Origin: a virus
DNA length: 47,963 nt
Reading direction: 5' to 3' (one strand)
IMG/VR virus record: IMGVR_UViG_3300043446_001867
Span: 1-47,963 of that record
Positions 1-47,963 of the stretch are shown in pieces. The notes under the pieces were generated by a model that saw only the letters and a program-made list of their open reading frames with translations, did not search any database and was not told the DNA's origin. The translations under genes and the position numbers were made by a program. Every line of letters starts with the position of its first letter. Positions within the stretch are counted from its first letter, which is position 1.

Positions 1-962
1 AAAAATGGTCCATGTAAATATATACCGTCTTGAGATGCGATTGGACCTATAATTCTTTTTTGTTCTGTTGATGCATTATTAGTTCTTAGCCAAAATTCTA
101 AAGTATAATCTTGATGCTTACCAGAATCAGAAAGCATACCTAAAGATGGAATAATTAAAGATGGCATATTGTCATTGTTATATATTTTTGTAATACTTTG
201 TGAACCAAAAACCATTGGTACGCCAGAATTTTTTGCAACTAAAGCATTATCTTTAGAAAAATAATATCCACAGTCTTCGGTTAATCCGTAAGCATCTGCT
301 GGGATAACCTGTGAAGACTCTAAGGAAATAGTTGACGGCAAACTAGATGTTGTTATGCCTAATGAATGAGAATGAAATTCTTCAGACCATTGTCCAAATG
401 TTAAACCATTTGAATAAACTAAATAATCGTTTACGTCATTAGTTGCAAATAAAAAATTAAATTTAATTATAATTTTTATTTGAGAATTATCAAAGTCTGG
501 ACTAAAAGTTTCTGATAAAAAGATCCATCTTTCTCTGATTGCAACATCGTAGGGTCTTAACACATCAACATAAGAACTTAAAACTGAGTCATAATATCTA
601 TAACCTAACTCCACACCCAAAACATATGGGCTTTGAGTATAAAAATAAGAACCTATAGAAAATGTTTTTAATGTTTGATTAATATCATCAACATTAATAA
701 TATCTGGACTTTCTAAAGTTACCGAAAATGTTTCTCCTTCTAAACTTTCTGGAGTTATCTTATTAACTATGCTTTCTGGAAATGGTGTGTCTAAAAATTC
801 TGTTGTAGAAACAGAAGACCCATTAATTATCTCCCATGATGAAAAATCTCTGTGCGAGTTATTAATAATTGATACATAATCTACTTTATCATCCAAAGCC
901 CAAAGTCTTTGTGGATGTTCAGCAAATATTTTTTCAGCATATAGATTTGACGGACTAGACAT
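1..962 (-). CDS. Tail protein with LamG-like lectin fold (3' end outside window)
   Basis: About 320 codons are visible from an ATG at 962, open to the left edge, so the C-terminus is missing. The N-terminus (NLYAEKIFAEHPQRLWALDD) resembles starts I know from actinophage minor tail proteins. Around residues 285-293 the stretch YTLEFWLR resembles the concanavalin A/LamG beta-sandwich that binds glycans on fibres. A TGATAAAAT extended -10 lies 9 nt upstream, just beyond the stop of the neighbouring oxygenase gene, and there is no clear Shine-Dalgarno. Likely role: virion surface or receptor-binding protein. The fold call is by eye. Confidence 0.7.
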   Translation of the reverse strand, partial: MSSPSNLYAEKIFAEHPQRLWALDDKVDYVSIINNSHRDFSSWEIINGSSVSTTEFLDTPFPESIVNKITPESLEGETFSVTLESPDIINVDDINQTLKTFSIGSYFYTQSPYVLGVELGYRYYDSVLSSYVDVLRPYDVAIRERWIFLSETFSPDFDNSQIKIIIKFNFLFATNDVNDYLVYSNGLTFGQWSEEFHSHSLGITTSSLPSTISLESSQVIPADAYGLTEDCGYYFSKDNALVAKNSGVPMVFGSQSITKIYNNDNMPSLIIPSLGMLSDSGKHQDYTLEFWLRTNNASTEQKRIIGPIASQDGIYLHGPF

Positions 963-977
963 TATGGGTCTATTTTA

Positions 978-1499
978 TCATACGATGCGTGTAAACCATC
1001 TAGGAGCAGTATATCTTGTTCCTAAATCTATAACCTTTACTCCATGAACATAGTCTGGATTGTCTGGAAAACAAAGAAGATCTCCTGGCTTTGGTTTATA
1101 GGATATGTTATATTTTGGAAAATAAATATCTCCTCCGACATAGTCATCATTTAAGTAAACTAAGGTTGCTATGTCATTTGGTCTGTTAGAATCAAAATGT
1201 TCGTGCATTCCTTTTCCAGCAACAAATTTTGCTATATGTGTTTTTTCATGAAGGAAATCTTGAAATGGGCCATCGTAATTTTCTTTTACAAAATTATAAA
1301 CTTTAATTGCATACTCTTGCATTACATCCAGCAGTTCTGGATCTCTAGCCTTTATTTCGTTGTATGTATGAACAGTAAATTCTTGTTCATTATTCCCATA
1401 TTCTGGAAAATCATCTGTATATTTTTTTGCATAATCAGATATCCTTAAAGCAATATCTCTTGGCATAAATTCTTCTACATACTTTATTTTATCTATCAT
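978..1499 (-). CDS. 2OG-Fe(II) oxygenase, prolyl-4-hydroxylase-like
   Basis: This 173-aa protein has the double-stranded beta-helix iron-binding pattern: H101-x-D103, distal H152 and R162 ten residues later for 2-oxoglutarate. YLNDDYVGGDIYFPKY between them is typical of P4H-like enzymes. Such enzymes hydroxylate proline or other residues using Fe(II), O2 and 2-oxoglutarate. Its ATG overlaps the stop of the ribonucleotide reductase gene (ATGA), so the two are translationally coupled. It lies directly before a tail-protein gene, so a virion protein is one conceivable substrate. Family confident, substrate unknown. Confidence 0.88.
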   Translation of the reverse strand: MIDKIKYVEEFMPRDIALRISDYAKKYTDDFPEYGNNEQEFTVHTYNEIKARDPELLDVMQEYAIKVYNFVKENYDGPFQDFLHEKTHIAKFVAGKGMHEHFDSNRPNDIATLVYLNDDYVGGDIYFPKYNISYKPKPGDLLCFPDNPDYVHGVKVIDLGTRYTAPRWFTRIV

Positions 1500-3529
1500 G
1501 ATTTAATCCTTATCTCACAAGCATCAGTTGTGCAGTACATTTCTCCCTGTGCCTCCAAATTTTCTGCTCCATCGTAAATAGCGGACCAGTCTATCTTCTT
1601 TATTTGTCCTATATAACTATTATACTCCTCTTCAGTAATCTCTGTATATGGTTGTTGTGGATACACAGTATTACCCATAGGTAAAAATGATACCGCCTTT
1701 AACTGTCCTTCGTACATATGAAGCGCTGGCGCAATGTGCTTTGTTTCAGTTTCTTTGTCAAATGAAAGCGTTACAGACACGCCGTTATCAGACCAATATT
1801 TCTGAGCAGTAGCAGCAAGCGCAATCTTCTCAAATAACGTTACATCTTTTTCAGACCTTGAATGACCAGAATGTACTGGGAAATAAACGACAGTTGTATT
1901 CGCAGATACAAGGTCAGCCTCCATTTTATATCCAGCAGCCTTGAACAAATGAATCATTGGGTCGGTATTCCCAAAACGAATTGCTCTCAAGAAATAGTTT
2001 CCACCAGGCGCCCAGTGAACTCCAGGCGTTGCGCCAGAAAGAATTGATACAGACCCTGATGGTTTAACAGTTGTGACTCTAATGGAATCACGAACGCATA
2101 ACCATTCAGAATATTTATGATCATATCTACGTATAGTTTCATAGCCTTCGTCCATCCATTCACGCACAACAGGCAAACCAAATTTGTCTGAAAATGAAGC
2201 AATACCAGTTAGTGATGTTCCAATGCGACGATTACGCTGCATAATTCCATTTGTCTGTTGCCAGTGTGTTGGTATCAGCGTTACCGTCTTGCCATACAAA
2301 TATGCAAACTTTAATGTCCGCAAGAAATCTTCCTTAGACTCATGACGATTTAAATGTACTTCAACCAAGGTGCATAGTTCGTATGACTCCAAAGGTTGTT
2401 CTGCACAAGGATTAAAGCCCATGACTCTATAATCTTTTCCGTCAGCAGGATCTTTTAAACGCCCGTAATTTCTTGCCACATCTAACCATATAAAACCAGG
2501 TTCTCCGTTATTAGCAATAAGGTCTACATATTCTTCGTACTTTGTGCCTACCGTCGCAGAAACAGAATTGTTTGACATCCAGGCCCAACCTGGATTTTCT
2601 GGATCAAATGAATTTCTTTCTGGGAAAACCTCAGAATTCTTAAGATTCATAAAGTCTTCATCTTGAGCATTACCTAGAGCCAATGTTGCAGATCGTCTAA
2701 CATTTCCTGATACCACGCAGGTGCCAATGAGGTTAACGATATCTACTATTGCTCTTGAGTCAAGTGTTTCTCCTGCCCTACCGCCGATTACAGACCTTAT
2801 CTGCTTGTGTAACTGTATAAGTGGTGCAGGACCGCTTGCTGTGCCTCCAAACCCTTTAATAGGTGCTCCTAAAGGACGAATGAGGTCATAGTTAAATTCT
2901 TGTATGTACATATTAGGTTTTAAAAATGAGTTAATTAATAATCTAACAGATTCTACCCAGCCCTCACGAGTATCTGGGATTTCATAAACCTGTGGTGGTT
3001 CTGTAGGGTCATAAATAGGTAACTTTTTTTCTGCCCCGACAGTATCAAATCCTACACCTACACCCATCATAAGCGCATCCATAACCCAAGCAAATAATGT
3101 TCCTGGATCATTTCTGTCTATATCTTTTGTAGATACCATAGCACAATTTTGTAATGCTGCTGAGTTTTTCTTTTCCATTGTAAGTGCCGTGCCAAAAGAC
3201 CATAGGCCTCGCCCTGGTGGTGTCCACTTTAACTCAAACAAACGCTGATATGCTTCTTTTGCAGAAGCCTGTGCTTTATAGTCATTCCAAGGGAGTCTGT
3301 TTTCTTTGGCGTGATTCTTTTGGGCTGAATACATGCCCTCAATTACTCGACGACAAACCTCATACCATCTTTCTTTAGTTCCATCTTCCTTCATTCGAGA
3401 GTAGGTACGAATAAACGTAATCTCTCCTAGTGAATTACCACCAGCATCTGTAAATCCAAATGGTGGTTCTTTTGTTTTATACTCATTTATAAAATCTTCT
3501 GACAAGCGAAAACTAAAAAAATCTGACAC
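1496..3529 (-). CDS. nrdJ: Adenosylcobalamin-dependent ribonucleoside-triphosphate reductase (class II)
   Basis: This 677-aa enzyme reduces ribonucleotides to deoxyribonucleotides for phage DNA synthesis. The layout matches the monomeric Lactobacillus leichmannii-type RTPR. C129 in NCAMVS and C386 form the redox pair. C375 in NPCAEQPLE is the thiyl-radical cysteine, with E377 next to it; the 11-residue C375-C386 spacing equals that of the reference enzyme (C408/C419). The C-terminal CTTDAC pair (C666, C671) is the thioredoxin-reducible tail. The start is GTG at 3529 with AAGGAGA upstream. A TGGTATACT extended -10 lies about 35 bp before it. Activity would need host or imported vitamin B12. 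Confidence 0.96.
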   Translation of the reverse strand: MSDFFSFRLSEDFINEYKTKEPPFGFTDAGGNSLGEITFIRTYSRMKEDGTKERWYEVCRRVIEGMYSAQKNHAKENRLPWNDYKAQASAKEAYQRLFELKWTPPGRGLWSFGTALTMEKKNSAALQNCAMVSTKDIDRNDPGTLFAWVMDALMMGVGVGFDTVGAEKKLPIYDPTEPPQVYEIPDTREGWVESVRLLINSFLKPNMYIQEFNYDLIRPLGAPIKGFGGTASGPAPLIQLHKQIRSVIGGRAGETLDSRAIVDIVNLIGTCVVSGNVRRSATLALGNAQDEDFMNLKNSEVFPERNSFDPENPGWAWMSNNSVSATVGTKYEEYVDLIANNGEPGFIWLDVARNYGRLKDPADGKDYRVMGFNPCAEQPLESYELCTLVEVHLNRHESKEDFLRTLKFAYLYGKTVTLIPTHWQQTNGIMQRNRRIGTSLTGIASFSDKFGLPVVREWMDEGYETIRRYDHKYSEWLCVRDSIRVTTVKPSGSVSILSGATPGVHWAPGGNYFLRAIRFGNTDPMIHLFKAAGYKMEADLVSANTTVVYFPVHSGHSRSEKDVTLFEKIALAATAQKYWSDNGVSVTLSFDKETETKHIAPALHMYEGQLKAVSFLPMGNTVYPQQPYTEITEEEYNSYIGQIKKIDWSAIYDGAENLEAQGEMYCTTDACEIRIKS

Positions 3530-3551
3530 TGTTATTCTCCTTAAGAAACTG

Positions 3552-3560
3552 TAATTATTT
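3552..3560 (-). promoter_or_regulatory. Extended -10 promoter for the nrdJ operon
   Basis: On the minus strand the sequence reads TGGTATACT upstream of the GTG start, leaving a short leader containing the AAGGAGA ribosome-binding site. No clear TTGACA box is seen. Confidence 0.55.
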
Positions 3561-3617
3561 AAGTATACCAGAGTTTTTAGTTTTATAAAACTCTTATGCT
3601 ATTATTGAGGGTTATAG

Positions 3618-3746
3618 TTATTTAAAAGTTACTCTTGAATGATTTTGTGGAAAACATCTTAGACATATATTTAGTTTTGCACCAGTAACTGGGCATTCAG
3701 ATGTTTGCATGTTATGTCCTTTAAAAAAACAAATTATCTTTTTCAT
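3618..3746 (-). CDS. Cys-rich micro-protein (42 aa)
   Basis: ATG at 3746 overlaps the stop of the preceding oxygenase gene (ATGA), strong support for translation. The product begins MKKIICFFKGHNM and carries four cysteines: one at the N-terminus, one in ECPVTG, and a CLRC pair. The pattern recalls small DUF1660-like prophage proteins that probably bind zinc, but similarity is by eye only. It is the last gene of the minus-strand oxygenase operon before the nrdJ promoter. Confidence 0.7.
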   Translation of the reverse strand: MKKIICFFKGHNMQTSECPVTGAKLNICLRCFPQNHSRVTFK

Positions 3747-4420
3747 AATTTTGTCCATAACTCTGTTACTACGTGAGAATCTTTTGGAGCAATATCATAA
3801 GCAATTGTAATTCTTGGCTTGTCCTCATACCAATCATCTCTACCGTGTGGGTGTCCTGTTTCTGATACTATTGCTCTATTGTTTTTATTGTGATTTTCAA
3901 ATAACACTTGTTTATTTATTTTATAAAATGTTATAGATGGTTCAGCGTTAACACAATAATAACCATGAAAGATTGGTGCTCCTGTGCCCTCTGCATGATC
4001 ATGAAATGAATGGGCATTATTTATTGGACTAACTCCACCATTTACAGCCATTATTTTTTGTTTTTTTTCGTCCCAACTTCCATAAGTTTTATAATCTAAA
4101 TTATACCAGCCGTGAATCATAAAGTCCAGTTCTTCATAATTAAAATTATAATACTCACATGCTTCTTTAGTTAAATTAGATAAAGATATTTTTAAATTTT
4201 TAATTTCATTATTTTCAAAATTAAAAATATTATAATAGTTTCCTAATTGTGTTGTTGGTCCATTATCTTTGTTATACTTTGATAAAACATCTTCTGGAAT
4301 AGGTGCTAAAGAACCAGAAAGTAATTCCGATTGTTTTTCTACTAAATAGTCAAATAAAAAATCTAAATCATTATCAATAAATGATTCAAAAAATTTATGT
4401 GGTGGCTTCATTGCTATCAT
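3743..4420 (-). CDS. 2OG-Fe(II) oxygenase-like protein, tandem paralogue
   Basis: This 225-aa protein is a diverged duplicate of its upstream neighbour: both share KPHKFFE near the start, EACEYYN/D in the middle, then H-D-H plus APxFHGYY, and end with GHxH and PRITIAYDI. The H-x-H, distal His and Arg arrangement matches phage 2OG-oxygenase-like double-stranded beta-helix proteins. I chose ATG 4420 because it overlaps the upstream stop as ATGA; a TTG five codons earlier is open but unnecessary. Substrate unknown. Confidence 0.75.
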   Translation of the reverse strand: MIAMKPPHKFFESFIDNDLDFLFDYLVEKQSELLSGSLAPIPEDVLSKYNKDNGPTTQLGNYYNIFNFENNEIKNLKISLSNLTKEACEYYNFNYEELDFMIHGWYNLDYKTYGSWDEKKQKIMAVNGGVSPINNAHSFHDHAEGTGAPIFHGYYCVNAEPSITFYKINKQVLFENHNKNNRAIVSETGHPHGRDDWYEDKPRITIAYDIAPKDSHVVTELWTKL

Positions 4421-5076
4421 AACAATGGGATCCAATGCTGTTCGGCAGCATTTGCCCTAATTAAATATTCCAATGGAATAATGTCGTAAGCGATTGTTAT
4501 TCTTGGACCTTCCCAATCCCAATCTGCCATAGCATGCTGATGACCCATTTCAGAAACAATTAATTTATTATCAATATTATGATGATCTACCACTTCTCCA
4601 TACACATGATAATGTGTTGTAGAAGGCTCTGCTTTAACACTATAATACCCGTGAAAATTTGGTGCTCCTGGTTGACCATGATCATGCCAATCTAATTTGC
4701 CTTTACCCTTATGAGTTATATTAAACCATCCCTGAACCATAAAGTTTTGTGCATCAAAGTCAATATCATAATATTCACATGCCTCTTTTGTTGCATCTTT
4801 AACACCTTTAAAAACATTATATATTTCTTCACTATGAAATTGAAAAACATTGTACTCTCTCCATTTTACTGTGGAAGTACTTCCAGATTTTACCCAATAT
4901 TCGTGTCCTGCAGAACCCAAAGGAGTTACACCATCTATTTCGGCTCTTTCTATTTTTTCATATCTATCAGATAAAAAATTAGACAATTTATTAAGATCAT
5001 TATTTAAATGTCTTTCAAAAAATTTATGTGGCTTAGTTCCAAATTTTGCAGTTGGACTCATTCCTTGATTTTGCAT
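4417..5076 (-). CDS. 2OG-Fe(II) oxygenase-like protein
   Basis: 219 aa. Candidate metal ligands are H131-D-H133 (in WHDHG) and H179/H181 (in GHQH), followed by R192 in PRITIAYDI, as expected for a jelly-roll 2OG oxygenase of the HxH subtype. It pairs with the downstream paralogue through an ATGA overlap. A GAAGGG motif precedes the ATG. A TGGTATACT extended -10 and an inverted repeat (CTGTA/TACAG, 5094-5107) lie immediately upstream. Alternative start: Met 6. Confidence 0.76.
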   Translation of the reverse strand: MQNQGMSPTAKFGTKPHKFFERHLNNDLNKLSNFLSDRYEKIERAEIDGVTPLGSAGHEYWVKSGSTSTVKWREYNVFQFHSEEIYNVFKGVKDATKEACEYYDIDFDAQNFMVQGWFNITHKGKGKLDWHDHGQPGAPNFHGYYSVKAEPSTTHYHVYGEVVDHHNIDNKLIVSEMGHQHAMADWDWEGPRITIAYDIIPLEYLIRANAAEQHWIPLL

Positions 5077-5093
5077 TTTATTTTACCCTTCTA

Positions 5094-5114
5094 CTGTATT
5101 ACTACAGTATACCA
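5094..5114 (-). promoter_or_regulatory. Extended -10 with adjacent inverted repeat
   Basis: Minus strand TGGTATACT is followed directly by CTGTA-GTAA-TACAG. The repeat lies at the predicted transcription start and could be an operator or a 5' mRNA hairpin for the oxygenase pair. Confidence 0.45.
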
Positions 5115-5118
5115 TGTT

Positions 5119-6327
5119 TTAGCCCCAAGGAGCAAAGTTAAACGCTGGTGAGAAGCCGAACACGCTGAATGGTGAGAAGCCAAACACACCGAATGGTGAG
5201 AAGCCGAAGACACCGAATGGTGAGAAGCCGAAGACACCGAATGGTGAGAAGCCAAACACACCGAATGGTGAGAAGCCGAAGACCGAGAATGGTGCGAAGG
5301 AAAATACACCGAATGGTGAGAAGCCGAAGACCGAGAATGGTGCGAAGGAAAATACACCGAATGGTGAGAATCCGAAGACCGAGAATGGAGTAAATTGGAA
5401 TGTTGTAACGCTAGAAGATGCAGAAGAATAATTTCCAGCACCATTAGCATTTTCTGCACGAACCTGATAAGTTTGAGCAGTTCCACCTTCTTGATTTACA
5501 GAAACCGATGTTCCTGCTGTTGTTCCAGACTTTGAGTCCGAAGATGTCCAGGTATATTGACTAATAGCCTTTCCACCATTTGCTGGTGCAGACCAAGATA
5601 CGCTGTCTGTTGTAGTTCCAGCAACGTTAACTCCAGCAGAAGGCGTTGGAGATGATACTGTTGGTGCTGCTGGTGTATCTGGAACAGTTGTTACTGTAAC
5701 AGCACTAGAAGCAGAAGATGCTAATGAAGTACCATTTCCATTTGTAGCAGTGACTGTAAACGTTGGAGTTGCACCAGTAGCGTATCCTGTTGGAGCCAAT
5801 GGGGAAGTTGCTCCAGAAGCAGAATATCCTCCACCAGATACTGTATAACTTGTTATTGATTTTCCACCAGTAGCGTTGGCAGTAAATGCAACAGAAACAG
5901 ATCCATTGTTATAGGGTCTATTTGTTCCAACATCTGTTGCAGATGAAAGTGTTGGTGCTTGAGGAACTGTAGTAGCAGTTACTGAAGAAGATGTTGTTCC
6001 TGCAGAAGAGCCTACACTATTATTTGCTTTAATTGTAAATGTATATGCTGTATTAGATGCAAGTCCTTCAAATGTAGTGCTTGTTCCAGATACCGTTTTT
6101 GAATAAGTAGAAGGAGTAGTAGTAATGGTATAAGATGATGCTTCTGCTGATCCTGCTGGTAAAGACCATGCAAGACTTACAGATCCTCCAACACCAGAGG
6201 CTCCTGCCTCTGTTGATGCTGCTGAGGCAGCATATGGACGATTCGTACCAACGTCTGTTGCAGTGGTAATTGTTACATCATTAGGCCATGATTGCTGACC
6301 TGCTTTTCTTCCAAGTTTACCTGCCAT
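5119..6327 (-). CDS. Tail fibre: fibronectin-III-like domains plus aromatic octapeptide repeats
   Basis: 402 aa. Residues about 30-310 form three Fn3/Ig-like beta-sandwiches (for example YTFTIKANNSVG and YQVRAENANGAG), domains common on phage tails where they bind host surface glycans weakly. Residues 310-402 are ten copies of an octapeptide FGFSPFGV/FSFAPFSV, ending FNFAPWG. The same ending closes the PASTA/TSP1-like fibre protein at 13.2 kb. AAAGGAGT precedes the ATG. The repeat region is near-identical at DNA level, so copy number may vary. Role: distal fibre or adhesin, inferred. Confidence 0.8.
   Translation of the reverse strand: MAGKLGRKAGQQSWPNDVTITTATDVGTNRPYAASAASTEAGASGVGGSVSLAWSLPAGSAEASSYTITTTPSTYSKTVSGTSTTFEGLASNTAYTFTIKANNSVGSSAGTTSSSVTATTVPQAPTLSSATDVGTNRPYNNGSVSVAFTANATGGKSITSYTVSGGGYSASGATSPLAPTGYATGATPTFTVTATNGNGTSLASSASSAVTVTTVPDTPAAPTVSSPTPSAGVNVAGTTTDSVSWSAPANGGKAISQYTWTSSDSKSGTTAGTSVSVNQEGGTAQTYQVRAENANGAGNYSSASSSVTTFQFTPFSVFGFSPFGVFSFAPFSVFGFSPFGVFSFAPFSVFGFSPFGVFGFSPFGVFGFSPFGVFGFSPFGVFGFSPFSVFGFSPAFNFAPWG
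5122..5400 (-). repeat. Tandem 24-bp coding repeats
   Basis: About ten near-identical 24-bp units encode the octapeptide (F-x-F-x-P-F-x-V). Two subtypes (FGFSPFGV and FSFAPFSV) alternate at the N-terminal end, then one subtype runs homogeneously, suggesting recent unequal exchange or slippage. Confidence 0.9.
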
Positions 6328-6358
6328 TACTATCTACTCCTTTTATTTGTAATTTCTA

Positions 6359-8677
6359 TTACGCCGTAGCGAGGTCGCCTATCAAGACCCAAGTATCTGT
6401 TGCTCTCTTAAATAAGGTTGCTGCAGACCATTGTGCTCTTAAATATGCACCAGGTGTACCATTTACTGTTACTCCTGCTGCTCCGACAATTCTTACTCCA
6501 CCAGTATTTGTACGAAGAACATCAATAGATGTTCCTACTGGATATGCAACTGAGGAGTTTGCTGGAATTGTAATATCTACAGCAGTTCCGCCAGTGTGTG
6601 AAACTTCAATCATAGAGTCTCTTTCAGAAAGTGCAGATAGTGTATATGCTGCGGACTTTTGAATAATTGGCGTTCTTGAAGGAACGCCTTCTTTAGACTG
6701 TGTGCCGTCTGAAAATACGATACCTGCTGCTGGAAGAGTTACGGTTCCAGTGAAGGTTGGTGATGCAAGATCTGCTTTAGCAGCAAATGATGCTGAAAGT
6801 CCAGAAATCTTGGATTGATCAATTGCTGCAGACGCATTAATATCTGCATTTACGATAGTTCCATCTGCAATCATTGCTGATGTAACTCCACCAGTTGCAA
6901 TTTCAATTGTTCCTGGTGTTGATTCTGTAAGACCTGAACCTGCTGTTATTGCTTTAGCAGCATTAAATGCTGCGTAGGTAACATTTGTTGTTCCAATTGT
7001 AATTGCTGATGTGTTAGAGCAAACGTATCCGTATCCTGAGTTAACAGTACCTTCAAGTACTAGAGTGAAATCTCCACCCTTTAACTCTCCGTCTGGAGTA
7101 TTGTCTGCATCTGTTGCTCTTGTCCATGAACCTGAAGCAACTACATAAATACCATTTTGTGTTTGAGTTGTTTGATCCTTAACAAGAACACGATCACCAA
7201 CAGATAAAGAAACTCCATCAATTGTTTGTGTTCCGCTTAATGTAATATTTGCTGTTGTAGCAACACGAACTGGCTGATGGAAGTTAATTCCTGCAGTTAC
7301 ATTATCTACATATGCCTTAGTTGCTGCATGTAAATCTGCTGATGGTGCGCCCGAAAGTGTCAAGGCTCCTGTCATTGTTCCGCCAGCAAGTGCTAACTTA
7401 GAATCTAATTGTGTTTGAATTGCTGAGGTTACACCGTCAACATATCCAAGTTCAGTTGCTGAAACATTTCCAATTGATGTTGTTGATGGAAGAGTAACAG
7501 TTCCTGTAAAGGTAGGTCCTGCAAGAGGAGCCTTAAGATCAAGTGCTGTTTGTGTAGCAGTTGAAACTGGCTTATTAGCATCGGAAGTATTGTCTGCATT
7601 ACCAAGTCCAACCATTGCTTTTGTAACTCCAGATACTGTGCCAGTAAATGTTGGAGAAGCAAGCGGTGCCTTTAGATCAAGTGCAGACTGTGTTGCAGTT
7701 GATATTGGCTTATTTGCATCAGATGTATTATCAACATTTCCAAGTCCTACGGAAGACTTTGTCAATGCTGCAACTGCTGTCGAAACTGCTCCATCTGCAT
7801 ATGTTTTTGTTGCAAGTGCTGCTGTATCAGCAATACCATGTACGCTTGTTGTTGCTGTAGTATGAGCAGTTAGATTTGCTGAAGCAGAAGATCCTACTGC
7901 TGATGCTGCATTGTCTGCATATGTTTTTGTTGCAAGTGCTGCTGTATCTGTAATTCCATGAACACCAGTTGTGTCAGAATTATGTGTACCAATTTCTGTG
8001 CCTATTGCATTATTTCTATCTGTTACTTCTTGAGCAATAGCATCATCAATAGCCTGATTTCTATCAGAAACTTCTGCTGCAATCTCATTTCCTATTGCAT
8101 TATTTCTATCTGTTACTTCTTGAGCAATAGCATCATCAATAGCCACATCTCTAGCAGAGACTTCTAGGGCAATAGCATCATTAATTGCAGTATTGCGCTC
8201 TGTTACTTCTAATGCAATAGCATCATCAATTGCAGTGTTACGGTTTGTTACTTCTTGTCCAATAGCATCAGAAATTGCATCGTTTCTATTATTTACTTCT
8301 AATGAAATTGCGTCATTTACCGTAGTTGTTAGGTCTGTTTGATATACAAGATTTGCTGTATTAGAAATTCCATGAACACCTGTTGTCTCATTATTATGAT
8401 CTTCAATATATTGAGTTAACTCTGCATCTAATGCCACGCCTTGTGGGATTAATGCTATATCGATCATACCTTGTGCGTTTAGGGTTACTATTCCACCTAC
8501 GCCATCAAGGCCATCTAAATTTTTAAAATAGGAGAGGGCAGACCATGCCGAAGACCCGTTTCCAATTTTGAACTGGTTGGTATCGGTTTCAAATCCGATT
8601 TCTCCTGCTGCTAAAGTTGGATTCGCTGCAGTCCATTGTGCTGCGGTTCCTCTGCGTTGTTGCATTCTTGTTGCCAT
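6359..8677 (-). CDS. Long tail fibre protein with coiled-coil and fibre repeats
   Basis: 772 aa. The N-terminus (MQQRRGTAAQWTAANP, then AAGEIGFETDTNQFKIG) is the fibre-attachment motif found in many phage tail fibres. Residues about 126-230 are 14-residue repeats (AIDDAIAQEVTDRN), a likely trimeric coiled coil. Repeats of LKAPLASPTFTGTV and VGLGNVDNTSDANKP follow, both classic trimeric fibre shaft motifs. The C-terminal 100 residues end TDTWVLIGDL and are paralogous to the C-terminus of the gene at 14.3 kb, a probable shared tip module. AAGGAGAG precedes the ATG. Confidence 0.9.
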   Translation of the reverse strand: MATRMQQRRGTAAQWTAANPTLAAGEIGFETDTNQFKIGNGSSAWSALSYFKNLDGLDGVGGIVTLNAQGMIDIALIPQGVALDAELTQYIEDHNNETTGVHGISNTANLVYQTDLTTTVNDAISLEVNNRNDAISDAIGQEVTNRNTAIDDAIALEVTERNTAINDAIALEVSARDVAIDDAIAQEVTDRNNAIGNEIAAEVSDRNQAIDDAIAQEVTDRNNAIGTEIGTHNSDTTGVHGITDTAALATKTYADNAASAVGSSASANLTAHTTATTSVHGIADTAALATKTYADGAVSTAVAALTKSSVGLGNVDNTSDANKPISTATQSALDLKAPLASPTFTGTVSGVTKAMVGLGNADNTSDANKPVSTATQTALDLKAPLAGPTFTGTVTLPSTTSIGNVSATELGYVDGVTSAIQTQLDSKLALAGGTMTGALTLSGAPSADLHAATKAYVDNVTAGINFHQPVRVATTANITLSGTQTIDGVSLSVGDRVLVKDQTTQTQNGIYVVASGSWTRATDADNTPDGELKGGDFTLVLEGTVNSGYGYVCSNTSAITIGTTNVTYAAFNAAKAITAGSGLTESTPGTIEIATGGVTSAMIADGTIVNADINASAAIDQSKISGLSASFAAKADLASPTFTGTVTLPAAGIVFSDGTQSKEGVPSRTPIIQKSAAYTLSALSERDSMIEVSHTGGTAVDITIPANSSVAYPVGTSIDVLRTNTGGVRIVGAAGVTVNGTPGAYLRAQWSAATLFKRATDTWVLIGDLATA

Positions 8678-8740
8678 ATTTTATTCTCTCCTTATGGTAT
8701 TTCTACCAGTTTATTTCTGTGCTAATTATAACATCAATTT

Positions 8741-9196
8741 TTAGTTGAAATTATCAATAGCACTTCCTCCATCAAATACAAGAGTCCACTGATTTGTAGT
8801 TGGACCTCCAGCATCTAAACCTGCTCCTTGTGGGCTATTAAAACTTCCGCCTTCATAAAATTGAGATACTATAAAACCAGTACCATCGATTGCTGTATCG
8901 TGAATATGTTGTGGAAGACTCTGAGTATCGTCTATTGTTGCGATTGTTAGCCAAGAACCATTATAATGAACATTAACTCTTTCTGTTAATGTATCAAACC
9001 ATAGATCACCATTATCTGGTGTAGAGGGAGCGGTACCTCCAACTGTCATGCCACCTATTACTGAATCAACATATGATTTAGTAGCAGCATGGGTAGATAA
9101 TGTAGGTTCTCCTACAACTACCGCTCCGCCAAACTCACCGCCACCAGTGACGATAAGTCCATTTTTAACCTTGAAGTCTTTGTTGACTGTTGCCAA
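8741..9196 (-). CDS. Short tail fibre/structural protein
   Basis: About 151 aa. I chose TTG at 9196 because it gives MATVNKDFKVKNGLIV, identical to the start of the next fibre gene, and has GAGGGAG at good spacing; a GTG three codons earlier is possible. LSTHAATKSYVD is a standard fibre motif, followed by GDLWFDT and YNGSWLTIAT, typical of tip domains. An extended -10 (TGTTATAAT) lies between this gene and the long fibre gene downstream. Confidence 0.78.
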   Translation of the reverse strand: MATVNKDFKVKNGLIVTGGGEFGGAVVVGEPTLSTHAATKSYVDSVIGGMTVGGTAPSTPDNGDLWFDTLTERVNVHYNGSWLTIATIDDTQSLPQHIHDTAIDGTGFIVSQFYEGGSFNSPQGAGLDAGGPTTNQWTLVFDGGSAIDNFN

Positions 9197-9225
9197 GATT
9201 ACCACTCCCTCTTTTTATTTATTTT

Positions 9226-10839
9226 TTATGCTAAAAGTGTTCCGATAACAGCAACTGTTGAGTTGTTGTTGGCGGTAGTGACACGAAGACGAACATCATT
9301 GCCAGAAACATCTGCTGAAACTGATCCAAGAGAACCGTTTGTTCCAACCATTGCGTATTCTGTAATAGCGACATTATCTGAAGTGTCAAGTGTCAAGATA
9401 ACCTTGGATACATCTGTATGAGATCCATTAGCAATCTTAACAAGGAATTCAGCAGAACGATAGTCTGCCTTCAACCATGAAATTGCGTTGTTTGTGCTTG
9501 CTGTAGCGATAGAAGCGGTTGCTGCTACCTGCTTTGCAATTGAATTAAGTTCAACTGCTGTAAAGTTAGGAACAACTGCTTCAAGAGCATCTACTGCACG
9601 AGCATTTGTGAAGTAAAGATGGTTTGTTCCTTCTGCAAGGTCATCTGTGTCAGAATCTGCAACACCGTTTTCTGCGGTAATTGTAAGATTATTTGATCCA
9701 TCTTTTGTAATTACAATGTTAGTCTTTGTTGCATTTGCAAGAAGCGTTGCTGCTTCTGCCTTTGCACGAGCATCAGTGTAATAAAGGTTTGTACCTTCTG
9801 CAACATTTGATGTTGTAAGGTTATCAATACGAGTATTTGTTGCATCATCAAGACCATCAGCATATAACTGTGCTGCTGTCTGTGCTGCTGCTGCAGAACC
9901 TGCTGAATCATAATTGATTGCAAGTCCATCAGCATAATCTTCTGCTGCAGACTGAGCATTGTTTGCTGCAGTTGTAGCAAATGATTGTGCATTTGACTGT
10001 GCTGTTGAAGCATAGCCTTGTGCTGCTGTATCTACTGCTGAAATTTCTCCGTCTACATAAGTAGTATCAGCCTTTGTTGCAACCAAGTTAGCAACATCTG
10101 TTGCATAGTTTGGATTATCAGCAATTGCTGCTGCTAACTCATTAAGAGTATTAAGTAATTCTGGTGCTGAATCTACAAGCGCTGAAACTTTACCATCTGT
10201 GTATGTATTTGCATCTGCAAGAGCATCTGCTGCTGCACCAAGTGCATCATATGTGCCAGCGAGATTAAGTGCTGTAATAGCATTGTCTGTGTAAGTATTT
10301 GCGTCTGTTTCTGCGTCTGCAATCTGTCCTTCAAGAGTTGTTACTGCTGAAGAAAGAGCATTTGATGCTGTAAGTTCTGCTGCTGCTTGAGCCGCATTTG
10401 CCTTTGTAGTTGCATCTGATGATGCTGCTGAAATTGCTTCAGACTTTGCTGTTGCAACCTCTGCATCTGTTGCAAAAGATCCATTTAATGTTGTAGAAAT
10501 TTGTACATTTTGTGTACCATTAAAATTAACTTGACCAGTTACATCACCAGTAAGTTCAATTGTGCGAGAAGTCTCAAGTGCTGTTGCTGTATCTGCATTA
10601 CCAGTTACATCACCAACGAGGTCTGCTGTTATTACTCCTGCAGCAAAGTTGCCTGAGCCATCACGCTTTACAACCTTGTTTGCTTCGTTTGCTGAGGTGG
10701 CTGTACCACCAATTAAATTGACGATATAGTTTTGATCGTCTGTCTTCTTTGTAAGAATGTCATAGTTGTTAACTGTGGCTGTTGTGCCTTCAACGATGAG
10801 ACCATTCTTTACTTTAAAGTCTTTGTTTACTGTTGCCAT
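9226..10839 (-). CDS. Alanine-rich tail fibre protein
   Basis: 537 aa. It opens with MATVNKDFKVKNGLIV, shared with the neighbouring short fibre. A VVKRDGSGNFAAG segment follows, then roughly 250 residues of Ala/Asp/Thr-rich helix (YTDGKVSAL, QAAAELTASNAL) likely to form a trimeric coiled coil. NLYYTDARAKAE and HLYFTNARAVDAL are recognisable cyanophage/T4-like fibre motifs. The last 100 residues form a module shared with the gene at 10.9-11.3 kb. AAGGAG precedes the ATG. Confidence 0.87.
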   Translation of the reverse strand: MATVNKDFKVKNGLIVEGTTATVNNYDILTKKTDDQNYIVNLIGGTATSANEANKVVKRDGSGNFAAGVITADLVGDVTGNADTATALETSRTIELTGDVTGQVNFNGTQNVQISTTLNGSFATDAEVATAKSEAISAASSDATTKANAAQAAAELTASNALSSAVTTLEGQIADAETDANTYTDNAITALNLAGTYDALGAAADALADANTYTDGKVSALVDSAPELLNTLNELAAAIADNPNYATDVANLVATKADTTYVDGEISAVDTAAQGYASTAQSNAQSFATTAANNAQSAAEDYADGLAINYDSAGSAAAAQTAAQLYADGLDDATNTRIDNLTTSNVAEGTNLYYTDARAKAEAATLLANATKTNIVITKDGSNNLTITAENGVADSDTDDLAEGTNHLYFTNARAVDALEAVVPNFTAVELNSIAKQVAATASIATASTNNAISWLKADYRSAEFLVKIANGSHTDVSKVILTLDTSDNVAITEYAMVGTNGSLGSVSADVSGNDVRLRVTTANNNSTVAVIGTLLA

Positions 10840-10855
10840 TTATTTATCTCCTTGT

Positions 10856-11302
10856 TTATGCCTTAAGTCCAATTCGTGCATAACGAACTGTGACTGGCTT
10901 AATCGCAGGATCTGGAGTAACCGTTAAGGATACTGTATTTCCAACCCTGGAGACGCTAACGGTGCCAATATTCCCATCATTGTCTATTGTGCCATACTCA
11001 GAGACATTCACATTTGTGCCGTCTACCAAGATGGTCAACTCTGTTGCATAGAATTTATTATCTCCCGCAGTTACTTTTGCGATAGAAACAATATACTTAA
11101 CCATACGCCATTCTGTGGCGTCAAAGTTATCAATTACTGTGGCATTTTCAATACCCGTAATTGTATTTTCATTATTACCCATTGAACCAAGGTCGGTTGA
11201 ACGGGCTGAGGCTGAATCAATTAAATCCTCATAATCTTGTTGCGTGGGGCGATCCCCAGTCTCAAACTTTGTCTTTAGATTAGGTATTGATATTTTTGCC
11301 AT
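10856..11302 (-). CDS. Small structural protein with fibre tip module
   Basis: 148 aa. Residues about 60-148 (ATEWRMVKYIVSI, then VSEYGTIDNDGNIGT and VTPDPAIKPVTVRYARI) parallel the C-terminal module of the fibre gene downstream, and resemble virion proteins of T4-like cyanophages. The ATG sits exactly 6 nt after TATAAT and also has AAAGGAG further up, so both leaderless and SD-led translation are possible. Probably a tail-tip or baseplate component. Confidence 0.72.
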   Translation of the reverse strand: MAKISIPNLKTKFETGDRPTQQDYEDLIDSASARSTDLGSMGNNENTITGIENATVIDNFDATEWRMVKYIVSIAKVTAGDNKFYATELTILVDGTNVNVSEYGTIDNDGNIGTVSVSRVGNTVSLTVTPDPAIKPVTVRYARIGLKA

Positions 11303-11325
11303 GATGGTATTATAACTCCTTTTTA

Positions 11326-11574
11326 TTATAGAATATAATTACTATATCCAATAATTTGAAGCGGTATTGGGGGTGGATTATTTTTTGAATACCCAAACAC
11401 GCTAACATTGATAAACTGTACACGAAAAGGTAAAACTTCTTCAATTCTTGCTTTTGGTTGTATATGATCTATTCTGATATATCTTTTATCAAGTTCTTTA
11501 ATTTGTGCATGTGCTTTTTTATGAGTTGTATTAAAAACTTCTTGATTTACTGGGATTAAATTATAATTGCTCAT
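11326..11574 (-). CDS. Hypothetical structural-operon protein (82 aa)
   Basis: The start overlaps the stop of the gene upstream (ATGA), which supports translation. I do not recognise the family. The sequence is mixed polar and beta-prone (VLPFRVQFINVSVFGYS) with no signal peptide or membrane segment. Position between a beta-sandwich baseplate-like protein and a fibre tip protein suggests a virion role. Confidence 0.65.
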   Translation of the reverse strand: MSNYNLIPVNQEVFNTTHKKAHAQIKELDKRYIRIDHIQPKARIEEVLPFRVQFINVSVFGYSKNNPPPIPLQIIGYSNYIL

Positions 11575-11960
11575 TGCGTAACATCTTCAAGGATAACCAT
11601 TGATCCTTTGGCTACCGTCCAGACTCTTCCCTCAGACAAAAGTTCTGTGAGTTGAATGTCAAAGATATCTCCTGTCTCTAAAAGTTCTGATTGTGAAGAT
11701 GTTAAGTTAACTGTAAATGTTCCTTCTGAGTCTTGAAATTCAATTGGTTCTGGTGATAATGAAACTATAACTTGACTAGTAGATGGACGATAAATGTCCA
11801 TTGCAATTTCCCAATCATTTAAATATAGTGGCTCTCTTGCATCGTTTGTTACATAAACTCTAAATGCTGCAGAGTCTCCTCTAACTACCGTCCAACGAAC
11901 TTCTGGTGGAGCAGAACCTAAAGCATATGAGTCTGTGGGTTGATTTCGGAAGGTAGCCAT
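11571..11960 (-). CDS. LtfC-like beta-sandwich baseplate protein
   Basis: 129 aa. The core VRWTVVRGDSAAFRVYV is the same pattern as IQWRVIRGDTGTLRVEF in the gene ending at 18378 and YKGDTYQFRVYP in the gene at 16.5-16.9 kb; all three end with a WTxxxGxxxVxxDVT-type strand. This is the small Ig-like fold found beside actinophage fibres (LtfC/Gp6-type), inferred by eye. TGATATAAT lies exactly 6 nt before the ATG, so the mRNA is probably leaderless. Confidence 0.7.
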   Translation of the reverse strand: MATFRNQPTDSYALGSAPPEVRWTVVRGDSAAFRVYVTNDAREPLYLNDWEIAMDIYRPSTSQVIVSLSPEPIEFQDSEGTFTVNLTSSQSELLETGDIFDIQLTELLSEGRVWTVAKGSMVILEDVTQ

Positions 11961-11978
11961 ATGTCGATTATATCATAT

Positions 11979-12536
11979 TTAGGCTAATCCAGCCTTTAAT
12001 GCTCCCCATGTTCCATTACCTTTTGCTTGAACAACTATAACTCCATTACTCGTTGCTGCTAAAGCAACTACACCAATTGCTCCACCATTTACAGTAGTAG
12101 ATAGTCCACCACCAGAAGTTGGATATAAAAGATCTCCTGCTTGAAAAGATGATGTATTTATATTTTGTCCAGAAAGGACTCCAGAAACAACAACTTCTCC
12201 AGTTCCTCCATTTGCATTTATTTGTTCTTTTGTTAATCCTAAAAATGGATAATTATCAGATAACTCTGAGGTAAAAGGTTTAATAACTGTTCTTCCATTA
12301 TTTTGACCTCTTTCTTGATTTAAATCAGGATCAAACCATGTTGCAGCATAAACTGGTTTTCCAGCAGAAATATTATTTGATGTTTTATTAATAACCTTTA
12401 TTCTAACATTAGATGCGTCTAAAGATTGTAATGCTGTATCAACAGAATCTGCTAACTTTTTAATATCATTATGAACATTTACAGAATCTGTTGCTTCTGG
12501 AAATTTTAAATTATAATTATCTGTTGTATCTGCCAT
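11979..12536 (-). CDS. Structural/decoration-like protein
   Basis: 185 aa. The first 45 residues (NYNLKFPEATDSVNVHNDIK) resemble a fibre-attachment helix. The remainder is a beta-rich domain with ISAGKPVYA, GEVVVSGVLSGQ, FQAGDLLYP and GVVALAATSNGVIVVQAKG, the pattern of small phage decoration or fibre tip domains. A TGATATAAT box lies 8 nt before the ATG and there is no obvious Shine-Dalgarno. It is the gene nearest the divergent muramidase. Confidence 0.68.
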   Translation of the reverse strand: MADTTDNYNLKFPEATDSVNVHNDIKKLADSVDTALQSLDASNVRIKVINKTSNNISAGKPVYAATWFDPDLNQERGQNNGRTVIKPFTSELSDNYPFLGLTKEQINANGGTGEVVVSGVLSGQNINTSSFQAGDLLYPTSGGGLSTTVNGGAIGVVALAATSNGVIVVQAKGNGTWGALKAGLA

Positions 12537-12557
12537 AGACAGTAATTATATCATTAT

Positions 12558-12587
12558 TTGACTACCTTGACTAAATTGTGTTATACT
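12558..12587 (+). promoter_or_regulatory. Sigma70-type promoter for the muramidase gene
   Basis: TTGACT (12558-12563), 18-nt spacer, TATACT (12582-12587). Predicted start is near 12594, immediately before the 5' hairpin. It fires opposite to the surrounding tail operon. Confidence 0.7.
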
Positions 12588-12598
12588 TAGAAGTAATA

Positions 12599-12620
12599 TG
12601 ACACCCTTAAAAAGGTGTCA
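12599..12620 (+). promoter_or_regulatory. 5' UTR hairpin before the muramidase gene
   Basis: Perfect 7-bp stem TGACACC/GGTGTCA with an 8-nt A-rich loop, at the very 5' end of the predicted mRNA and 10 nt before the AAGGAGG ribosome-binding site. Without a U-tract it looks more like an mRNA-stabilising hairpin than a terminator. Confidence 0.6.
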
Positions 12621-12642
12621 TTCCGTTTCTAAGGAGGAAACT

Positions 12643-13203
12643 ATGATTAACTTTATGAATAATAATAGGAATATCATTGGAACACTCAGCATATTGGTGA
12701 TGTTTTCCGTTTGGTCAAACATTGCCAATGCTTCTGAAAACCGATTAGATAGTAAAACTATCACGCTTGAAGAGACTATTGAGGCCACGGAAGTGGCCAA
12801 AAGTGTTTCTAAGGCTAAAGAAGATCAGTTAGAAAAATATAAAAATGCTACATCTCTATCTGATAAAGATCTTAAAAATCTATTAAAATTAGTAGGATTT
12901 GAAGGTCAAAATCTTAAGGAGGCTTGGGCTATTGCTAAGAGAGAAAGTAATGGTCGACCATTTGCATTCAATGGAAATACTGAAACTGGAGACAGTTCAT
13001 ATGGTATTTTTCAAATAAACATGCTTGGAATGCTTGGTCCAGATCGTCGTAAAAAGTATGATTTAGATCACAATGCTGACTTATTTAATCCAGTTGTAAA
13101 TGCACAAATTGCCTATAAAATGACAAATGGCGGAGAAGACTGGAGTTCTTGGAAAGGATTAACTCCAAAAGCAAAAGAATGGTTAGGCAAATTTCCTAAT
13201 TAA
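12643..13203 (+). CDS. Exported lytic transglycosylase/muramidase
   Basis: 186 aa from ATG 12643, chosen over an upstream ATG because AAGGAGG is ideally placed. Residues 1-30 form a signal peptide or N-terminal anchor (hydrophobic 10-28, ANA then SE at the likely cleavage site). Residues 75-186 are a soluble lytic transglycosylase-like fold: catalytic E101 in AKRESNGRP, then SSYGIFQIN at 118-126 and NAQIAYKM at 153-160. It cleaves peptidoglycan glycan strands. It sits alone on the plus strand within the tail operon, with its own promoter, which suits a lysis gene; secretion via the signal would bypass a holin. A virion-associated role is less likely. Confidence 0.85.
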   Translation: MINFMNNNRNIIGTLSILVMFSVWSNIANASENRLDSKTITLEETIEATEVAKSVSKAKEDQLEKYKNATSLSDKDLKNLLKLVGFEGQNLKEAWAIAKRESNGRPFAFNGNTETGDSSYGIFQINMLGMLGPDRRKKYDLDHNADLFNPVVNAQIAYKMTNGGEDWSSWKGLTPKAKEWLGKFPN

Positions 13204-13208
13204 ATAGT

Positions 13209-14261
13209 TTAGCCCCAGGGTGCAAAGTTAAAACTAGCCTCTGGGGTAAAACTAAAAGTGGCCTCTGGTGTAAAACTAAAGACACCAAATGCTGGAGTAA
13301 AACTAAAGACACCAAATGCTGGTGTAAAACTAAAGACACTAAATGCTGGTGTAAAACTAAAGACACTAAATGCTGGTGTAAAACTAAAGACGGCAAATGT
13401 TGGCATAAAGTTAAACGATGGCTCTGGTGTAAAACTAAATACGCTAAATGCTGGAGTAAATGAAAACACAGAAAATGCCTGTGGAGTAAAACTAAACACT
13501 CCGAACGTTGGCATAAAGTTAAATGATGGTTCTGGTGTAAAACTAAAGACTGCAAATGCTGGAGTAAAACTAAACACTCCGAACGTTGGCATAAAGTTAA
13601 ATGATGGTTCTGGTGTAAATGTAAATACGCTAAATCCTGGAGTAAAACTAAAGACAGCAAATGTTGGCATAAAGTTGAAGGCTGGAGTGCCACAAACCTC
13701 AACATTTACATCGTCCATAGTTTCTGTTTGAGTTTCAGTTCCAGCAATACAGTTTCCTGATACTAATGTATATATTGTTCTTGTTCTTGTTCTTGTATAT
13801 GTTCTATGTTGTCTTCTATATCCATCTGCTTCACATTCACCCCATGGACCCCATGGGCCTATGTCCCAAGCAGACCACTCTGACCATGCTCCTGGCTGAG
13901 GACACTCTATCGGTCCTGGTGTAAAAGAAAATACTCCAAATGGAGAAAAACCAAAAACAGCAAATGGAGAAAAACCAAAAACACCAAATGGAGAAAAACC
14001 AAAAACACCAAATGGAGAAAAAGAAAATGAGTGAAGTTTATAGTTAACAGTACTTTCGTAATCTAATAATGTATTTGCTGCAACATCTTGTGATTTAACT
14101 AATCCAGTTAAAGATTCATTATCTTGAACCTCTTCTATTTCTGTTCCATAATTAAATCCTGCATTCTGCAATGATTGTCTTGCTTGATTTTTTGTTAATC
14201 CAAGTAGGTTGGGTACTGATCCCATACCTTTTGCTAAAAATGTCCATAATGAATTTAGCAT
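13209..14261 (-). CDS. Fibre protein: PASTA + TSP1-like + aromatic octapeptide repeats
   Basis: 350 aa mosaic. Residues 16-78 fit a PASTA domain (VPNLLGLTKNQARQSLQNAG, then a terminal beta strand), a fold known to bind peptidoglycan or muropeptides. Residues 79-116 are FGFSPFGV octapeptides like those at 5.1 kb. Residues 117-190 (WSEWSAW, GPWGPWGEC, TRTRTRT, four Cys) resemble a thrombospondin type-1 repeat. Residues 193-350 are about 18 further units of the form AFxVFSFTP interspersed with FNFMPTF, ending FNFAPWG. Role: adhesin for an actinobacterial wall, inferred from PASTA and location. Confidence 0.78.
   Translation of the reverse strand: MLNSLWTFLAKGMGSVPNLLGLTKNQARQSLQNAGFNYGTEIEEVQDNESLTGLVKSQDVAANTLLDYESTVNYKLHSFSFSPFGVFGFSPFGVFGFSPFAVFGFSPFGVFSFTPGPIECPQPGAWSEWSAWDIGPWGPWGECEADGYRRQHRTYTRTRTRTIYTLVSGNCIAGTETQTETMDDVNVEVCGTPAFNFMPTFAVFSFTPGFSVFTFTPEPSFNFMPTFGVFSFTPAFAVFSFTPEPSFNFMPTFGVFSFTPQAFSVFSFTPAFSVFSFTPEPSFNFMPTFAVFSFTPAFSVFSFTPAFSVFSFTPAFGVFSFTPAFGVFSFTPEATFSFTPEASFNFAPWG
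13212..13685 (-). repeat. Coding tandem repeats, FSFTP type
   Basis: 24-27-bp units encode xAFxVFSFTP, with an FNFMPTF variant recurring about every third or fourth unit, implying duplication of larger blocks as well as single units. Confidence 0.88.
13914..14027 (-). repeat. Coding tandem repeats, FGFSP type
   Basis: Four to five 24-bp units encode FGFSPFGV-like octapeptides, nearly the same peptide unit as at 5122-5400 but with different codons, so the two loci share protein sequence more than DNA sequence. Confidence 0.85.
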
Positions 14262-14268
14262 TGGACAC

Positions 14269-14901
14269 CTACGCCGTCAAATCGCCAAGTAAGACCCAAG
14301 TATCGGTAGCATACTTAATTAAGGTTGCACCAGAATACCTTGCAGCAATTTTTTTATTTGAATTTTTACTATTAATTATAACTGCTACTGTTGCTCCACT
14401 AAAAGTAACATTGCCTGAACCAACTCTAATTATGTCTATTCTTTGACCAATTTCAAATGGCACAGATGAATTTAAAGGAACTGTAATTGTTGTATCTGAG
14501 CCAGAATTAATTGTTACTGTTTTTCCAGCATCTCCTAAAACAAGTGTATAGTTAGCAGTTTTTTCATTAAAAACAACACTATCCAATAACCCAACCCATT
14601 TGGTTCCATTATAATATTGAACCTGACTTATATCTGTACCACTATTAGTTTGCTCTACAAAACATACGGTACCTTCTGTTGGTGAAGTTATTGCAGCATC
14701 TCTAGCATTTGGATTTTGAAATATGTTAACTCCACCTTTTGCCTTAATAACATCATTAACTGTTACTGTAGAACCAAAAGTATGAGCCTGTGTCCATGTA
14801 TATGGAACATTGGTATTTGCAACACCAGCAATAGCGTACCATAAATTACTTCCTTCATCATACATATATGCTACTTTGCTTTGCGACGCTAGATTTGCCA
14901 T
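14269..14901 (-). CDS. Fibre protein with shared C-terminal tip module
   Basis: 210 aa from ATG 14901, chosen because GGAGG is well placed and the upstream stop is 1 nt away; a longer reading would overlap the neighbour. Residues 5-45 (YMYDEGSNLWYAIAG) begin like fibre head domains. The C-terminal 100 residues (YTLVLGDAGKTVTI, ARYSGATLIKYATDTWVLLG) parallel the end of the 772-aa fibre. This shared tip suggests paralogous receptor-binding or trimerisation modules. Confidence 0.78.
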   Translation of the reverse strand: MANLASQSKVAYMYDEGSNLWYAIAGVANTNVPYTWTQAHTFGSTVTVNDVIKAKGGVNIFQNPNARDAAITSPTEGTVCFVEQTNSGTDISQVQYYNGTKWVGLLDSVVFNEKTANYTLVLGDAGKTVTINSGSDTTITVPLNSSVPFEIGQRIDIIRVGSGNVTFSGATVAVIINSKNSNKKIAARYSGATLIKYATDTWVLLGDLTA

Positions 14902-14902
14902 A

Positions 14903-15952
14903 TTAGATTTCCTCCACAATAAAAGTATCTGATGTTTCGCCAAATCTTTGTGTTATGACATTTGCAAGGTATCCAGAGGGAGTAATATTAATTAATCTAT
15001 AAGTAATAATATCTCCAGTTGTAGCATTATGAGTGTCTAGCCATTCAAAATGCGAACTTACTAATTCTTTAGATATTAACCCAACATTTATAGTTGAGTA
15101 TGATCCAGAATTAATCTTTCTCTGTAATCCAATAAATGCTTCAATATTTGTATCTGTTGTTGGTCTACAGACACCAGTAAATGTAATTTTTGTTTTTGTT
15201 GACGATGCACTCTTTGTTATTGCTAACTCAATATCATCAGAATCAATTGTCTTTAATGTTCCATTTTCATTAACACCATTTAATTGTATTCCAGTTAAAC
15301 TTGTATCTGAGTAATTTCCAAAATACATAGAAGATATATTTTTATTTGTTTCATAGTCTAAATCAGTCCAAGAAATTCCTAAAGGTGCACTCGAATCTGC
15401 AGTTAAAACTTTTCCAGTGCTTCCTACTGGTAAAATTTGAGTAATTCCTTGATCAAAACCAACAATTAAATCACCTTTGGCATCAGTATATGTTCCTACT
15501 TTAACAAAATCAGAAGAATCATAGACATATATATCTTTACTATCAGAGTCTTTATCTATCCAGACTATTCCGTTTGTTAGGTTGGTTGTTGGTTCTTCAT
15601 TTTGATAAAGAGCAATTCCATAAGTTGACTGAACTGCTGCGCCAGTAGAGTCTGATGCCATAACAATATATCCGTCAGTTGGAGATGAAATTGCTTGTAT
15701 TTGATTTATAGTTAAATAATCAGAACCAATTCCTCGATTATCTACTCTATCTACATCTTCTCTTAAATCTTGTAAATGTCTGGCTAACCCATCATTGTTT
15801 GCTAAATCTGTTTTTTGATCACCAATCGGGGCTGTAGTATCAAAATTATAGTCTCCATACAGGAATAACTTAAGTGCCGCTTGTATATCAGCCTTATCTT
15901 CATATCCTGGTTGCTTTACATTCCATATGCCACCAATGTCTTCTGCTGCCAC
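14903..15952 (-). CDS. Tail fibre/structural protein (349 aa)
   Basis: The start is GTG at 15952 with AAGGGGG upstream. TGGTATAAT lies further up. The N-terminal 65 residues (IGGIWNVKQPGYEDKADIQ, DLREDVDRVDNR) look like a helical attachment segment. The middle carries GDLIVGFDQGITQILPVGSTG and GKVLTADSSAPLGISW, a well-known fibre shaft repeat. The C-terminal half is a beta-rich head domain without a family I recognise. Confidence 0.75.
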   Translation of the reverse strand: MAAEDIGGIWNVKQPGYEDKADIQAALKLFLYGDYNFDTTAPIGDQKTDLANNDGLARHLQDLREDVDRVDNRGIGSDYLTINQIQAISSPTDGYIVMASDSTGAAVQSTYGIALYQNEEPTTNLTNGIVWIDKDSDSKDIYVYDSSDFVKVGTYTDAKGDLIVGFDQGITQILPVGSTGKVLTADSSAPLGISWTDLDYETNKNISSMYFGNYSDTSLTGIQLNGVNENGTLKTIDSDDIELAITKSASSTKTKITFTGVCRPTTDTNIEAFIGLQRKINSGSYSTINVGLISKELVSSHFEWLDTHNATTGDIITYRLINITPSGYLANVITQRFGETSDTFIVEEI

Positions 15953-15969
15953 TTAAATCACCCCCTTGA

Positions 15970-16536
15970 TTATACCACCGAAATGTGCAGGTGGGCTGTT
16001 CTTGACTCTGTAATATCTACCCAAGAACTTCCATCAAACTCCTTTGCATAAAAGGTAATTTTTAAATCATCTGACCCACCATCATTTACAATTTCGGTTT
16101 TTATTGAATTTGCAATTGCTCTACCTGAAGATGTTGCCAATGTTGCCTGTACTGAAAAGTTTGCACTTGTAAGATTTCCTACATAAGATGGATCTTTAAT
16201 AAAACTTAATGGTATTCTGCAATAATTTTGTGTTGGAAAAGATATTTCTTGTAATGTGCTATAAGTGTTTGGAATCAGTCTGTTAAGTGTTTGCCATTGC
16301 GGAGTACTGCTTCCTAAACCATAGGTGTACTGGTAAAGCATTAAATATTCATTTTCTGGACTATTCTTTTTTAAGTTTATATATAAATCAAATACTCTTG
16401 GATCTTGCCCAATATCTACAGAGTCTGGATTTCCATTACCAACAAAAATTAAACTACCACGATCTCCTTTATCTCCAAAATCTACCTCTACATTAACTGT
16501 ATCTGGACCACCCAAAACCAATACGTCATCTGTCAT
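15970..16536 (-). CDS. Hypothetical structural protein (188 aa)
   Basis: The start overlaps the upstream stop as TAATG. The N-terminus contains VEVDFGDKGDRGSLIFVGNG, a short collagen-like Gly-x-y trace followed by a beta-rich domain. The C-terminus ends HISVV, echoing IYVSVV at the end of the collagen-like protein at 17 kb, so the two may share a C-terminal fold. Function unknown; context says virion. Confidence 0.68.
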   Translation of the reverse strand: MTDDVLVLGGPDTVNVEVDFGDKGDRGSLIFVGNGNPDSVDIGQDPRVFDLYINLKKNSPENEYLMLYQYTYGLGSSTPQWQTLNRLIPNTYSTLQEISFPTQNYCRIPLSFIKDPSYVGNLTSANFSVQATLATSSGRAIANSIKTEIVNDGGSDDLKITFYAKEFDGSSWVDITESRTAHLHISVV

Positions 16537-16934
16537 TATTTATCTGCTACCTGTTCTGTAACATTAATTGTTCCAGTTAATAAAGTTAATACTTGTGGAT
16601 AATCTACTCCTGGTTTTCTTACCTGAACGTCATAAACATAATCTTTTGATGCATCCATAGTTAATCCATCTTCTGGTCTAATTGTGCACAAAACATAATC
16701 TCCTTCATCAGAAATTTCTGCTAAACATTTATGCCATCCTGGAGCAGAACTTCCGCCTCGTGATTGTGCAAATGCAAAAATGACTCCTTCTACCTCTCCA
16801 GTAGTTAATGGGTCATCTTCTAAGTTATAAGATGTTAATGGAAATGGCAAGCCGTCTGGCTTTTTAGGGTATACACGAAATTGATAGGTGTCACCTTTGT
16901 AGTAATTTATGTTATATGTTCCTGGAAATGCCAT
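16536..16934 (-). CDS. LtfC-like beta-sandwich baseplate protein
   Basis: 132 aa from ATG 16934, preceded by GAGGAGG; an upstream ATG would overlap the previous gene by 17 nt and lacks a ribosome-binding site. YYKGDTYQFRVYPKK, then YVYDVQVRKPG and LLTGTINVTEQV give the same strand order as the proteins at 11.6-12.0 and 18.4-18.8 kb. TGGTATAAT lies just upstream of the ribosome-binding site. Confidence 0.72.
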   Translation of the reverse strand: MAFPGTYNINYYKGDTYQFRVYPKKPDGLPFPLTSYNLEDDPLTTGEVEGVIFAFAQSRGGSSAPGWHKCLAEISDEGDYVLCTIRPEDGLTMDASKDYVYDVQVRKPGVDYPQVLTLLTGTINVTEQVADK

Positions 16935-16950
16935 AGTTCCTCCTCGTAAA

Positions 16951-17673
16951 TTATACCACGCTGACATATATGGAATTCATAATTACGGATGAGTCATAAT
17001 CGGTTCTAATTTGAGGTACCGCCCCAGAGTTCCACATAGCGTTGTCTTCTATAAAAAAGTGTTGTGTTACATACATATTGTAGACATATTGGTATTTTAA
17101 TGATGCTACAAACTGTGAAATTTCAGTGGTAGATTTAGGGAAAAATGTTCTCATCCAAACCTCTGTATTATTAGACTCAGTAGTAAGTTCAAAATTATAA
17201 GTTACAAATACCTGTGATCCAACTTTAAGTCCATGAAAATTAAGCATTCTTTGTTCTGCATTCCAAAGACTTGTACATCCTTCTGGTAAATATTTTTCGT
17301 TTGTATTACTACCTTTGGAATCTACCCAAACCTTTACCCATCCATCATCTCCATAGTTAACACCAAGATTTATAGGTTTTCTATTTAGATTAAAATATGA
17401 TGCCCATCCTGCTTGCTGTCCAGACGCAGATAAGGAACTTAGACCATCTTTACCAGGTGTGCCTCTCTCGCCTTTGGGGCCTTGAATCCCGTCCTTTCCA
17501 GCAGGTCCTGAAGGTCCAATAGGTCCAGCAGGTCCTTGAGGCCCCATAGGGCCAGGAACAGGAACATAATTAATTAATACATCAGCATTTGTTGTTTGTG
17601 TTTCTACAACTTGTGCAGCATAAGAAGATTTCTTACTGCTGTTAGGAAAGTCCATGGATTTGGATACAGCCAT
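16951..17673 (-). CDS. Collagen-like tail protein
   Basis: 240 aa. Residues 41-77 are twelve uninterrupted Gly-x-y triplets (GPMGPQGPAGPIGPSGPAG onwards), enough for a short collagen triple helix. Residues 80-240 form a beta-rich globular head ending IYVSVV. Collagen-like stalks are common in phage fibres. Most prolines are in the x position (GP-), with one GTP triplet. TAGGAC precedes the ATG. The neighbouring gene is a second collagen-like protein. Confidence 0.85.
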   Translation of the reverse strand: MAVSKSMDFPNSSKKSSYAAQVVETQTTNADVLINYVPVPGPMGPQGPAGPIGPSGPAGKDGIQGPKGERGTPGKDGLSSLSASGQQAGWASYFNLNRKPINLGVNYGDDGWVKVWVDSKGSNTNEKYLPEGCTSLWNAEQRMLNFHGLKVGSQVFVTYNFELTTESNNTEVWMRTFFPKSTTEISQFVASLKYQYVYNMYVTQHFFIEDNAMWNSGAVPQIRTDYDSSVIMNSIYVSVV

Positions 17674-17682
17674 GGTTTAGTC

Positions 17683-18378
17683 CTACCAGTTTCCGCTTGC
17701 CCAGTTTATTCGTTTCCAAATTGCAGCAGATCCATCTGTGTAATCTGCGACACATATGTACATATGAGTATCATCGTATTTAATGTCGTTTTTTGTGTCC
17801 CCTGCAACTCCATGATGTGTTGATGGAACTGCTCCTGATTTATATACAAAACTTCCTGCAGGACCTGGATCTCCTTGAGGTCCTTGTGGACCTGTGGCAC
17901 CTGGTGTTGCAATTGTTGTCCAATATGTTGGATCTGTTGGATAGTATCCTGGATTTGGTTCACCAATTCTATAGTATGTTCCTCCTGCAAATGTAACTAC
18001 ATCTCCAGGCCAGTAATCTGCTCCATTATCATATTCACCAACAAAATTCCAAAGTGCGTCTGCACCGTTGGTACCATTTGTTCCGTTAGTGCCGTCTGCA
18101 CCCTTTGCAGCAATTAAATCAAATTTAGTTGTATCGGTTGGAAGTGTTCCAGCAGTTGTAATTGCTTTTGCATAATAAAGTTGTCCCTGATAAGTTACTA
18201 CATCTCCAACTGCATATGCAGCATTTATCTGCCATGCACCATTATAACTCCACAGTGCGTCTGCACCTGCAGGTCCTGTCGCACCAATAGGTCCTTGTGG
18301 TCCTTGTGCACCTGTTGCACCATCGTCACCCTTGTCTCCCTTTGCACCTGGCATAGGAACGATTTTAATAACTGCCAT
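17683..18378 (-). CDS. Collagen-like protein with two carbohydrate-binding-like modules
   Basis: 231 aa. Gly-x-y blocks occur at about residues 11-40, 93-107 (GTNGTNGTNG) and 164-179. Between them lie two copies of a small aromatic module, YNGAWQINAAYAVGDVVTYQ and a second with YWPGDVVTFAGGTYYR, the pattern of CBM5/12 chitin-binding-like domains often found on fibres. The start overlaps the upstream stop (TAATG). Likely a glycan-binding fibre or stalk. Confidence 0.85.
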   Translation of the reverse strand: MAVIKIVPMPGAKGDKGDDGATGAQGPQGPIGATGPAGADALWSYNGAWQINAAYAVGDVVTYQGQLYYAKAITTAGTLPTDTTKFDLIAAKGADGTNGTNGTNGADALWNFVGEYDNGADYWPGDVVTFAGGTYYRIGEPNPGYYPTDPTYWTTIATPGATGPQGPQGDPGPAGSFVYKSGAVPSTHHGVAGDTKNDIKYDDTHMYICVADYTDGSAAIWKRINWASGNW

Positions 18379-18776
18379 TATAAAGTACCTCCTGGTGTTA
18401 CATCACCAATAACATAAATTGTTCCAACAACTGGTGTCCAAACAATGTCTTCTATTTCTTCTGGAATAATTACCTGCACATCAAAAGGCAATTCTGCGAC
18501 GGTAGCCTTATAACCACTTCCCCAATTTTTAGTAACTGAAGCATAAGCAGTAATATCTACAAATCCCTCTCCTGGTTCGCAATCTAAAGCATCTAATACA
18601 TTTCCAGATTGATCGTATGCTGTACAACGATAAACCCAACCTTCTGTATTATAAGGTTCTACCTCATCTGCTTCTTTAAATTCTACTCTTAATGTTCCTG
18701 TGTCGCCACGAATTACACGCCATTGAATTGTAACTGGATCAGCGCCAAAAATTTCGGGTGCACAGAGATTTGCCAT
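18378..18776 (-). CDS. LtfC-like beta-sandwich baseplate protein
   Basis: 132 aa from ATG 18776; longer readings to 18842 would run through the promoter. IQWRVIRGDTGTLRVEF and WTPVVGTIYVIGDVTPG align with the two paralogues in the operon. TGGTATAAT lies 9 nt before the ATG with no Shine-Dalgarno, so it probably starts the 18.8-to-13.2 kb tail transcript with a leader of a few nucleotides at most. Confidence 0.72.
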   Translation of the reverse strand: MANLCAPEIFGADPVTIQWRVIRGDTGTLRVEFKEADEVEPYNTEGWVYRCTAYDQSGNVLDALDCEPGEGFVDITAYASVTKNWGSGYKATVAELPFDVQVIIPEEIEDIVWTPVVGTIYVIGDVTPGGTL

Positions 18777-19070
18777 AATAGAAAGATTATACCATGAAAA
18801 ATAGACTTGCCCCATGATCGGTGGGTATGAGAGACGGACCACAGGACAAGCAATTAAAGTATATCATAACGGTATAAAACGGACATTAGTGGCCTACATC
18901 ACAAATTGTTTGTGGTATAGTAATTATAGGGTTTGTGGGGACTTTGCACTAGAGATATTATCTTCACTTCCACCATTAGATACAAATAAAAAATCTATGG
19001 GGGGAGGGGGGGACTTTCCCTCAGAGATAATTACTATTATATATAAAGAAAAGAATGTTATAATCAATAT
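18777..19070 (+). other. Divergent intergenic region with G-run
   Basis: It separates the minus-strand tail operon from the plus-strand oxygenase. It holds outward-facing extended -10 boxes (TGGTATAAT to the left at 18786-18794, TGTTATAAT to the right at 19056-19064) and a run of 13 G broken by one A (18999-19012). No convincing gene is seen in it. Confidence 0.6.
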
Positions 19071-19697
19071 ATGATTAAAATTTATAAAAACCTAATGTCT
19101 GAATCAGATAGACTTGAAGTTTTAAATGTAATGAGTTATTTTGAAGAGCCTTTATGGAGTCCTAGCATTTGTACAGATGAGCCAGTAAAACAATTAAGAG
19201 ATTGGCTTCCAATATCAGTTCATAAAAAAATGTACTCTGTTCATAAAAAGGTTATTCCTTTAATAGAAAAAGATTTTAACTTAAGTGAAAGAAATGTAAA
19301 AATAACTAACCCAGAATATGCCGATCTTATGAATACTTCTTTTTTAACAATTGATAGAAGGGATCCAGGCATGAGCCTTGGCCCTCATCCAGATATTCCA
19401 ACAGGAACATATCAGCCACATCCAGGAATATCTTTAGGTGGAGGAAGCCCTATAACAATATCGGGAATTTTTTACTGGAATGATGATATTGAAGGCGGGG
19501 AACTAAAATTTCACGATGATGACGTTGCGATAGAAAGACCAGAAGAAAGTGATATTAAGGCACCGTACATTTATAAACCAGTTGCTGGAGATTTTGTTGC
19601 TTTTGAGTCTAAATATATACATGAAATATTAGAAGTAAAATCTGGACATAGGTATTCTACCCAATGGTTTTTTGCTAATGAAAACTGGAAACCTTAA
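19071..19697 (+). CDS. 2OG-Fe(II) oxygenase
   Basis: 208 aa with a clear P4H-type facial triad: H106-P-D108, H184 and R194. ISGIFYWNDDIEGGELKF and PVAGDFVAFES surround the metal site, the normal strand order for this superfamily. TGTTATAAT ends exactly 6 nt before the ATG, so the mRNA is probably leaderless. It is monocistronic or nearly so, converging on a minus-strand membrane protein gene. Substrate unknown. Confidence 0.88.
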   Translation: MIKIYKNLMSESDRLEVLNVMSYFEEPLWSPSICTDEPVKQLRDWLPISVHKKMYSVHKKVIPLIEKDFNLSERNVKITNPEYADLMNTSFLTIDRRDPGMSLGPHPDIPTGTYQPHPGISLGGGSPITISGIFYWNDDIEGGELKFHDDDVAIERPEESDIKAPYIYKPVAGDFVAFESKYIHEILEVKSGHRYSTQWFFANENWKP

Positions 19698-19918
19698 TCT
19701 TTATTTTTAACAACAAGGTCGTATATAATATTTACTTTTTCTTCAAGTCTATTAACTTGATCTTTTAGACTAGATCCACCATTAGGTTTAAATTCTGCAC
19801 GTATTTCATCAAAATAATGTTTGGTTAGCCACTTGATTGATCCAGCAATACCTGCTAGAATAGTACTCATGCCTATTACTATTTCAATTACTAAAGCGGT
19901 ACTTTCTGTGGCAAACAT
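19694..19918 (-). CDS. Small membrane protein, DUF2746/holin-like
   Basis: 74 aa with a single transmembrane segment (about residues 8-30, ALVIEIVIGMSTILAGIAGS), then PNGGSSLKDQVNRLEEKV, a short coiled coil. The Pro-Asn-Gly-Gly-Ser linker before a helix is the hallmark of actinophage DUF2746-like proteins often found by lysis genes. It could be a holin or a pinholin-like regulator; it is not adjacent to the muramidase here, so that is tentative. It overlaps the convergent oxygenase by 4 nt. Confidence 0.7.
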   Translation of the reverse strand: MFATESTALVIEIVIGMSTILAGIAGSIKWLTKHYFDEIRAEFKPNGGSSLKDQVNRLEEKVNIIYDLVVKNKD

Positions 19919-19951
19919 AACAGTTCTAATTATAAGTGGAGTTTTTTAAAA

Positions 19952-20860
19952 ATGAATACTATAGGGCAAAAAATTTCTGGTATTTCTAATTATTTTCTTA
20001 ACAATGTAATCGACCCGTCAAAAATAGTTAGTACTGATCCACTACTAATAAAAAATCCACTTATGCCAAACTCTTCTTTAAAACAATTATGCTATGACTG
20101 CACATGTCATGGTGGCCCAGATAATAAGAATATGGAATTGTATGATTTAGATGATGTGACATATAACACAAATAGTTTAGGATACAGGTCTGAAGAATTT
20201 TCTAAAGAAGATGCCTCTAATAATTTTTTATATGTAGGATGTTCTGTAACTTTTGGCGTTGGGCTTCCAGAAAATTTAATATGGCCATATTTTTTAAATG
20301 AAAAACTAAATGGAGAAAAAATTTTTAATTTGGGAATAAACGGAATTTCGGTTAATGTTATAACGTATAATATAAATAAATATATCCAGCAATTTGGGAA
20401 ACCAAAAGCAATATTTGCTTTATATCCAAATTTTGGAAGAATAGAAGGTTTTGTTAACAATGATTTAAGCATAATTCACTTTAATGAAAACCTAGAATTA
20501 CCTATACCTTTAGGCAAAAGAAATAGTTCACAAAAAGTAGATATAACCTCATTTTCTTTTAATATAACAAACTCAATACAACTTCTTGAAAATTATTTAG
20601 AATCAATAGACATACCATTTTTTTGGAGTACTTGGTGGAATGCTTATGATAATTATATAGAGCATGAAAAGAAAACAATTTTTAAAAATTTTGTAAAATT
20701 TGATAAATCAATAGATTTAGATTTAGTCGACAAATATAAAGATCATCATTATTTTGATATTGCTAGAGATAACCAGCATTTTGGAATACTAGGACATATA
20801 TCTGTAACAGAATCATTTTTCGATGCATGGAAGGAATATAATGAAAAAAGAAATTCTTAA
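19952..20860 (+). CDS. SGNH-hydrolase-like protein, copy 1
   Basis: 302 aa. The nucleophile motif is G96-C97-S98-V-T-F-G, block II resembles NLGINGIS (about 126-133), and the C-terminal acid/His pair is D273-N-Q-H276. This is the SGNH/GDSL esterase order; such enzymes act on acyl esters, often of polysaccharides. Residues 47-59 add a Cys/His-rich CYDCTCHGG cluster not seen in the other copies. Four paralogues occur in the window. A GTGGAG precedes the start. Confidence 0.75.
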   Translation: MNTIGQKISGISNYFLNNVIDPSKIVSTDPLLIKNPLMPNSSLKQLCYDCTCHGGPDNKNMELYDLDDVTYNTNSLGYRSEEFSKEDASNNFLYVGCSVTFGVGLPENLIWPYFLNEKLNGEKIFNLGINGISVNVITYNINKYIQQFGKPKAIFALYPNFGRIEGFVNNDLSIIHFNENLELPIPLGKRNSSQKVDITSFSFNITNSIQLLENYLESIDIPFFWSTWWNAYDNYIEHEKKTIFKNFVKFDKSIDLDLVDKYKDHHYFDIARDNQHFGILGHISVTESFFDAWKEYNEKRNS

Positions 20861-21614
20861 AACTATTGAGGGTTTTGATAAAATAATTATATCTCCAGAT
20901 ATGGACGGTTTTATTTCGGCGCATTTTATAAATAGATTTAACGGCGCAAAAGTAGTTGGTACATATGACTCAAATAAGTTATGTCTTTCAGACGGGGTAA
21001 AAATAGAAGAATGTTTATTCCTTGATTGTGACATTAACAGGCCAGATATAGTGTCGCTCGGAAATCATATGCGACTTATAAATGATAATATGTCTAAGAG
21101 ATCGTTCAATCCTAATATACATTTCGGCGTTACGAACTATAAAGACAAATATCCATTTGCTACTGCATATCTTTTGGCTTTTGCGTTAGAAATAGAAACA
21201 TCAGCACAAGACATCATACGCATGGCTTACGCTGACTCAACTTTAAGAAATATGATTTCATACAGCGATAACATGCGAAATTGGTCAGATAAGATGCCTC
21301 ATCCTTCTGTTAAGTATGTGATCTATAACACAGAATATTCAAAGTCTTTAGATGATGAAATGAGATTAGAATACGGAAATGATCAATCGTTTACATCTTG
21401 GCGTTTTGGAAAAGAGCGGTATATAAAAACAATCAATGAAGCCTTAATAAAAGAAAATGTTCCACATGAAACATTAATTACTGGTATTAAATATATCAAA
21501 GACAAGGTTGGGTATAATACTGTTAATAGATATATGAATGATATTTTCTCATATGCAGAAACATACCAGGGAGAATACTCAGTAACATATATGGAGGAAA
21601 CCGAATGGAAATAA
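20841..21614 (+). CDS. DHH-like phosphoesterase
   Basis: 257 aa from ATG 20841 with GGAAGG upstream; it overlaps the SGNH gene by 20 nt. IIISPDMDGFISAHF (D20, D22) resembles the first metal motif of DHH phosphoesterases, followed by LDCDIN (D62, D64) and GNHMR at 74-78. DHH enzymes cleave phosphodiesters in oligonucleotides or cyclic dinucleotides. The classical DHH triplet itself is absent, so family assignment is moderate. It is coupled to the zinc-ribbon gene that follows. Confidence 0.55.
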   Translation: MKKEILKTIEGFDKIIISPDMDGFISAHFINRFNGAKVVGTYDSNKLCLSDGVKIEECLFLDCDINRPDIVSLGNHMRLINDNMSKRSFNPNIHFGVTNYKDKYPFATAYLLAFALEIETSAQDIIRMAYADSTLRNMISYSDNMRNWSDKMPHPSVKYVIYNTEYSKSLDDEMRLEYGNDQSFTSWRFGKERYIKTINEALIKENVPHETLITGIKYIKDKVGYNTVNRYMNDIFSYAETYQGEYSVTYMEETEWK

Positions 21615-21823
21615 CACCAGATAATAATGAAGATGTTAAGGTTTGGGATTTAATTAATCCTAATAAACCAAGAAGTGAACAGGAAGAGGCCAAAAGGCGA
21701 TTAGATATCTGTATGTCTTGTGAACACCTTAACAAGCGTATGGTAAAATGTAATAAGTGTGGTTGTTTTATGAAATTGAAAACAACACTGCAAGGCGCAA
21801 AATGTCCAATAGGAAAGTGGTGA
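21605..21823 (+). CDS. Zinc-ribbon micro-protein (72 aa)
   Basis: Six cysteines at 36, 39, 49, 52, 54 and 67 (CMSC, CNKCGC, CPIGKW) form a compact zinc-binding domain seen in small proteins of many T4-like and actinobacterial phages. The start overlaps the phosphoesterase gene, with GGAGG upstream, so they are co-translated. DNA or protein binding is plausible; no specific function is known to me. Confidence 0.8.
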   Translation: MEITPDNNEDVKVWDLINPNKPRSEQEEAKRRLDICMSCEHLNKRMVKCNKCGCFMKLKTTLQGAKCPIGKW

Positions 21824-21826
21824 AAT

Positions 21827-22015
21827 ATGTATAGAGAAGAAGGCGTTGCTTTAATGACAAAGACTGTAAATGACTATAATCGAAGAATGGCTGCAAACGC
21901 AGGTGTTCCGATGGATCAAGTAGAGTCTGTATTAGCGCAACAGCAGGATCAGTTAAACGCTGTTAATGGGATGCTGTTTGACACTTTGAAGGAAAACGGC
22001 TATATACGTGACTAA
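21827..22015 (+). CDS. Hypothetical helical protein (62 aa)
   Basis: It follows the zinc-ribbon gene by 3 nt. The product is polar and mostly helical with a Gln-rich centre (VLAQQQDQLNAVNGMLFDTL), possibly a short coiled coil. No family recognised. An internal ATG at residue 10 is an alternative start. Confidence 0.65.
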   Translation: MYREEGVALMTKTVNDYNRRMAANAGVPMDQVESVLAQQQDQLNAVNGMLFDTLKENGYIRD

Positions 22016-22598
22016 TAGTTCTTTATTTTCTGAGTTTGAGCCTATTGTTATTAGCAATGTGTTCAGCGAAGAAGAAATTAAAGAAATTTATGATTCCCGC
22101 TCAAAAAGTGAGAATCTATTGGTTGACGAAAGTTGTGGCTACATAACTAATACCAAACCATTTAGTGAAAATATAAGAAAAAAAATTGTGCAGATTGTTC
22201 AAGACAATGTGCCAATAAAAGTTAAAGAATGGGGCAATCATATGCCTAGGTATACTTTAGAATCTAATAGTAAGCCTAGGCTTCATCCTCATTATGATGT
22301 AGGGTTAGATCAAGCATCGTTTACTTTAAGTATTCAACTTGATCATACTCTACCGTGGACAGTTTATGTTGGACATCAAGGATATGATATTCAAAGAAAT
22401 ACTGCTGTCTTATTTTCTGGATCTCATCAGATACATTGGAGACCAGATATAGAGTTTGGGCCAAATGATTATTATGACATTATAGTTGCTCAAGTTGTAG
22501 AAGATACAGAAAACCCACTTATATTAGACGATTCTCATAGAGAGAATATGTCAAACCAAGTGGGTTCTTTTGTTGCTAAGTATTTTACTTTGCAATAG
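22008..22598 (+). CDS. 2OG-Fe(II) oxygenase, HWRP subfamily
   Basis: 196 aa from GTG 22008, overlapping the previous stop. Metal motif H95-Y-D97, distal H143 in HQIHWRPD. It belongs with the genes at 22.9, 35.7 and 45.1 kb, all of which share P-H-x-D, a central W-x-V-x-V strand, NxAVLFSG and H-W-R. This is a phage-type oxygenase group whose substrate I do not know. It ends the 19.9-22.6 kb operon and converges on a minus-strand gene. Confidence 0.8.
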   Translation: MTNSSLFSEFEPIVISNVFSEEEIKEIYDSRSKSENLLVDESCGYITNTKPFSENIRKKIVQIVQDNVPIKVKEWGNHMPRYTLESNSKPRLHPHYDVGLDQASFTLSIQLDHTLPWTVYVGHQGYDIQRNTAVLFSGSHQIHWRPDIEFGPNDYYDIIVAQVVEDTENPLILDDSHRENMSNQVGSFVAKYFTLQ

Positions 22599-22857
22599 GG
22601 AAATTAGCCCTTGTCAATGCATCCTTTAGTGGTGGATCTAATTCATCATAAGATTTATTAACTACCCGCCCATCATTAGAGTTGATATGAACAATTTCAG
22701 TTTTCTTTAATTGTGTATTATCAGATGGATCTGCAAATGTCTTGATTACAATTAGATAGTCACAAAAATCTTTAAAAATAAAGTCTTTTGCCTGAGCAGT
22801 TCCCTCTTGAGTTGTATACCAGTCAGTTTCTACAGAACTCATTTTTTCTAGTGCCAT
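22585..22857 (-). CDS. Hypothetical protein (90 aa)
   Basis: GGAGG lies before the ATG and TGGTATACT 20-30 nt further up. The product is acidic and mixed alpha/beta (DYLIVIKTFADPSDN, IVHINSNDGRVVNKS) with no cysteine motif or membrane segment. It is monocistronic and flanked by two oxygenases of the HWRP subfamily. Not recognised. Confidence 0.65.
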   Translation of the reverse strand: MALEKMSSVETDWYTTQEGTAQAKDFIFKDFCDYLIVIKTFADPSDNTQLKKTEIVHINSNDGRVVNKSYDELDPPLKDALTRANFPIAK

Positions 22858-22912
22858 AATGGCCTCCTATCATCTTTTAAAGTATACCATAATCATATGT
22901 TATAATCTTTAT

Positions 22913-23599
22913 ATGGCAAATATCGATCCTTTAAAACCACATACTGAAAAATATTTTTTTACAGATGAAGAGTATGGAATGATTTATGACACAATAAAGA
23001 AGACAATCGATATTGGTATTGCCGAAGCAAACGATCCATGGCTACATTTTCGTAAAAACACAAACAATGGATTTTTAGTTATATTTTTTAGTGAACGTCG
23101 TAATGGACCACTACCAGGATTGCCTAAACAAGTAGAAGATAAAATTAGACAAAAGTTTGAAGAAAAGACTGGTGGTCCTGTAGATCATATAGGTGTGTTG
23201 TGGGCTAGATATACACCTTTAAGTGGTGAGATTCCATCTTTGTACCCGCACCAAGATAGATCAGAAACACATACAGCATATATGTTTACAATTGAACTAG
23301 ACAAAACCCTTGATTGGGATTTCTATGTTGAAGATGAGAAGTTCCAAATGGAAAAGAATCAAGCAGTTTGGTTCTCTGGTACAAACCAAGCACATTGGAG
23401 ACCAGATAAATATTTTGGTGATGAAGATTATTATGATATCTTGTTATGTCAAACACATCATGGAGAAGATGAAAATCCTTTATCTGAAGAACATTATTTA
23501 GATGGTGATGATCACGCTACTGAGGTTGCCCAAAAGTATGCTCATCTTCTACCTGAAACACTCTTGAAGGCAACTCGTCTTCAGGGTCCCTGCCAGTAA
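22913..23599 (+). CDS. 2OG-Fe(II) oxygenase, HWRP subfamily
   Basis: 228 aa from ATG 22913, chosen because TGTTATAAT ends exactly 6 nt before it; an upstream ATG would include the promoter in coding sequence. Motif H113-Q-D115 and distal H161 in NQAHWRPD. KNQAVWFSGT matches the paralogues. The 3' end is overlapped antisense by a small Cys-rich gene (23517-23684). Substrate unknown. Confidence 0.82.
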   Translation: MANIDPLKPHTEKYFFTDEEYGMIYDTIKKTIDIGIAEANDPWLHFRKNTNNGFLVIFFSERRNGPLPGLPKQVEDKIRQKFEEKTGGPVDHIGVLWARYTPLSGEIPSLYPHQDRSETHTAYMFTIELDKTLDWDFYVEDEKFQMEKNQAVWFSGTNQAHWRPDKYFGDEDYYDILLCQTHHGEDENPLSEEHYLDGDDHATEVAQKYAHLLPETLLKATRLQGPCQ

Positions 23600-23684
23600 T
23601 ATGATCTTTTTCTGATCTACAACTACAACCATCACAACAAAAATCTGAAAAAATTTTTAATGCCAAACCATTATTTTCTGTCAT
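23517..23684 (-). CDS. Cys-rich micro-protein antisense to an oxygenase gene (55 aa)
   Basis: The ATG overlaps the stop of the upstream micro-gene (ATGA). The product contains FCCDGCSCRS, a dense four-cysteine cluster, then an acidic tail. Its last 83 nt lie antisense within the 3' end of the oxygenase gene. Coupling supports translation, but the C-terminus may be fortuitous. Confidence 0.5.
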   Translation of the reverse strand: MTENNGLALKIFSDFCCDGCSCRSEKDHITGRDPEDELPSRVFQVEDEHTFGQPQ

Positions 23685-23842
23685 ATAGACCACCATCCTC
23701 CATATACTGCTTTACCATCTGCATGCCATTGTTTCATTAGTTCTGCTTGATACTTCCAGTCAGTTTCATGAGTATCCCGCCCACATTTAGGGCATAGATC
23801 TTGTCCCATATCTTTATATACATGCTCACAATATTCTGACAT
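23681..23842 (-). CDS. Zinc-ribbon micro-protein (53 aa)
   Basis: TGGTATAAT ends exactly 6 nt before the ATG, so a leaderless mRNA is likely. The N-terminal half has YCEHVYK and CPKCGRDTHETDW, a zinc-binding pattern; the C-terminus is Trp-rich (YGGWWSI). Small proteins of this type are common in actinophages. It heads a two-gene transcript with the Cys-rich gene. Confidence 0.68.
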   Translation of the reverse strand: MSEYCEHVYKDMGQDLCPKCGRDTHETDWKYQAELMKQWHADGKAVYGGWWSI

Positions 23843-23973
23843 AAAACCATTATACCAAAAATCTGAATTTTTTTCTTAAATGTACGATACATAAATAAAA
23901 AAAATAAAACAAAAAAAAATAGTGAGCACATTTTATTGTGTCACTAATTTTTGATCTTATAGCACTGGGGCTT
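23843..23973 (-). other. AT-rich intergenic stretch
   Basis: It contains long A-tracts and T-tracts and the -10 box of the leaderless zinc-ribbon gene. Nothing else recognisable. Confidence 0.4.
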
Positions 23974-24171
23974 TTAGTTTGATACTGGTGCCTCCATTTT
24001 TCCAAATAGCCACCCGTTATGTATTCCAATGAGTGGTGCGTCAATACATACCGCATAACCAATAGGTAATGCGCTTGAGAAAGTAGAAATAAAAGTTTCT
24101 ACTGTTTCTTTGTTAGGGAGATTTATTGTTTTAGTTTCTCCGTTAGTTGTTGTTAGTTTTACTGGTATCAT
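23974..24171 (-). CDS. Hypothetical micro-protein (65 aa)
   Basis: AGGAG lies before the ATG and TGATAAAAT upstream. The product starts with a beta hairpin (VKLTTTNGETKTINLPN) followed by a helix. It overlaps the end of the preceding micro-gene by 29 nt. Not recognised. Confidence 0.65.
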   Translation of the reverse strand: MIPVKLTTTNGETKTINLPNKETVETFISTFSSALPIGYAVCIDAPLIGIHNGWLFGKMEAPVSN

Positions 24172-24289
24172 TTTTTTCTCCTAGTTCTATTTTATCATGT
24201 AAATAATGTGAGCGGTCATAGTTAGCAAGTGTCCCACCATTTTCTAGGTGGGCTTTTCTGCGTAGTTGTTCCTCTGAGTAGTTAGCCAT
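24143..24289 (-). CDS. Hypothetical micro-protein (48 aa)
   Basis: Its ATG lies inside the last codons of the preceding zinc-finger gene (ATGGCTAA arrangement), typical translational coupling. Sequence begins MANYSEEQLRRKAHLENGG, charged and helical, and ends with an Asn run. No family recognised. Confidence 0.55.
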   Translation of the reverse strand: MANYSEEQLRRKAHLENGGTLANYDRSHYLHDKIELGEKNDTSKTNNN

Positions 24290-24401
24290 TGGCTACACAC
24301 TCGCAAGGGTCAATGGTGTAATCTTCATTGTCACCATAAAAGACATAGCCTCTACCATGACAAGACTTACAAGCAAACTCTAATGTCTGATACATTTTCA
24401 T
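24282..24401 (-). CDS. CxxCxGxG zinc-finger micro-protein (39 aa)
   Basis: CKSCHGRGYVFYG followed by CEC reproduces half of a DnaJ-type zinc finger. The same layout occurs at 26933 (CNFCYGKGY, CDC). The ATG follows the upstream stop by one base. A second ATG at residue 3 is possible. Likely a small nucleic-acid- or protein-binding factor. Confidence 0.65.
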   Translation of the reverse strand: MKMYQTLEFACKSCHGRGYVFYGDNEDYTIDPCECVANG

Positions 24402-24512
24402 TTAGTTTTTTCCTTTCCAATTTAGTTCAATACATTTATCGCACATCGCTGGGATACTGCGTTTTGATACATAGGCTTGAGAGCCACATAGCATACAATT
24501 CTTTTTTATCAT
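24402..24512 (-). CDS. Zinc-ribbon micro-protein (36 aa)
   Basis: Two CxxC knuckles (CMLCGS and CDKC) spaced by 15 residues make a minimal treble-clef or ribbon. GAAAGG precedes the ATG. It sits between two other micro-genes of the same minus-strand transcript. Confidence 0.65.
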   Translation of the reverse strand: MIKKNCMLCGSQAYVSKRSIPAMCDKCIELNWKGKN

Positions 24513-24564
24513 TTTATTTTTACCTTTCTATTTCTATAATTCTATCAGTAGGCACTGACAAGGG

Positions 24565-24741
24565 TTAGCCTTGCCAATGCTGGGAGTAATCTCCCTCCTC
24601 TACTAGTGTAGAGTTTATCGTGTATCCGTAAGATACTAGACTATCTAGCAAGTCATTTATCTGATACTCGCTAACCATGAGGCGATTTAGAACCTCAACC
24701 TGAACGCCGTCTTTTTCGGCTGTATAACTTAGTAATTTCAT
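24565..24741 (-). CDS. Hypothetical micro-protein (58 aa)
   Basis: GAAAGGA lies 7-8 nt before the ATG. A TGTCAG-type promoter (24778-24806) is immediately upstream. The protein is acidic, VLNRLMVSEYQINDLLDSL being a likely amphipathic helix. Not recognised. Confidence 0.6.
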   Translation of the reverse strand: MKLLSYTAEKDGVQVEVLNRLMVSEYQINDLLDSLVSYGYTINSTLVEEGDYSQHWQG

Positions 24742-24777
24742 TTTAGAAATCCTTTCTTTTTTATCTTTCTAGTAGGT

Positions 24778-24806
24778 ATCCTATACCCTACCACTGACAT
24801 TTTGGG
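24778..24806 (-). promoter_or_regulatory. TGTCAG-spacer promoter (minus-strand copy)
   Basis: On the minus strand TGTCAG precedes an extended -10 GTATAGGAT with the same spacing as the six plus-strand copies between 25.2 and 31.3 kb. The -35 is poor (CCCAAA). Confidence 0.55.
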
Positions 24807-24826
24807 GGTCTTTTTGGGCGTGTCGC

Positions 24827-24997
24827 CTAACTATTTTTGTGAGTTGCCTCACACTCAGGCGCACACTTAGAGGGTAGGCTAAATAGATACCCTAAAAGAG
24901 CCTTTCTCTCAGATAGTGAGATTTCAGGGTGATAGTTTTTAACTCCACCATGTTGGTATTCATAAACGATTTTATCTAATGTTTTTTGACTAAGCAT
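24827..24997 (-). CDS. Hypothetical micro-protein (56 aa)
   Basis: AAAGGAC precedes the ATG and a TTGACT-N17-TAGAAT promoter lies at 25032-25060. The product (YEYQHGGVKNYHPEISLSER, then CAPECEA) is a short helical protein with a C-terminal Cys pair. First gene of the minus-strand micro-gene group. Confidence 0.62.
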   Translation of the reverse strand: MLSQKTLDKIVYEYQHGGVKNYHPEISLSERKALLGYLFSLPSKCAPECEATHKNS

Positions 24998-25031
24998 TTT
25001 ATAGTCCTTTCTTTAACTTTCTAATACTGGT

Positions 25032-25060
25032 ATTCTAACATAAAAATCTCAAAAAGTCAA
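25032..25060 (-). promoter_or_regulatory. Sigma70-type promoter
   Basis: TTGACT, 17-nt spacer, TAGAAT with extended TGT, reading to the left into the 24.1-25.0 kb micro-genes. Confidence 0.65.
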
Positions 25061-25214
25061 GTCCTAACACGGCGTGTCGCATGTGATTTAAATAACAATA
25101 GTTATCCACAGACACGCCCGACAGCGTCGGCAAATGTCCGTTTTGTCCGATTTACGTTTATGTGATTATGCTCACAAAAATAATTTCCCGACACGCCCGA
25201 AAAACAGGCAAAAA

Positions 25215-25236
25215 TGTCAGACCCCCCTGCTAGACT
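25215..25236 (+). promoter_or_regulatory. TGTCAG-spacer promoter
   Basis: TGTCAG (25215-25220) then TGCTAGACT with -10 at 25231-25236. The -35 position is A-rich and weak. It drives the gene starting at 25271. Confidence 0.5.
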
Positions 25237-25270
25237 TACAGTATTAGAAAATAGAAAGGTAGGTCAAAAA

Positions 25271-25468
25271 ATGACTACACTAAATAAAACAGAAATAATT
25301 GAATACTTAGTAGATAATAACTTCTGCGTGACTGATAAAGTCTGCGTATTCTGCTCAACTATCACAGATGGTTGGAATAGTATCTGCTACTCTTGTAAAG
25401 AATACAAGGGAATGATGAGACTTCCCGAAGCCGTAGAATACTACGGAACAGAAATTCTAGGATACTAA
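25271..25468 (+). CDS. Zinc-ribbon micro-protein (65 aa)
   Basis: I chose ATG 25271 with AGGTAGG upstream; a longer reading from 25214 would overlap the promoter. VCVFCSTITDGWNSICYSCK gives two CxxC knuckles, a classic small zinc ribbon. It heads the plus-strand accessory micro-operon. Confidence 0.72.
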   Translation: MTTLNKTEIIEYLVDNNFCVTDKVCVFCSTITDGWNSICYSCKEYKGMMRLPEAVEYYGTEILGY

Positions 25469-25485
25469 AGAAAGGATAAAAAATA

Positions 25486-25575
25486 ATGGACTATTTAGAC
25501 TATTTAGATGAAATCTACGAAGAACTCGTAGAAGAATTCGGTCACGAGATCGAATCGAATTGTATCCACAAGTAA
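25486..25575 (+). CDS. Acidic micro-protein (29 aa)
   Basis: GAAAGGAT precedes ATG 25486 at good distance. The product (MDYLDYLDEIYEELVEEFG) is a very acidic amphipathic helix, of the size and charge of DNA-mimic or inhibitor peptides, though that is speculation. No family. Confidence 0.5.
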   Translation: MDYLDYLDEIYEELVEEFGHEIESNCIHK

Positions 25576-25616
25576 AATTGTGTGATACAAGTCACAAAAA
25601 TCAACGGCGTGTCGCC

Positions 25617-25645
25617 TTGAAAATGTCAGTCAAAAATGCTAAAAT
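25617..25645 (+). promoter_or_regulatory. TGTCAG-spacer promoter
   Basis: TTGAAA (25617-25622), spacer containing TGTCAG, extended TGC and TAAAAT (25640-25645), 17-nt spacing. Drives 25677 onward. Confidence 0.68.
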
Positions 25646-25676
25646 TACAGGGTAATAAAATGAAAGAAGGTAAAAA

Positions 25677-25889
25677 ATGAAAGCATACTCAATTGAAGAT
25701 TTGTTAGTGGGTCAATTTTATAGACCTGCCTCTCTCGCTCGTAAATTTATGGGTGGAGAAATTGAATTCGCTGAAAAGCGTGATGATGTTTATGTTGGCG
25801 AGGACTTCCAAGCCTACGCAATTCGCTATCGTGTTGCTCAGTCTATCAAAACTAATTGGGCAACTATCGCCGTGAGAGTAAAGGAGTAA
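25677..25889 (+). CDS. Hypothetical small protein (70 aa)
   Basis: GAAAGAAGG precedes the ATG. The sequence (EDLLVGQFYRPASLARKFMG, then YRVAQSIKTNWATIAVRVKE) looks like a small alpha/beta or SH3-like fold. First gene of a four-gene coupled run to 26446. Not recognised. Confidence 0.68.
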   Translation: MKAYSIEDLLVGQFYRPASLARKFMGGEIEFAEKRDDVYVGEDFQAYAIRYRVAQSIKTNWATIAVRVKE

Positions 25890-25891
25890 AA

Positions 25892-26005
25892 ATGAAACTA
25901 CACGAATTCCAAGAATTAGTCAAGAAAGAGCGTGAGGCTACTCGCTTGACAAACCTAGAAAAAATCGCTAAAATTGTCACTACAACAGAAAAGGAAAATA
26001 ACTAA
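25892..26005 (+). CDS. Hypothetical micro-protein (37 aa)
   Basis: AAGGAG precedes ATG 25892; the stop overlaps the next start by one base (TAATG). The product is a single charged helix (EFQELVKKEREATRLTNLEK). No family. Confidence 0.55.
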   Translation: MKLHEFQELVKKEREATRLTNLEKIAKIVTTTEKENN

Positions 26006-26268
26006 TGACTAACGCAACTTATACAGACTTCCCGTTTATCTATAATGGGGTAAATTTTATTTCACGAATTAATTTTGATTCCCCGTTTTTGGGTCGCTTA
26101 AAAGCACTTCCGCTAGATGTTCTTCAACAGTTTCATTGTGAAATGTTGTCAGAGTATCTGCCTGCTCAAACTTATACACTTCAAGAAATTCAAGATGTTC
26201 TAAATAAACTAAATGACGGTGGCTCTCATGCGTTTATTTTGTTAGGAGAAAATAATGTCGCTAACTAA
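26005..26268 (+). CDS. Hypothetical protein (87 aa)
   Basis: It overlaps both neighbours, consistent with translational coupling. The N-terminus is beta-rich and aromatic (YTDFPFIYNGVNFISR), the C-terminal half helical (YTLQEIQDVLNKL). Not recognised. Confidence 0.65.
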   Translation: MTNATYTDFPFIYNGVNFISRINFDSPFLGRLKALPLDVLQQFHCEMLSEYLPAQTYTLQEIQDVLNKLNDGGSHAFILLGENNVAN

Positions 26269-26446
26269 ATCACACTTCAAGGCTATCGCTTCAATTCTAA
26301 ATGATGTTAAAGATGAAATTCACCCACAGGTCTATGAAGACCTCGTGGAAAATTTCTCAGTTTATTTCTCAACTAAAAATGAAATGTTTGACAAAGCAAA
26401 ATTTGAAACCGCTTGCGGTGTTGATGAGTTAGGAATAATAACATAA
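26255..26446 (+). CDS. Hypothetical protein (63 aa)
   Basis: AGGAG lies before the ATG inside the upstream gene, a 14-nt overlap. Helical, acidic product (SHFKAIASILNDVKDEIHP). Its stop overlaps a candidate ATA start of the next Cys-rich frame. Confidence 0.65.
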   Translation: MSLTKSHFKAIASILNDVKDEIHPQVYEDLVENFSVYFSTKNEMFDKAKFETACGVDELGIIT

Positions 26447-26538
26447 ATAAAAAAACAAAATTTTCAACATGTGAAATCTGCGGTAGAATTTTTGTCGCAG
26501 ATCTAAAATGTTTTGTGTGTGCTGCTAAAAATAATTAG
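26443..26538 (+). CDS. Possible zinc-ribbon micro-gene with ATA start (31 aa)
   Basis: The frame encodes two Cys knuckles (CEICGR and CFVC), like other zinc-ribbon micro-proteins here, but no ATG, GTG or TTG precedes them. The only plausible start is ATA at 26443, overlapping the previous stop as ATAA with AGGA 8-9 nt upstream. It is either a non-canonical AUA start or a gene whose ATG has mutated. Confidence 0.35.
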   Translation: MNKKTKFSTCEICGRIFVADLKCFVCAAKNN

Positions 26539-26706
26539 TTGAAATTTCAACAAACGGGTCGGCCCCTTATCCACAAGTTATCCACAATGTGAATTACGTA
26601 ACAGTTTACGGGCCTCGTGATTTTTCTCACAGATTTTCGGCGTGTCTAAATTGAAAATGTCAGTAAAAAATGATAGGCTGGAAGCCTGAAAATGAAAGGA
26701 AAACTA
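26539..26706 (+). promoter_or_regulatory. Intergenic control region with two DnaA boxes
   Basis: It holds GGTCGGCCCC (26557), two DnaA boxes TTATCCACA (26567-26575 and 26578-26586, 11 bp apart), a GGCGTGTC element (26639), and a TTGAAA-N17-TAGGCT promoter with TGTCAG in the spacer (26651-26679). Confidence 0.6.
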
Positions 26707-26880
26707 ATGAAAAACAGAAATGACATTCTAAACGATCTCTTAGCATACGCAAGAGAAAAAGGCTATAACGAATACGCATATTCTTTTGGCGTACTATCTA
26801 CTTACCTCACAGACGAAAATCTAGCAGACCTAGAAAGATATGTCGCAAGGTGGCGTGTTGAGGATAGCGTGGGGATTTGA
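26707..26880 (+). CDS. Hypothetical protein (57 aa)
   Basis: I chose ATG 26707, 6-7 nt after GAAAGGA; the ATG at 26692 would place the ribosome-binding site inside the gene. Predicted helices (ILNDLLAYAREKGYNEYAY, DLERYVARWRVED). Not recognised. Confidence 0.62.
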   Translation: MKNRNDILNDLLAYAREKGYNEYAYSFGVLSTYLTDENLADLERYVARWRVEDSVGI

Positions 26881-26905
26881 TTTTGTCAGCCCCCTATGAT
26901 AGGAT
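26877..26905 (+). promoter_or_regulatory. TGTCAG-spacer promoter
   Basis: TTGATT, 17-nt spacer with TGTCAG, extended TGA and TAGGAT (26900-26905). The -35 overlaps the stop codon of the preceding gene. Confidence 0.68.
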
Positions 26906-26932
26906 TTCAGTATTGAAAGAAAGGAAATAAAA

Positions 26933-27151
26933 ATGGATAAATTGGAATACGCACTACGGCAGATTGCTTCTTGTAATTTCTGCTATGGTAAAGGTTATAT
27001 TGGTTTCGCTAATGGCGAAGACTATGATGTTGAGGATTGCGATTGTAATACCTATGGACTAATCCTAGATGAAGATGGCTCAGTAATCTATGATAATGGT
27101 TTGCTAAGTGAGCCTGAACTTGCTATATTTGGAACTAAGGAGGCTAACTAA
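26933..27151 (+). CDS. CxxCxGxG zinc-finger protein (72 aa)
   Basis: C14-N-F-C17-Y-G-K-G then C36-x-C38 give a half DnaJ-type zinc finger, paralogous to the micro-protein at 24282-24401. The C-terminus is acidic. GAAAGAAAGGA precedes the ATG. It heads a run of four tightly spaced genes to 27891. Confidence 0.7.
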   Translation: MDKLEYALRQIASCNFCYGKGYIGFANGEDYDVEDCDCNTYGLILDEDGSVIYDNGLLSEPELAIFGTKEAN

Positions 27152-27152
27152 A

Positions 27153-27452
27153 ATGGGAAGTAATATGGCAACAGAAATGGCAGACGGAACTCTAAGTGAT
27201 TTAGGAATAAACTTAGATATTGAAACTCAGATAGGTATTCACTTATCTGCTAATCACTATCCGCCCGTTCCTAAGTCAATGGTCGCACCTTGTATTGAGG
27301 CTATTGACGCCGTAAATGACTTAGGGCTATGGGATTTAGAAATACCTATGCCTGAAGGAATTACCTATAAAGGTTTGACTACTGCCCCTGCTTGGGCTAT
27401 TATTGAACAACACCACTTAGACGCTTGGATTATTGAACGAGAGGAATACTAA
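27153..27452 (+). CDS. Hypothetical protein (99 aa)
   Basis: ATG 27153 follows the previous stop by one base, with AAGGAGG about 9 nt upstream; a longer frame from 27108 lacks support. Contains HLSANHYPPVPKSMVAPCIE and a Trp-rich helix. Similar small proteins occur in actinophages as I recall, without function. Confidence 0.65.
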   Translation: MGSNMATEMADGTLSDLGINLDIETQIGIHLSANHYPPVPKSMVAPCIEAIDAVNDLGLWDLEIPMPEGITYKGLTTAPAWAIIEQHHLDAWIIEREEY

Positions 27453-27453
27453 A

Positions 27454-27663
27454 ATGGAATACCACTATGTCTTGACTACTTACTATGACGGAGAGTTATA
27501 CAATACTCACCGAATTGCTGACTTTACTGATGCCGCTCAACTTTGGGCATTGTGTAAAGACCACGGCAACGCTAAAGAATACGCAACCTATAATCTCACA
27601 GACCCAACAGGTAAAATGTATACTAAAAACTTTTATGCTGACGGCAGAGTTAGCGGTAAATAA
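27454..27663 (+). CDS. Hypothetical protein (69 aa)
   Basis: ATG 27454 is preceded by GAGAGGAA. The product (YHYVLTTYYDGELYNTHRIA, then YATYNLTDPTGKMYT) is beta-rich, probably a small sheet protein. It is contiguous with the next start. Not recognised. Confidence 0.65.
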   Translation: MEYHYVLTTYYDGELYNTHRIADFTDAAQLWALCKDHGNAKEYATYNLTDPTGKMYTKNFYADGRVSGK

Positions 27664-27891
27664 ATGTCTGATACAATGATGAGTATGGAACTTGTCTTTG
27701 CTGATTATCTTCTGCCAAACCAATTGGCGGAAGGTGATCTAATCAAAATAGATGAACAATACCTAACACTAAAAACAATAATTGAAAATAACAATGGCTA
27801 TCATCTTATTTTAGTTGATGACTTTGATGATGAGGTTGAAGTATTTGTTTTAGATGATGAAAAAATTGAGTGGTATGTTTTTGTAGAATAA
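27664..27891 (+). CDS. Hypothetical acidic protein (75 aa)
   Basis: It starts at the base after the previous stop. The pattern LAEGDLIKIDEQYLTLKTI and an Asp/Glu-rich end suggest a small SH3-like barrel. It ends the operon before a GGTCGG-type and 19-bp repeat region. Confidence 0.65.
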   Translation: MSDTMMSMELVFADYLLPNQLAEGDLIKIDEQYLTLKTIIENNNGYHLILVDDFDDEVEVFVLDDEKIEWYVFVE

Positions 27892-27913
27892 AAACGCCCG
27901 ACCAATTTGTACC

Positions 27914-27932
27914 AAATGTCCGTTTTACGTAG
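27914..27932 (+). repeat. 19-bp intergenic repeat, copy A
   Basis: AAATGTCCGTTTTACGTAG, identical to 31174-31192, each a short distance upstream of a promoter. A shorter relative is at 25132. Confidence 0.8.
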
Positions 27933-27952
27933 TTTGTTAAGAACCTCCCAAT

Positions 27953-27981
27953 TTGTATTTCATAGATTTTTATGATAAGAT
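27953..27981 (+). promoter_or_regulatory. Sigma70-type promoter, leaderless
   Basis: TTGTAT, 17-nt spacer, TGATAAGAT with -10 at 27976-27981. The -10 ends exactly 6 nt before ATG 27988. Confidence 0.65.
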
Positions 27982-27987
27982 TATTTT

Positions 27988-28134
27988 ATGTTTAGAAAAA
28001 CCAAAGAAGAGTTAAGACGCATTCAAGAGTTGCGTCGATCTAATGCTGCTTCCGCCTTGCCAAATAAAAAGGGTTACACTAGACAAAGCAATAAAAAAAT
28101 GATAGAATTAGCAAAGAAAGAAAGGCAACAATGA
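27988..28134 (+). CDS. Basic micro-protein (48 aa)
   Basis: Leaderless-type start, with the stop overlapping the next ATG (ATGA). The protein is strongly basic (RKTKEELRRIQELRRS, KKMIELAKKERQQ) and likely binds nucleic acid. Coupled to the GP88-like gene. Confidence 0.65.
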   Translation: MFRKTKEELRRIQELRRSNAASALPNKKGYTRQSNKKMIELAKKERQQ

Positions 28135-28850
28135 AACTAAAACGCTCTAATGATAGGAAGGTGGCTAATGCTGTTTCGAAGAATGGAAAAACCCCAACAA
28201 TTGCCAACACATTCGGATTACCTGCTGGAAAAGATTTCTCGTGTCCTGGTGCCACTAGTGTTTGTGAAAGCGTTTGCTACGCAGGAAAACTTGAGAAAAT
28301 ATACAAAGGCGTAAAAGCCGTATTACTTCATAATTGGGAATTGCTACGCAATGCAGACCATGATACTATGGAGGCCTTGCTACAAGATATGATTAACGAT
28401 TTTAAGGCTGATTGTGATAAGAAAGGCGCAGATAAACTATTCCGTATTCACTGGGATGGCGATTTCTTTAGCGATGAGTACGCATTCGCATGGAAGCATG
28501 TTATTCTAAATAATCCTGATGTTCAATTCTGGGTATATACACGAGTAAAGTCTGCAGCAATTATTCTAAAAGATATTGATAATCTTAGTTTATATTTCTC
28601 TGCAGATAGTGAGAATATCAAAACCGCAGTAGATTTAAAACTAAATAATGGCGTACGCATGGCATACCTTGCACAGAATTTTGCAGTAGGTCAAGAAACA
28701 CTAAAAGAATTAATTTCTAAACCAGGAGCAAAGTGTCCTGAAAATGCAAAACGTATTCCGCTTATTTCTACAAATGGCTCTGCTTGCGTATCGTGTGGCT
28801 TGTGTGTGTATAATAAAGCAGATATAGTTTTCTCTTCTAGTAAAAAATAG
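28131..28850 (+). CDS. GP88-like phage protein
   Basis: 239 aa. The N-terminal FSCPGATSVCESVCYAGK (C38, C45, C49) is the signature of the actinophage GP88 family (pfam GP88). The middle contains FRIHWDGDFFS and FWVYTRVKSAA, and the C-terminus a CVSCGLC cluster (C219, C222, C225). Conserved Cys triplets at both ends suggest metal or Fe-S binding; the barrel-like beta/alpha pattern recalls radical-SAM folds, but that is inference. No biochemical function is known to me. Confidence 0.8.
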   Translation: MKLKRSNDRKVANAVSKNGKTPTIANTFGLPAGKDFSCPGATSVCESVCYAGKLEKIYKGVKAVLLHNWELLRNADHDTMEALLQDMINDFKADCDKKGADKLFRIHWDGDFFSDEYAFAWKHVILNNPDVQFWVYTRVKSAAIILKDIDNLSLYFSADSENIKTAVDLKLNNGVRMAYLAQNFAVGQETLKELISKPGAKCPENAKRIPLISTNGSACVSCGLCVYNKADIVFSSSKK

Positions 28851-28858
28851 GAGTTAGA

Positions 28859-28918
28859 TTGAAAATAGAACTTGTATTTCTTATATGGATACTGTTATAT
28901 TTTTTCTTAATTCAATAA
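28859..28918 (+). CDS. Possible membrane micro-peptide (19 aa)
   Basis: TTG 28859 lies 5 nt after AGGAG. The product is almost entirely hydrophobic (LVFLIWILLYFFLI), one transmembrane helix. Short enough to be chance, but the ribosome-binding site is good. Confidence 0.35.
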   Translation: MKIELVFLIWILLYFFLIQ

Positions 28919-29020
28919 ATCCCCCGCAAAAAGTGGTCGGCCCCCAAAGATCCTAATTGTCAAGTTACGACCCTGTGATTAAGGACACATTAAAAAGCCC
29001 CCCTAGATCCCCTCACCGAT

Positions 29021-29049
29021 TTGTATTTCTTGTATTTTTTTGCTAAACT
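29021..29049 (+). promoter_or_regulatory. Sigma70-type promoter
   Basis: TTGTAT, 17-nt spacer, extended TGC and TAAACT (29044-29049), before the small SH3-like gene at 29081. Confidence 0.65.
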
Positions 29050-29080
29050 AATACTACAACGAAAACAGAAAGGAAAACAG

Positions 29081-29251
29081 ATGACACTAGGCGGATACAC
29101 TTATCAAGTAGGCGACCTATTCACTACTTCTAAGACAGGAATTACAGGCAGAATTGCTGGGTTTTCTCCTCTTAGCAACAAGGTCACTCGTGTAAATCTT
29201 ATCCTAGCAAATGGCTCTCGTCGTTTTGCTATGGTCAAAACCTCTAAGTGA
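29081..29251 (+). CDS. Small SH3/KOW-like protein, copy 1 (56 aa)
   Basis: ATG 29081 follows AAAGGA; the frame is open from 29021 but that part is promoter. GYTYQVGDLFTTSKTGITGR is paralogous to the next gene, and both look like five-stranded barrels that may bind nucleic acid. Each copy has its own promoter. Confidence 0.68.
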   Translation: MTLGGYTYQVGDLFTTSKTGITGRIAGFSPLSNKVTRVNLILANGSRRFAMVKTSK

Positions 29252-29283
29252 TGTAAATCACACACTTATGGTATTTGTGGGAT

Positions 29284-29312
29284 TTGACAAATAATCCCAT
29301 AAATGTCATAAT
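29284..29312 (+). promoter_or_regulatory. Sigma70-type promoter
   Basis: TTGACA, 17-nt spacer, extended TGT and CATAAT (29307-29312), before the second SH3-like gene. Confidence 0.6.
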
Positions 29313-29349
29313 AATACAAGTAATACCAACCACTATGAAAGGAAATACA

Positions 29350-29517
29350 ATGGCAGTAAAGAACGCACAATACAAGGTAGGCGACACCTACACCTCACAG
29401 AAGTCAAAGGTCACAGGTGTCATTACTGAAATCAAGCCAAACACAGACGGAACAAGCGTTCGTGTCAAACTTGATGTCAATGGCACACCACGCTGGACAA
29501 CTTGGACAGCAAAGTAA
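29350..29517 (+). CDS. Small SH3/KOW-like protein, copy 2 (55 aa)
   Basis: ATG 29350 follows GAAAGGA. YKVGDTYTSQKSKVTGVITE aligns with copy 1 (VGDxxTxxKxxxTGxI), and VRVKLDVNGTPRW forms the last strands. It is followed 20 nt later by the CCTGAGCA hairpin element. Confidence 0.68.
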   Translation: MAVKNAQYKVGDTYTSQKSKVTGVITEIKPNTDGTSVRVKLDVNGTPRWTTWTAK

Positions 29518-29536
29518 TTCCTAATACAGGAAAAGT

Positions 29537-29562
29537 CCTGAGCAAGACTACTAAAACTGCTC
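29537..29562 (+). repeat. CCTGAGCA...ACTGCTC hairpin element, copy 1
   Basis: GAGCA pairs with TGCTC around an A-rich loop. Same element at 31121, 32297 and 43206, always just after a plus-strand gene. This copy is 2 nt longer and could also pair AGCAAG with CTTGCT. Confidence 0.75.
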
Positions 29563-29564
29563 AC

Positions 29565-29593
29565 TTGCTTTTCTAGTAGTAAAATGCTAGAAT
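29565..29593 (+). promoter_or_regulatory. Sigma70-type promoter
   Basis: TTGCTT, 17-nt spacer, extended TGC and TAGAAT (29588-29593), overlapping the end of the hairpin element. Confidence 0.55.
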
Positions 29594-29626
29594 AAAAACA
29601 ACAACAACGAAACGAAAGGAAACAAA

Positions 29627-30046
29627 ATGGCAAGAGGAAAAGCCATAAATGTCAAGATTGCTACAACCAAAGTAATCAAGGCACTTGAAACAAAGTTAGC
29701 ACAAATCCAAAAGGATAAGGCTAATCAGAAAGTCAATGAGGAGAAGTTCTCAAAGGCACAAGAAAAGTATAACAAGGAGATTGCTAAGTTAGCACTTGAT
29801 AAACTTGCTAAGGCAACAGACTTGTCTGCTCATACAAGATACAATGGCGACATAAATGTATCTTTCACACTCCCAAAGGGTATCGTAGAACTACCTGCTG
29901 AACCTGAAAAGGATTTTGAGAGTTTCCACGATTGGCAGTATAAGGAAATGGTAGAGGAAATTGAGAACGCAATTCGTATTCTCAAGATGACAGATGAGGA
30001 AGTAGTTTCTACTTCTACTTACAACGCTATCGCAAGATACTTGTAA
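29627..30046 (+). CDS. Hypothetical coiled-coil protein (139 aa)
   Basis: GAAAGGA precedes the ATG. Residues 10-65 are a Lys/Glu/Ala-rich coiled coil (VIKALETKLAQIQKDKANQK), then a beta segment (INVSFTLPKG) and helical C-terminus. I recall similar small proteins in actinophages but no function. Monocistronic, followed by a structured intergenic region. Confidence 0.68.
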   Translation: MARGKAINVKIATTKVIKALETKLAQIQKDKANQKVNEEKFSKAQEKYNKEIAKLALDKLAKATDLSAHTRYNGDINVSFTLPKGIVELPAEPEKDFESFHDWQYKEMVEEIENAIRILKMTDEEVVSTSTYNAIARYL

Positions 30047-30049
30047 TAA

Positions 30050-30220
30050 AATTGGGTGGGGTGTAAAAGCCCCACTCACTATCCCCTGCGTTCAAGGCAG
30101 ACTGCGATACAAAATCGAATTGTATTGATCTTTCTGCGAAAGTCCCTTGGGGATTGCTACAACGGGTTTTGAATGTGTAATCGCAATTGCCCCCGTTGTA
30201 GCCCCTTCGGGGGCCGACCA
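30050..30220 (+). ncRNA. Candidate structured RNA
   Basis: Five stem-loops follow in order: GTGGGG/CCCCAC (30056-30075), CTTTC/GAAAG (about 30130), GTCCC/GGGAT-type (about 30142), a 10-bp CTACAACGGG/CCCGTTGTAG stem (30157-30166 with 30192-30201), and GCCCC-TTCG-GGGGC (30201-30214), a UUCG-type tetraloop hairpin. No open frame explains it. It could be a stable RNA processed from the upstream transcript or a compound terminator. Confidence 0.45.
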
Positions 30221-30269
30221 ATGTGATGCAAAACACAGTCCATTATGTGAGACACTTTAAGACCCTGAT

Positions 30270-30298
30270 TTGATTTTGTCAGTAGGAAATGTTATTAT
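30270..30298 (+). promoter_or_regulatory. TGTCAG-spacer promoter
   Basis: TTGATT, 17-nt spacer with TGTCAG, TATTAT (30293-30298), before the gene at 30326. Confidence 0.68.
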
Positions 30299-30325
30299 TA
30301 GATAACAACAAAGAAAGGAAAACAA

Positions 30326-30601
30326 ATGCTATCAACCGCATTAGCAATACAGACTGCTACACAAGACGCAGTTCACGACGAATCAGTTATGGGTATCGCC
30401 TCTATGATTTTTCGTGGTAGAAATGAAATGAGCGAGGAAGAATTCATCAAGGCAATGTTTATGTATTCTGCTCACTTATCAGCACTTACCGCTACCCTTG
30501 TCACTTCTGTCTGCTTGACAGAATCAGAATTAGATGAGATGATGAATACTATCAATGAATTCGATTCACTAGGAAAGGATATAACAAATGGAAACGAATA
30601 A
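30326..30601 (+). CDS. Hypothetical helical protein (91 aa)
   Basis: AAAGAAAGGA precedes the ATG. The product is helical (EEEFIKAMFMYSAHLSALTA) with a hydrophobic centre, possibly amphipathic rather than membrane. It overlaps the next gene by 14 nt. Not recognised. Confidence 0.66.
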   Translation: MLSTALAIQTATQDAVHDESVMGIASMIFRGRNEMSEEEFIKAMFMYSAHLSALTATLVTSVCLTESELDEMMNTINEFDSLGKDITNGNE

Positions 30602-31043
30602 TGAAATCGTAGTGCCAGCCCACTACAACCCCAATCAGTTAGTTACATATAAAGTAATTGACTTGGACGCAACAGACCAAACTATCTCGTACCCTACCGT
30701 AAAGGTAACAGATATTGAATGGGAACTGGAGCAGAAACGCTATAACGCTAAGAATCTTGCACAATATATTTCTAATGTAAATTTATTGTCTAGTCGTCTT
30801 GCTGATTATATGGAAATGGATTCAGAAGATATTGTTTCTGATATCTGCAGCATTTTTGGATTTAACCCAACTAAGGAAATTGAATTCGAAGCAACTGCAC
30901 GAATCACAGGAACTGTAGAGATTCCATTGTCAGAACTAAAAGATTTTGATATCGATAGTTTAAATCTATATGTTAATGTTGATTCATATGAGTATGATAT
31001 CAATGTCGACGCAGATATCGAAGAGATAACACGTACTGACTAA
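30588..31043 (+). CDS. Hypothetical acidic protein (151 aa)
   Basis: GGAAAGGA lies before the ATG within the upstream gene. The C-terminal half (VEIPLSELKDFDIDSLNLYV, then DVDADIEEI-type acid) is beta-rich and very acidic. The coupled position with the helical protein suggests they act together. Not recognised. Confidence 0.66.
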   Translation: METNNEIVVPAHYNPNQLVTYKVIDLDATDQTISYPTVKVTDIEWELEQKRYNAKNLAQYISNVNLLSSRLADYMEMDSEDIVSDICSIFGFNPTKEIEFEATARITGTVEIPLSELKDFDIDSLNLYVNVDSYEYDINVDADIEEITRTD

Positions 31044-31047
31044 AATT

Positions 31048-31116
31048 CCTAGGACCAATGAAAGGGTCCAGGATCATAGAAGGCCAATCTCTTTCATCCT
31101 TTCTTTCAGATTGGCC
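31048..31116 (+). ncRNA. Two strong 3' hairpins, one with a ribosome-binding-site-complementary loop
   Basis: Stem 1 is CCT(A)GGACC paired with GGTCCAGG (31048-31072). Stem 2 is a perfect 9-bp GGCCAATCT/AGATTGGCC (31082-31116) whose 17-nt loop contains TCCTTTCTTTC, the complement of GAAAGAAAGGA ribosome-binding sites used by several genes here. No T-run follows, so termination is not obvious. Confidence 0.5.
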
Positions 31117-31120
31117 AAGA

Positions 31121-31144
31121 CCTGAGCATGTCTATAAACTGCTC
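31121..31144 (+). repeat. CCTGAGCA...ACTGCTC hairpin element, copy 2
   Basis: GAGCA/TGCTC stem, followed by TAAAAAA and then GGTCGGCCC (31154-31162). Confidence 0.75.
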
Positions 31145-31173
31145 TAAAAAATTGGTCGGCCCGTTTTGTCATG

Positions 31174-31192
31174 AAATGTCCGTTTTACGTAG
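31174..31192 (+). repeat. 19-bp intergenic repeat, copy B
   Basis: Identical to 27914-27932; lies 26 bp upstream of the -35 of the next promoter. Confidence 0.8.
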
Positions 31193-31218
31193 ATTGTAAT
31201 CTTTTCCCTGTTTAAGAA

Positions 31219-31247
31219 TTGACTTTGTCTGTCCCCTGTGCTAAACT
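31219..31247 (+). promoter_or_regulatory. TGTC(A/T)G-spacer promoter
   Basis: TTGACT, 17-nt spacer with TGTCTG, extended TGC and TAAACT (31242-31247). It is the best -35 of this promoter group and precedes the DUF932-like gene. Confidence 0.7.
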
Positions 31248-31276
31248 TTAGATAACAAAACAGAAAGGAAATAAAA

Positions 31277-32284
31277 ATGGCTCATGAATTAGAATCTGCT
31301 AATTCTTTCGCTTCGTTCCGTGAACCTGCTTGGCATGGTTTAGGAACAGTTTTTCAGGAAGAAGTATCTACTGAAAAAATGTTGGAACTCGCCAATCTTG
31401 ATGGTTGGAATGTTCGTCTTGAAGATGTAGAAATCCCATCTACTCTTTCATCTGATAAATCTTATCAATATGTTGTGCGTGATAATCCATTCACCGCAAA
31501 TCAAGTTGATGTTTTAGGCGTTGTTGGTGAACGCTATGTCCCACTACAAAATGAAGAACTGTTCACTTTTGGTGACGCAATTCTTGATGGTGGAGGTCGT
31601 TGGGAAACTGCTGGCTCTCTGCGTGGTGGTCGTGTTGTATTCGGTTCTCTTGCTCTTGAGCGTGAGACTGTTCTAGACCCTAATGGCGTAGCAGATAAAG
31701 TCAAAACTTATCTTCTCGTCAATACATCACACGATGGCTCTGTTGCTATTCAAGCAAGCGTAACACCTGTTCGTGTTGTGTGCGCTAATACTCTTGCTGT
31801 TGCTCTTGGTCGCACACGCAAGAAGAATGGTGTCAAGCAATCATTCAAGATTCGTCACACGCAATCTGCTGAAGGTAAAGTTCAACAGGCTCGTGAGGCT
31901 CTTGCTGTTGCTAATGCTTACATGGACGAATTCTCTCTAATGGCACAAGCCATGATTGAGAAAGAAATCACAGCGCAACAATTCAACGATATTGTTCTTG
32001 CTGCCTATCCTAAGCCTGACAAGGACGCTAAACAGGCACTTACTAAGTGGACTAAGAAAGTTGATACAATCAACGACATCTACACAGGTGAGTTCAACGG
32101 AATGATTGCTGGCACAGCATGGGGCGCATGGAACGCACTTACTGAGCGCATTGATTGGTATCGTGGAGGTAAGCGTGGTCTTACTGAATCAATCCTAATG
32201 GGTTCAAGTGGTTTTGACCCTGCTATTACAGTTGAGAAACACCGCTTACTAAATGTTGTAAGAGATGTTTTAGAAATTGCGTAA
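31277..32284 (+). CDS. DUF932/TIGR03299 phage-plasmid-like protein
   Basis: 335 aa. FREPAWHGLGTVFQEEVSTE near the start and VNTSHDGSVAIQASVTPVRVVCANTL in the middle (broken here for length) identify the DUF932 family, widespread on phages and plasmids and linked by context to replication or recombination. Full-length for the family. AAAGGA precedes the ATG. It is the largest protein of the accessory region and monocistronic, followed by a hairpin element and tRNA-Asp. Function not established. Confidence 0.88.
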   Translation: MAHELESANSFASFREPAWHGLGTVFQEEVSTEKMLELANLDGWNVRLEDVEIPSTLSSDKSYQYVVRDNPFTANQVDVLGVVGERYVPLQNEELFTFGDAILDGGGRWETAGSLRGGRVVFGSLALERETVLDPNGVADKVKTYLLVNTSHDGSVAIQASVTPVRVVCANTLAVALGRTRKKNGVKQSFKIRHTQSAEGKVQQAREALAVANAYMDEFSLMAQAMIEKEITAQQFNDIVLAAYPKPDKDAKQALTKWTKKVDTINDIYTGEFNGMIAGTAWGAWNALTERIDWYRGGKRGLTESILMGSSGFDPAITVEKHRLLNVVRDVLEIA

Positions 32285-32296
32285 GTAATTTCAACT

Positions 32297-32320
32297 CCTG
32301 AGCATGAGTATAAACTGCTC
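32297..32320 (+). repeat. CCTGAGCA...ACTGCTC hairpin element, copy 3
   Basis: TGAGCA/TGCTCA stem, 12 nt after the DUF932 gene and 6 nt before tRNA-Asp, so it may mark the cleavage zone that releases the tRNA. Confidence 0.75.
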
Positions 32321-32326
32321 ACACAT

Positions 32327-32400
32327 GGAGCGTTAGAATAGTTGGTTAATTCGCCACCCTGTCACGGTGGAGATCACGGGTTCAAGTCCCGTACGCTTCG
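32327..32400 (+). tRNA. tRNA-Asp (GTC)
   Basis: Cloverleaf with acceptor GGAGCGT/ACGCTTC (one G-T pair), anticodon stem CCACC/GGTGG with loop CTGTCAC, T arm ACGGG-TTCAAGT-CCCGT. The 3' CCA is not encoded. It is probably cotranscribed with the DUF932 gene. Confidence 0.93.
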
Positions 32401-32449
32401 CAAAAAGGGGCCGACCAAAAATATCATTTAGAAATTTAATTACGATACG

Positions 32450-32478
32450 TTGACAAAATCCCCAAATTTTGCTATCAT
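32450..32478 (+). promoter_or_regulatory. Consensus promoter, leaderless
   Basis: TTGACA, 17-nt spacer, extended TGC and TATCAT (32473-32478), ending 6 nt before ATG 32485. Confidence 0.72.
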
Positions 32479-32484
32479 TTATTT

Positions 32485-32679
32485 ATGACAAACGACGAAC
32501 TTAAAACCGATATATTTAATATGCGTAATGGTTTGGAAGAGGACCAACGCAATCTTGCTGATGAAATGGAAGCACTTGACCCTGCCTCTAAAGACTTTGC
32601 TGACCTAGACTTCGAGTATAATTTTATTAGTGGTCAGGTAGCAGCCTTCAATTATGTATTAACTAAGATAGGATTATAA
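32485..32679 (+). CDS. Hypothetical helical protein (64 aa)
   Basis: No Shine-Dalgarno; the -10 box ends 6 nt before the ATG. The product is acidic and helical (NGLEEDQRNLADEMEALDPA). Its stop overlaps the next start (TAATG). Not recognised. Confidence 0.66.
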   Translation: MTNDELKTDIFNMRNGLEEDQRNLADEMEALDPASKDFADLDFEYNFISGQVAAFNYVLTKIGL

Positions 32680-32837
32680 TGCTAGGATATACAGAAGAAC
32701 AAGTAGATAAGATGATTACTACATTAAACTATACTATCCATCATCATATGGTTGGACCATTTGCAGATGAGGATAGAGCAGTTCTTATAGATCTAGAGGA
32801 CTTTTTAAGAGGATTAGTTCACGAGGGACGTATTTGA
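32679..32837 (+). CDS. Hypothetical micro-protein (52 aa)
   Basis: ATG 32679 overlaps the previous stop. Contains IHHHMVGPFADEDRAVLIDL; His-rich turn then an acidic helix. Its final codons overlap the -35 of the next promoter. Confidence 0.6.
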   Translation: MLGYTEEQVDKMITTLNYTIHHHMVGPFADEDRAVLIDLEDFLRGLVHEGRI

Positions 32838-32862
32838 CATACCCCTGACATTTTGCTAGAAT
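32834..32862 (+). promoter_or_regulatory. Sigma70-type promoter
   Basis: TTGACA, 17-nt spacer, extended TGC and TAGAAT (32857-32862). Confidence 0.7.
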
Positions 32863-32889
32863 TATACACAACGACTAGAAAGGAACCCA

Positions 32890-33591
32890 ATGCCTAATTG
32901 GTGCTATAACTATCTTGATATATCAGGTGACGAAACCCTGATTGCAGATATCAAACGACAACTTAATAAACCATTTGTTCAGACCCACGATTCATGGAAT
33001 GCTACAACTGGCAAAATGGAGTTATCTCAAACACAATACTCTAATCCAGTATTTGCATTTCATAATATATATAACCATATTCAGGACGGTATATCTGAAG
33101 AAGAATATCTAAAGCAACCTGACCATTCCCTACCTTTAGAAGAATCCCTTATGTTCAAGGGTAATCATTGGTACGACTGGAATGTCCGTCATTGGGGAAC
33201 CAAATGGGATGTTGCTGTATCTCCTGATGATAAGTATCCTGAGACTGAGTTACATGAAGAGAGTTCTACAGTTCTAGGATATAAATTTAATACTGCTTGG
33301 TCTCCACCTATTGAGGCTATAACTATACTATCAGAACAATATCCTACACTTAACTTTAATCTGTCTTATGAAGAAGAAACAGGTTGGGGTGGAGAAGTTA
33401 CACTAGTTAATGGTTTTGTAACTACCGTTGAGGAATATGATAACAAGTGTCGTGATTGTGATTCACTTAACACTCTAGAGTATTGCGAGAACGACTGCGG
33501 TGAGATATGCTCTTCTTGTAACTATATGGGTGAAGCAGACCTAGAGTGTGTTGCAGAGTGCGACATACACAAAGAATATCTGGAGGCATGA
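32890..33591 (+). CDS. Api92/DUF1281-like ferredoxin-fold protein with Cys-rich tail
   Basis: 233 aa. MPNWCYNYLDISGD is the hallmark start of the Api92-like/DUF1281 ferredoxin-fold family of phages and plasmids, and WNVRHWGTKWDV and TAWSPPIEAI are its other conserved blocks. Residues about 185-228 add a Cys-rich extension with at least eight Cys (CRDCDS, CENDCGEICSSC), perhaps a zinc domain. AAAGGA precedes the ATG. It heads a coupled run of five genes to 34438. Function unknown. Confidence 0.82.
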   Translation: MPNWCYNYLDISGDETLIADIKRQLNKPFVQTHDSWNATTGKMELSQTQYSNPVFAFHNIYNHIQDGISEEEYLKQPDHSLPLEESLMFKGNHWYDWNVRHWGTKWDVAVSPDDKYPETELHEESSTVLGYKFNTAWSPPIEAITILSEQYPTLNFNLSYEEETGWGGEVTLVNGFVTTVEEYDNKCRDCDSLNTLEYCENDCGEICSSCNYMGEADLECVAECDIHKEYLEA

Positions 33592-33866
33592 TGTTACCTG
33601 ATTATAATATAGAGCCGCATATACAAAAGCAGATAGACCACGGCAGCAGTGGTTTAGACATCATGCATGGCCAACTAAAGGTCCTCATGCTAGAGGCTGA
33701 AGACGAACTAAGAATGGCACAAGAAATAGAAGAAGAGAATGATTACAGCGACGCCATGGAATCTATGGAGCGCAAGTATTGGGAAGGCTATACAGACGCA
33801 TTAGGTGCACTATATAGTCTTACCTACCAACTATCATTTGCAATTGCAGAAAGGGACGAAGCATAA
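33588..33866 (+). CDS. Hypothetical protein (92 aa)
   Basis: ATG 33588 overlaps the previous stop (ATGA). Acidic, helical (LEAEDELRMAQEIEEEND) with a C-terminal helix. Not recognised. Confidence 0.66.
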   Translation: MMLPDYNIEPHIQKQIDHGSSGLDIMHGQLKVLMLEAEDELRMAQEIEEENDYSDAMESMERKYWEGYTDALGALYSLTYQLSFAIAERDEA

Positions 33867-34012
33867 TGGCCACGTATAATGTTGATGTAATACATGAGGT
33901 TACGGGCATGTATATGAATTTTACATATGAATCAGACGCACCTCATGAAGACGCCCTGTGCTCTGAGGTCCTTTCGGATCTATCTGTTGTAGCATTTAAA
34001 CTGGAGGATTAA
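33866..34012 (+). CDS. Hypothetical micro-protein (48 aa)
   Basis: Start and stop both overlap neighbours (TAATG on each side), good evidence of translation. Begins MATYNVDVIHEVTGMYMNF, a beta-type start, and ends acidic. Not recognised. Confidence 0.62.
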   Translation: MATYNVDVIHEVTGMYMNFTYESDAPHEDALCSEVLSDLSVVAFKLED

Positions 34013-34092
34013 TGTACGAGCAGTTGACATTGGATTTAGAACTTGATATCATTAATACAAACTCTACAGAAGGGACCCATAATGGGCGATAG
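34012..34092 (+). CDS. Possible micro-peptide (26 aa)
   Basis: ATG 34012 overlaps the previous stop (TAATG), and the frame overlaps the next start by 11 nt. It may be a real peptide (MYEQLTLDLELDII) or a leader that passes ribosomes to the following gene. Confidence 0.45.
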   Translation: MYEQLTLDLELDIINTNSTEGTHNGR

Positions 34093-34438
34093 AATCGTAT
34101 ATACAATCAAACAAGATAGTAATTTATCTTTAAACTTATACAGTCACTGGGGTGGCTATGATAGGTTTGTTACACTAGCAAATGCATTGCATGCAGCACA
34201 GCCAAGGTGGAATGATACATCATATGCTGCACGTATTATTGTTTCTCAGATTGTTGGGGACCAGTGGAAGGAAGAGACAGGATTTGGCCTATGGGCCTCG
34301 ACGGAGCACGGTATGTATGGAGGAGACCATCCAGATATCGTAGTAGACCTGGTTAATAAGACTGTAGAAGATGAGACTGGGACTCATTCATTTGATAAGT
34401 TTATTAGTTATCACACTGACCTAGTTACAGTACAATAA
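34082..34438 (+). CDS. Hypothetical protein (118 aa)
   Basis: ATG 34082 is preceded by AGAAGGGA. SHWGGYDRFVTLANALHAAQ and FGLWASTEHGMYGGDHPDIV are distinctive; I recall similar proteins in actinophages. Mixed alpha/beta fold, no function. It ends at a strong terminator. Confidence 0.68.
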   Translation: MGDRIVYTIKQDSNLSLNLYSHWGGYDRFVTLANALHAAQPRWNDTSYAARIIVSQIVGDQWKEETGFGLWASTEHGMYGGDHPDIVVDLVNKTVEDETGTHSFDKFISYHTDLVTVQ

Positions 34439-34445
34439 TAATCTT

Positions 34446-34507
34446 GGGGCGTAAGGTTTGGGTTATTCCTTTCGTCGTTGTGCCTTGCGCCCCTCTTACT
34501 TTTTTGA
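34446..34507 (+). terminator. Intrinsic terminator
   Basis: An 11-bp GC-rich stem (34446-34456 with 34483-34493) with a 26-nt loop, followed by TCTTACTTTTTT. It ends the 32.9-34.4 kb transcript. Confidence 0.8.
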
Positions 34508-34514
34508 TACAATA
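34486..34514 (+). promoter_or_regulatory. Promoter within the terminator tail
   Basis: TTGCGC (inside the terminator stem), 17-nt spacer, extended TGA and TACAAT. It restarts transcription toward 34524; stem formation and initiation use the same DNA. Confidence 0.5.
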
Positions 34515-34523
34515 AGGAGAACT

Positions 34524-34742
34524 ATGACTATACGCAGACACAGGCTTACTGACGAGGAAAAGGTCGCTATGCGACTTGCTTCTCTCGTTTCTGACCTGCG
34601 CCTTGACATTGAGCAGGTAGGAGAGTATCTAGCACAAATCGCACCAACAGTATCGTATAATAGACTTATCACTATCGCAGAAAGCGCACAGTATCACAAA
34701 GAGGAGAAATATAATGGCGAACACCAATACAGACTTTTCTAG
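34524..34742 (+). CDS. Hypothetical helical protein (72 aa)
   Basis: ATG 34524 follows AAGGAG. Basic N-terminus (IRRHRLTDEEKVAMRLA) then helices; could be a small DNA-binding protein. It overlaps the next gene by 29 nt. Confidence 0.66.
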   Translation: MTIRRHRLTDEEKVAMRLASLVSDLRLDIEQVGEYLAQIAPTVSYNRLITIAESAQYHKEEKYNGEHQYRLF

Positions 34743-34986
34743 TCGTTGTAATATTTTGGCTGACCTTTGGCTAAACTATAAACAAGACTCTGAGTTTGGA
34801 GATTTCGTAGAATATAATGATATGGGATTGCCGTTAGCATTTTTTATTAGTCAAGAAATTATACAAACCAATGATGTAGTAACTAACTATGTCAATGAAA
34901 CTTGGGATTTATTTTTAGAGTCATTGAACACAGAAGATACTGGGTTCTCTACACTTGACGAATTATTAATGAGATTTGACAAATAG
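34714..34986 (+). CDS. Hypothetical protein (90 aa)
   Basis: AGAGGAGA precedes the ATG inside the upstream gene. Acidic, mostly helical (ILADLWLNYKQDSEFGDFVE). Last gene before the CAAACCAT array. Not recognised. Confidence 0.66.
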   Translation: MANTNTDFSSRCNILADLWLNYKQDSEFGDFVEYNDMGLPLAFFISQEIIQTNDVVTNYVNETWDLFLESLNTEDTGFSTLDELLMRFDK

Positions 34987-35085
34987 CCACAAAAGTGGTC
35001 GGTGTATTTTTTTGTTTATACAAACCATTACGATCCAAACCATTTTTTCCCCAAACCATAATAAATTCGTGTTATGATTGTTTGT

Positions 35086-35304
35086 ATGCCAAGACATTTC
35101 TATAGAATGAATTTCCCAAACCGAGCAAAGGATCATGATACATCATTGTCTAATGCCTTTACTGCCTTTACTCATATGATTGGTTTGTCAAAGTATTTTT
35201 CATTTACCCCGCTCGATTTTGACAGGGGCGCCTGGAGGGCCGAACACGAGGCGGGATCTAAAAAAGATTACGATCATACCACAAACCCCCATAATAAGCA
35301 ATAA
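35086..35304 (+). CDS. Hypothetical protein inside the CAAACCAT array (72 aa)
   Basis: ATG 35086 lies 7 nt after the -10 TATGAT, with no Shine-Dalgarno, so probably leaderless. The product is basic at the start (MPRHFYRMNFPNRAKDHD) and has aromatic central helices. No helix-turn-helix is evident, yet its position between repeat arrays makes a regulator or replication accessory role possible. Confidence 0.58.
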   Translation: MPRHFYRMNFPNRAKDHDTSLSNAFTAFTHMIGLSKYFSFTPLDFDRGAWRAEHEAGSKKDYDHTTNPHNKQ

Positions 35305-35421
35305 CAAACCATATTTCCTGGTTTTAAAACATTTTCAAACCTTTTAAAATATATTACGAAATTATCAGAAATTTCCCAGACTTTTGGCAATTTTTTCTGC
35401 ATAAATATATTACGAAGATAC

Positions 35422-35450
35422 TTGACAAACCATGGTTTTGCAGATATAAT
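35422..35450 (+). promoter_or_regulatory. Perfect consensus promoter over a palindrome
   Basis: TTGACA, 17-nt spacer, TATAAT. The spacer contains AAACCATGGTTT, so a protein bound there would block RNA polymerase. Confidence 0.78.
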
Positions 35451-35472
35451 GCCCAAACCTTAATACAATGGT

Positions 35473-35502
35473 TTGACAGATATGGGGCATATATGGTATA
35501 AG
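35473..35502 (+). promoter_or_regulatory. Second array promoter
   Basis: TTGACA, 18-nt spacer, extended TGG and TATAAG. The -35 overlaps an ATGGTTTG site. A third TTGACA at 35530 also overlaps a site but lacks a clear -10. Confidence 0.5.
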
Positions 35503-35661
35503 GGTTTGTTAGACATAGGGGTAAATGGTTTGACATTACGATCCCCGCCTTAAAAAGCGCTCCATTACCCATATCTCTCCACTATCCTCCACTTTACTCC
35601 ACATATAAAATAACAGTAAGATTTATTTTTCAAAATAAGCAATGCTATAATTAAGTTTGCC

Positions 35662-36159
35662 ATGATAAAAGACGTGTTCACGCAGCCACAAATAGATTTT
35701 ATAAACCAACTAATCTTGGATAACTATGACAAATTAGATAATCAATATGCAGAGCGAGGCAGAGAAGATATTGCTTTAACTCCTAGTGGTATATCTGCAT
35801 TTGAAAAATCAAACCCTATTGCTAAAGAAATTTGTGACCGTGTGCTTTCATATTTTGATGAGGGTATATATATTAATGCTATAACTTATGGAGAATATAC
35901 TAACAAACACAATAACCCTAACCTTCCACCACACAAAGATCCTATTCATACCAAGAATGGCCTAACCTTTGACTATCTACTAGATTCAAATGTTGATTGG
36001 CCAATATGCTTGGAAGGTGATTGTGTGAGCCTAGAAAAGAATAGTGCTATTAGTTTTAGTCCATGTGAACAGTATCATCATAGACCAGAAATGATATTTA
36101 ATGATGGCGATTATGTTAAGGTTTTATTTTTTATGCTTAGGAGCAATAATGATATCTAA
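35662..36159 (+). CDS. 2OG-Fe(II) oxygenase, HWRP subfamily (short)
   Basis: 165 aa, shorter than its paralogues. Metal motif H91-K-D93 and distal H140 in YHHRPE, where the usual HWRP has become HHRP. KNSAISFSP matches the paralogous strand. TGCTATAAT ends 10 nt before the ATG. The first gene downstream of the operator array, so possibly controlled by it. Confidence 0.76.
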   Translation: MIKDVFTQPQIDFINQLILDNYDKLDNQYAERGREDIALTPSGISAFEKSNPIAKEICDRVLSYFDEGIYINAITYGEYTNKHNNPNLPPHKDPIHTKNGLTFDYLLDSNVDWPICLEGDCVSLEKNSAISFSPCEQYHHRPEMIFNDGDYVKVLFFMLRSNNDI

Positions 36160-36304
36160 TGAATCAAAAATAGAGATTATCTCAGAAATACTATATGATC
36201 ATCTCAAGGGTAAGCATAAAGATGCACTATCTAAAAAATTGGCGGAAGATATAATTGAAGCCATAGATGACGAACCTACACCATCATGGTATGAACATGG
36301 ATAG
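36149..36304 (+). CDS. Hypothetical micro-protein (51 aa)
   Basis: ATG 36149 follows AGGAG and overlaps the oxygenase gene by 11 nt. Helical and charged (KIEIISEILYDHLKGKHKDA). Not recognised. Confidence 0.62.
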   Translation: MISNESKIEIISEILYDHLKGKHKDALSKKLAEDIIEAIDDEPTPSWYEHG

Positions 36305-36319
36305 TGCTATAATAGAAAT

Positions 36320-36442
36320 ATGTCGGACATGTTAAAATGTTATTATTGTGATAACAAACCAGAGTTTACTCAACCAGATAAAGAAACTGGTGTTATCGTC
36401 GATGTCTGCAAAAGACATTTTATCTATATGCATATGGGGTGA
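36320..36442 (+). CDS. Zinc-knuckle micro-protein (40 aa)
   Basis: TGCTATAAT ends 6 nt before the ATG, a leaderless arrangement. CYYC near the start and CKRHF later form a CxxC...CxxH zinc site. Followed at once by a membrane micro-gene. Confidence 0.68.
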   Translation: MSDMLKCYYCDNKPEFTQPDKETGVIVDVCKRHFIYMHMG

Positions 36443-36444
36443 TT

Positions 36445-36543
36445 ATGGACAAAGATAAGGCTGATGCTAACTTTAAGGCTTTTTGGATTCTATTAGGATC
36501 TATTGTTGTTATTCTTACTGTAGTAGGAATTGCTATTGGGTAA
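36445..36543 (+). CDS. Single-pass membrane micro-protein (32 aa)
   Basis: ATG 36445, 2 nt after the previous stop. A charged N-terminus (MDKDKADANFK) precedes one transmembrane helix (FWILLGSIVVILTVVGIAIG). Size and form resemble phage lysis-inhibition or superinfection-exclusion peptides, but function is unknown. Confidence 0.6.
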   Translation: MDKDKADANFKAFWILLGSIVVILTVVGIAIG

Positions 36544-36712
36544 TAGGGATAATAGGGATTACGAAGAACTTATAAATCCCGTCGAACTTTTGGTAAAGAC
36601 CAAAGCACCTACCAAATGGCTTCTAATAGATAGAGAAACAGGGCAGATCTATCAAGGCAGTGCTCAGGGCCATTGGGATAGGTTAGATCCTGTTATAAAG
36701 GAGATCAAATGA
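36536..36712 (+). CDS. Hypothetical protein (58 aa)
   Basis: I chose TTG 36536, 7 nt after AGGA and overlapping the previous gene; TTG 36530 is too close to that site. KWLLIDRETGQIYQGSAQGH is a compact beta pattern. Its end overlaps the next start (ATGA). Confidence 0.58.
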   Translation: MGNRDNRDYEELINPVELLVKTKAPTKWLLIDRETGQIYQGSAQGHWDRLDPVIKEIK

Positions 36713-37245
36713 GAGTACATCTTCTTACCTTGCCTGGAACAAAAACTTCTGTTGGAGAATACATACAGATTAAGTTTGAAATTCCACATGTTTCATTTAA
36801 ATATACATTTGGCCCAGAGATGCCAGATGAAAATATAGATCATATTATTGGAATATGTAGAAAACCACATGAAGCCGTTGCTGATCTTATTCATATAGGA
36901 TACGAAATTCCTGCTGCTTTGGAGAAATATAGAAGATACTCTGATTATATATATGAAAACGCTAAAACCATTATTAACTATGAATCATTTAAACATATAC
37001 ACATTTTGACCAAAGCGTTGTTTGATCATTTTGCCCTTGAAGACACAAACTGGAAAACTAAAACAGGAAAAGAATCTCTATTTGATGAAATTATGGGCAA
37101 AAAAATTTCCTTTGAGGTTTGGTCAGAACCCTACAAAGATGCATATGTAGGATTAATGTATCCAGAGATAGTGTTAAAAGGCATTATGGATAAACAATTA
37201 GCAGATTATTATAATAAGGTGGATAGTAGAACTATTAAACCTTAG
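36709..37245 (+). CDS. Hypothetical protein (178 aa)
   Basis: ATGA overlap with the gene before. Starts with a beta strand (MRVHLLTLPGTKTSVGEY), then helices with LTKALFDHFALEDTNWKTKT and EVWSEPYKDAYVGLM. No catalytic motif I recognise. Converges on the SGNH pair. Confidence 0.65.
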   Translation: MRVHLLTLPGTKTSVGEYIQIKFEIPHVSFKYTFGPEMPDENIDHIIGICRKPHEAVADLIHIGYEIPAALEKYRRYSDYIYENAKTIINYESFKHIHILTKALFDHFALEDTNWKTKTGKESLFDEIMGKKISFEVWSEPYKDAYVGLMYPEIVLKGIMDKQLADYYNKVDSRTIKP

Positions 37246-37278
37246 TGCTAGTGTCTAGCATAAAATGGTTTGATATTT

Positions 37279-38166
37279 CTATTTACCGCCGAACTCTAAC
37301 CTTTTGTTTATTAAATCGATCACTTTTTCAGAAACCTCTTTATTCCACCCACCGCCAGGATGTTGATTATCGCCAGCCAAAAACCAATACTTTACATCGT
37401 CATTACCGTAATCTTTTTTTGTGTAATCTGGATAAGATGTTGGTATTTTAAAATAAGAACTATACCTATTAGCAAAATTGTCAAATACTGACTCTGAATC
37501 AATATGCCAAGTACTCCATAAAAATATAGAACCATTTGCTTTAAATAAATTTTCTAGCAAATCTATCATTGTAAGATAAACCATTGCATTTTCTTGAGGT
37601 ATATAATTTTCTTTATATTTTAACAACTCTTCATACATCCAATCAACAGTATTATCTTTATCAAAATTTAATTGGGCTGGTATAAACTGATCTGTATATG
37701 TACTATAGATCATCTTTCTATGTATGTCTGGTAAAATTATAACTAAAACATCTGGTATACCATAATTATTTATAAATGTACATATATTTTTTATTATTAA
37801 ATGAATTGACGCCCCCATCATTGATAAGTTATATCCCTTAGTATTTTTTATATTATTAAAATAGTTTGTTACAAAATCAGACCACCTAAATTCTTGAGGA
37901 ATATCTTGACCAAAACTAAAAGAACATCCACTATACAATATATTTAAGTTATCTTTATTTAAAACTTCAAAGTTATCTGTTCTAAAGCCATCTTTGTTTA
38001 TTTTATAAAATACATCATCAGCGTTTGTACTTTTAGTATAAAAATAATCGTTGTCCCAATAACCATCTCTAGTTATCATTGATCCATTAACACTTTTTAT
38101 ATGAAATTGATAATGGTCAAATGCTGTTATATTTTTATTTATACTTTCATTAATATCTAGTGTCAT
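37279..38166 (-). CDS. SGNH-hydrolase-like protein, copy 2
   Basis: 295 aa. Nucleophile motif G80-C81-S82-F-S-F-G, acid/His pair D266-N-Q-H269 followed by PGGGW. FLWSTWHIDS in the C-terminal half matches the FxWSTWW strand of copy 1. It overlaps its upstream paralogue by 4 nt (ATGA). No signal peptide, so a cytoplasmic or virion substrate is implied. Confidence 0.75.
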   Translation of the reverse strand: MTLDINESINKNITAFDHYQFHIKSVNGSMITRDGYWDNDYFYTKSTNADDVFYKINKDGFRTDNFEVLNKDNLNILYSGCSFSFGQDIPQEFRWSDFVTNYFNNIKNTKGYNLSMMGASIHLIIKNICTFINNYGIPDVLVIILPDIHRKMIYSTYTDQFIPAQLNFDKDNTVDWMYEELLKYKENYIPQENAMVYLTMIDLLENLFKANGSIFLWSTWHIDSESVFDNFANRYSSYFKIPTSYPDYTKKDYGNDDVKYWFLAGDNQHPGGGWNKEVSEKVIDLINKRLEFGGK

Positions 38167-39029
38167 AAAATCTCAATAACTCTTTTTGCAAACCTGTCAT
38201 GCCATCCACCGCCTGGGTGTTTTCCATCTCCTGCTATTTTCCAAAATGGAGATTCGTGTGGCTCGTAATCTTGTTTTACATAATTTGGTCCATTTATTAA
38301 ATTTTTAGAATCAAACCAGCACTCTAAATCATTTGCAAACATAGAAAAACAATCATGAGTTAAGCCATCATAAGTAGAAAATAAAAATTTAGAATTATTA
38401 CTTTTACATAATAACTCCAACAATCTTAACATTAATAAATTATTTAATAATAAATTTTCTGGCATTAAATGATGAATAAAGTTTTTAGCATCAGGCTTTT
38501 GTGTTCTAGGAGTTAAATCAAAAAACTCTGATGTCTCAGGATCAAAAGTAACTGTTCTTGTCATATCGGGCATCAGTGTAATTATTAAATCTGGCATTCC
38601 ATAGGTATTAATAAAAGCACAAATATTGCTAAGTATTAAAAACATAGAACTACCCATTATTGATAAATTATATTCTTCAACATCTTTATTTTTTGATAAT
38701 TCTTTTGTTACTAATTTTGTCCATAACATTTCTTCTGGGAGGTCTTGCCCAAAAGTTACTGAGCATCCACTGTACAAAACTGTAAATTTTTCTTTATTTA
38801 CAGGATTAAAATTATTACACCTAAAGCCTTGTTTATTTAATACGTACAAGATATCTTTACTTAATCTCATTGTATGTACATTACGAGTGTAGTAATAATC
38901 ATTTTCCCAATATCCAGTATTTCTTTTATTTTTATCAGAATCAAATACCATTTGCATTCTGGTATTTACTATAGTATTTGGGCTAAGAATATCCCTATTA
39001 TTATTTAAAATGTCAGTTTTGTAGGCCAT
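38163..39029 (-). CDS. SGNH-hydrolase-like protein, copy 3
   Basis: 288 aa, tandem duplicate of copy 2: G88-C89-S90-V-T-F-G, D268-G-K-H271 and PGGGW are at matching positions, and both have a YWENDYYYT-type N-terminal block. TACAAT ends about 7 nt before the ATG with no Shine-Dalgarno. The pair forms a two-gene minus-strand operon. Confidence 0.76.
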   Translation of the reverse strand: MAYKTDILNNNRDILSPNTIVNTRMQMVFDSDKNKRNTGYWENDYYYTRNVHTMRLSKDILYVLNKQGFRCNNFNPVNKEKFTVLYSGCSVTFGQDLPEEMLWTKLVTKELSKNKDVEEYNLSIMGSSMFLILSNICAFINTYGMPDLIITLMPDMTRTVTFDPETSEFFDLTPRTQKPDAKNFIHHLMPENLLLNNLLMLRLLELLCKSNNSKFLFSTYDGLTHDCFSMFANDLECWFDSKNLINGPNYVKQDYEPHESPFWKIAGDGKHPGGGWHDRFAKRVIEIL

Positions 39030-39078
39030 ATATTATATTGTACTTGACTTTTATTGTTATAAAGACTATAATGGTTAT

Positions 39079-39183
39079 ATGAATAGACTTGTTGTATGTC
39101 CTAACTGCAAAAAAGAAATAGAGGTTAGGTGGGGTATATTTGCCCATGATACACTTAATAGACATATGAAGGAGCATAAATGA
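39079..39183 (+). CDS. C2H2 zinc-finger micro-protein (34 aa)
   Basis: TATAAT ends 6 nt before ATG 39079. CPNCKKEIEV and RHMKEHK give a C-x2-C...H-x3-H classical finger, unusual for a stand-alone bacterial-virus peptide of this size. ATGA overlap with the next gene. Confidence 0.68.
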   Translation: MNRLVVCPNCKKEIEVRWGIFAHDTLNRHMKEHK

Positions 39184-39344
39184 AAGATTATGGCTTTCCA
39201 GACCCAGACAATGATGGTTATGAAATTACAATACCTGACTATGTTGTAAGAGACATTGTTCGTGATTACCTTCAAAAAACATATTATTGGTCTATTGCCA
39301 TTGGTTCTTTTTTAATTGGATTTTTACTAGGAGTTATTGTATGA
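39180..39344 (+). CDS. C-tail-anchored membrane micro-protein (54 aa)
   Basis: Residues 1-33 are acidic and soluble; residues about 35-54 (YYWSIAIGSFLIGFLLGVIV) form a C-terminal transmembrane helix. Start and stop both overlap neighbours by ATGA, so it is translated in a chain with them. Confidence 0.65.
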   Translation: MKDYGFPDPDNDGYEITIPDYVVRDIVRDYLQKTYYWSIAIGSFLIGFLLGVIV

Positions 39345-39721
39345 AAGATCAATTAGATAGCATGAATGAGGTAAAGTCTATTTTGGATAACTCTGAGGCT
39401 ATTCATAATTCCCGACCCCCTTTACGATGGATTGCAAATTGGGCAGGATCGATAGCGTCTAAGAATATGTTAAAACTATCATACATGGAAGATGAAGGCA
39501 TTAAAGGATTTAAATATAAATACTATGGTTGGTTATGGGATACCTTTTGGCCGTTATATCAAAAACATGGAACATTTTATAAGTTATTAGATATGGATAT
39601 GTCTGGTTCTGGATGGGACGACTATAATGAAGATGGTATTCCTTATTGGGAAGAGTTTCATTGGGATTATATCGATGAAGAAACGGGAGATGCATTTAGG
39701 GTGATTAATTATGGAAAATAA
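39341..39721 (+). CDS. Hypothetical protein (126 aa)
   Basis: ATG 39341 overlaps the previous stop. Rich in Trp, Tyr and Asp (YYGWLWDTFWPLYQKHG, GWDDYNEDGIPYWEEFHWDY). No family. Its end overlaps the next gene by 11 nt. Confidence 0.65.
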   Translation: MKDQLDSMNEVKSILDNSEAIHNSRPPLRWIANWAGSIASKNMLKLSYMEDEGIKGFKYKYYGWLWDTFWPLYQKHGTFYKLLDMDMSGSGWDDYNEDGIPYWEEFHWDYIDEETGDAFRVINYGK

Positions 39722-39944
39722 TTTTGAAAATGGATTAGAGGACCCACAAGGAAAACTCAATGGCTTGGGTATGAAAATGCTTATAGTTGACTTACTATTA
39801 AAAGACTATAAAGAGTGTCCAAATGTTGAAGTTATAAATGATAAACTTTATTGCACAACATGGTATAGACATGATGATTGTGTTAGAGTTATGAAAATAT
39901 TATATAAAATTACAAAAGATACTAAATATTCTTTACCCAATTAA
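39711..39944 (+). CDS. Hypothetical protein (77 aa)
   Basis: Starts within the previous gene. Helical with two Cys (ECPNVEVINDKLYC). It ends 5 nt before tRNA-Met, so transcript and tRNA cluster are probably continuous. Confidence 0.62.
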   Translation: MENNFENGLEDPQGKLNGLGMKMLIVDLLLKDYKECPNVEVINDKLYCTTWYRHDDCVRVMKILYKITKDTKYSLPN

Positions 39945-39949
39945 AATAT

Positions 39950-40023
39950 GGAGCAGTAGCCAAGTTGGTCAAGGCCCCGAACTCATAATTCGGCTATCGT
40001 AGGTTCAAGTCCTACCTGCTCTA
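39950..40023 (+). tRNA. tRNA-Met (CAT)
   Basis: Acceptor GGAGCAG/CTGCTCT (terminal G-T), anticodon stem CCGAA/TTCGG with loop CTCATAA, T arm GTAGG-TTCAAGT-CCTAC. CCA not encoded. CAT could also be a lysidine-modified Ile2 isoacceptor; elongator Met is the default. Confidence 0.9.
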
Positions 40024-40027
40024 CTTA

Positions 40028-40103
40028 GCCCTTGTAGCCCAGTGGTAGAGGCACACGACTTAAAATCGTGACAGCGTTGGTTCGAATCCAACCAGGGGCA
40101 CCA
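40028..40103 (+). tRNA. tRNA-Leu (TAA) with short variable loop
   Basis: Acceptor GCCCTTG/CAGGGGC, anticodon stem CACGA/TCGTG with loop CTTAAAA, so anticodon TAA, T arm GTTGG-TTCGAAT-CCAAC, encoded CCA. The variable region is about 5 nt, whereas bacterial Leu tRNAs normally have a long variable arm, so charging identity is uncertain. Confidence 0.85.
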
Positions 40104-40104
40104 A

Positions 40105-40177
40105 ACCCCTGTAACTCAGTGGATAGAGTAGCAGACTTCTAATCTGTTTGTCGTTGGTTCAAATCCAATCAGGGGTG
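40105..40177 (+). tRNA. tRNA-Arg (TCT)
   Basis: Acceptor ACCCCTG/CAGGGGT, anticodon stem CAGA/TCTG with loop CTTCTAA, T arm GTTGG-TTCAAAT-CCAAT. Reads AGA, a codon frequent in these AT-rich genes. CCA not encoded. Confidence 0.92.
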
Positions 40178-40193
40178 CTACAATTAAATACTT

Positions 40194-40269
40194 TGGTCTG
40201 TAGTTCAGTTGGTAGAACACTCGACTGTTAATCGAGATGTCGCAGGATCGAGACCTGCCAGACCAGCCA
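40194..40269 (+). tRNA. tRNA-Asn (GTT)
   Basis: Acceptor TGGTCTG/CAGACCA, anticodon stem CTCGA/TCGAG with loop CTGTTAA, T arm GCAGG-ATCGAGA-CCTGC, encoded CCA. Confidence 0.93.
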
Positions 40270-40276
40270 AAACAAA

Positions 40277-40900
40277 TTAATTTAAATTTAATATAGATTT
40301 TTTATTTTGATACCATAATTTAATTTCTTTAAAATTATTATCTTCTCTTACTACATTTAATATTTTATTATAAAGTTTTGTTTGCGGCACACCAGTAGTA
40401 TCAACAAAATCAACATTTTTTATATTTTGTATGTTTAGTGGTGTAAGAATTTTAATTATAGTATCATTAATATTATTAATACATTGATCATGTGTTATTA
40501 ATTTTATATTGTTTGGAGATTTTTCTAAACATTCAATATAAGATTTATACATTTTGATTTGATAAGATATTAATTTAAAATCTCTTTCTAATAATTCTTC
40601 GCTGTTGTTTTGCCAGGGTCCAGATCTATCATCTTTATTCATAACTTTAATTCCACTATAACCATTAAACATTTTATCAACTAATAATGGAATAACAATT
40701 TCTGGATCTCTAATCACGGATAAAAAAGTAACATTTTCAAATTTTGGTAAAAACAAAATAGATTCTTGTTTCCAAAGAATCCAATTTTCTTCTTGAGGCC
40801 ACTGCGCTTTATTTTCATATAAACCATCAACAGATCTTATTAGTGATTCTGCTAAATCTATATGTCCAGACCACGGGTATGAATTTATTAAAATTTTCAT
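40277..40900 (-). CDS. Sulfotransferase-like P-loop protein
   Basis: 207 aa. The start MKILINSYPWSGHIDLAESL parallels the PAPS-binding loop of sulfotransferases (PxSGTT region), and FLSVIRDPEIVIPLL resembles the 3'-phosphate motif with RDP. Overall length suits small phage or cyanobacterial sulfotransferases. TATAAT ends exactly 6 nt before the ATG, so the mRNA is probably leaderless. It sits antisense between the two tRNA groups. Acceptor unknown; the family assignment needs profile comparison. Confidence 0.62.
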   Translation of the reverse strand: MKILINSYPWSGHIDLAESLIRSVDGLYENKAQWPQEENWILWKQESILFLPKFENVTFLSVIRDPEIVIPLLVDKMFNGYSGIKVMNKDDRSGPWQNNSEELLERDFKLISYQIKMYKSYIECLEKSPNNIKLITHDQCINNINDTIIKILTPLNIQNIKNVDFVDTTGVPQTKLYNKILNVVREDNNFKEIKLWYQNKKSILNLN

Positions 40901-40924
40901 ATTGATATTATACCTTAAACATGG

Positions 40925-40930
40925 TAAAAT
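40925..40930 (+). promoter_or_regulatory. Likely tRNA-Glu/Thr promoter -10
   Basis: Extended TGG plus TAAAAT, placing the start at about 40937, two bases before tRNA-Glu. Confidence 0.45.
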
Positions 40931-40938
40931 TAATTATT

Positions 40939-41010
40939 GGCCCTATCGTCTAGTGGTCAGGACAACAGGTTTTCAACCTGTAAAGCAGGGTTCAATTCCC
41001 TGTAGGGCTG
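40939..41010 (+). tRNA. tRNA-Glu (TTC)
   Basis: Acceptor GGCCCTA/TAGGGCT (terminal G-T), anticodon stem ACAGG/CCTGT with loop TTTTCAA, T arm CAGGG-TTCAATT-CCCTG. CCA not encoded. Confidence 0.93.
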
Positions 41011-41011
41011 C

Positions 41012-41083
41012 GCCTCCTTAACTCAGTGGCAGAGTACCCGCCTTGTAAGCGGGTTGTCGTAGGTTCAAATCCTACAGGAGGCT
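41012..41083 (+). tRNA. tRNA-Thr (TGT)
   Basis: Acceptor GCCTCCT/AGGAGGC, anticodon stem CCCGC/GCGGG with loop CTTGTAA, T arm GTAGG-TTCAAAT-CCTAC. One base after tRNA-Glu; CCA not encoded. Confidence 0.93.
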
Positions 41084-41084
41084 C

Positions 41085-41093
41085 TGGTATACT
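41085..41093 (+). promoter_or_regulatory. Extended -10 for the CDGSH gene
   Basis: TGGTATACT immediately after tRNA-Thr, leaving a short leader with AAAGGAG. Confidence 0.5.
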
Positions 41094-41109
41094 TTTATAA
41101 AGGAGAATT

Positions 41110-41331
41110 ATGAAACCAGGAATGATAGTAATGATAACTGATGAAGGTCAGTATAATAAAAAGGCTGCAGAAATTATATCTTCTGTAGATGATGATTTTA
41201 CGGTAAAGGTTTGTGACACTAGCGAAACAATAGTTTTAAAATCTAGTAGTTTAAAAAGAAGAAAACTGTGTGTTTGTAATACATCCAAAAGTAAACCATT
41301 TTGTGATGGCTCTCACTCTGGATTATTCTAA
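41110..41331 (+). CDS. CDGSH-type iron-sulfur protein
   Basis: 73 aa. The C-terminus C54-V-C56-N-T-S-K-S-K-P-F-C65-D-G-S-H69 is the exact three-Cys, one-His ligand set of the CDGSH [2Fe-2S] domain (mitoNEET-like). Residues 1-50 form a beta-rich SH3-like or KOW-like domain (MIVMITDEGQYNKKAAEI). CDGSH domains take part in redox sensing or cluster transfer. AAAGGAG precedes the ATG. Uncommon on phage genomes. Confidence 0.88.
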   Translation: MKPGMIVMITDEGQYNKKAAEIISSVDDDFTVKVCDTSETIVLKSSSLKRRKLCVCNTSKSKPFCDGSHSGLF

Positions 41332-42083
41332 TTCATAGTGTTATATTTTCCATCTATTACGATGCATATTTGATCTAATATATTCCTTGGCCCATTATTA
41401 AAATATAACCTTAGTCCATCTAATGTATCATGTACAACCTTTTCGTTATCCATTGTTAAGTTGTAACAAAGTGAAGCCTTTCTTGTTTTTCCTAATATAG
41501 AAATTGCTTCTTCCAAAAAGTTTGGAATTTCATCATGAAACTCTTGACCACGTTTTGCATTTCTTAACATCAAGACCATGGGGTATTTATAATCTTTTCT
41601 TTCTTCTAAAAATAACAATCTTTCTTCTTTAATAAATGGTAAGAAAGATTCAAATATAAAATTATGCATAGTTCCAGTAACTGCTACCGCAGCCATAACT
41701 ACTGATGGTCCAGGAGTAGAGGTAACTTCTATTCCTTCTAATATACATCTTTTGACTATTCTTGCTCCAGGATCAGCAACACCTGGCATTCCTTCATCAG
41801 AAATTAAATATACATCTTCTCCATTTTTTAATAGTTGCAATATTTTTTCCATATTGTGCAATTCGTATGCCTCACCTGGCTCACCTCCGTCAGAATCATA
41901 CTCTATTGATATTGTGTTTATGCTTGGCTTTTCCATTCCTAATTGAGGCCAAATTTTTTCAAATGCCTCTTCTCTTTCAATAACTATATTTTTTGCATTT
42001 TTAATATACTTATATGATCTAACAGACATGTCCTCCCAATTACCAACAGGAAGTCCAACTAAAAATAGTTTTCCATACTTCAT
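41328..42083 (-). CDS. RsmI-like tetrapyrrole-methylase-fold methyltransferase, copy 1
   Basis: 251 aa. LFLVGLPVGNWEDMSVRS, SDEGMPGVADPG at 95-106 and TPGPSVVMAA at 123-132 match the three conserved blocks of RsmI, which 2'-O-methylates C1402 of 16S rRNA. The SAM-binding GMPGVADPG loop differs slightly from the cellular GTPxISDPG. TATACT ends exactly 6 nt before the ATG. A second copy lies at 44.1 kb. rRNA, tRNA or small-molecule substrates are all possible. Confidence 0.85.
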   Translation of the reverse strand: MKYGKLFLVGLPVGNWEDMSVRSYKYIKNAKNIVIEREEAFEKIWPQLGMEKPSINTISIEYDSDGGEPGEAYELHNMEKILQLLKNGEDVYLISDEGMPGVADPGARIVKRCILEGIEVTSTPGPSVVMAAVAVTGTMHNFIFESFLPFIKEERLLFLEERKDYKYPMVLMLRNAKRGQEFHDEIPNFLEEAISILGKTRKASLCYNLTMDNEKVVHDTLDGLRLYFNNGPRNILDQICIVIDGKYNTMN

Positions 42084-42117
42084 ATATTAAGTATACACTA
42101 TGTGATACAATGATTTA

Positions 42118-42699
42118 ATGATAATAGACGACAATTTTTTATCAATAGAAGAAATTAAACATTTACAAAATGTTATGTATGAAGAACCAAAATGGAAATT
42201 TCCATGGATATTTAATAAATCTACAAACATAAAAACAGATAGTTATGCAATACTAGACGGAAAAAATATAATAGATAGTCCACAGTTTGTTCATATGGCT
42301 ATGTTTAATAAACAAAAACAGTCACCATTTGCAGATACATGTATATCTATATTAAATAAATTTTCCAGTAAAAATAATATTATTGTAAATGACATTGTTA
42401 GAATTAAAGCAAACATGATATTAAAAAATGGCAATAGTGGAATGCATTATCCTCATGTTGACGCAGACAAAAATCATTTAGTTTTTTTATATTATGTTAA
42501 TGATTCAGATGGTGATACAATTTTCTTTAATGAAAAATACAACGGCGACAAAATTGATAGTTTAAGTATTATGAAAAATGTATCTCCAGAATCTGGTAAA
42601 GCAATTGTTTTTGATGGCTTAACCTATCATGCATCTTCTAGTCCAGTAAAATCTGATTTTAGATGTGTTATTAATATAGATTTTATAGGAAGTTTATGA
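42118..42699 (+). CDS. 2OG-Fe(II) oxygenase, P4H-like
   Basis: 193 aa with H113-V-D115, H171 and R182, the full facial triad plus 2OG-binding Arg. FLYYVNDSDGDTIFF sits between them. TGATACAAT ends 6 nt before the ATG, so leaderless; divergent from the RsmI-like gene with only 34 bp between starts. Substrate unknown. Confidence 0.87.
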   Translation: MIIDDNFLSIEEIKHLQNVMYEEPKWKFPWIFNKSTNIKTDSYAILDGKNIIDSPQFVHMAMFNKQKQSPFADTCISILNKFSSKNNIIVNDIVRIKANMILKNGNSGMHYPHVDADKNHLVFLYYVNDSDGDTIFFNEKYNGDKIDSLSIMKNVSPESGKAIVFDGLTYHASSSPVKSDFRCVINIDFIGSL

Positions 42700-42762
42700 T
42701 ATAATAGTAATGTACCTGCCCAAAGGGGGGTATAACGAACTCGCTTAATAAGGAGGAAAATT

Positions 42763-43182
42763 ATGGTAAGTTCATTTGCATTGGATCTGTTTAAAGATCC
42801 ATTTTTTATTGGTTTCAACAGAGAGTTGGACCGTCTTTCAAATATCCATCGTGAGGCAACTCGTCAATCTTATCCACCATATGATGTGGTAAAACTTGAT
42901 GAAGACACTTACAGACTATCTTTAGCCCTTGCTGGTTTTAGTAAGGACGAGGTAGAGGTTTCTGTGGATAATGGAAGTTTAATTATCAAGGGTGAGAAAA
43001 CCGAAGAGGCTTCTAACGAAGTACTACATAAGGGTATCGCAACTAGGAAGTTCACACGCACCTTTGCTCTTGGAGAGTATATGGAGGTAGGTCGTGCTGA
43101 AATGGCAGACGGTATTCTTAGCATCTTTGTGGAACGTAACATCCCCGAAGAAAAGAAACCAAAAACAATCAAAATCAAATAA
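42763..43182 (+). CDS. Hsp20/alpha-crystallin small heat-shock protein
   Basis: 139 aa. YPPYDVVKLDEDTYRLSLAL, GFSKDEVEVSVDNGSLIIKG, FTRTFALGEYMEV and ADGILSIFVERN are the IbpA-type alpha-crystallin strands, with a KTIKIK tail (I-x-I motif). It holds unfolded proteins. AAGGAGG precedes the ATG after a leader of about 60 nt from TGATATAAT. Also found in cyanophages, where it is thought to aid virion assembly or host stress. Confidence 0.94.
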   Translation: MVSSFALDLFKDPFFIGFNRELDRLSNIHREATRQSYPPYDVVKLDEDTYRLSLALAGFSKDEVEVSVDNGSLIIKGEKTEEASNEVLHKGIATRKFTRTFALGEYMEVGRAEMADGILSIFVERNIPEEKKPKTIKIK

Positions 43183-43205
43183 ATAACAACAGCGTCATAC
43201 TGGCA

Positions 43206-43229
43206 CCTGAGCATGTGTTAAAACTGCTC
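43206..43229 (+). repeat. CCTGAGCA...ACTGCTC hairpin element, copy 4
   Basis: GAGCA/TGCTC stem after the Hsp20 gene. AGCATG could alternatively pair with CATGCT at 43236-43241, which overlaps the next promoter. Confidence 0.75.
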
Positions 43230-43252
43230 TTTTATCATGCTATAATGTTGTT

Positions 43253-43996
43253 ATGCCATATCATATAGGTGCTAAAGGATCTGGAGGATGTTCTGGATAC
43301 CCTGCCATGAAAGACACAGGAGAGGTTGTGGGATGCCACAAAACTCGTAGTAAGGCAGCAGCACAAATCTATGCTATAAACCGTTCTGAGGGCAATATAG
43401 GCAAAGCAATGGTTAAAGAGGGCGATATGGTCATGGCTCCACATGAAGAAGAAATGTTTGTAGGTCGTGTTGTTCATGTAATGAATGAAGGAATGTTAGG
43501 AGTTCCAGGATCAGAATATGCTATTGAAGCAAGTCCTACTGAGCCAGCAATATTAATACAACTTTTTGAAATGGAAGAAGGCGGTCTTGAAGAGACTGAA
43601 TATTTTGTAGGTGCAAAAGCATCAGAGGTTATGGTTATGCCATCATTAGAAGAAAATATTGGTATGGATAAAAACGAAGTTATTAAAGAAGATGTTTCAA
43701 CAATAGGTCAATCTGATTCAGAACCATGTCAGTACGATGGCTGTGGATGTCCTACATGCAAGGACATGAATGTTTGTTGTGATCTTTGTCCTGTATGTCA
43801 AGCAAATGAAATGAAATCAGATTGCTGTCCAGATTTAAATAAACAAGCACCGTGCTGGGAAGGCTATGTTCAACGTGGCATGAAACCTGGTAAAAATGGT
43901 AAACCAGTTCCTAATTGTGTTCCAGCAGAAAAAGTTTTATTCGAGGGATTTGGCAAAAAAATTTCTAAAACAGAAAGAATAACAGAAATTTGGTGA
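43253..43996 (+). CDS. Cys-rich actinophage protein with CGG..VVGCH domain
   Basis: 247 aa. HIGAKGSGGCSGYPAMKDTG followed by VVGCHKTRSKAAAQIYAIN is a small domain often attached to actinophage portal or capsid-maturation proteins. Residues about 155-195 are a dense Cys cluster (CQYDGCGCPTC, CCDLCPVC), and CWEGYVQRGMKPGKNG, then VPNCVP, is another phage module. TGCTATAAT ends 6 nt before the ATG. Not a complete head protein; exact role unknown. Confidence 0.75.
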   Translation: MPYHIGAKGSGGCSGYPAMKDTGEVVGCHKTRSKAAAQIYAINRSEGNIGKAMVKEGDMVMAPHEEEMFVGRVVHVMNEGMLGVPGSEYAIEASPTEPAILIQLFEMEEGGLEETEYFVGAKASEVMVMPSLEENIGMDKNEVIKEDVSTIGQSDSEPCQYDGCGCPTCKDMNVCCDLCPVCQANEMKSDCCPDLNKQAPCWEGYVQRGMKPGKNGKPVPNCVPAEKVLFEGFGKKISKTERITEIW

Positions 43997-43999
43997 TTT

Positions 44000-44149
44000 A
44001 TGTCTAAGAAATCTTCAGGATCATATAAGAGACATGATAGATTTAATCCTATACAAATTAAAGATGGAAATATTGTTCGCCTTCGTAAAGACGGAACAGT
44101 AAAGGCAGTTCTTGGTAAGTATGGCGAATATGGTAAAAATACTAAATAG
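44000..44149 (+). CDS. Basic micro-protein (49 aa)
   Basis: ATG 44000 lies 3 nt after the previous stop. Lys/Arg-rich (KKSSGSYKRHDRF, then VRLRKDGTVKAVLGKYG), likely nucleic-acid binding. It converges on the second RsmI-like gene with an 8-nt overlap. Confidence 0.6.
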   Translation: MSKKSSGSYKRHDRFNPIQIKDGNIVRLRKDGTVKAVLGKYGEYGKNTK

Positions 44150-44906
44150 TTATTTTTTGATTTGTAATTCCATCAACGACTAAGCATAAATTACCCAAAA
44201 CTTTATTATTTAATAAATACTCTTCTATATCTTTTAGCAATCCCCTTATTACTTTTTGTTTTGAAGTTGTTAAATCTATGCAAAGTACAGCACGTCGGTC
44301 TTCTCCAAAAAAAGAAATACATTCTTTAATAAAAACATCAGCATCAAAACAGTTATGTATCATATGAATTTTATCGTCACTGTCTATAGGTCTAGTGTTT
44401 GGGTTATGTAAAAGAAAGATCATTGGTGCAGGTGATGTTTGTAAAAATTTAAATTTTTCATGTCTGTCAGAGTTTGTATTAGACATAAATCCTTCAAATA
44501 TAAAGTTGTTCAGAACATTGCATACAGATGCTGCTGCTACTACAGTGGATGGGCCTGGAGTTGTTACTATTTCTATATTATTTTTTATTGCTTCTTTTAC
44601 TAATATTTCACCAGGATCTGCTAAACCAGGCATTCCTTCATCTGATATTATATAAACATCTTCTCCACCTTTAAGCAATAAAATAATTTTTTCTTTAATA
44701 TTCATTTCTCTGTTATTGTTTAAAGAAAAGCATATGTCTATTAATTCTGCACTATAATAAAAATTATTTAAATTACAATATTCCTTAAACCTGTCTATAT
44801 CTTCAACACAAATATATTTAGCGTCAGAAAAAGCGTCCAGCAGTCTTTTGGAAACATCTAAACTATTCCCTATTGGGGATCCAACTAGATATAACTTACC
44901 ATACAT
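44142..44906 (-). CDS. RsmI-like methyltransferase, copy 2
   Basis: 254 aa with the same blocks as copy 1: LYLVGSPIGNSLDVSKR, SDEGMPGLADPG at 88-99 and TTPGPSTVVAAA at 116-127, plus FIFEGFM. The two copies are diverged paralogues. It overlaps the small upstream gene by 11 nt. Two such methylases in one phage region suggest distinct rRNA/tRNA sites or a precorrin-like small-molecule role. Confidence 0.85.
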   Translation of the reverse strand: MYGKLYLVGSPIGNSLDVSKRLLDAFSDAKYICVEDIDRFKEYCNLNNFYYSAELIDICFSLNNNREMNIKEKIILLLKGGEDVYIISDEGMPGLADPGEILVKEAIKNNIEIVTTPGPSTVVAAASVCNVLNNFIFEGFMSNTNSDRHEKFKFLQTSPAPMIFLLHNPNTRPIDSDDKIHMIHNCFDADVFIKECISFFGEDRRAVLCIDLTTSKQKVIRGLLKDIEEYLLNNKVLGNLCLVVDGITNQKITI

Positions 44907-45075
44907 CTCGCAAATTACTTTCTTTTAAATACTTTTTAAATAACTGCATTAACTCATCAGCATATTTATCGTAATCGATATCTAATATAAGATTTCCATC
45001 TATTAATTTGTGTACTTTAATTTCTTTTCCTATATTAAATAATACTTCTTTTATAGAGTCTTCTACATTTTTCAT
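44896..45075 (-). CDS. Hypothetical micro-protein (59 aa)
   Basis: ATG 45075 lies one base after the upstream stop; a longer reading would sit inside the oxygenase gene. Helical and charged (VEDSIKEVLFNIGKEIKVHK, LMQLFKKYLKES). Its stop overlaps the RsmI-like gene, so all three minus-strand genes are coupled. Confidence 0.6.
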   Translation of the reverse strand: MKNVEDSIKEVLFNIGKEIKVHKLIDGNLILDIDYDKYADELMQLFKKYLKESNLRDVW

Positions 45076-45076
45076 A

Positions 45077-45739
45077 TTAGTAAAAAGTACTTGGATCTGG
45101 ATGCATATCATAATATTCAGAAAAGAATCTATTTCTTTCATGAAGTATTTGATCTTGATGATCATCATAAGGCACATCTTCTACATACTCTAAATGACAG
45201 AATATCATGTCCTGATGGCTACCTGACTTTAATTCTTTCTTTCTTCTCCAATGAGGTTGCTGTGTTCCAGCAAAGACTAGTGCCTGATTATCTTCTAAAA
45301 AGTATTCTATATCTTCTACTACAACTCCCCACTCTTCATCTGCTCTAATTTGTATGTCAAACGTTATTCTTTGTTTGTCTCTCATATCTGTATGTGGAAA
45401 TAATTTAGTCATCCATCCATACTCCATACTATATCTAGCAAATGAATGATCATCAACCAATCTGACATTATCACCCAAAGATCTTTTTACTGCTTCGTTT
45501 ATTTTATCTTTAATCCTTGGACCTAAATCTATATGCCAAGCCTTCATCCCGCCCCATTTTTGAATTTGTGTTTTTTCATCTGGAGTATTGTTTATAATTT
45601 CATATAAATGTTCTATATCTTCTTTAGAAAAAATATTATCTACTATAAATGGAACAAAGTCCTGATTTGATATAGGCTCTTGAGACATCTTTAATTCTAT
45701 ATACTTATCGTAGGCTGGCCCTTTTATTGGTTCTTTCAT
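45077..45739 (-). CDS. 2OG-Fe(II) oxygenase, HWRP subfamily
   Basis: 220 aa. H116-T-D118, distal H163 in QQPHWRRK, DNQALVFAGT and WGVVVEDIEYFL match the paralogues at 22 and 35.7 kb. TGATATAAT lies 8 nt before the ATG. It heads an operon with a micro-gene and the second RsmI-like methylase, so oxidation and methylation may act in one pathway. Confidence 0.82.
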   Translation of the reverse strand: MKEPIKGPAYDKYIELKMSQEPISNQDFVPFIVDNIFSKEDIEHLYEIINNTPDEKTQIQKWGGMKAWHIDLGPRIKDKINEAVKRSLGDNVRLVDDHSFARYSMEYGWMTKLFPHTDMRDKQRITFDIQIRADEEWGVVVEDIEYFLEDNQALVFAGTQQPHWRRKKELKSGSHQDMIFCHLEYVEDVPYDDHQDQILHERNRFFSEYYDMHPDPSTFY

Positions 45740-45774
45740 AATACTTTATTATATCATAGTGTATAATCATTATT

Positions 45775-46533
45775 ATGCCATTAACAGATGAACAAAAACG
45801 TATAACTGAGCAGGTTGAGCAAAATAGCGGCATGTCAAAAAAAATAGTAGAGTCTTTCGGTCCAGATGAAATTAAAAAATTAAATAGGGATGAAGTAGAG
45901 GATCCTAGAGAATTAAGTCAAGCACAGTTGGACAATGCACGAATATTTAAATCTAGAGAAGAATATATAAAAAGTTTAAAAAAGGGCTTAAGGTATATGG
46001 AAGTTGGTGTTGCATGGGGATATTATTCTGAATTAGTTTGTGAGAGTGCTAACCCATCAGTTATTGACTTAGTTTGTAGATTTGATCAAGACATGAAGTG
46101 CTGGTCTTGGAGAAGGTTTGGAGAATGTCAGTGTAAGCCAATAAAGCATACGTATGATTTTTCTGCTGAGGAATCAGAAGATTTTATTAAAAATAAATTT
46201 AGTAAGTATGGCAATGTAACTACATATAAGGGTGACGCAGAAGATATTCTTCCAACGTTTGTAGGAAAAGAATATGATTATATCTATATAGATATTCATA
46301 ATGGACGAGCAGCAACAAGAAAAGTTTTGTCAGACTCTTCTAAATTAATTCCTGTCGATGGAATAATAGGTCTAAATGATTATTTAATTTATGACGGAAT
46401 AATTGATGGGGTTCAGTATGGAACTTTTCAAACAGTAAATGAGTTTTTATATTATAATAAAAACTGGTCTGTAGATGCATTAGCATTACATAAATTAGGC
46501 TTTTATGATATATACTTAAGGAGAATCTGGTGA
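45775..46533 (+). CDS. Class I SAM-dependent methyltransferase
   Basis: 252 aa. YMEVGVAWGYYSELV at 74-88 is the SAM-binding motif I, IDLVCRFD the acidic motif II region, GDAEDILPTF and YDYIYIDIHNGRAATRKVL the later Rossmann strands; the pattern fits Methyltransf_24-type enzymes acting on sugars or small molecules. TATAAT lies 7 nt before the ATG. It overlaps the SGNH gene by 4 nt (GTGA), which suggests a joint glycan-tailoring function. Confidence 0.82.
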   Translation: MPLTDEQKRITEQVEQNSGMSKKIVESFGPDEIKKLNRDEVEDPRELSQAQLDNARIFKSREEYIKSLKKGLRYMEVGVAWGYYSELVCESANPSVIDLVCRFDQDMKCWSWRRFGECQCKPIKHTYDFSAEESEDFIKNKFSKYGNVTTYKGDAEDILPTFVGKEYDYIYIDIHNGRAATRKVLSDSSKLIPVDGIIGLNDYLIYDGIIDGVQYGTFQTVNEFLYYNKNWSVDALALHKLGFYDIYLRRIW

Positions 46534-47420
46534 GTTTAGATAAAGATTATATTTTAAAAAAAGAAATTTGCAATCAGGGAATGAGCAATACAATTTTAGA
46601 TCAATTTGACTTATCCTGGCATAGAGGAAGTAAGGTTTTTGAAGAAACCATAACAAAATCTGAAAGAGGAACTCATGTAGTTGATGATAAAACTGTTTTG
46701 TATAAGTATAATTCAAACTTTTTTAGGTCAAACGAATTTACAAAGACTCCGTCAAAGCCACATGTTTTGTTTTCTGGTTGTTCTCAGACTGAGGGCATAG
46801 GTGGTAATTTAGAAACTGTTTGGCCAACTATTTTTTTAAAAAATTGCAACCTAGAAGATAAAACATTATATAGTTTAGCAAGATCTGGATGGGGCTGGCA
46901 AATGATAATGGATAATATAAGAGTTTATATACGTGAGTATAGTAAACCAGACTATCTTTTTATTTTGTTACCTAATATATCTAGAAGATTTGAATTTGAT
47001 ACTGTTAATAAAAACGATTACTGTTATATGCAAAGATACCCTAAATCTTCTGATGGCCCCCCTCAAAAAAAGGATTTAGGCATTTTGTCTAATAAAGAAT
47101 ATTTTGAATCGTTAATGAATTTTGTTGTAGGATGGAGATTTTTTTTAGATTATTGTAAATATAATGATATCAATGTTTTGTGGTCTACTTGGTATTTTAA
47201 TGATTTAGAAAATTTAAAAACATTAAAAATGTTAGATGATTCATATGTAGATATGAACATAGATGATCAAGTAAATTATGTAGCAACACAGTATGAATTG
47301 GGCTGGAAAAAGACTGATCATGACCTAAAGAAAAGAGATGGACACGCTGGTACTTTAATTAATATGTATTATGCTAATTGTTTTTTAAAAACAGCAAAGG
47401 AGAAATGGAATGTTTTTTAA
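46530..47420 (+). CDS. SGNH-hydrolase-like protein, copy 4
   Basis: 296 aa from GTG 46530. Nucleophile motif G83-C84-S85-Q-T-E-G; DYLFILLPNISRR and VLWSTWYF match the other copies. The C-terminal pair is D270-G-H272, one residue closer than the D-x-x-H of the other copies. Coupled to the methyltransferase upstream. Activity is less certain than for the others because of the altered spacing. Confidence 0.7.
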   Translation: MSLDKDYILKKEICNQGMSNTILDQFDLSWHRGSKVFEETITKSERGTHVVDDKTVLYKYNSNFFRSNEFTKTPSKPHVLFSGCSQTEGIGGNLETVWPTIFLKNCNLEDKTLYSLARSGWGWQMIMDNIRVYIREYSKPDYLFILLPNISRRFEFDTVNKNDYCYMQRYPKSSDGPPQKKDLGILSNKEYFESLMNFVVGWRFFLDYCKYNDINVLWSTWYFNDLENLKTLKMLDDSYVDMNIDDQVNYVATQYELGWKKTDHDLKKRDGHAGTLINMYYANCFLKTAKEKWNVF

Positions 47421-47505
47421 AAAAATATACAGAAAATTTAAAAAGTGGAACTATATGAGAAAATTAAAAAAACAATTAAAAGATCCACCAAATTTTATTT
47501 ACTAA
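47410..47505 (+). CDS. Basic micro-protein (31 aa)
   Basis: ATG 47410 overlaps the end of the SGNH gene. Very basic (MFFKKIYRKFKKWNYMRKLK) and ends KDPPNFIY. Similar short basic peptides ending in DPFIY-like motifs occur in marine phages, as I recall. The end overlaps a convergent gene. Confidence 0.5.
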   Translation: MFFKKIYRKFKKWNYMRKLKKQLKDPPNFIY

Positions 47506-47963
47506 CCAAAAAACATCTTAAGGCATATTTATTTCCAGACACTATTGGATTTGACCTATGTGTGTAAGGCCAATTAGACGGAAAAATTATTAAACTATTT
47601 TTGGGTGGAGTTATTTTTATATTAAAATGTTTAAATTCTAACTCCCCGCCGTCGTAGTCATCATTTAAATACGCCAAAGCAGCACCAACCCTGTTGTCCA
47701 TTCCTAAAGTATCACTATGAAATATAACTGAATTATCTATTTCATACTTTAATAAAGTGACAATTGAATTGTTTTCGTTATCGTATTCAAAAACCATATT
47801 TGAAATATCGTATATTGATTTATATAAATTAATGCAATCTTGTAATTTATTTTGAAAATCTTTGTATAAAAAATTTGCATACTCATTAGTTTTTTCGATA
47901 TCGCTTAGTTGTATTGAATAAGATTTTCTAACAATATTTCCATTAGGATTATTAATTTTTAAT
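47495..47963 (-). CDS. 2OG-Fe(II) oxygenase (5' end outside window)
   Basis: The frame is open without a stop to the right edge, so the start lies outside; the Met at 47797 is internal. About 155 residues are visible: FHSD as the H-x-D motif, LAYLNDDYDGGELEFKHF and PPKNSLIIFPSNW, then YTHRSNPI with the distal His, and KYALRCFL with the 2OG-binding Arg. This is P4H-type, closest in pattern to the gene at 978-1499. Confidence 0.83.
   Translation of the reverse strand, partial: LKINNPNGNIVRKSYSIQLSDIEKTNEYANFLYKDFQNKLQDCINLYKSIYDISNMVFEYDNENNSIVTLLKYEIDNSVIFHSDTLGMDNRVGAALAYLNDDYDGGELEFKHFNIKITPPKNSLIIFPSNWPYTHRSNPIVSGNKYALRCFLVSK

Follow-up and report, generated by a model that had tools for sequence, protein, structure and literature searches.

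Phenylalanine-rich arrays that end a pair of predicted phage tail-fibre proteins, and their Hint-ended relatives

Two array-bearing genes in a fibre cluster

The window, i.e. the whole stretch of 47,963 nucleotides of viral DNA that was analysed, derives from an uncultured aquatic phage. It contains two genes, P0001 and P0002, which are predicted to encode tail-fibre proteins and lie within a cluster of fibre genes that also has an Mtd_N fibre and matches to tail-fibre PHROGs. The features of this region are as follows:

1496-3529, minus: class II (B12-dependent) ribonucleotide reductase
5119..6327, minus: P0001, ORF of 402 aa; short N-terminal segment, then three FN3-like domains, then a C-terminal aromatic array
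5122..5400, minus: array of P0001, residues 310-402 (TRF and translation)
5122..5142, minus: FNFAPWG, C-terminal end of P0001 (translation)
6359..8677, minus: neighbouring fibre gene, 772 aa, Mtd_N head, tail-fibre PHROGs
13209..14261, minus: P0002, ORF of 350 aa; PASTA, array 1, Cys/Trp-rich insert, array 2
13212..13679, minus: array 2 of P0002, residues 195-350
13212..13232, minus: FNFAPWG, C-terminal end of P0002, common to P0001 (translation)
13680..13916, minus: Cys/Trp-rich insert of P0002, residues 116-194, non-repeat, WSEWSAW..C..RTRTRTRT..C
13917..14027, minus: array 1 of P0002, residues 79-115, four octads and FSFTP
14043..14216, minus: PASTA domain of P0002, residues 16-73, Pfam PF03793
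14269..15952, minus: two fibre-like genes upstream of P0002

The scaffold of P0001 matched Pfam fn3 (E = 3.2e-10, 40.5 bits against a cut-off of 25) and PHROG 6977, a minor tail protein (E = 3.6e-5). AF2 gave pLDDT mostly above 85 across residues 10-310, with high confidence for the three FN3-like domains. The P0001 array contains 12 FxFxP motifs and no charged residues, and its octad consists of a pentad FxFxP and a triad F(G/S)V. The original prediction of about ten F-x-F-x-P-F-x-V units was accurate, as a strict count gave exactly 10.

P0002 has a PASTA domain (E = 3.8e-10, 40 bits against a cut-off of 23.2) followed by the repeat stretch at 13212-14027 (minus strand, residues 79-350), for which about twenty octapeptide units had been proposed. 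This number stands for the FxFxP core (23 occurrences, most of them in nine-residue units) but not for the octapeptide, as there are only four strict octads and 11 nonads (FxFxPxFxV), and the insert interrupts the stretch. Array 2 combines FNFMP/FSFTP pentads and F(A/S/G)V triads with spacers of 1-3 residues. The insert resembles thrombospondin-1 by eye, with sequence support that is not significant (in a phmmer search of the PDB, E = 0.28 for thrombospondin 1 and 0.4 for properdin). Among near-identical genomes, P0002 differs in length by about one repeat unit (350 aa in the window, 359 aa in L075). Three ORFs that are frameshifted or antisense over the arrays (13258-13731 plus, 13196-13705 minus and 5091-5486 minus) were taken as by-products of the repeats. 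Two different proteins of the tail-fibre cluster, one FN3-based and the other PASTA-based, share the repeat, and both translations end in FNFAPWG, as had been claimed. The same end was found in the P0001 relatives L003, L005 and L008.

Both window arrays were confirmed as parts of real genes, neither chance products nor assembly artefacts. For one and the same octapeptide, the codons of P0001 and P0002 differ at 6-7 of 24 bases, and copies within one gene vary mainly at synonymous sites, with pN/pS among copies of 0.38 for the P0001 octads, 0.30 for the P0002 nonads and 0.5 for the four P0002 octads. Contigs from other metagenomes carry the same genes, with an identity to the window of 99.93% over 12.3 kb for L001 and of 97.5-99.3% across the aligning parts for L002. 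An assembly artefact, a danger raised in the original prediction, was rejected because the arrays recur in independent metagenomes with synonymous divergence.

Comparison of the P0001 array with that of L003 (all 93 residues aligned) revealed 27 synonymous changes and one nonsynonymous change, and the corresponding counts were 43:6 against L005 and 35:1 against L008. In the FN3 part, the counts were 99:48 (L003), 131:155 (L005) and 122:166 (L008). For these three relatives, pN/pS is about 0.01-0.05 in the array and 0.19-0.52 in the FN3 part. Other FxFxP array pairs gave 28:0 (L022/L027) and 31:0 (L030/L033, in which total lengths differ and the repeat alignment is partly free). Four comparisons (window/L003, window/L008, L022/L027 and L030/L033) thus show arrays with hardly any nonsynonymous change. 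Several other pairs, including that of P0002, showed pN/pS of 0.14-0.36, and strict conservation is not universal. Because synonymous changes far outnumber nonsynonymous ones in the array comparisons, the arrays are under selection at the protein level, and in some lineages this selection is stronger than that on the folded domains.

Relatives and composition of the arrays

Relatives were gathered with P0001, P0002 and L050 as queries, which found 74, 9 and 64 viral stretches, respectively, and with a DNA pattern for FGFxPFGxFGF, which was found in 117 viral stretches. Merging of proteins with identical ends left 142 distinct viral array proteins, the window's two included, and the family is thus widespread. 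Their scaffolds are FN3 like that of P0001 (115), PASTA like that of P0002 (16) or others (11), the latter comprising at least three further types.

No family in Pfam, PHROGs or NCBIfam covered the arrays, which agrees with the earlier statement that no phage domain with this repeat was known, and a search against the PDB gave no significant array match. The Pfam Collagen model matched only (FGA)n relatives (24.9 and 21.9 bits, under the cut-off of 27.2) and neither window array. A cellular origin was rejected. No relative of P0001 was found in 84,980 genomes; an FGFxP DNA pattern hit nine contigs, and the FN3-array architecture was present only in L273, which is 3.2 kb long and belongs to the bin of a Chitinophagaceae MAG. 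Against 50,697 known phage records, P0001, L050, L022 and L041 gave no match and P0002 gave one weak match (32% identity).

The arrays are composed of triads F-(G/S/A)-(V/A) and pentads F-x-F-x-P, with variants such as (FGA)n, FFxPP and YSFTP; they can be described as triplets of F, a small and a hydrophobic residue (FGF, FGV, FGA) with S/T-P inserted after FxF. Unit length varies within and between homologues, being 3 (FGA), 5 (FGFTP), 6 (FFSPPG), 8 (FGFSPFGV) or 9 (FSFTPAFGV) residues. Pooled arrays consist of 30% F, 17.5% P and 13% G, with 0.1% K and 0% H, and charged residues are very rare among the approximately 12,000 residues of all arrays. FG-repeat nucleoporins of eukaryotes also have uncharged, Phe-rich, low-complexity repeats with short units, although with much longer spacers; no homology is claimed.

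The regular amyloid-like or beta-solenoid spike that had been envisaged was not borne out. In the AF2 monomer of P0001, residues 314-399 have pLDDT below 50 and no strands, and a constant solenoid rung is disfavoured because unit length varies from 3 to 9 residues. The array may instead be an ordered fibrous shaft, in which three chains would place their Phe side chains in a triple-stranded beta-spiral-like core. Several pairs are strictly conserved at the residue level, as an ordered fibrous structure would give, the F-small-hydrophobic triplets are regular, and the genes lie in a fibre cluster; the (FGA)n variants have Gly at each third residue and the sub-threshold Collagen match. However, the monomer model lacks secondary structure, different unit lengths are mixed within single proteins and Pro recurs every 5-9 residues. 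The strict conservation leaves some weight to the ordered shaft, which we regard as doubtful.

A membrane-inserted tip was not supported either. The maximum 19-residue mean hydropathy of the window arrays is 1.42-1.45, below the transmembrane level (1.6 or more), which 3.5% of all arrays reach.

Array length is highly variable among relatives, and in some PASTA homologues the array slot is filled by (VTP)n, (TP)n or (INT)n, suggesting that a plain spacer can do in this slot. Together with the disorder predicted for the P0001 array by AF2 (monomer), these features would fit a passive spacer of incidental composition. Such a spacer is unlikely in view of the selection described above, which can exceed that on FN3, and of the scarcity of charged residues. 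Moreover, there is nothing to space in Hint-less proteins, where the array itself is the C-terminus.

The Hint domain and the exchange of fibre ends

Two features were absent from the original prediction: a Hint domain follows the array directly in most relatives, and the whole end is swapped between scaffolds. Of the 142 array proteins, 93 have a C-terminal Hint and 49 do not. In 32 of the 39 Hint-less proteins with a complete C-terminus, at most 11 residues follow the array. The distance from the last array motif to Hint residue 1 is usually 2-7 residues (median 4). A Hint profile built from 20 domains matched the gp41-1 intein (E = 1.5e-8) and the BIL domain 2lwy (E = 1.8e-8) in the PDB. 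The AF2 model of the relatives' Hint had a pLDDT of 90, and its Foldseek matches included BIL2 and BIL (E about 1e-7), the RecA intein and the hedgehog C-domain.

Cys or Ser occupies Hint residue 1 in 88 of the 93 domains (Cys in 41, Cys upstream of an insertion in 6, Ser in 41), and the five domains without a recognisable end motif were left unclassed. Residue 1 is coupled to the terminal residue, with Ser1-Asp in 41 of 41 and Cys1-Asn in 46 of 47. The C-terminal extension is 0-52 residues long, and the +1 residue is mostly not Cys, Ser or Thr. BIL domains, as defined in PMC7664689, mostly cleave, and inteins that end in Asp have been described (Amitai et al. 2004, as cited in PMC4031507). 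The coupling, the short extension and the few +1 nucleophiles are thus features pointing to a self-cleaving Hint of BIL type. Block B reads SxxH in 35 of the 41 Ser-class domains and TxxH in the six with displaced Cys. Many Cys-class domains have SxxQ or SxxE, and since Gln or Glu replaces the expected block B His, activity may be reduced in these members. The pN/pS of the post-array region is 0.10 in L022/L027 and L030/L033, 0.11 in L039/L045, 0.17 in L041/L048 and 0.22 in L056/L059; it is relaxed in L015/L016 (0.65) and L012/L013 (1.47, with only two synonymous changes).

The relatives' domain resembles the Hint superfamily (BIL, hedgehog autoprocessing domains and inteins) in its fold, in Cys/Ser1, in the [ST]xxH of many members, in the HN/YN or Asp at its end and in the general lack of a +1 nucleophile. 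It differs in following an aromatic array at the terminus of a phage fibre and in the coupled Ser1-Asp and Cys1-Asn classes. The window proteins themselves are Hint-less, and no Hint was detected in the six frames of the window or over the whole length of two relatives in the 122-124 kb range, G001 (123 kb) and G002 (122 kb). Supply of a Hint in trans was rejected on the basis of these two genomes.

Tailspikes and tail fibres may carry C-terminal intramolecular chaperones (Peptidase_S74 and relatives), terminal fibre domains that are removed by self-cleavage. If the array were an ordered shaft, the Hint would merely be a folding cap like these autocleaved chaperones. The likeness lies in a terminal phage-fibre domain predicted to self-cleave, whereas fold and chemistry are unrelated, and no Peptidase_S74 match was found in the scanned proteins. 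Terminal Hints also occur in collagen-like proteins of cultured phages, namely a putative tail protein of Alcaligenes phage Afa-NA1 and the virion structural protein gp111 of Erwinia phage pEa_SNUABM_3, which are annotated only as such:

L308:4032-5462 and L309:4014-5456: Hint-ended collagen-like proteins of cultured Alcaligenes and Erwinia phages

These share with our relatives a tail protein with terminal Hint, TxxH and a terminal LVHN, but have a collagen-like shaft and no aromatic array. Two proteins of uncultured Caudovirales in BFVD (A0A6J5MFV5 and A0A6J5NY54, 'Fibronectin type III' and 'PASTA_pknB') have the same scaffold names and the Hint fold; their architecture is given by database annotation only, with no description in the open-licence PMC literature searched.

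Some PASTA proteins showed further variation. L284, L285, L287, L300 and L301 have simple repeats such as (VTP)n, (TP)n or (INT)n in low-complexity slots between Cys-rich beads, and a Hint closes each of them except L287. In L180, L196, L202, L233 and L282, the PASTA gene is directly followed by a stand-alone gene of about 120-217 aa that is weakly similar to the Hint profile and lacks Cys1 (example sequence PIGTKVYLEDKTLKNIEDLQFGDKVLSI). These genes may encode degenerate or accessory Hint proteins.

Where one contig allowed a pair of array- or Hint-bearing proteins with different scaffolds to be read, both mostly have the same end:

FNFAPWG: window, G001 and G002
FSVFGFR: L154
FSPPFR: G031
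VKSIGADTL-Hint: G010
ARGPGYYSLGPKTK-Hint: G026/G036
W(V/S)VGPCVHEDTL-Hint: G028

The end state (none, Cys or Ser) agrees in 13 of 16 lineages, compared with 5.3 expected by shuffling (p about 8e-5, a rough value, the lineages being near-identical genomes merged by hand). The exceptions are G013, G020 and G023. The Hint tree places the two Hints of a genome as sisters for G010, G026, G028 and L199; two more lineages group by lineage, and no such grouping is seen for G022/G032/L245 and G035. At least 33 changes of end state are needed on a quick FN3 tree with 113 members. Because the two fibres of one genome usually have the same end, the fibre end behaves as a module exchanged between scaffolds.

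Possible role of the fibre end and genome context

As the Hint directly follows the repeat in most family members, the repeat is probably the working tip of the fibre. We give an even chance to a specific form of this idea, in which a fibre scaffold carries a hydrophobic, adhesive or self-associating array tip that is exposed by Hint self-cleavage or, in the window, by a stop codon. We infer each of its elements, namely location in the virion, Hint cleavage, a free array end and stickiness or adhesion. P0001 and P0002 would be surface proteins of the phage fibre, composed of FN3 or PASTA beads and a C-terminal tip module, the nearly uncharged aromatic array. In most relatives, the terminal BIL-type Hint would cut itself off at Cys1 or Ser1, so that the mature fibre would terminate in the array. 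In the Hint-less window phage, the stop after FNFAPWG would yield the same product. The exposed array may act as a hydrophobic sticky tail, which either packs fibre chains together or makes weak multivalent contact with the host surface.

Alternatively, the Hint might join the array end covalently to an acceptor, which could be a lipid, a host amine or a second fibre, in the way that hedgehog is joined to cholesterol, with the Hint-less window phage managing without such transfer. The hedgehog C-domain is among the structural matches, and a Cys or Ser nucleophile starts nearly all Hints (88/93). Nevertheless, the C-terminal extensions are too short for a sterol-recognition region, no acceptor is known and array-only phages exist, making covalent transfer highly improbable. 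Also very unlikely is a hedgehog-like processing in which the Hint would activate the end of the aromatic fibre tail and ligate it to an acceptor, either another fibre or the host envelope, and array-only phages such as that of the window would be secondarily simplified and use hydrophobic contact alone.

If the exposed sticky tip is real, terminal Hints in phage structural genes would gain a use, and the virus particle would offer a directly testable case of an uncharged, sticky aromatic sequence on which selection acts. Cultured phages with Hint-ended tail proteins make cleavage testable now. No description of the array-Hint architecture was found in the open-licence PMC literature searched, and to this literature the fibre-end module is new: highly conserved aromatic low-complexity repeats, in most cases immediately before an intein-like domain, repeatedly exchanged between scaffolds.

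The closest ribonucleotide reductases to that of the window belong to Actinomycetia phage DSL-LC01 (63% identity) and to mycobacteriophage Gaia (61%), which weakly suggests an actinobacterial host. DSL-LC01 itself has no comparable array and no Hint. A T4-like capsid protein gp23 was matched in none of 20 records, and the control was likewise without a match anywhere, which makes the result uninformative. The PASTA gene of L282 has neighbours of the same kind as the pair at 14269..15952 (..PGYxDxADIQAAL.., ..YDEGxNxW..GDLTA). At 3743-5076 (minus), P0001 and the reductase gene are separated by a pair of adjacent genes that look alike (230 and 219 aa) and have His-rich motifs resembling 2OG-Fe(II) oxygenases, with no family match. 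The window also encodes a cluster of six tRNA genes at 39950-41084 (Met, Leu, Arg, Asn, Glu and Thr) and a further tRNA-Asp at 32327.

Follow-up and report, generated by a model that had tools for sequence, protein, structure and literature searches.

The array of short sites and the promoter found in a 47,963-bp viral sequence (IMG/VR record IMGVR_UViG_3300043446_001867, positions 1–47,963; analysed whole and hereafter termed the window) are part of a larger, unannotated DNA control element that is present as a single copy per genome. The locus probably serves large phages related to the Stanwilliamsviridae as a replication origin, one that is coupled to transcription and assisted by DnaA. 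An origin fits best because the locus and its carriers combine single copy number, opposed repeats, DnaA boxes at a constant position, a tail that is noncoding and conserved, and a phage-encoded replisome. We are not aware of any earlier description of it, and the literature searched yielded neither a published account of it nor a mapped origin for this phage group. The origin is often unmapped in large phages that have their own DnaE polymerase, helicase, and primase; the element is a concrete, family-wide origin candidate that is recognisable by sequence, and it allows asking how such phages begin replication without a DnaA of their own.

Anatomy of the element

The window, with a G+C content of 35%, is a phage fragment that carries structural genes, a ribonucleotide reductase, and seven tRNAs; among cultured phages, the nearest relatives of this phage are Streptomyces phages of the Stanwilliamsviridae. 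A sequence-only reading had reported ten sites in mixed orientation at 35021–35540. The array is present there, with thirteen CAAACC cores (nine forward, four reverse) within 520 bp as compared to a maximum of four in any 520 bp of 300 first-order Markov sequences, but the count has to be corrected to seven exact CAAACCAT sites or thirteen cores. Outside the element, 34 cores occur in the window (~0.7 per kb). Site orientation is ordered rather than mixed: sites are forward 5′ of the main promoter and reverse 3′ of it, with two exceptions, a reverse site at 35182 inside a small gene and a forward site at 35454 right behind the −10 box. The element reaches beyond 35540 to approximately 35627 and comprises about 600 bases in total.

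At its upstream end, the plus strand carries conserved direct repeats of CAAACCAT at 35021, 35036, and 35052 (35021–35059), of which the relatives L003–L005 have an extra copy. TTACGA occurs five times in the region, exclusively on the plus strand, at 35028 within these repeats and at 35268, 35354, 35410, and 35536 (35268–35541). Further forward CAAACC sites lie at the edge of the AT-rich stretch (35282, 35305, and 35336; 35282–35341) and near the predicted RNA start (35454–35459), followed by reverse GGTTTG sites on the minus strand at 35470, 35503, and 35527 (35470–35532). In the family, the AT content is 66–70% at −200 to 0 relative to the promoter, but the AT-rich stretch of the window, which the sequence-only reading had described, is not extreme in its duplex stability.

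Distribution and conservation

The small gene, used as first query, retrieved four contigs; these have kept both the array and the promoter, while single sites are gained or lost. A promoter scan of IMG/VR with the pattern TTGACAAACCATGGTTT-N6-TATAAT identified 75 contigs with exactly one match apiece, and a second scan with the tail alone (CCACTATCCTCCACTTTACTCCACTT) identified 49 loci, 34 of them new compared to the promoter scan. The comparison with related phages that had been proposed from the sequence revealed, with both scans merged, an element common to 110 IMG/VR loci (window included), among which there are 78 distinct versions. In each of three long contigs read whole, the element is the densest CAAACC cluster. 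No isolated phage contained the element as searched by blastn, and the one match in prokaryote genomes, 19 bp on a Psychroserpens contig, is at about chance level.

The order of parts is fixed. Forward CAAACC and one-way TTACGA sites are followed by a small, probably leaderless gene, an AT-rich stretch, the perfect promoter, reverse GGTTTG sites, and a conserved C-rich tail ending with CAGTAAGATTTAT. Across the 78 distinct elements, CAAACC reaches up to 14 per kb upstream of the promoter and GGTTTG is absent at −200 to −60, while at +50 to +130 CAAACC is absent and GGTTTG, the only orientation in the downstream bins of the relatives, reaches 30–35 per kb; site direction therefore flips at the promoter. 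TTACGA upstream of the promoter is forward in 246 cases versus four reverse in the relatives. Sites are spaced by multiples of ~8.2 bp (R = 0.69 downstream and 0.52 upstream; null maxima 0.30 and 0.27), which rules out a helical period of 10.5 bp. Composition on the plus strand is skewed, with a G-rich downstream array (+0.47) and a C-rich tail (−0.74).

Promoters, palindrome, and covarying arms

The main promoter, TTGACA-N17-TATAAT at 35422–35450 on the plus strand with CAAACC over its −35 box, is the sole perfect TTGACA/TATAAT promoter (N16–18) within the whole window. It has the palindrome AAACCATGGTTT in its spacer (35427–35438, without strand), which marks the point where site direction flips; both promoter and palindrome are as originally read. 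The two additional TTGACA boxes said to overlap sites, at 35473 and 35530, are likewise present, both within GGTTTGACA. The first belongs to a second promoter-like sequence within the array (TTGACA-N18-TATAAG, 35473–35502, plus strand), whose counterpart at 5863 in contig G015 is a perfect TTGACA-N17-TATAAT promoter; the second has no −10 match.

The loci found by their tail alone are unbiased regarding the promoter, which was unused as query. A perfect TTGACA-N17-TATAAT is kept in all 49 of them, and in 47 its −35 box is covered by CAAAC, i.e., the promoter is overlapped by a repeat-like operator as in iteron-type origins; the other two loci were scored on their second promoter. The palindrome, which was central to the sequence-only reading, was scored in just 14 of these 49 loci, which were found without using it. 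It is thus optional in the family, and an essential role is ruled out. Anatomy and conservation are established, as are the distribution of one match per contig and the finding that no one gene regularly follows the element. Because the promoter is invariant yet the first long ORF 3′ of it runs in either direction among distinct elements (sense in 34, antisense in 25), the main-promoter transcript is probably noncoding.

Two arms beside the palindrome, TCTGCATAA at 35396–35404 and TTTTGCAGA at 35436–35444, the latter abutting the −10 box (both plus strand), appear in the covariation analysis to change as if base-paired. In the larger subgroup of elements, the final five spacer bases before the −10 box are complementary to a stretch that begins ~15 or 25 bp upstream of the promoter. 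Pairing is perfect in 27 of 31 distinct elements across four arm sequences (shuffled expectation 9.8, maximum 17 in 2000 shuffles). Paired cells amount to 92.6%, and the covariation score of 0.337 versus 0.096 was reached by none of 500 shuffles and abolished by sliding the partner arm. Kinship inflates such counts, but in three pairs both sides changed within the same sequence frame. The smaller subgroup, with mostly G-rich spacers, is devoid of arms. The pattern could stem from hairpins in single strands, from a cruciform, or from a protein site that coevolves.

Small gene within the element

The gene at 35086, which had been noted inside the array, is real. It encodes a 72-aa protein of an M(S)PRHF family (35086–35304, plus strand), and an ORF with this start or one close to it precedes the promoter in 58 of 76 copies (34 distinct proteins), with several others being clipped by the locus end. 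A dN/dS of 0.15–0.46 in the aligned relatives points to a genuine protein, which is conserved along with the element. Its −10 box TATGAT (35073–35078, plus strand), with TG one base upstream, lies 7 nt before the ATG; the same arrangement is found in most of the 34 distinct relatives, with a TATAAT-like −10 box a few nucleotides ahead of the ATG. The mRNA of the small gene is thus probably leaderless. The protein had no match in family searches, and its fold model (pLDDT 59, pTM 0.24) was unusable. A 90-aa gene (LADLWLNY...FVEYNDMGLPLAF; 34714–34986) adjoins the element upstream in the window; it has no match in cultured phages, and a similar sequence was seen at this place in distant relatives, e.g., L021.

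Conserved tail and DnaA boxes

The tail (35535–35627, plus strand) consists of ATTACGA, CTCCAC repeats, and CAGTAAGATTTAT, and has a mean column identity of 75% among 27 diverse elements. In 46 of 75 elements, it is followed by TGTGGATAA, the complement of the DnaA box TTATCCACA, exactly 14 nt past the start of CAGTAA, and usually by a second DnaA box 11 or 12 bp further on. DnaA-box density is 4.1 per kb at +100 to +450 as compared to 0.078 in the remainder of the loci. No adjacent DnaA boxes are present in the window-type element and 28 other distinct ones, which end at CAGTAAGATTTAT or similar. The window has tandem TTATCCACA boxes in an intergenic region 8.8 kb upstream (26567 and 26578; 26567–26586, plus strand), which may be associated with the element. 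Similar pairs are located ~8 kb upstream of the element in contigs G003 (33651) and G017 (76384), in both cases 5′ of a conserved ORF (MRSYSIEDLL...), and ~10 kb upstream in G015 (16315), which has another pair at its tail. The pair in the window could be a second initiation site. Because the window element has no adjacent box and the pair is 8.8 kb away, the true origin could also be located at the pair instead.

Carrier phages and proposed mechanism of initiation

Three contigs of 118–123 kb have most genes in common and in the same order. They encode RecA, DnaE polymerase, and primase (Pfam matches), as well as a DnaB-like helicase that was identified from its sequence and gene neighbourhood; a phage-encoded DnaA was not found. 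The DnaE shares ~55% identity with its counterpart in Streptomyces phages of the Stanwilliamsviridae. The carriers appear to be a group of uncultured, actinobacterial-type large phages related to this family. No Rep_3 initiator (PF01051) was matched in 18 records, nor was another known initiator family found; this and the other family absences reported below are not proof, because the contigs may be incomplete. Upstream of the helicase, an HTH-like protein (phrog_9440; G017 21118–21660) is conserved in the Streptomyces relatives. Its fold model (pLDDT 36) was unusable, and it is regarded purely as a candidate site-binding protein.

We infer every binding event, as well as origin activity, RNA priming, and autoregulation, in the following scheme. 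A phage initiator would bind the CAAACC octamer repeats, which have opposite directions on either side of the main promoter. RNA polymerase would transcribe from the consensus promoter through the G-rich array and thereby open the DNA, possibly leaving behind an RNA–DNA hybrid that primes synthesis. Host DnaA on the tail-end boxes, where present, would aid melting and recruitment of the phage DnaB helicase, DnaG primase, and DnaE polymerase. The same initiator, sitting over the −35 boxes, would silence the promoters and so limit firing.

It is possible, if rather doubtful, that the element represents a distinct origin class, with two arrays of ~8-bp initiator units that run in opposite directions and adjoin an invariant sigma-70 consensus promoter, the spacer of which base-pairs with an upstream arm; firing, hairpin extrusion, and DnaA would jointly open such an origin, and its initiator would be of no known Rep family.

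GC skew, another proposed check, displayed no switch at the element, either cumulatively or at fourfold sites, and support for an origin was not obtained from it; in phages, GC skew is dominated by gene direction and is thus weak evidence. Among the three functions that the sequence-only reading had offered, an origin is nevertheless best supported, given that each genome has a single locus, that most relatives have DnaA boxes at a fixed place in it, and that the gene downstream varies, whereas a partition site is unsupported and a repressor-controlled switch of the lysogeny type is weakened.

Alternative functions

The strongest alternative, which we still consider unlikely, is a gene-control switch, in which a phage repressor or activator on the CAAACC sites would time early transcription and the DnaA boxes would be incidental or titrate host DnaA. 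The sites are suitably placed, in or beside the main promoter, the second promoter-like site and, in some relatives, the small-gene promoter. However, the switch would have no fixed gene to control, and CAAACC shows little or no excess at other promoters of the genomes. Outside the element, the motif is at background level in two sequences (the window and G003) and exceeds it modestly in G017 and G015, and the number of promoters with CAAACC lies inside or close to the span obtained with permuted motifs, which supports neither a genome-wide promoter regulator nor dispersed sites of the stoperator type. A tyrosine integrase (PF00589) was not matched in 18 records (serine integrases were outside this search), and the cultured Stanwilliamsviridae phages of Streptomyces are presumed virulent (PMC10690885).

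The invariant promoter without a fixed downstream gene and the conservation of the transcribed stretch would also suit a noncoding-RNA gene, from which a short regulatory RNA comprising array and tail would be made under the control of the DNA sites. We regard this as distinctly unlikely, since the tail has no consensus RNA fold and no Rfam match and the number and spacing of sites vary among relatives in the transcribed part.

A centromere-like or anchoring site, at which a small protein would cover the 8-bp repeats and thereby position or cluster the genomes of the phage, is very unlikely. Its model would be the parS of pSM19035, which has contiguous seven-bp WATCACW units bound by the RHH-type ParB Omega, together with ParA, and which resembles the element in that its short tandem units run in both directions and overlap promoters (PMC9499535). 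The units of the element are, however, ~8 bp long and often spaced apart by a multiple of that rather than contiguous, and neither ParA nor ParB families were detected in 18 records: ParB_N (PF02195) and AAA_31 (PF13614) had no match, and RHH_1 (PF01402) had one sub-threshold match and none above the cut-off. Least likely of all is a packaging start or recombination site, which would likewise be single per genome, noncoding, and repeat-dense, but the element is internal in the G003 and G017 contigs, away from their ends, and DnaA boxes and a universal promoter are unexpected of a packaging site.

Comparison with known origins and cultured phages

As a putative replication origin, the element is known in kind, having repeats, DnaA boxes, and a promoter, and new in layout, with its opposed 8-bp arrays, universal consensus promoter, and covarying arm. 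The iteron origins P1 oriR, F oriS, and pSC101 contain DnaA boxes and have a rep promoter embedded in them. The element shares with them repeated initiator-like sites, an AT-rich stretch, a site-overlapped promoter and, in most members, DnaA boxes at one end. It differs in its units, which are ~8 bp instead of ~20 bp (the ~8.2-bp unit falls short of the ~17–22 bp of tandem iterons), in its opposed arrays that meet at the promoter, and in having neither a Rep_3 protein nor an adjacent rep gene, the only gene inside being that of the small protein without family. T4-type origins are primed by a transcript. They resemble the element in having a strong internal promoter, an RNA that need not be coding, and a G-rich non-template strand downstream; the element additionally has repeat arrays and DnaA boxes, and its RNA priming is putative.

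Phages of the Loccivirinae (BillNye, Wakanda, and others), from the same wider phage group, have a nearly gene-free, unannotated gap of 1.0–1.5 kb with two to four DnaA boxes and, in several, three TTACGA sites. This likeness is one of motifs and not established homology; unlike the element, the gap has no CAAACC array, a different motif order, and an extra conserved block. The element nevertheless directs attention to this unannotated region of cultured Streptomyces phages, in which the related question of origin activity is testable. A noncoding block of ~340 nt with RNA-like conservation was observed in the gap (L104:19400–19740, corresponding to BillNye 119400–119740) and has no Rfam match. 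A part of approximately 95 nt is also present in two tectiviruses, Forthebois (L110:1501–1598, beside the DNA polymerase gene) and RickRoss.

Other genes in the window

Among the structural genes, 13209–14261 encodes a protein that consists largely of FSPFGVF/FSFTPAF-type repeats and has no PHROG match. Proteins that we take to resemble 2-oxoglutarate/Fe(II) oxygenases are encoded at 22008–23599, 35662–36159, 42118–42699, and 45077–45739; one oxygenase-like gene is located directly 3′ of the element in the lineage of the window and not in others. Two related proteins, encoded at 41328–42083 and 44142–44906, presumably resemble RsmI-type methyltransferases of the tetrapyrrole methylase fold.
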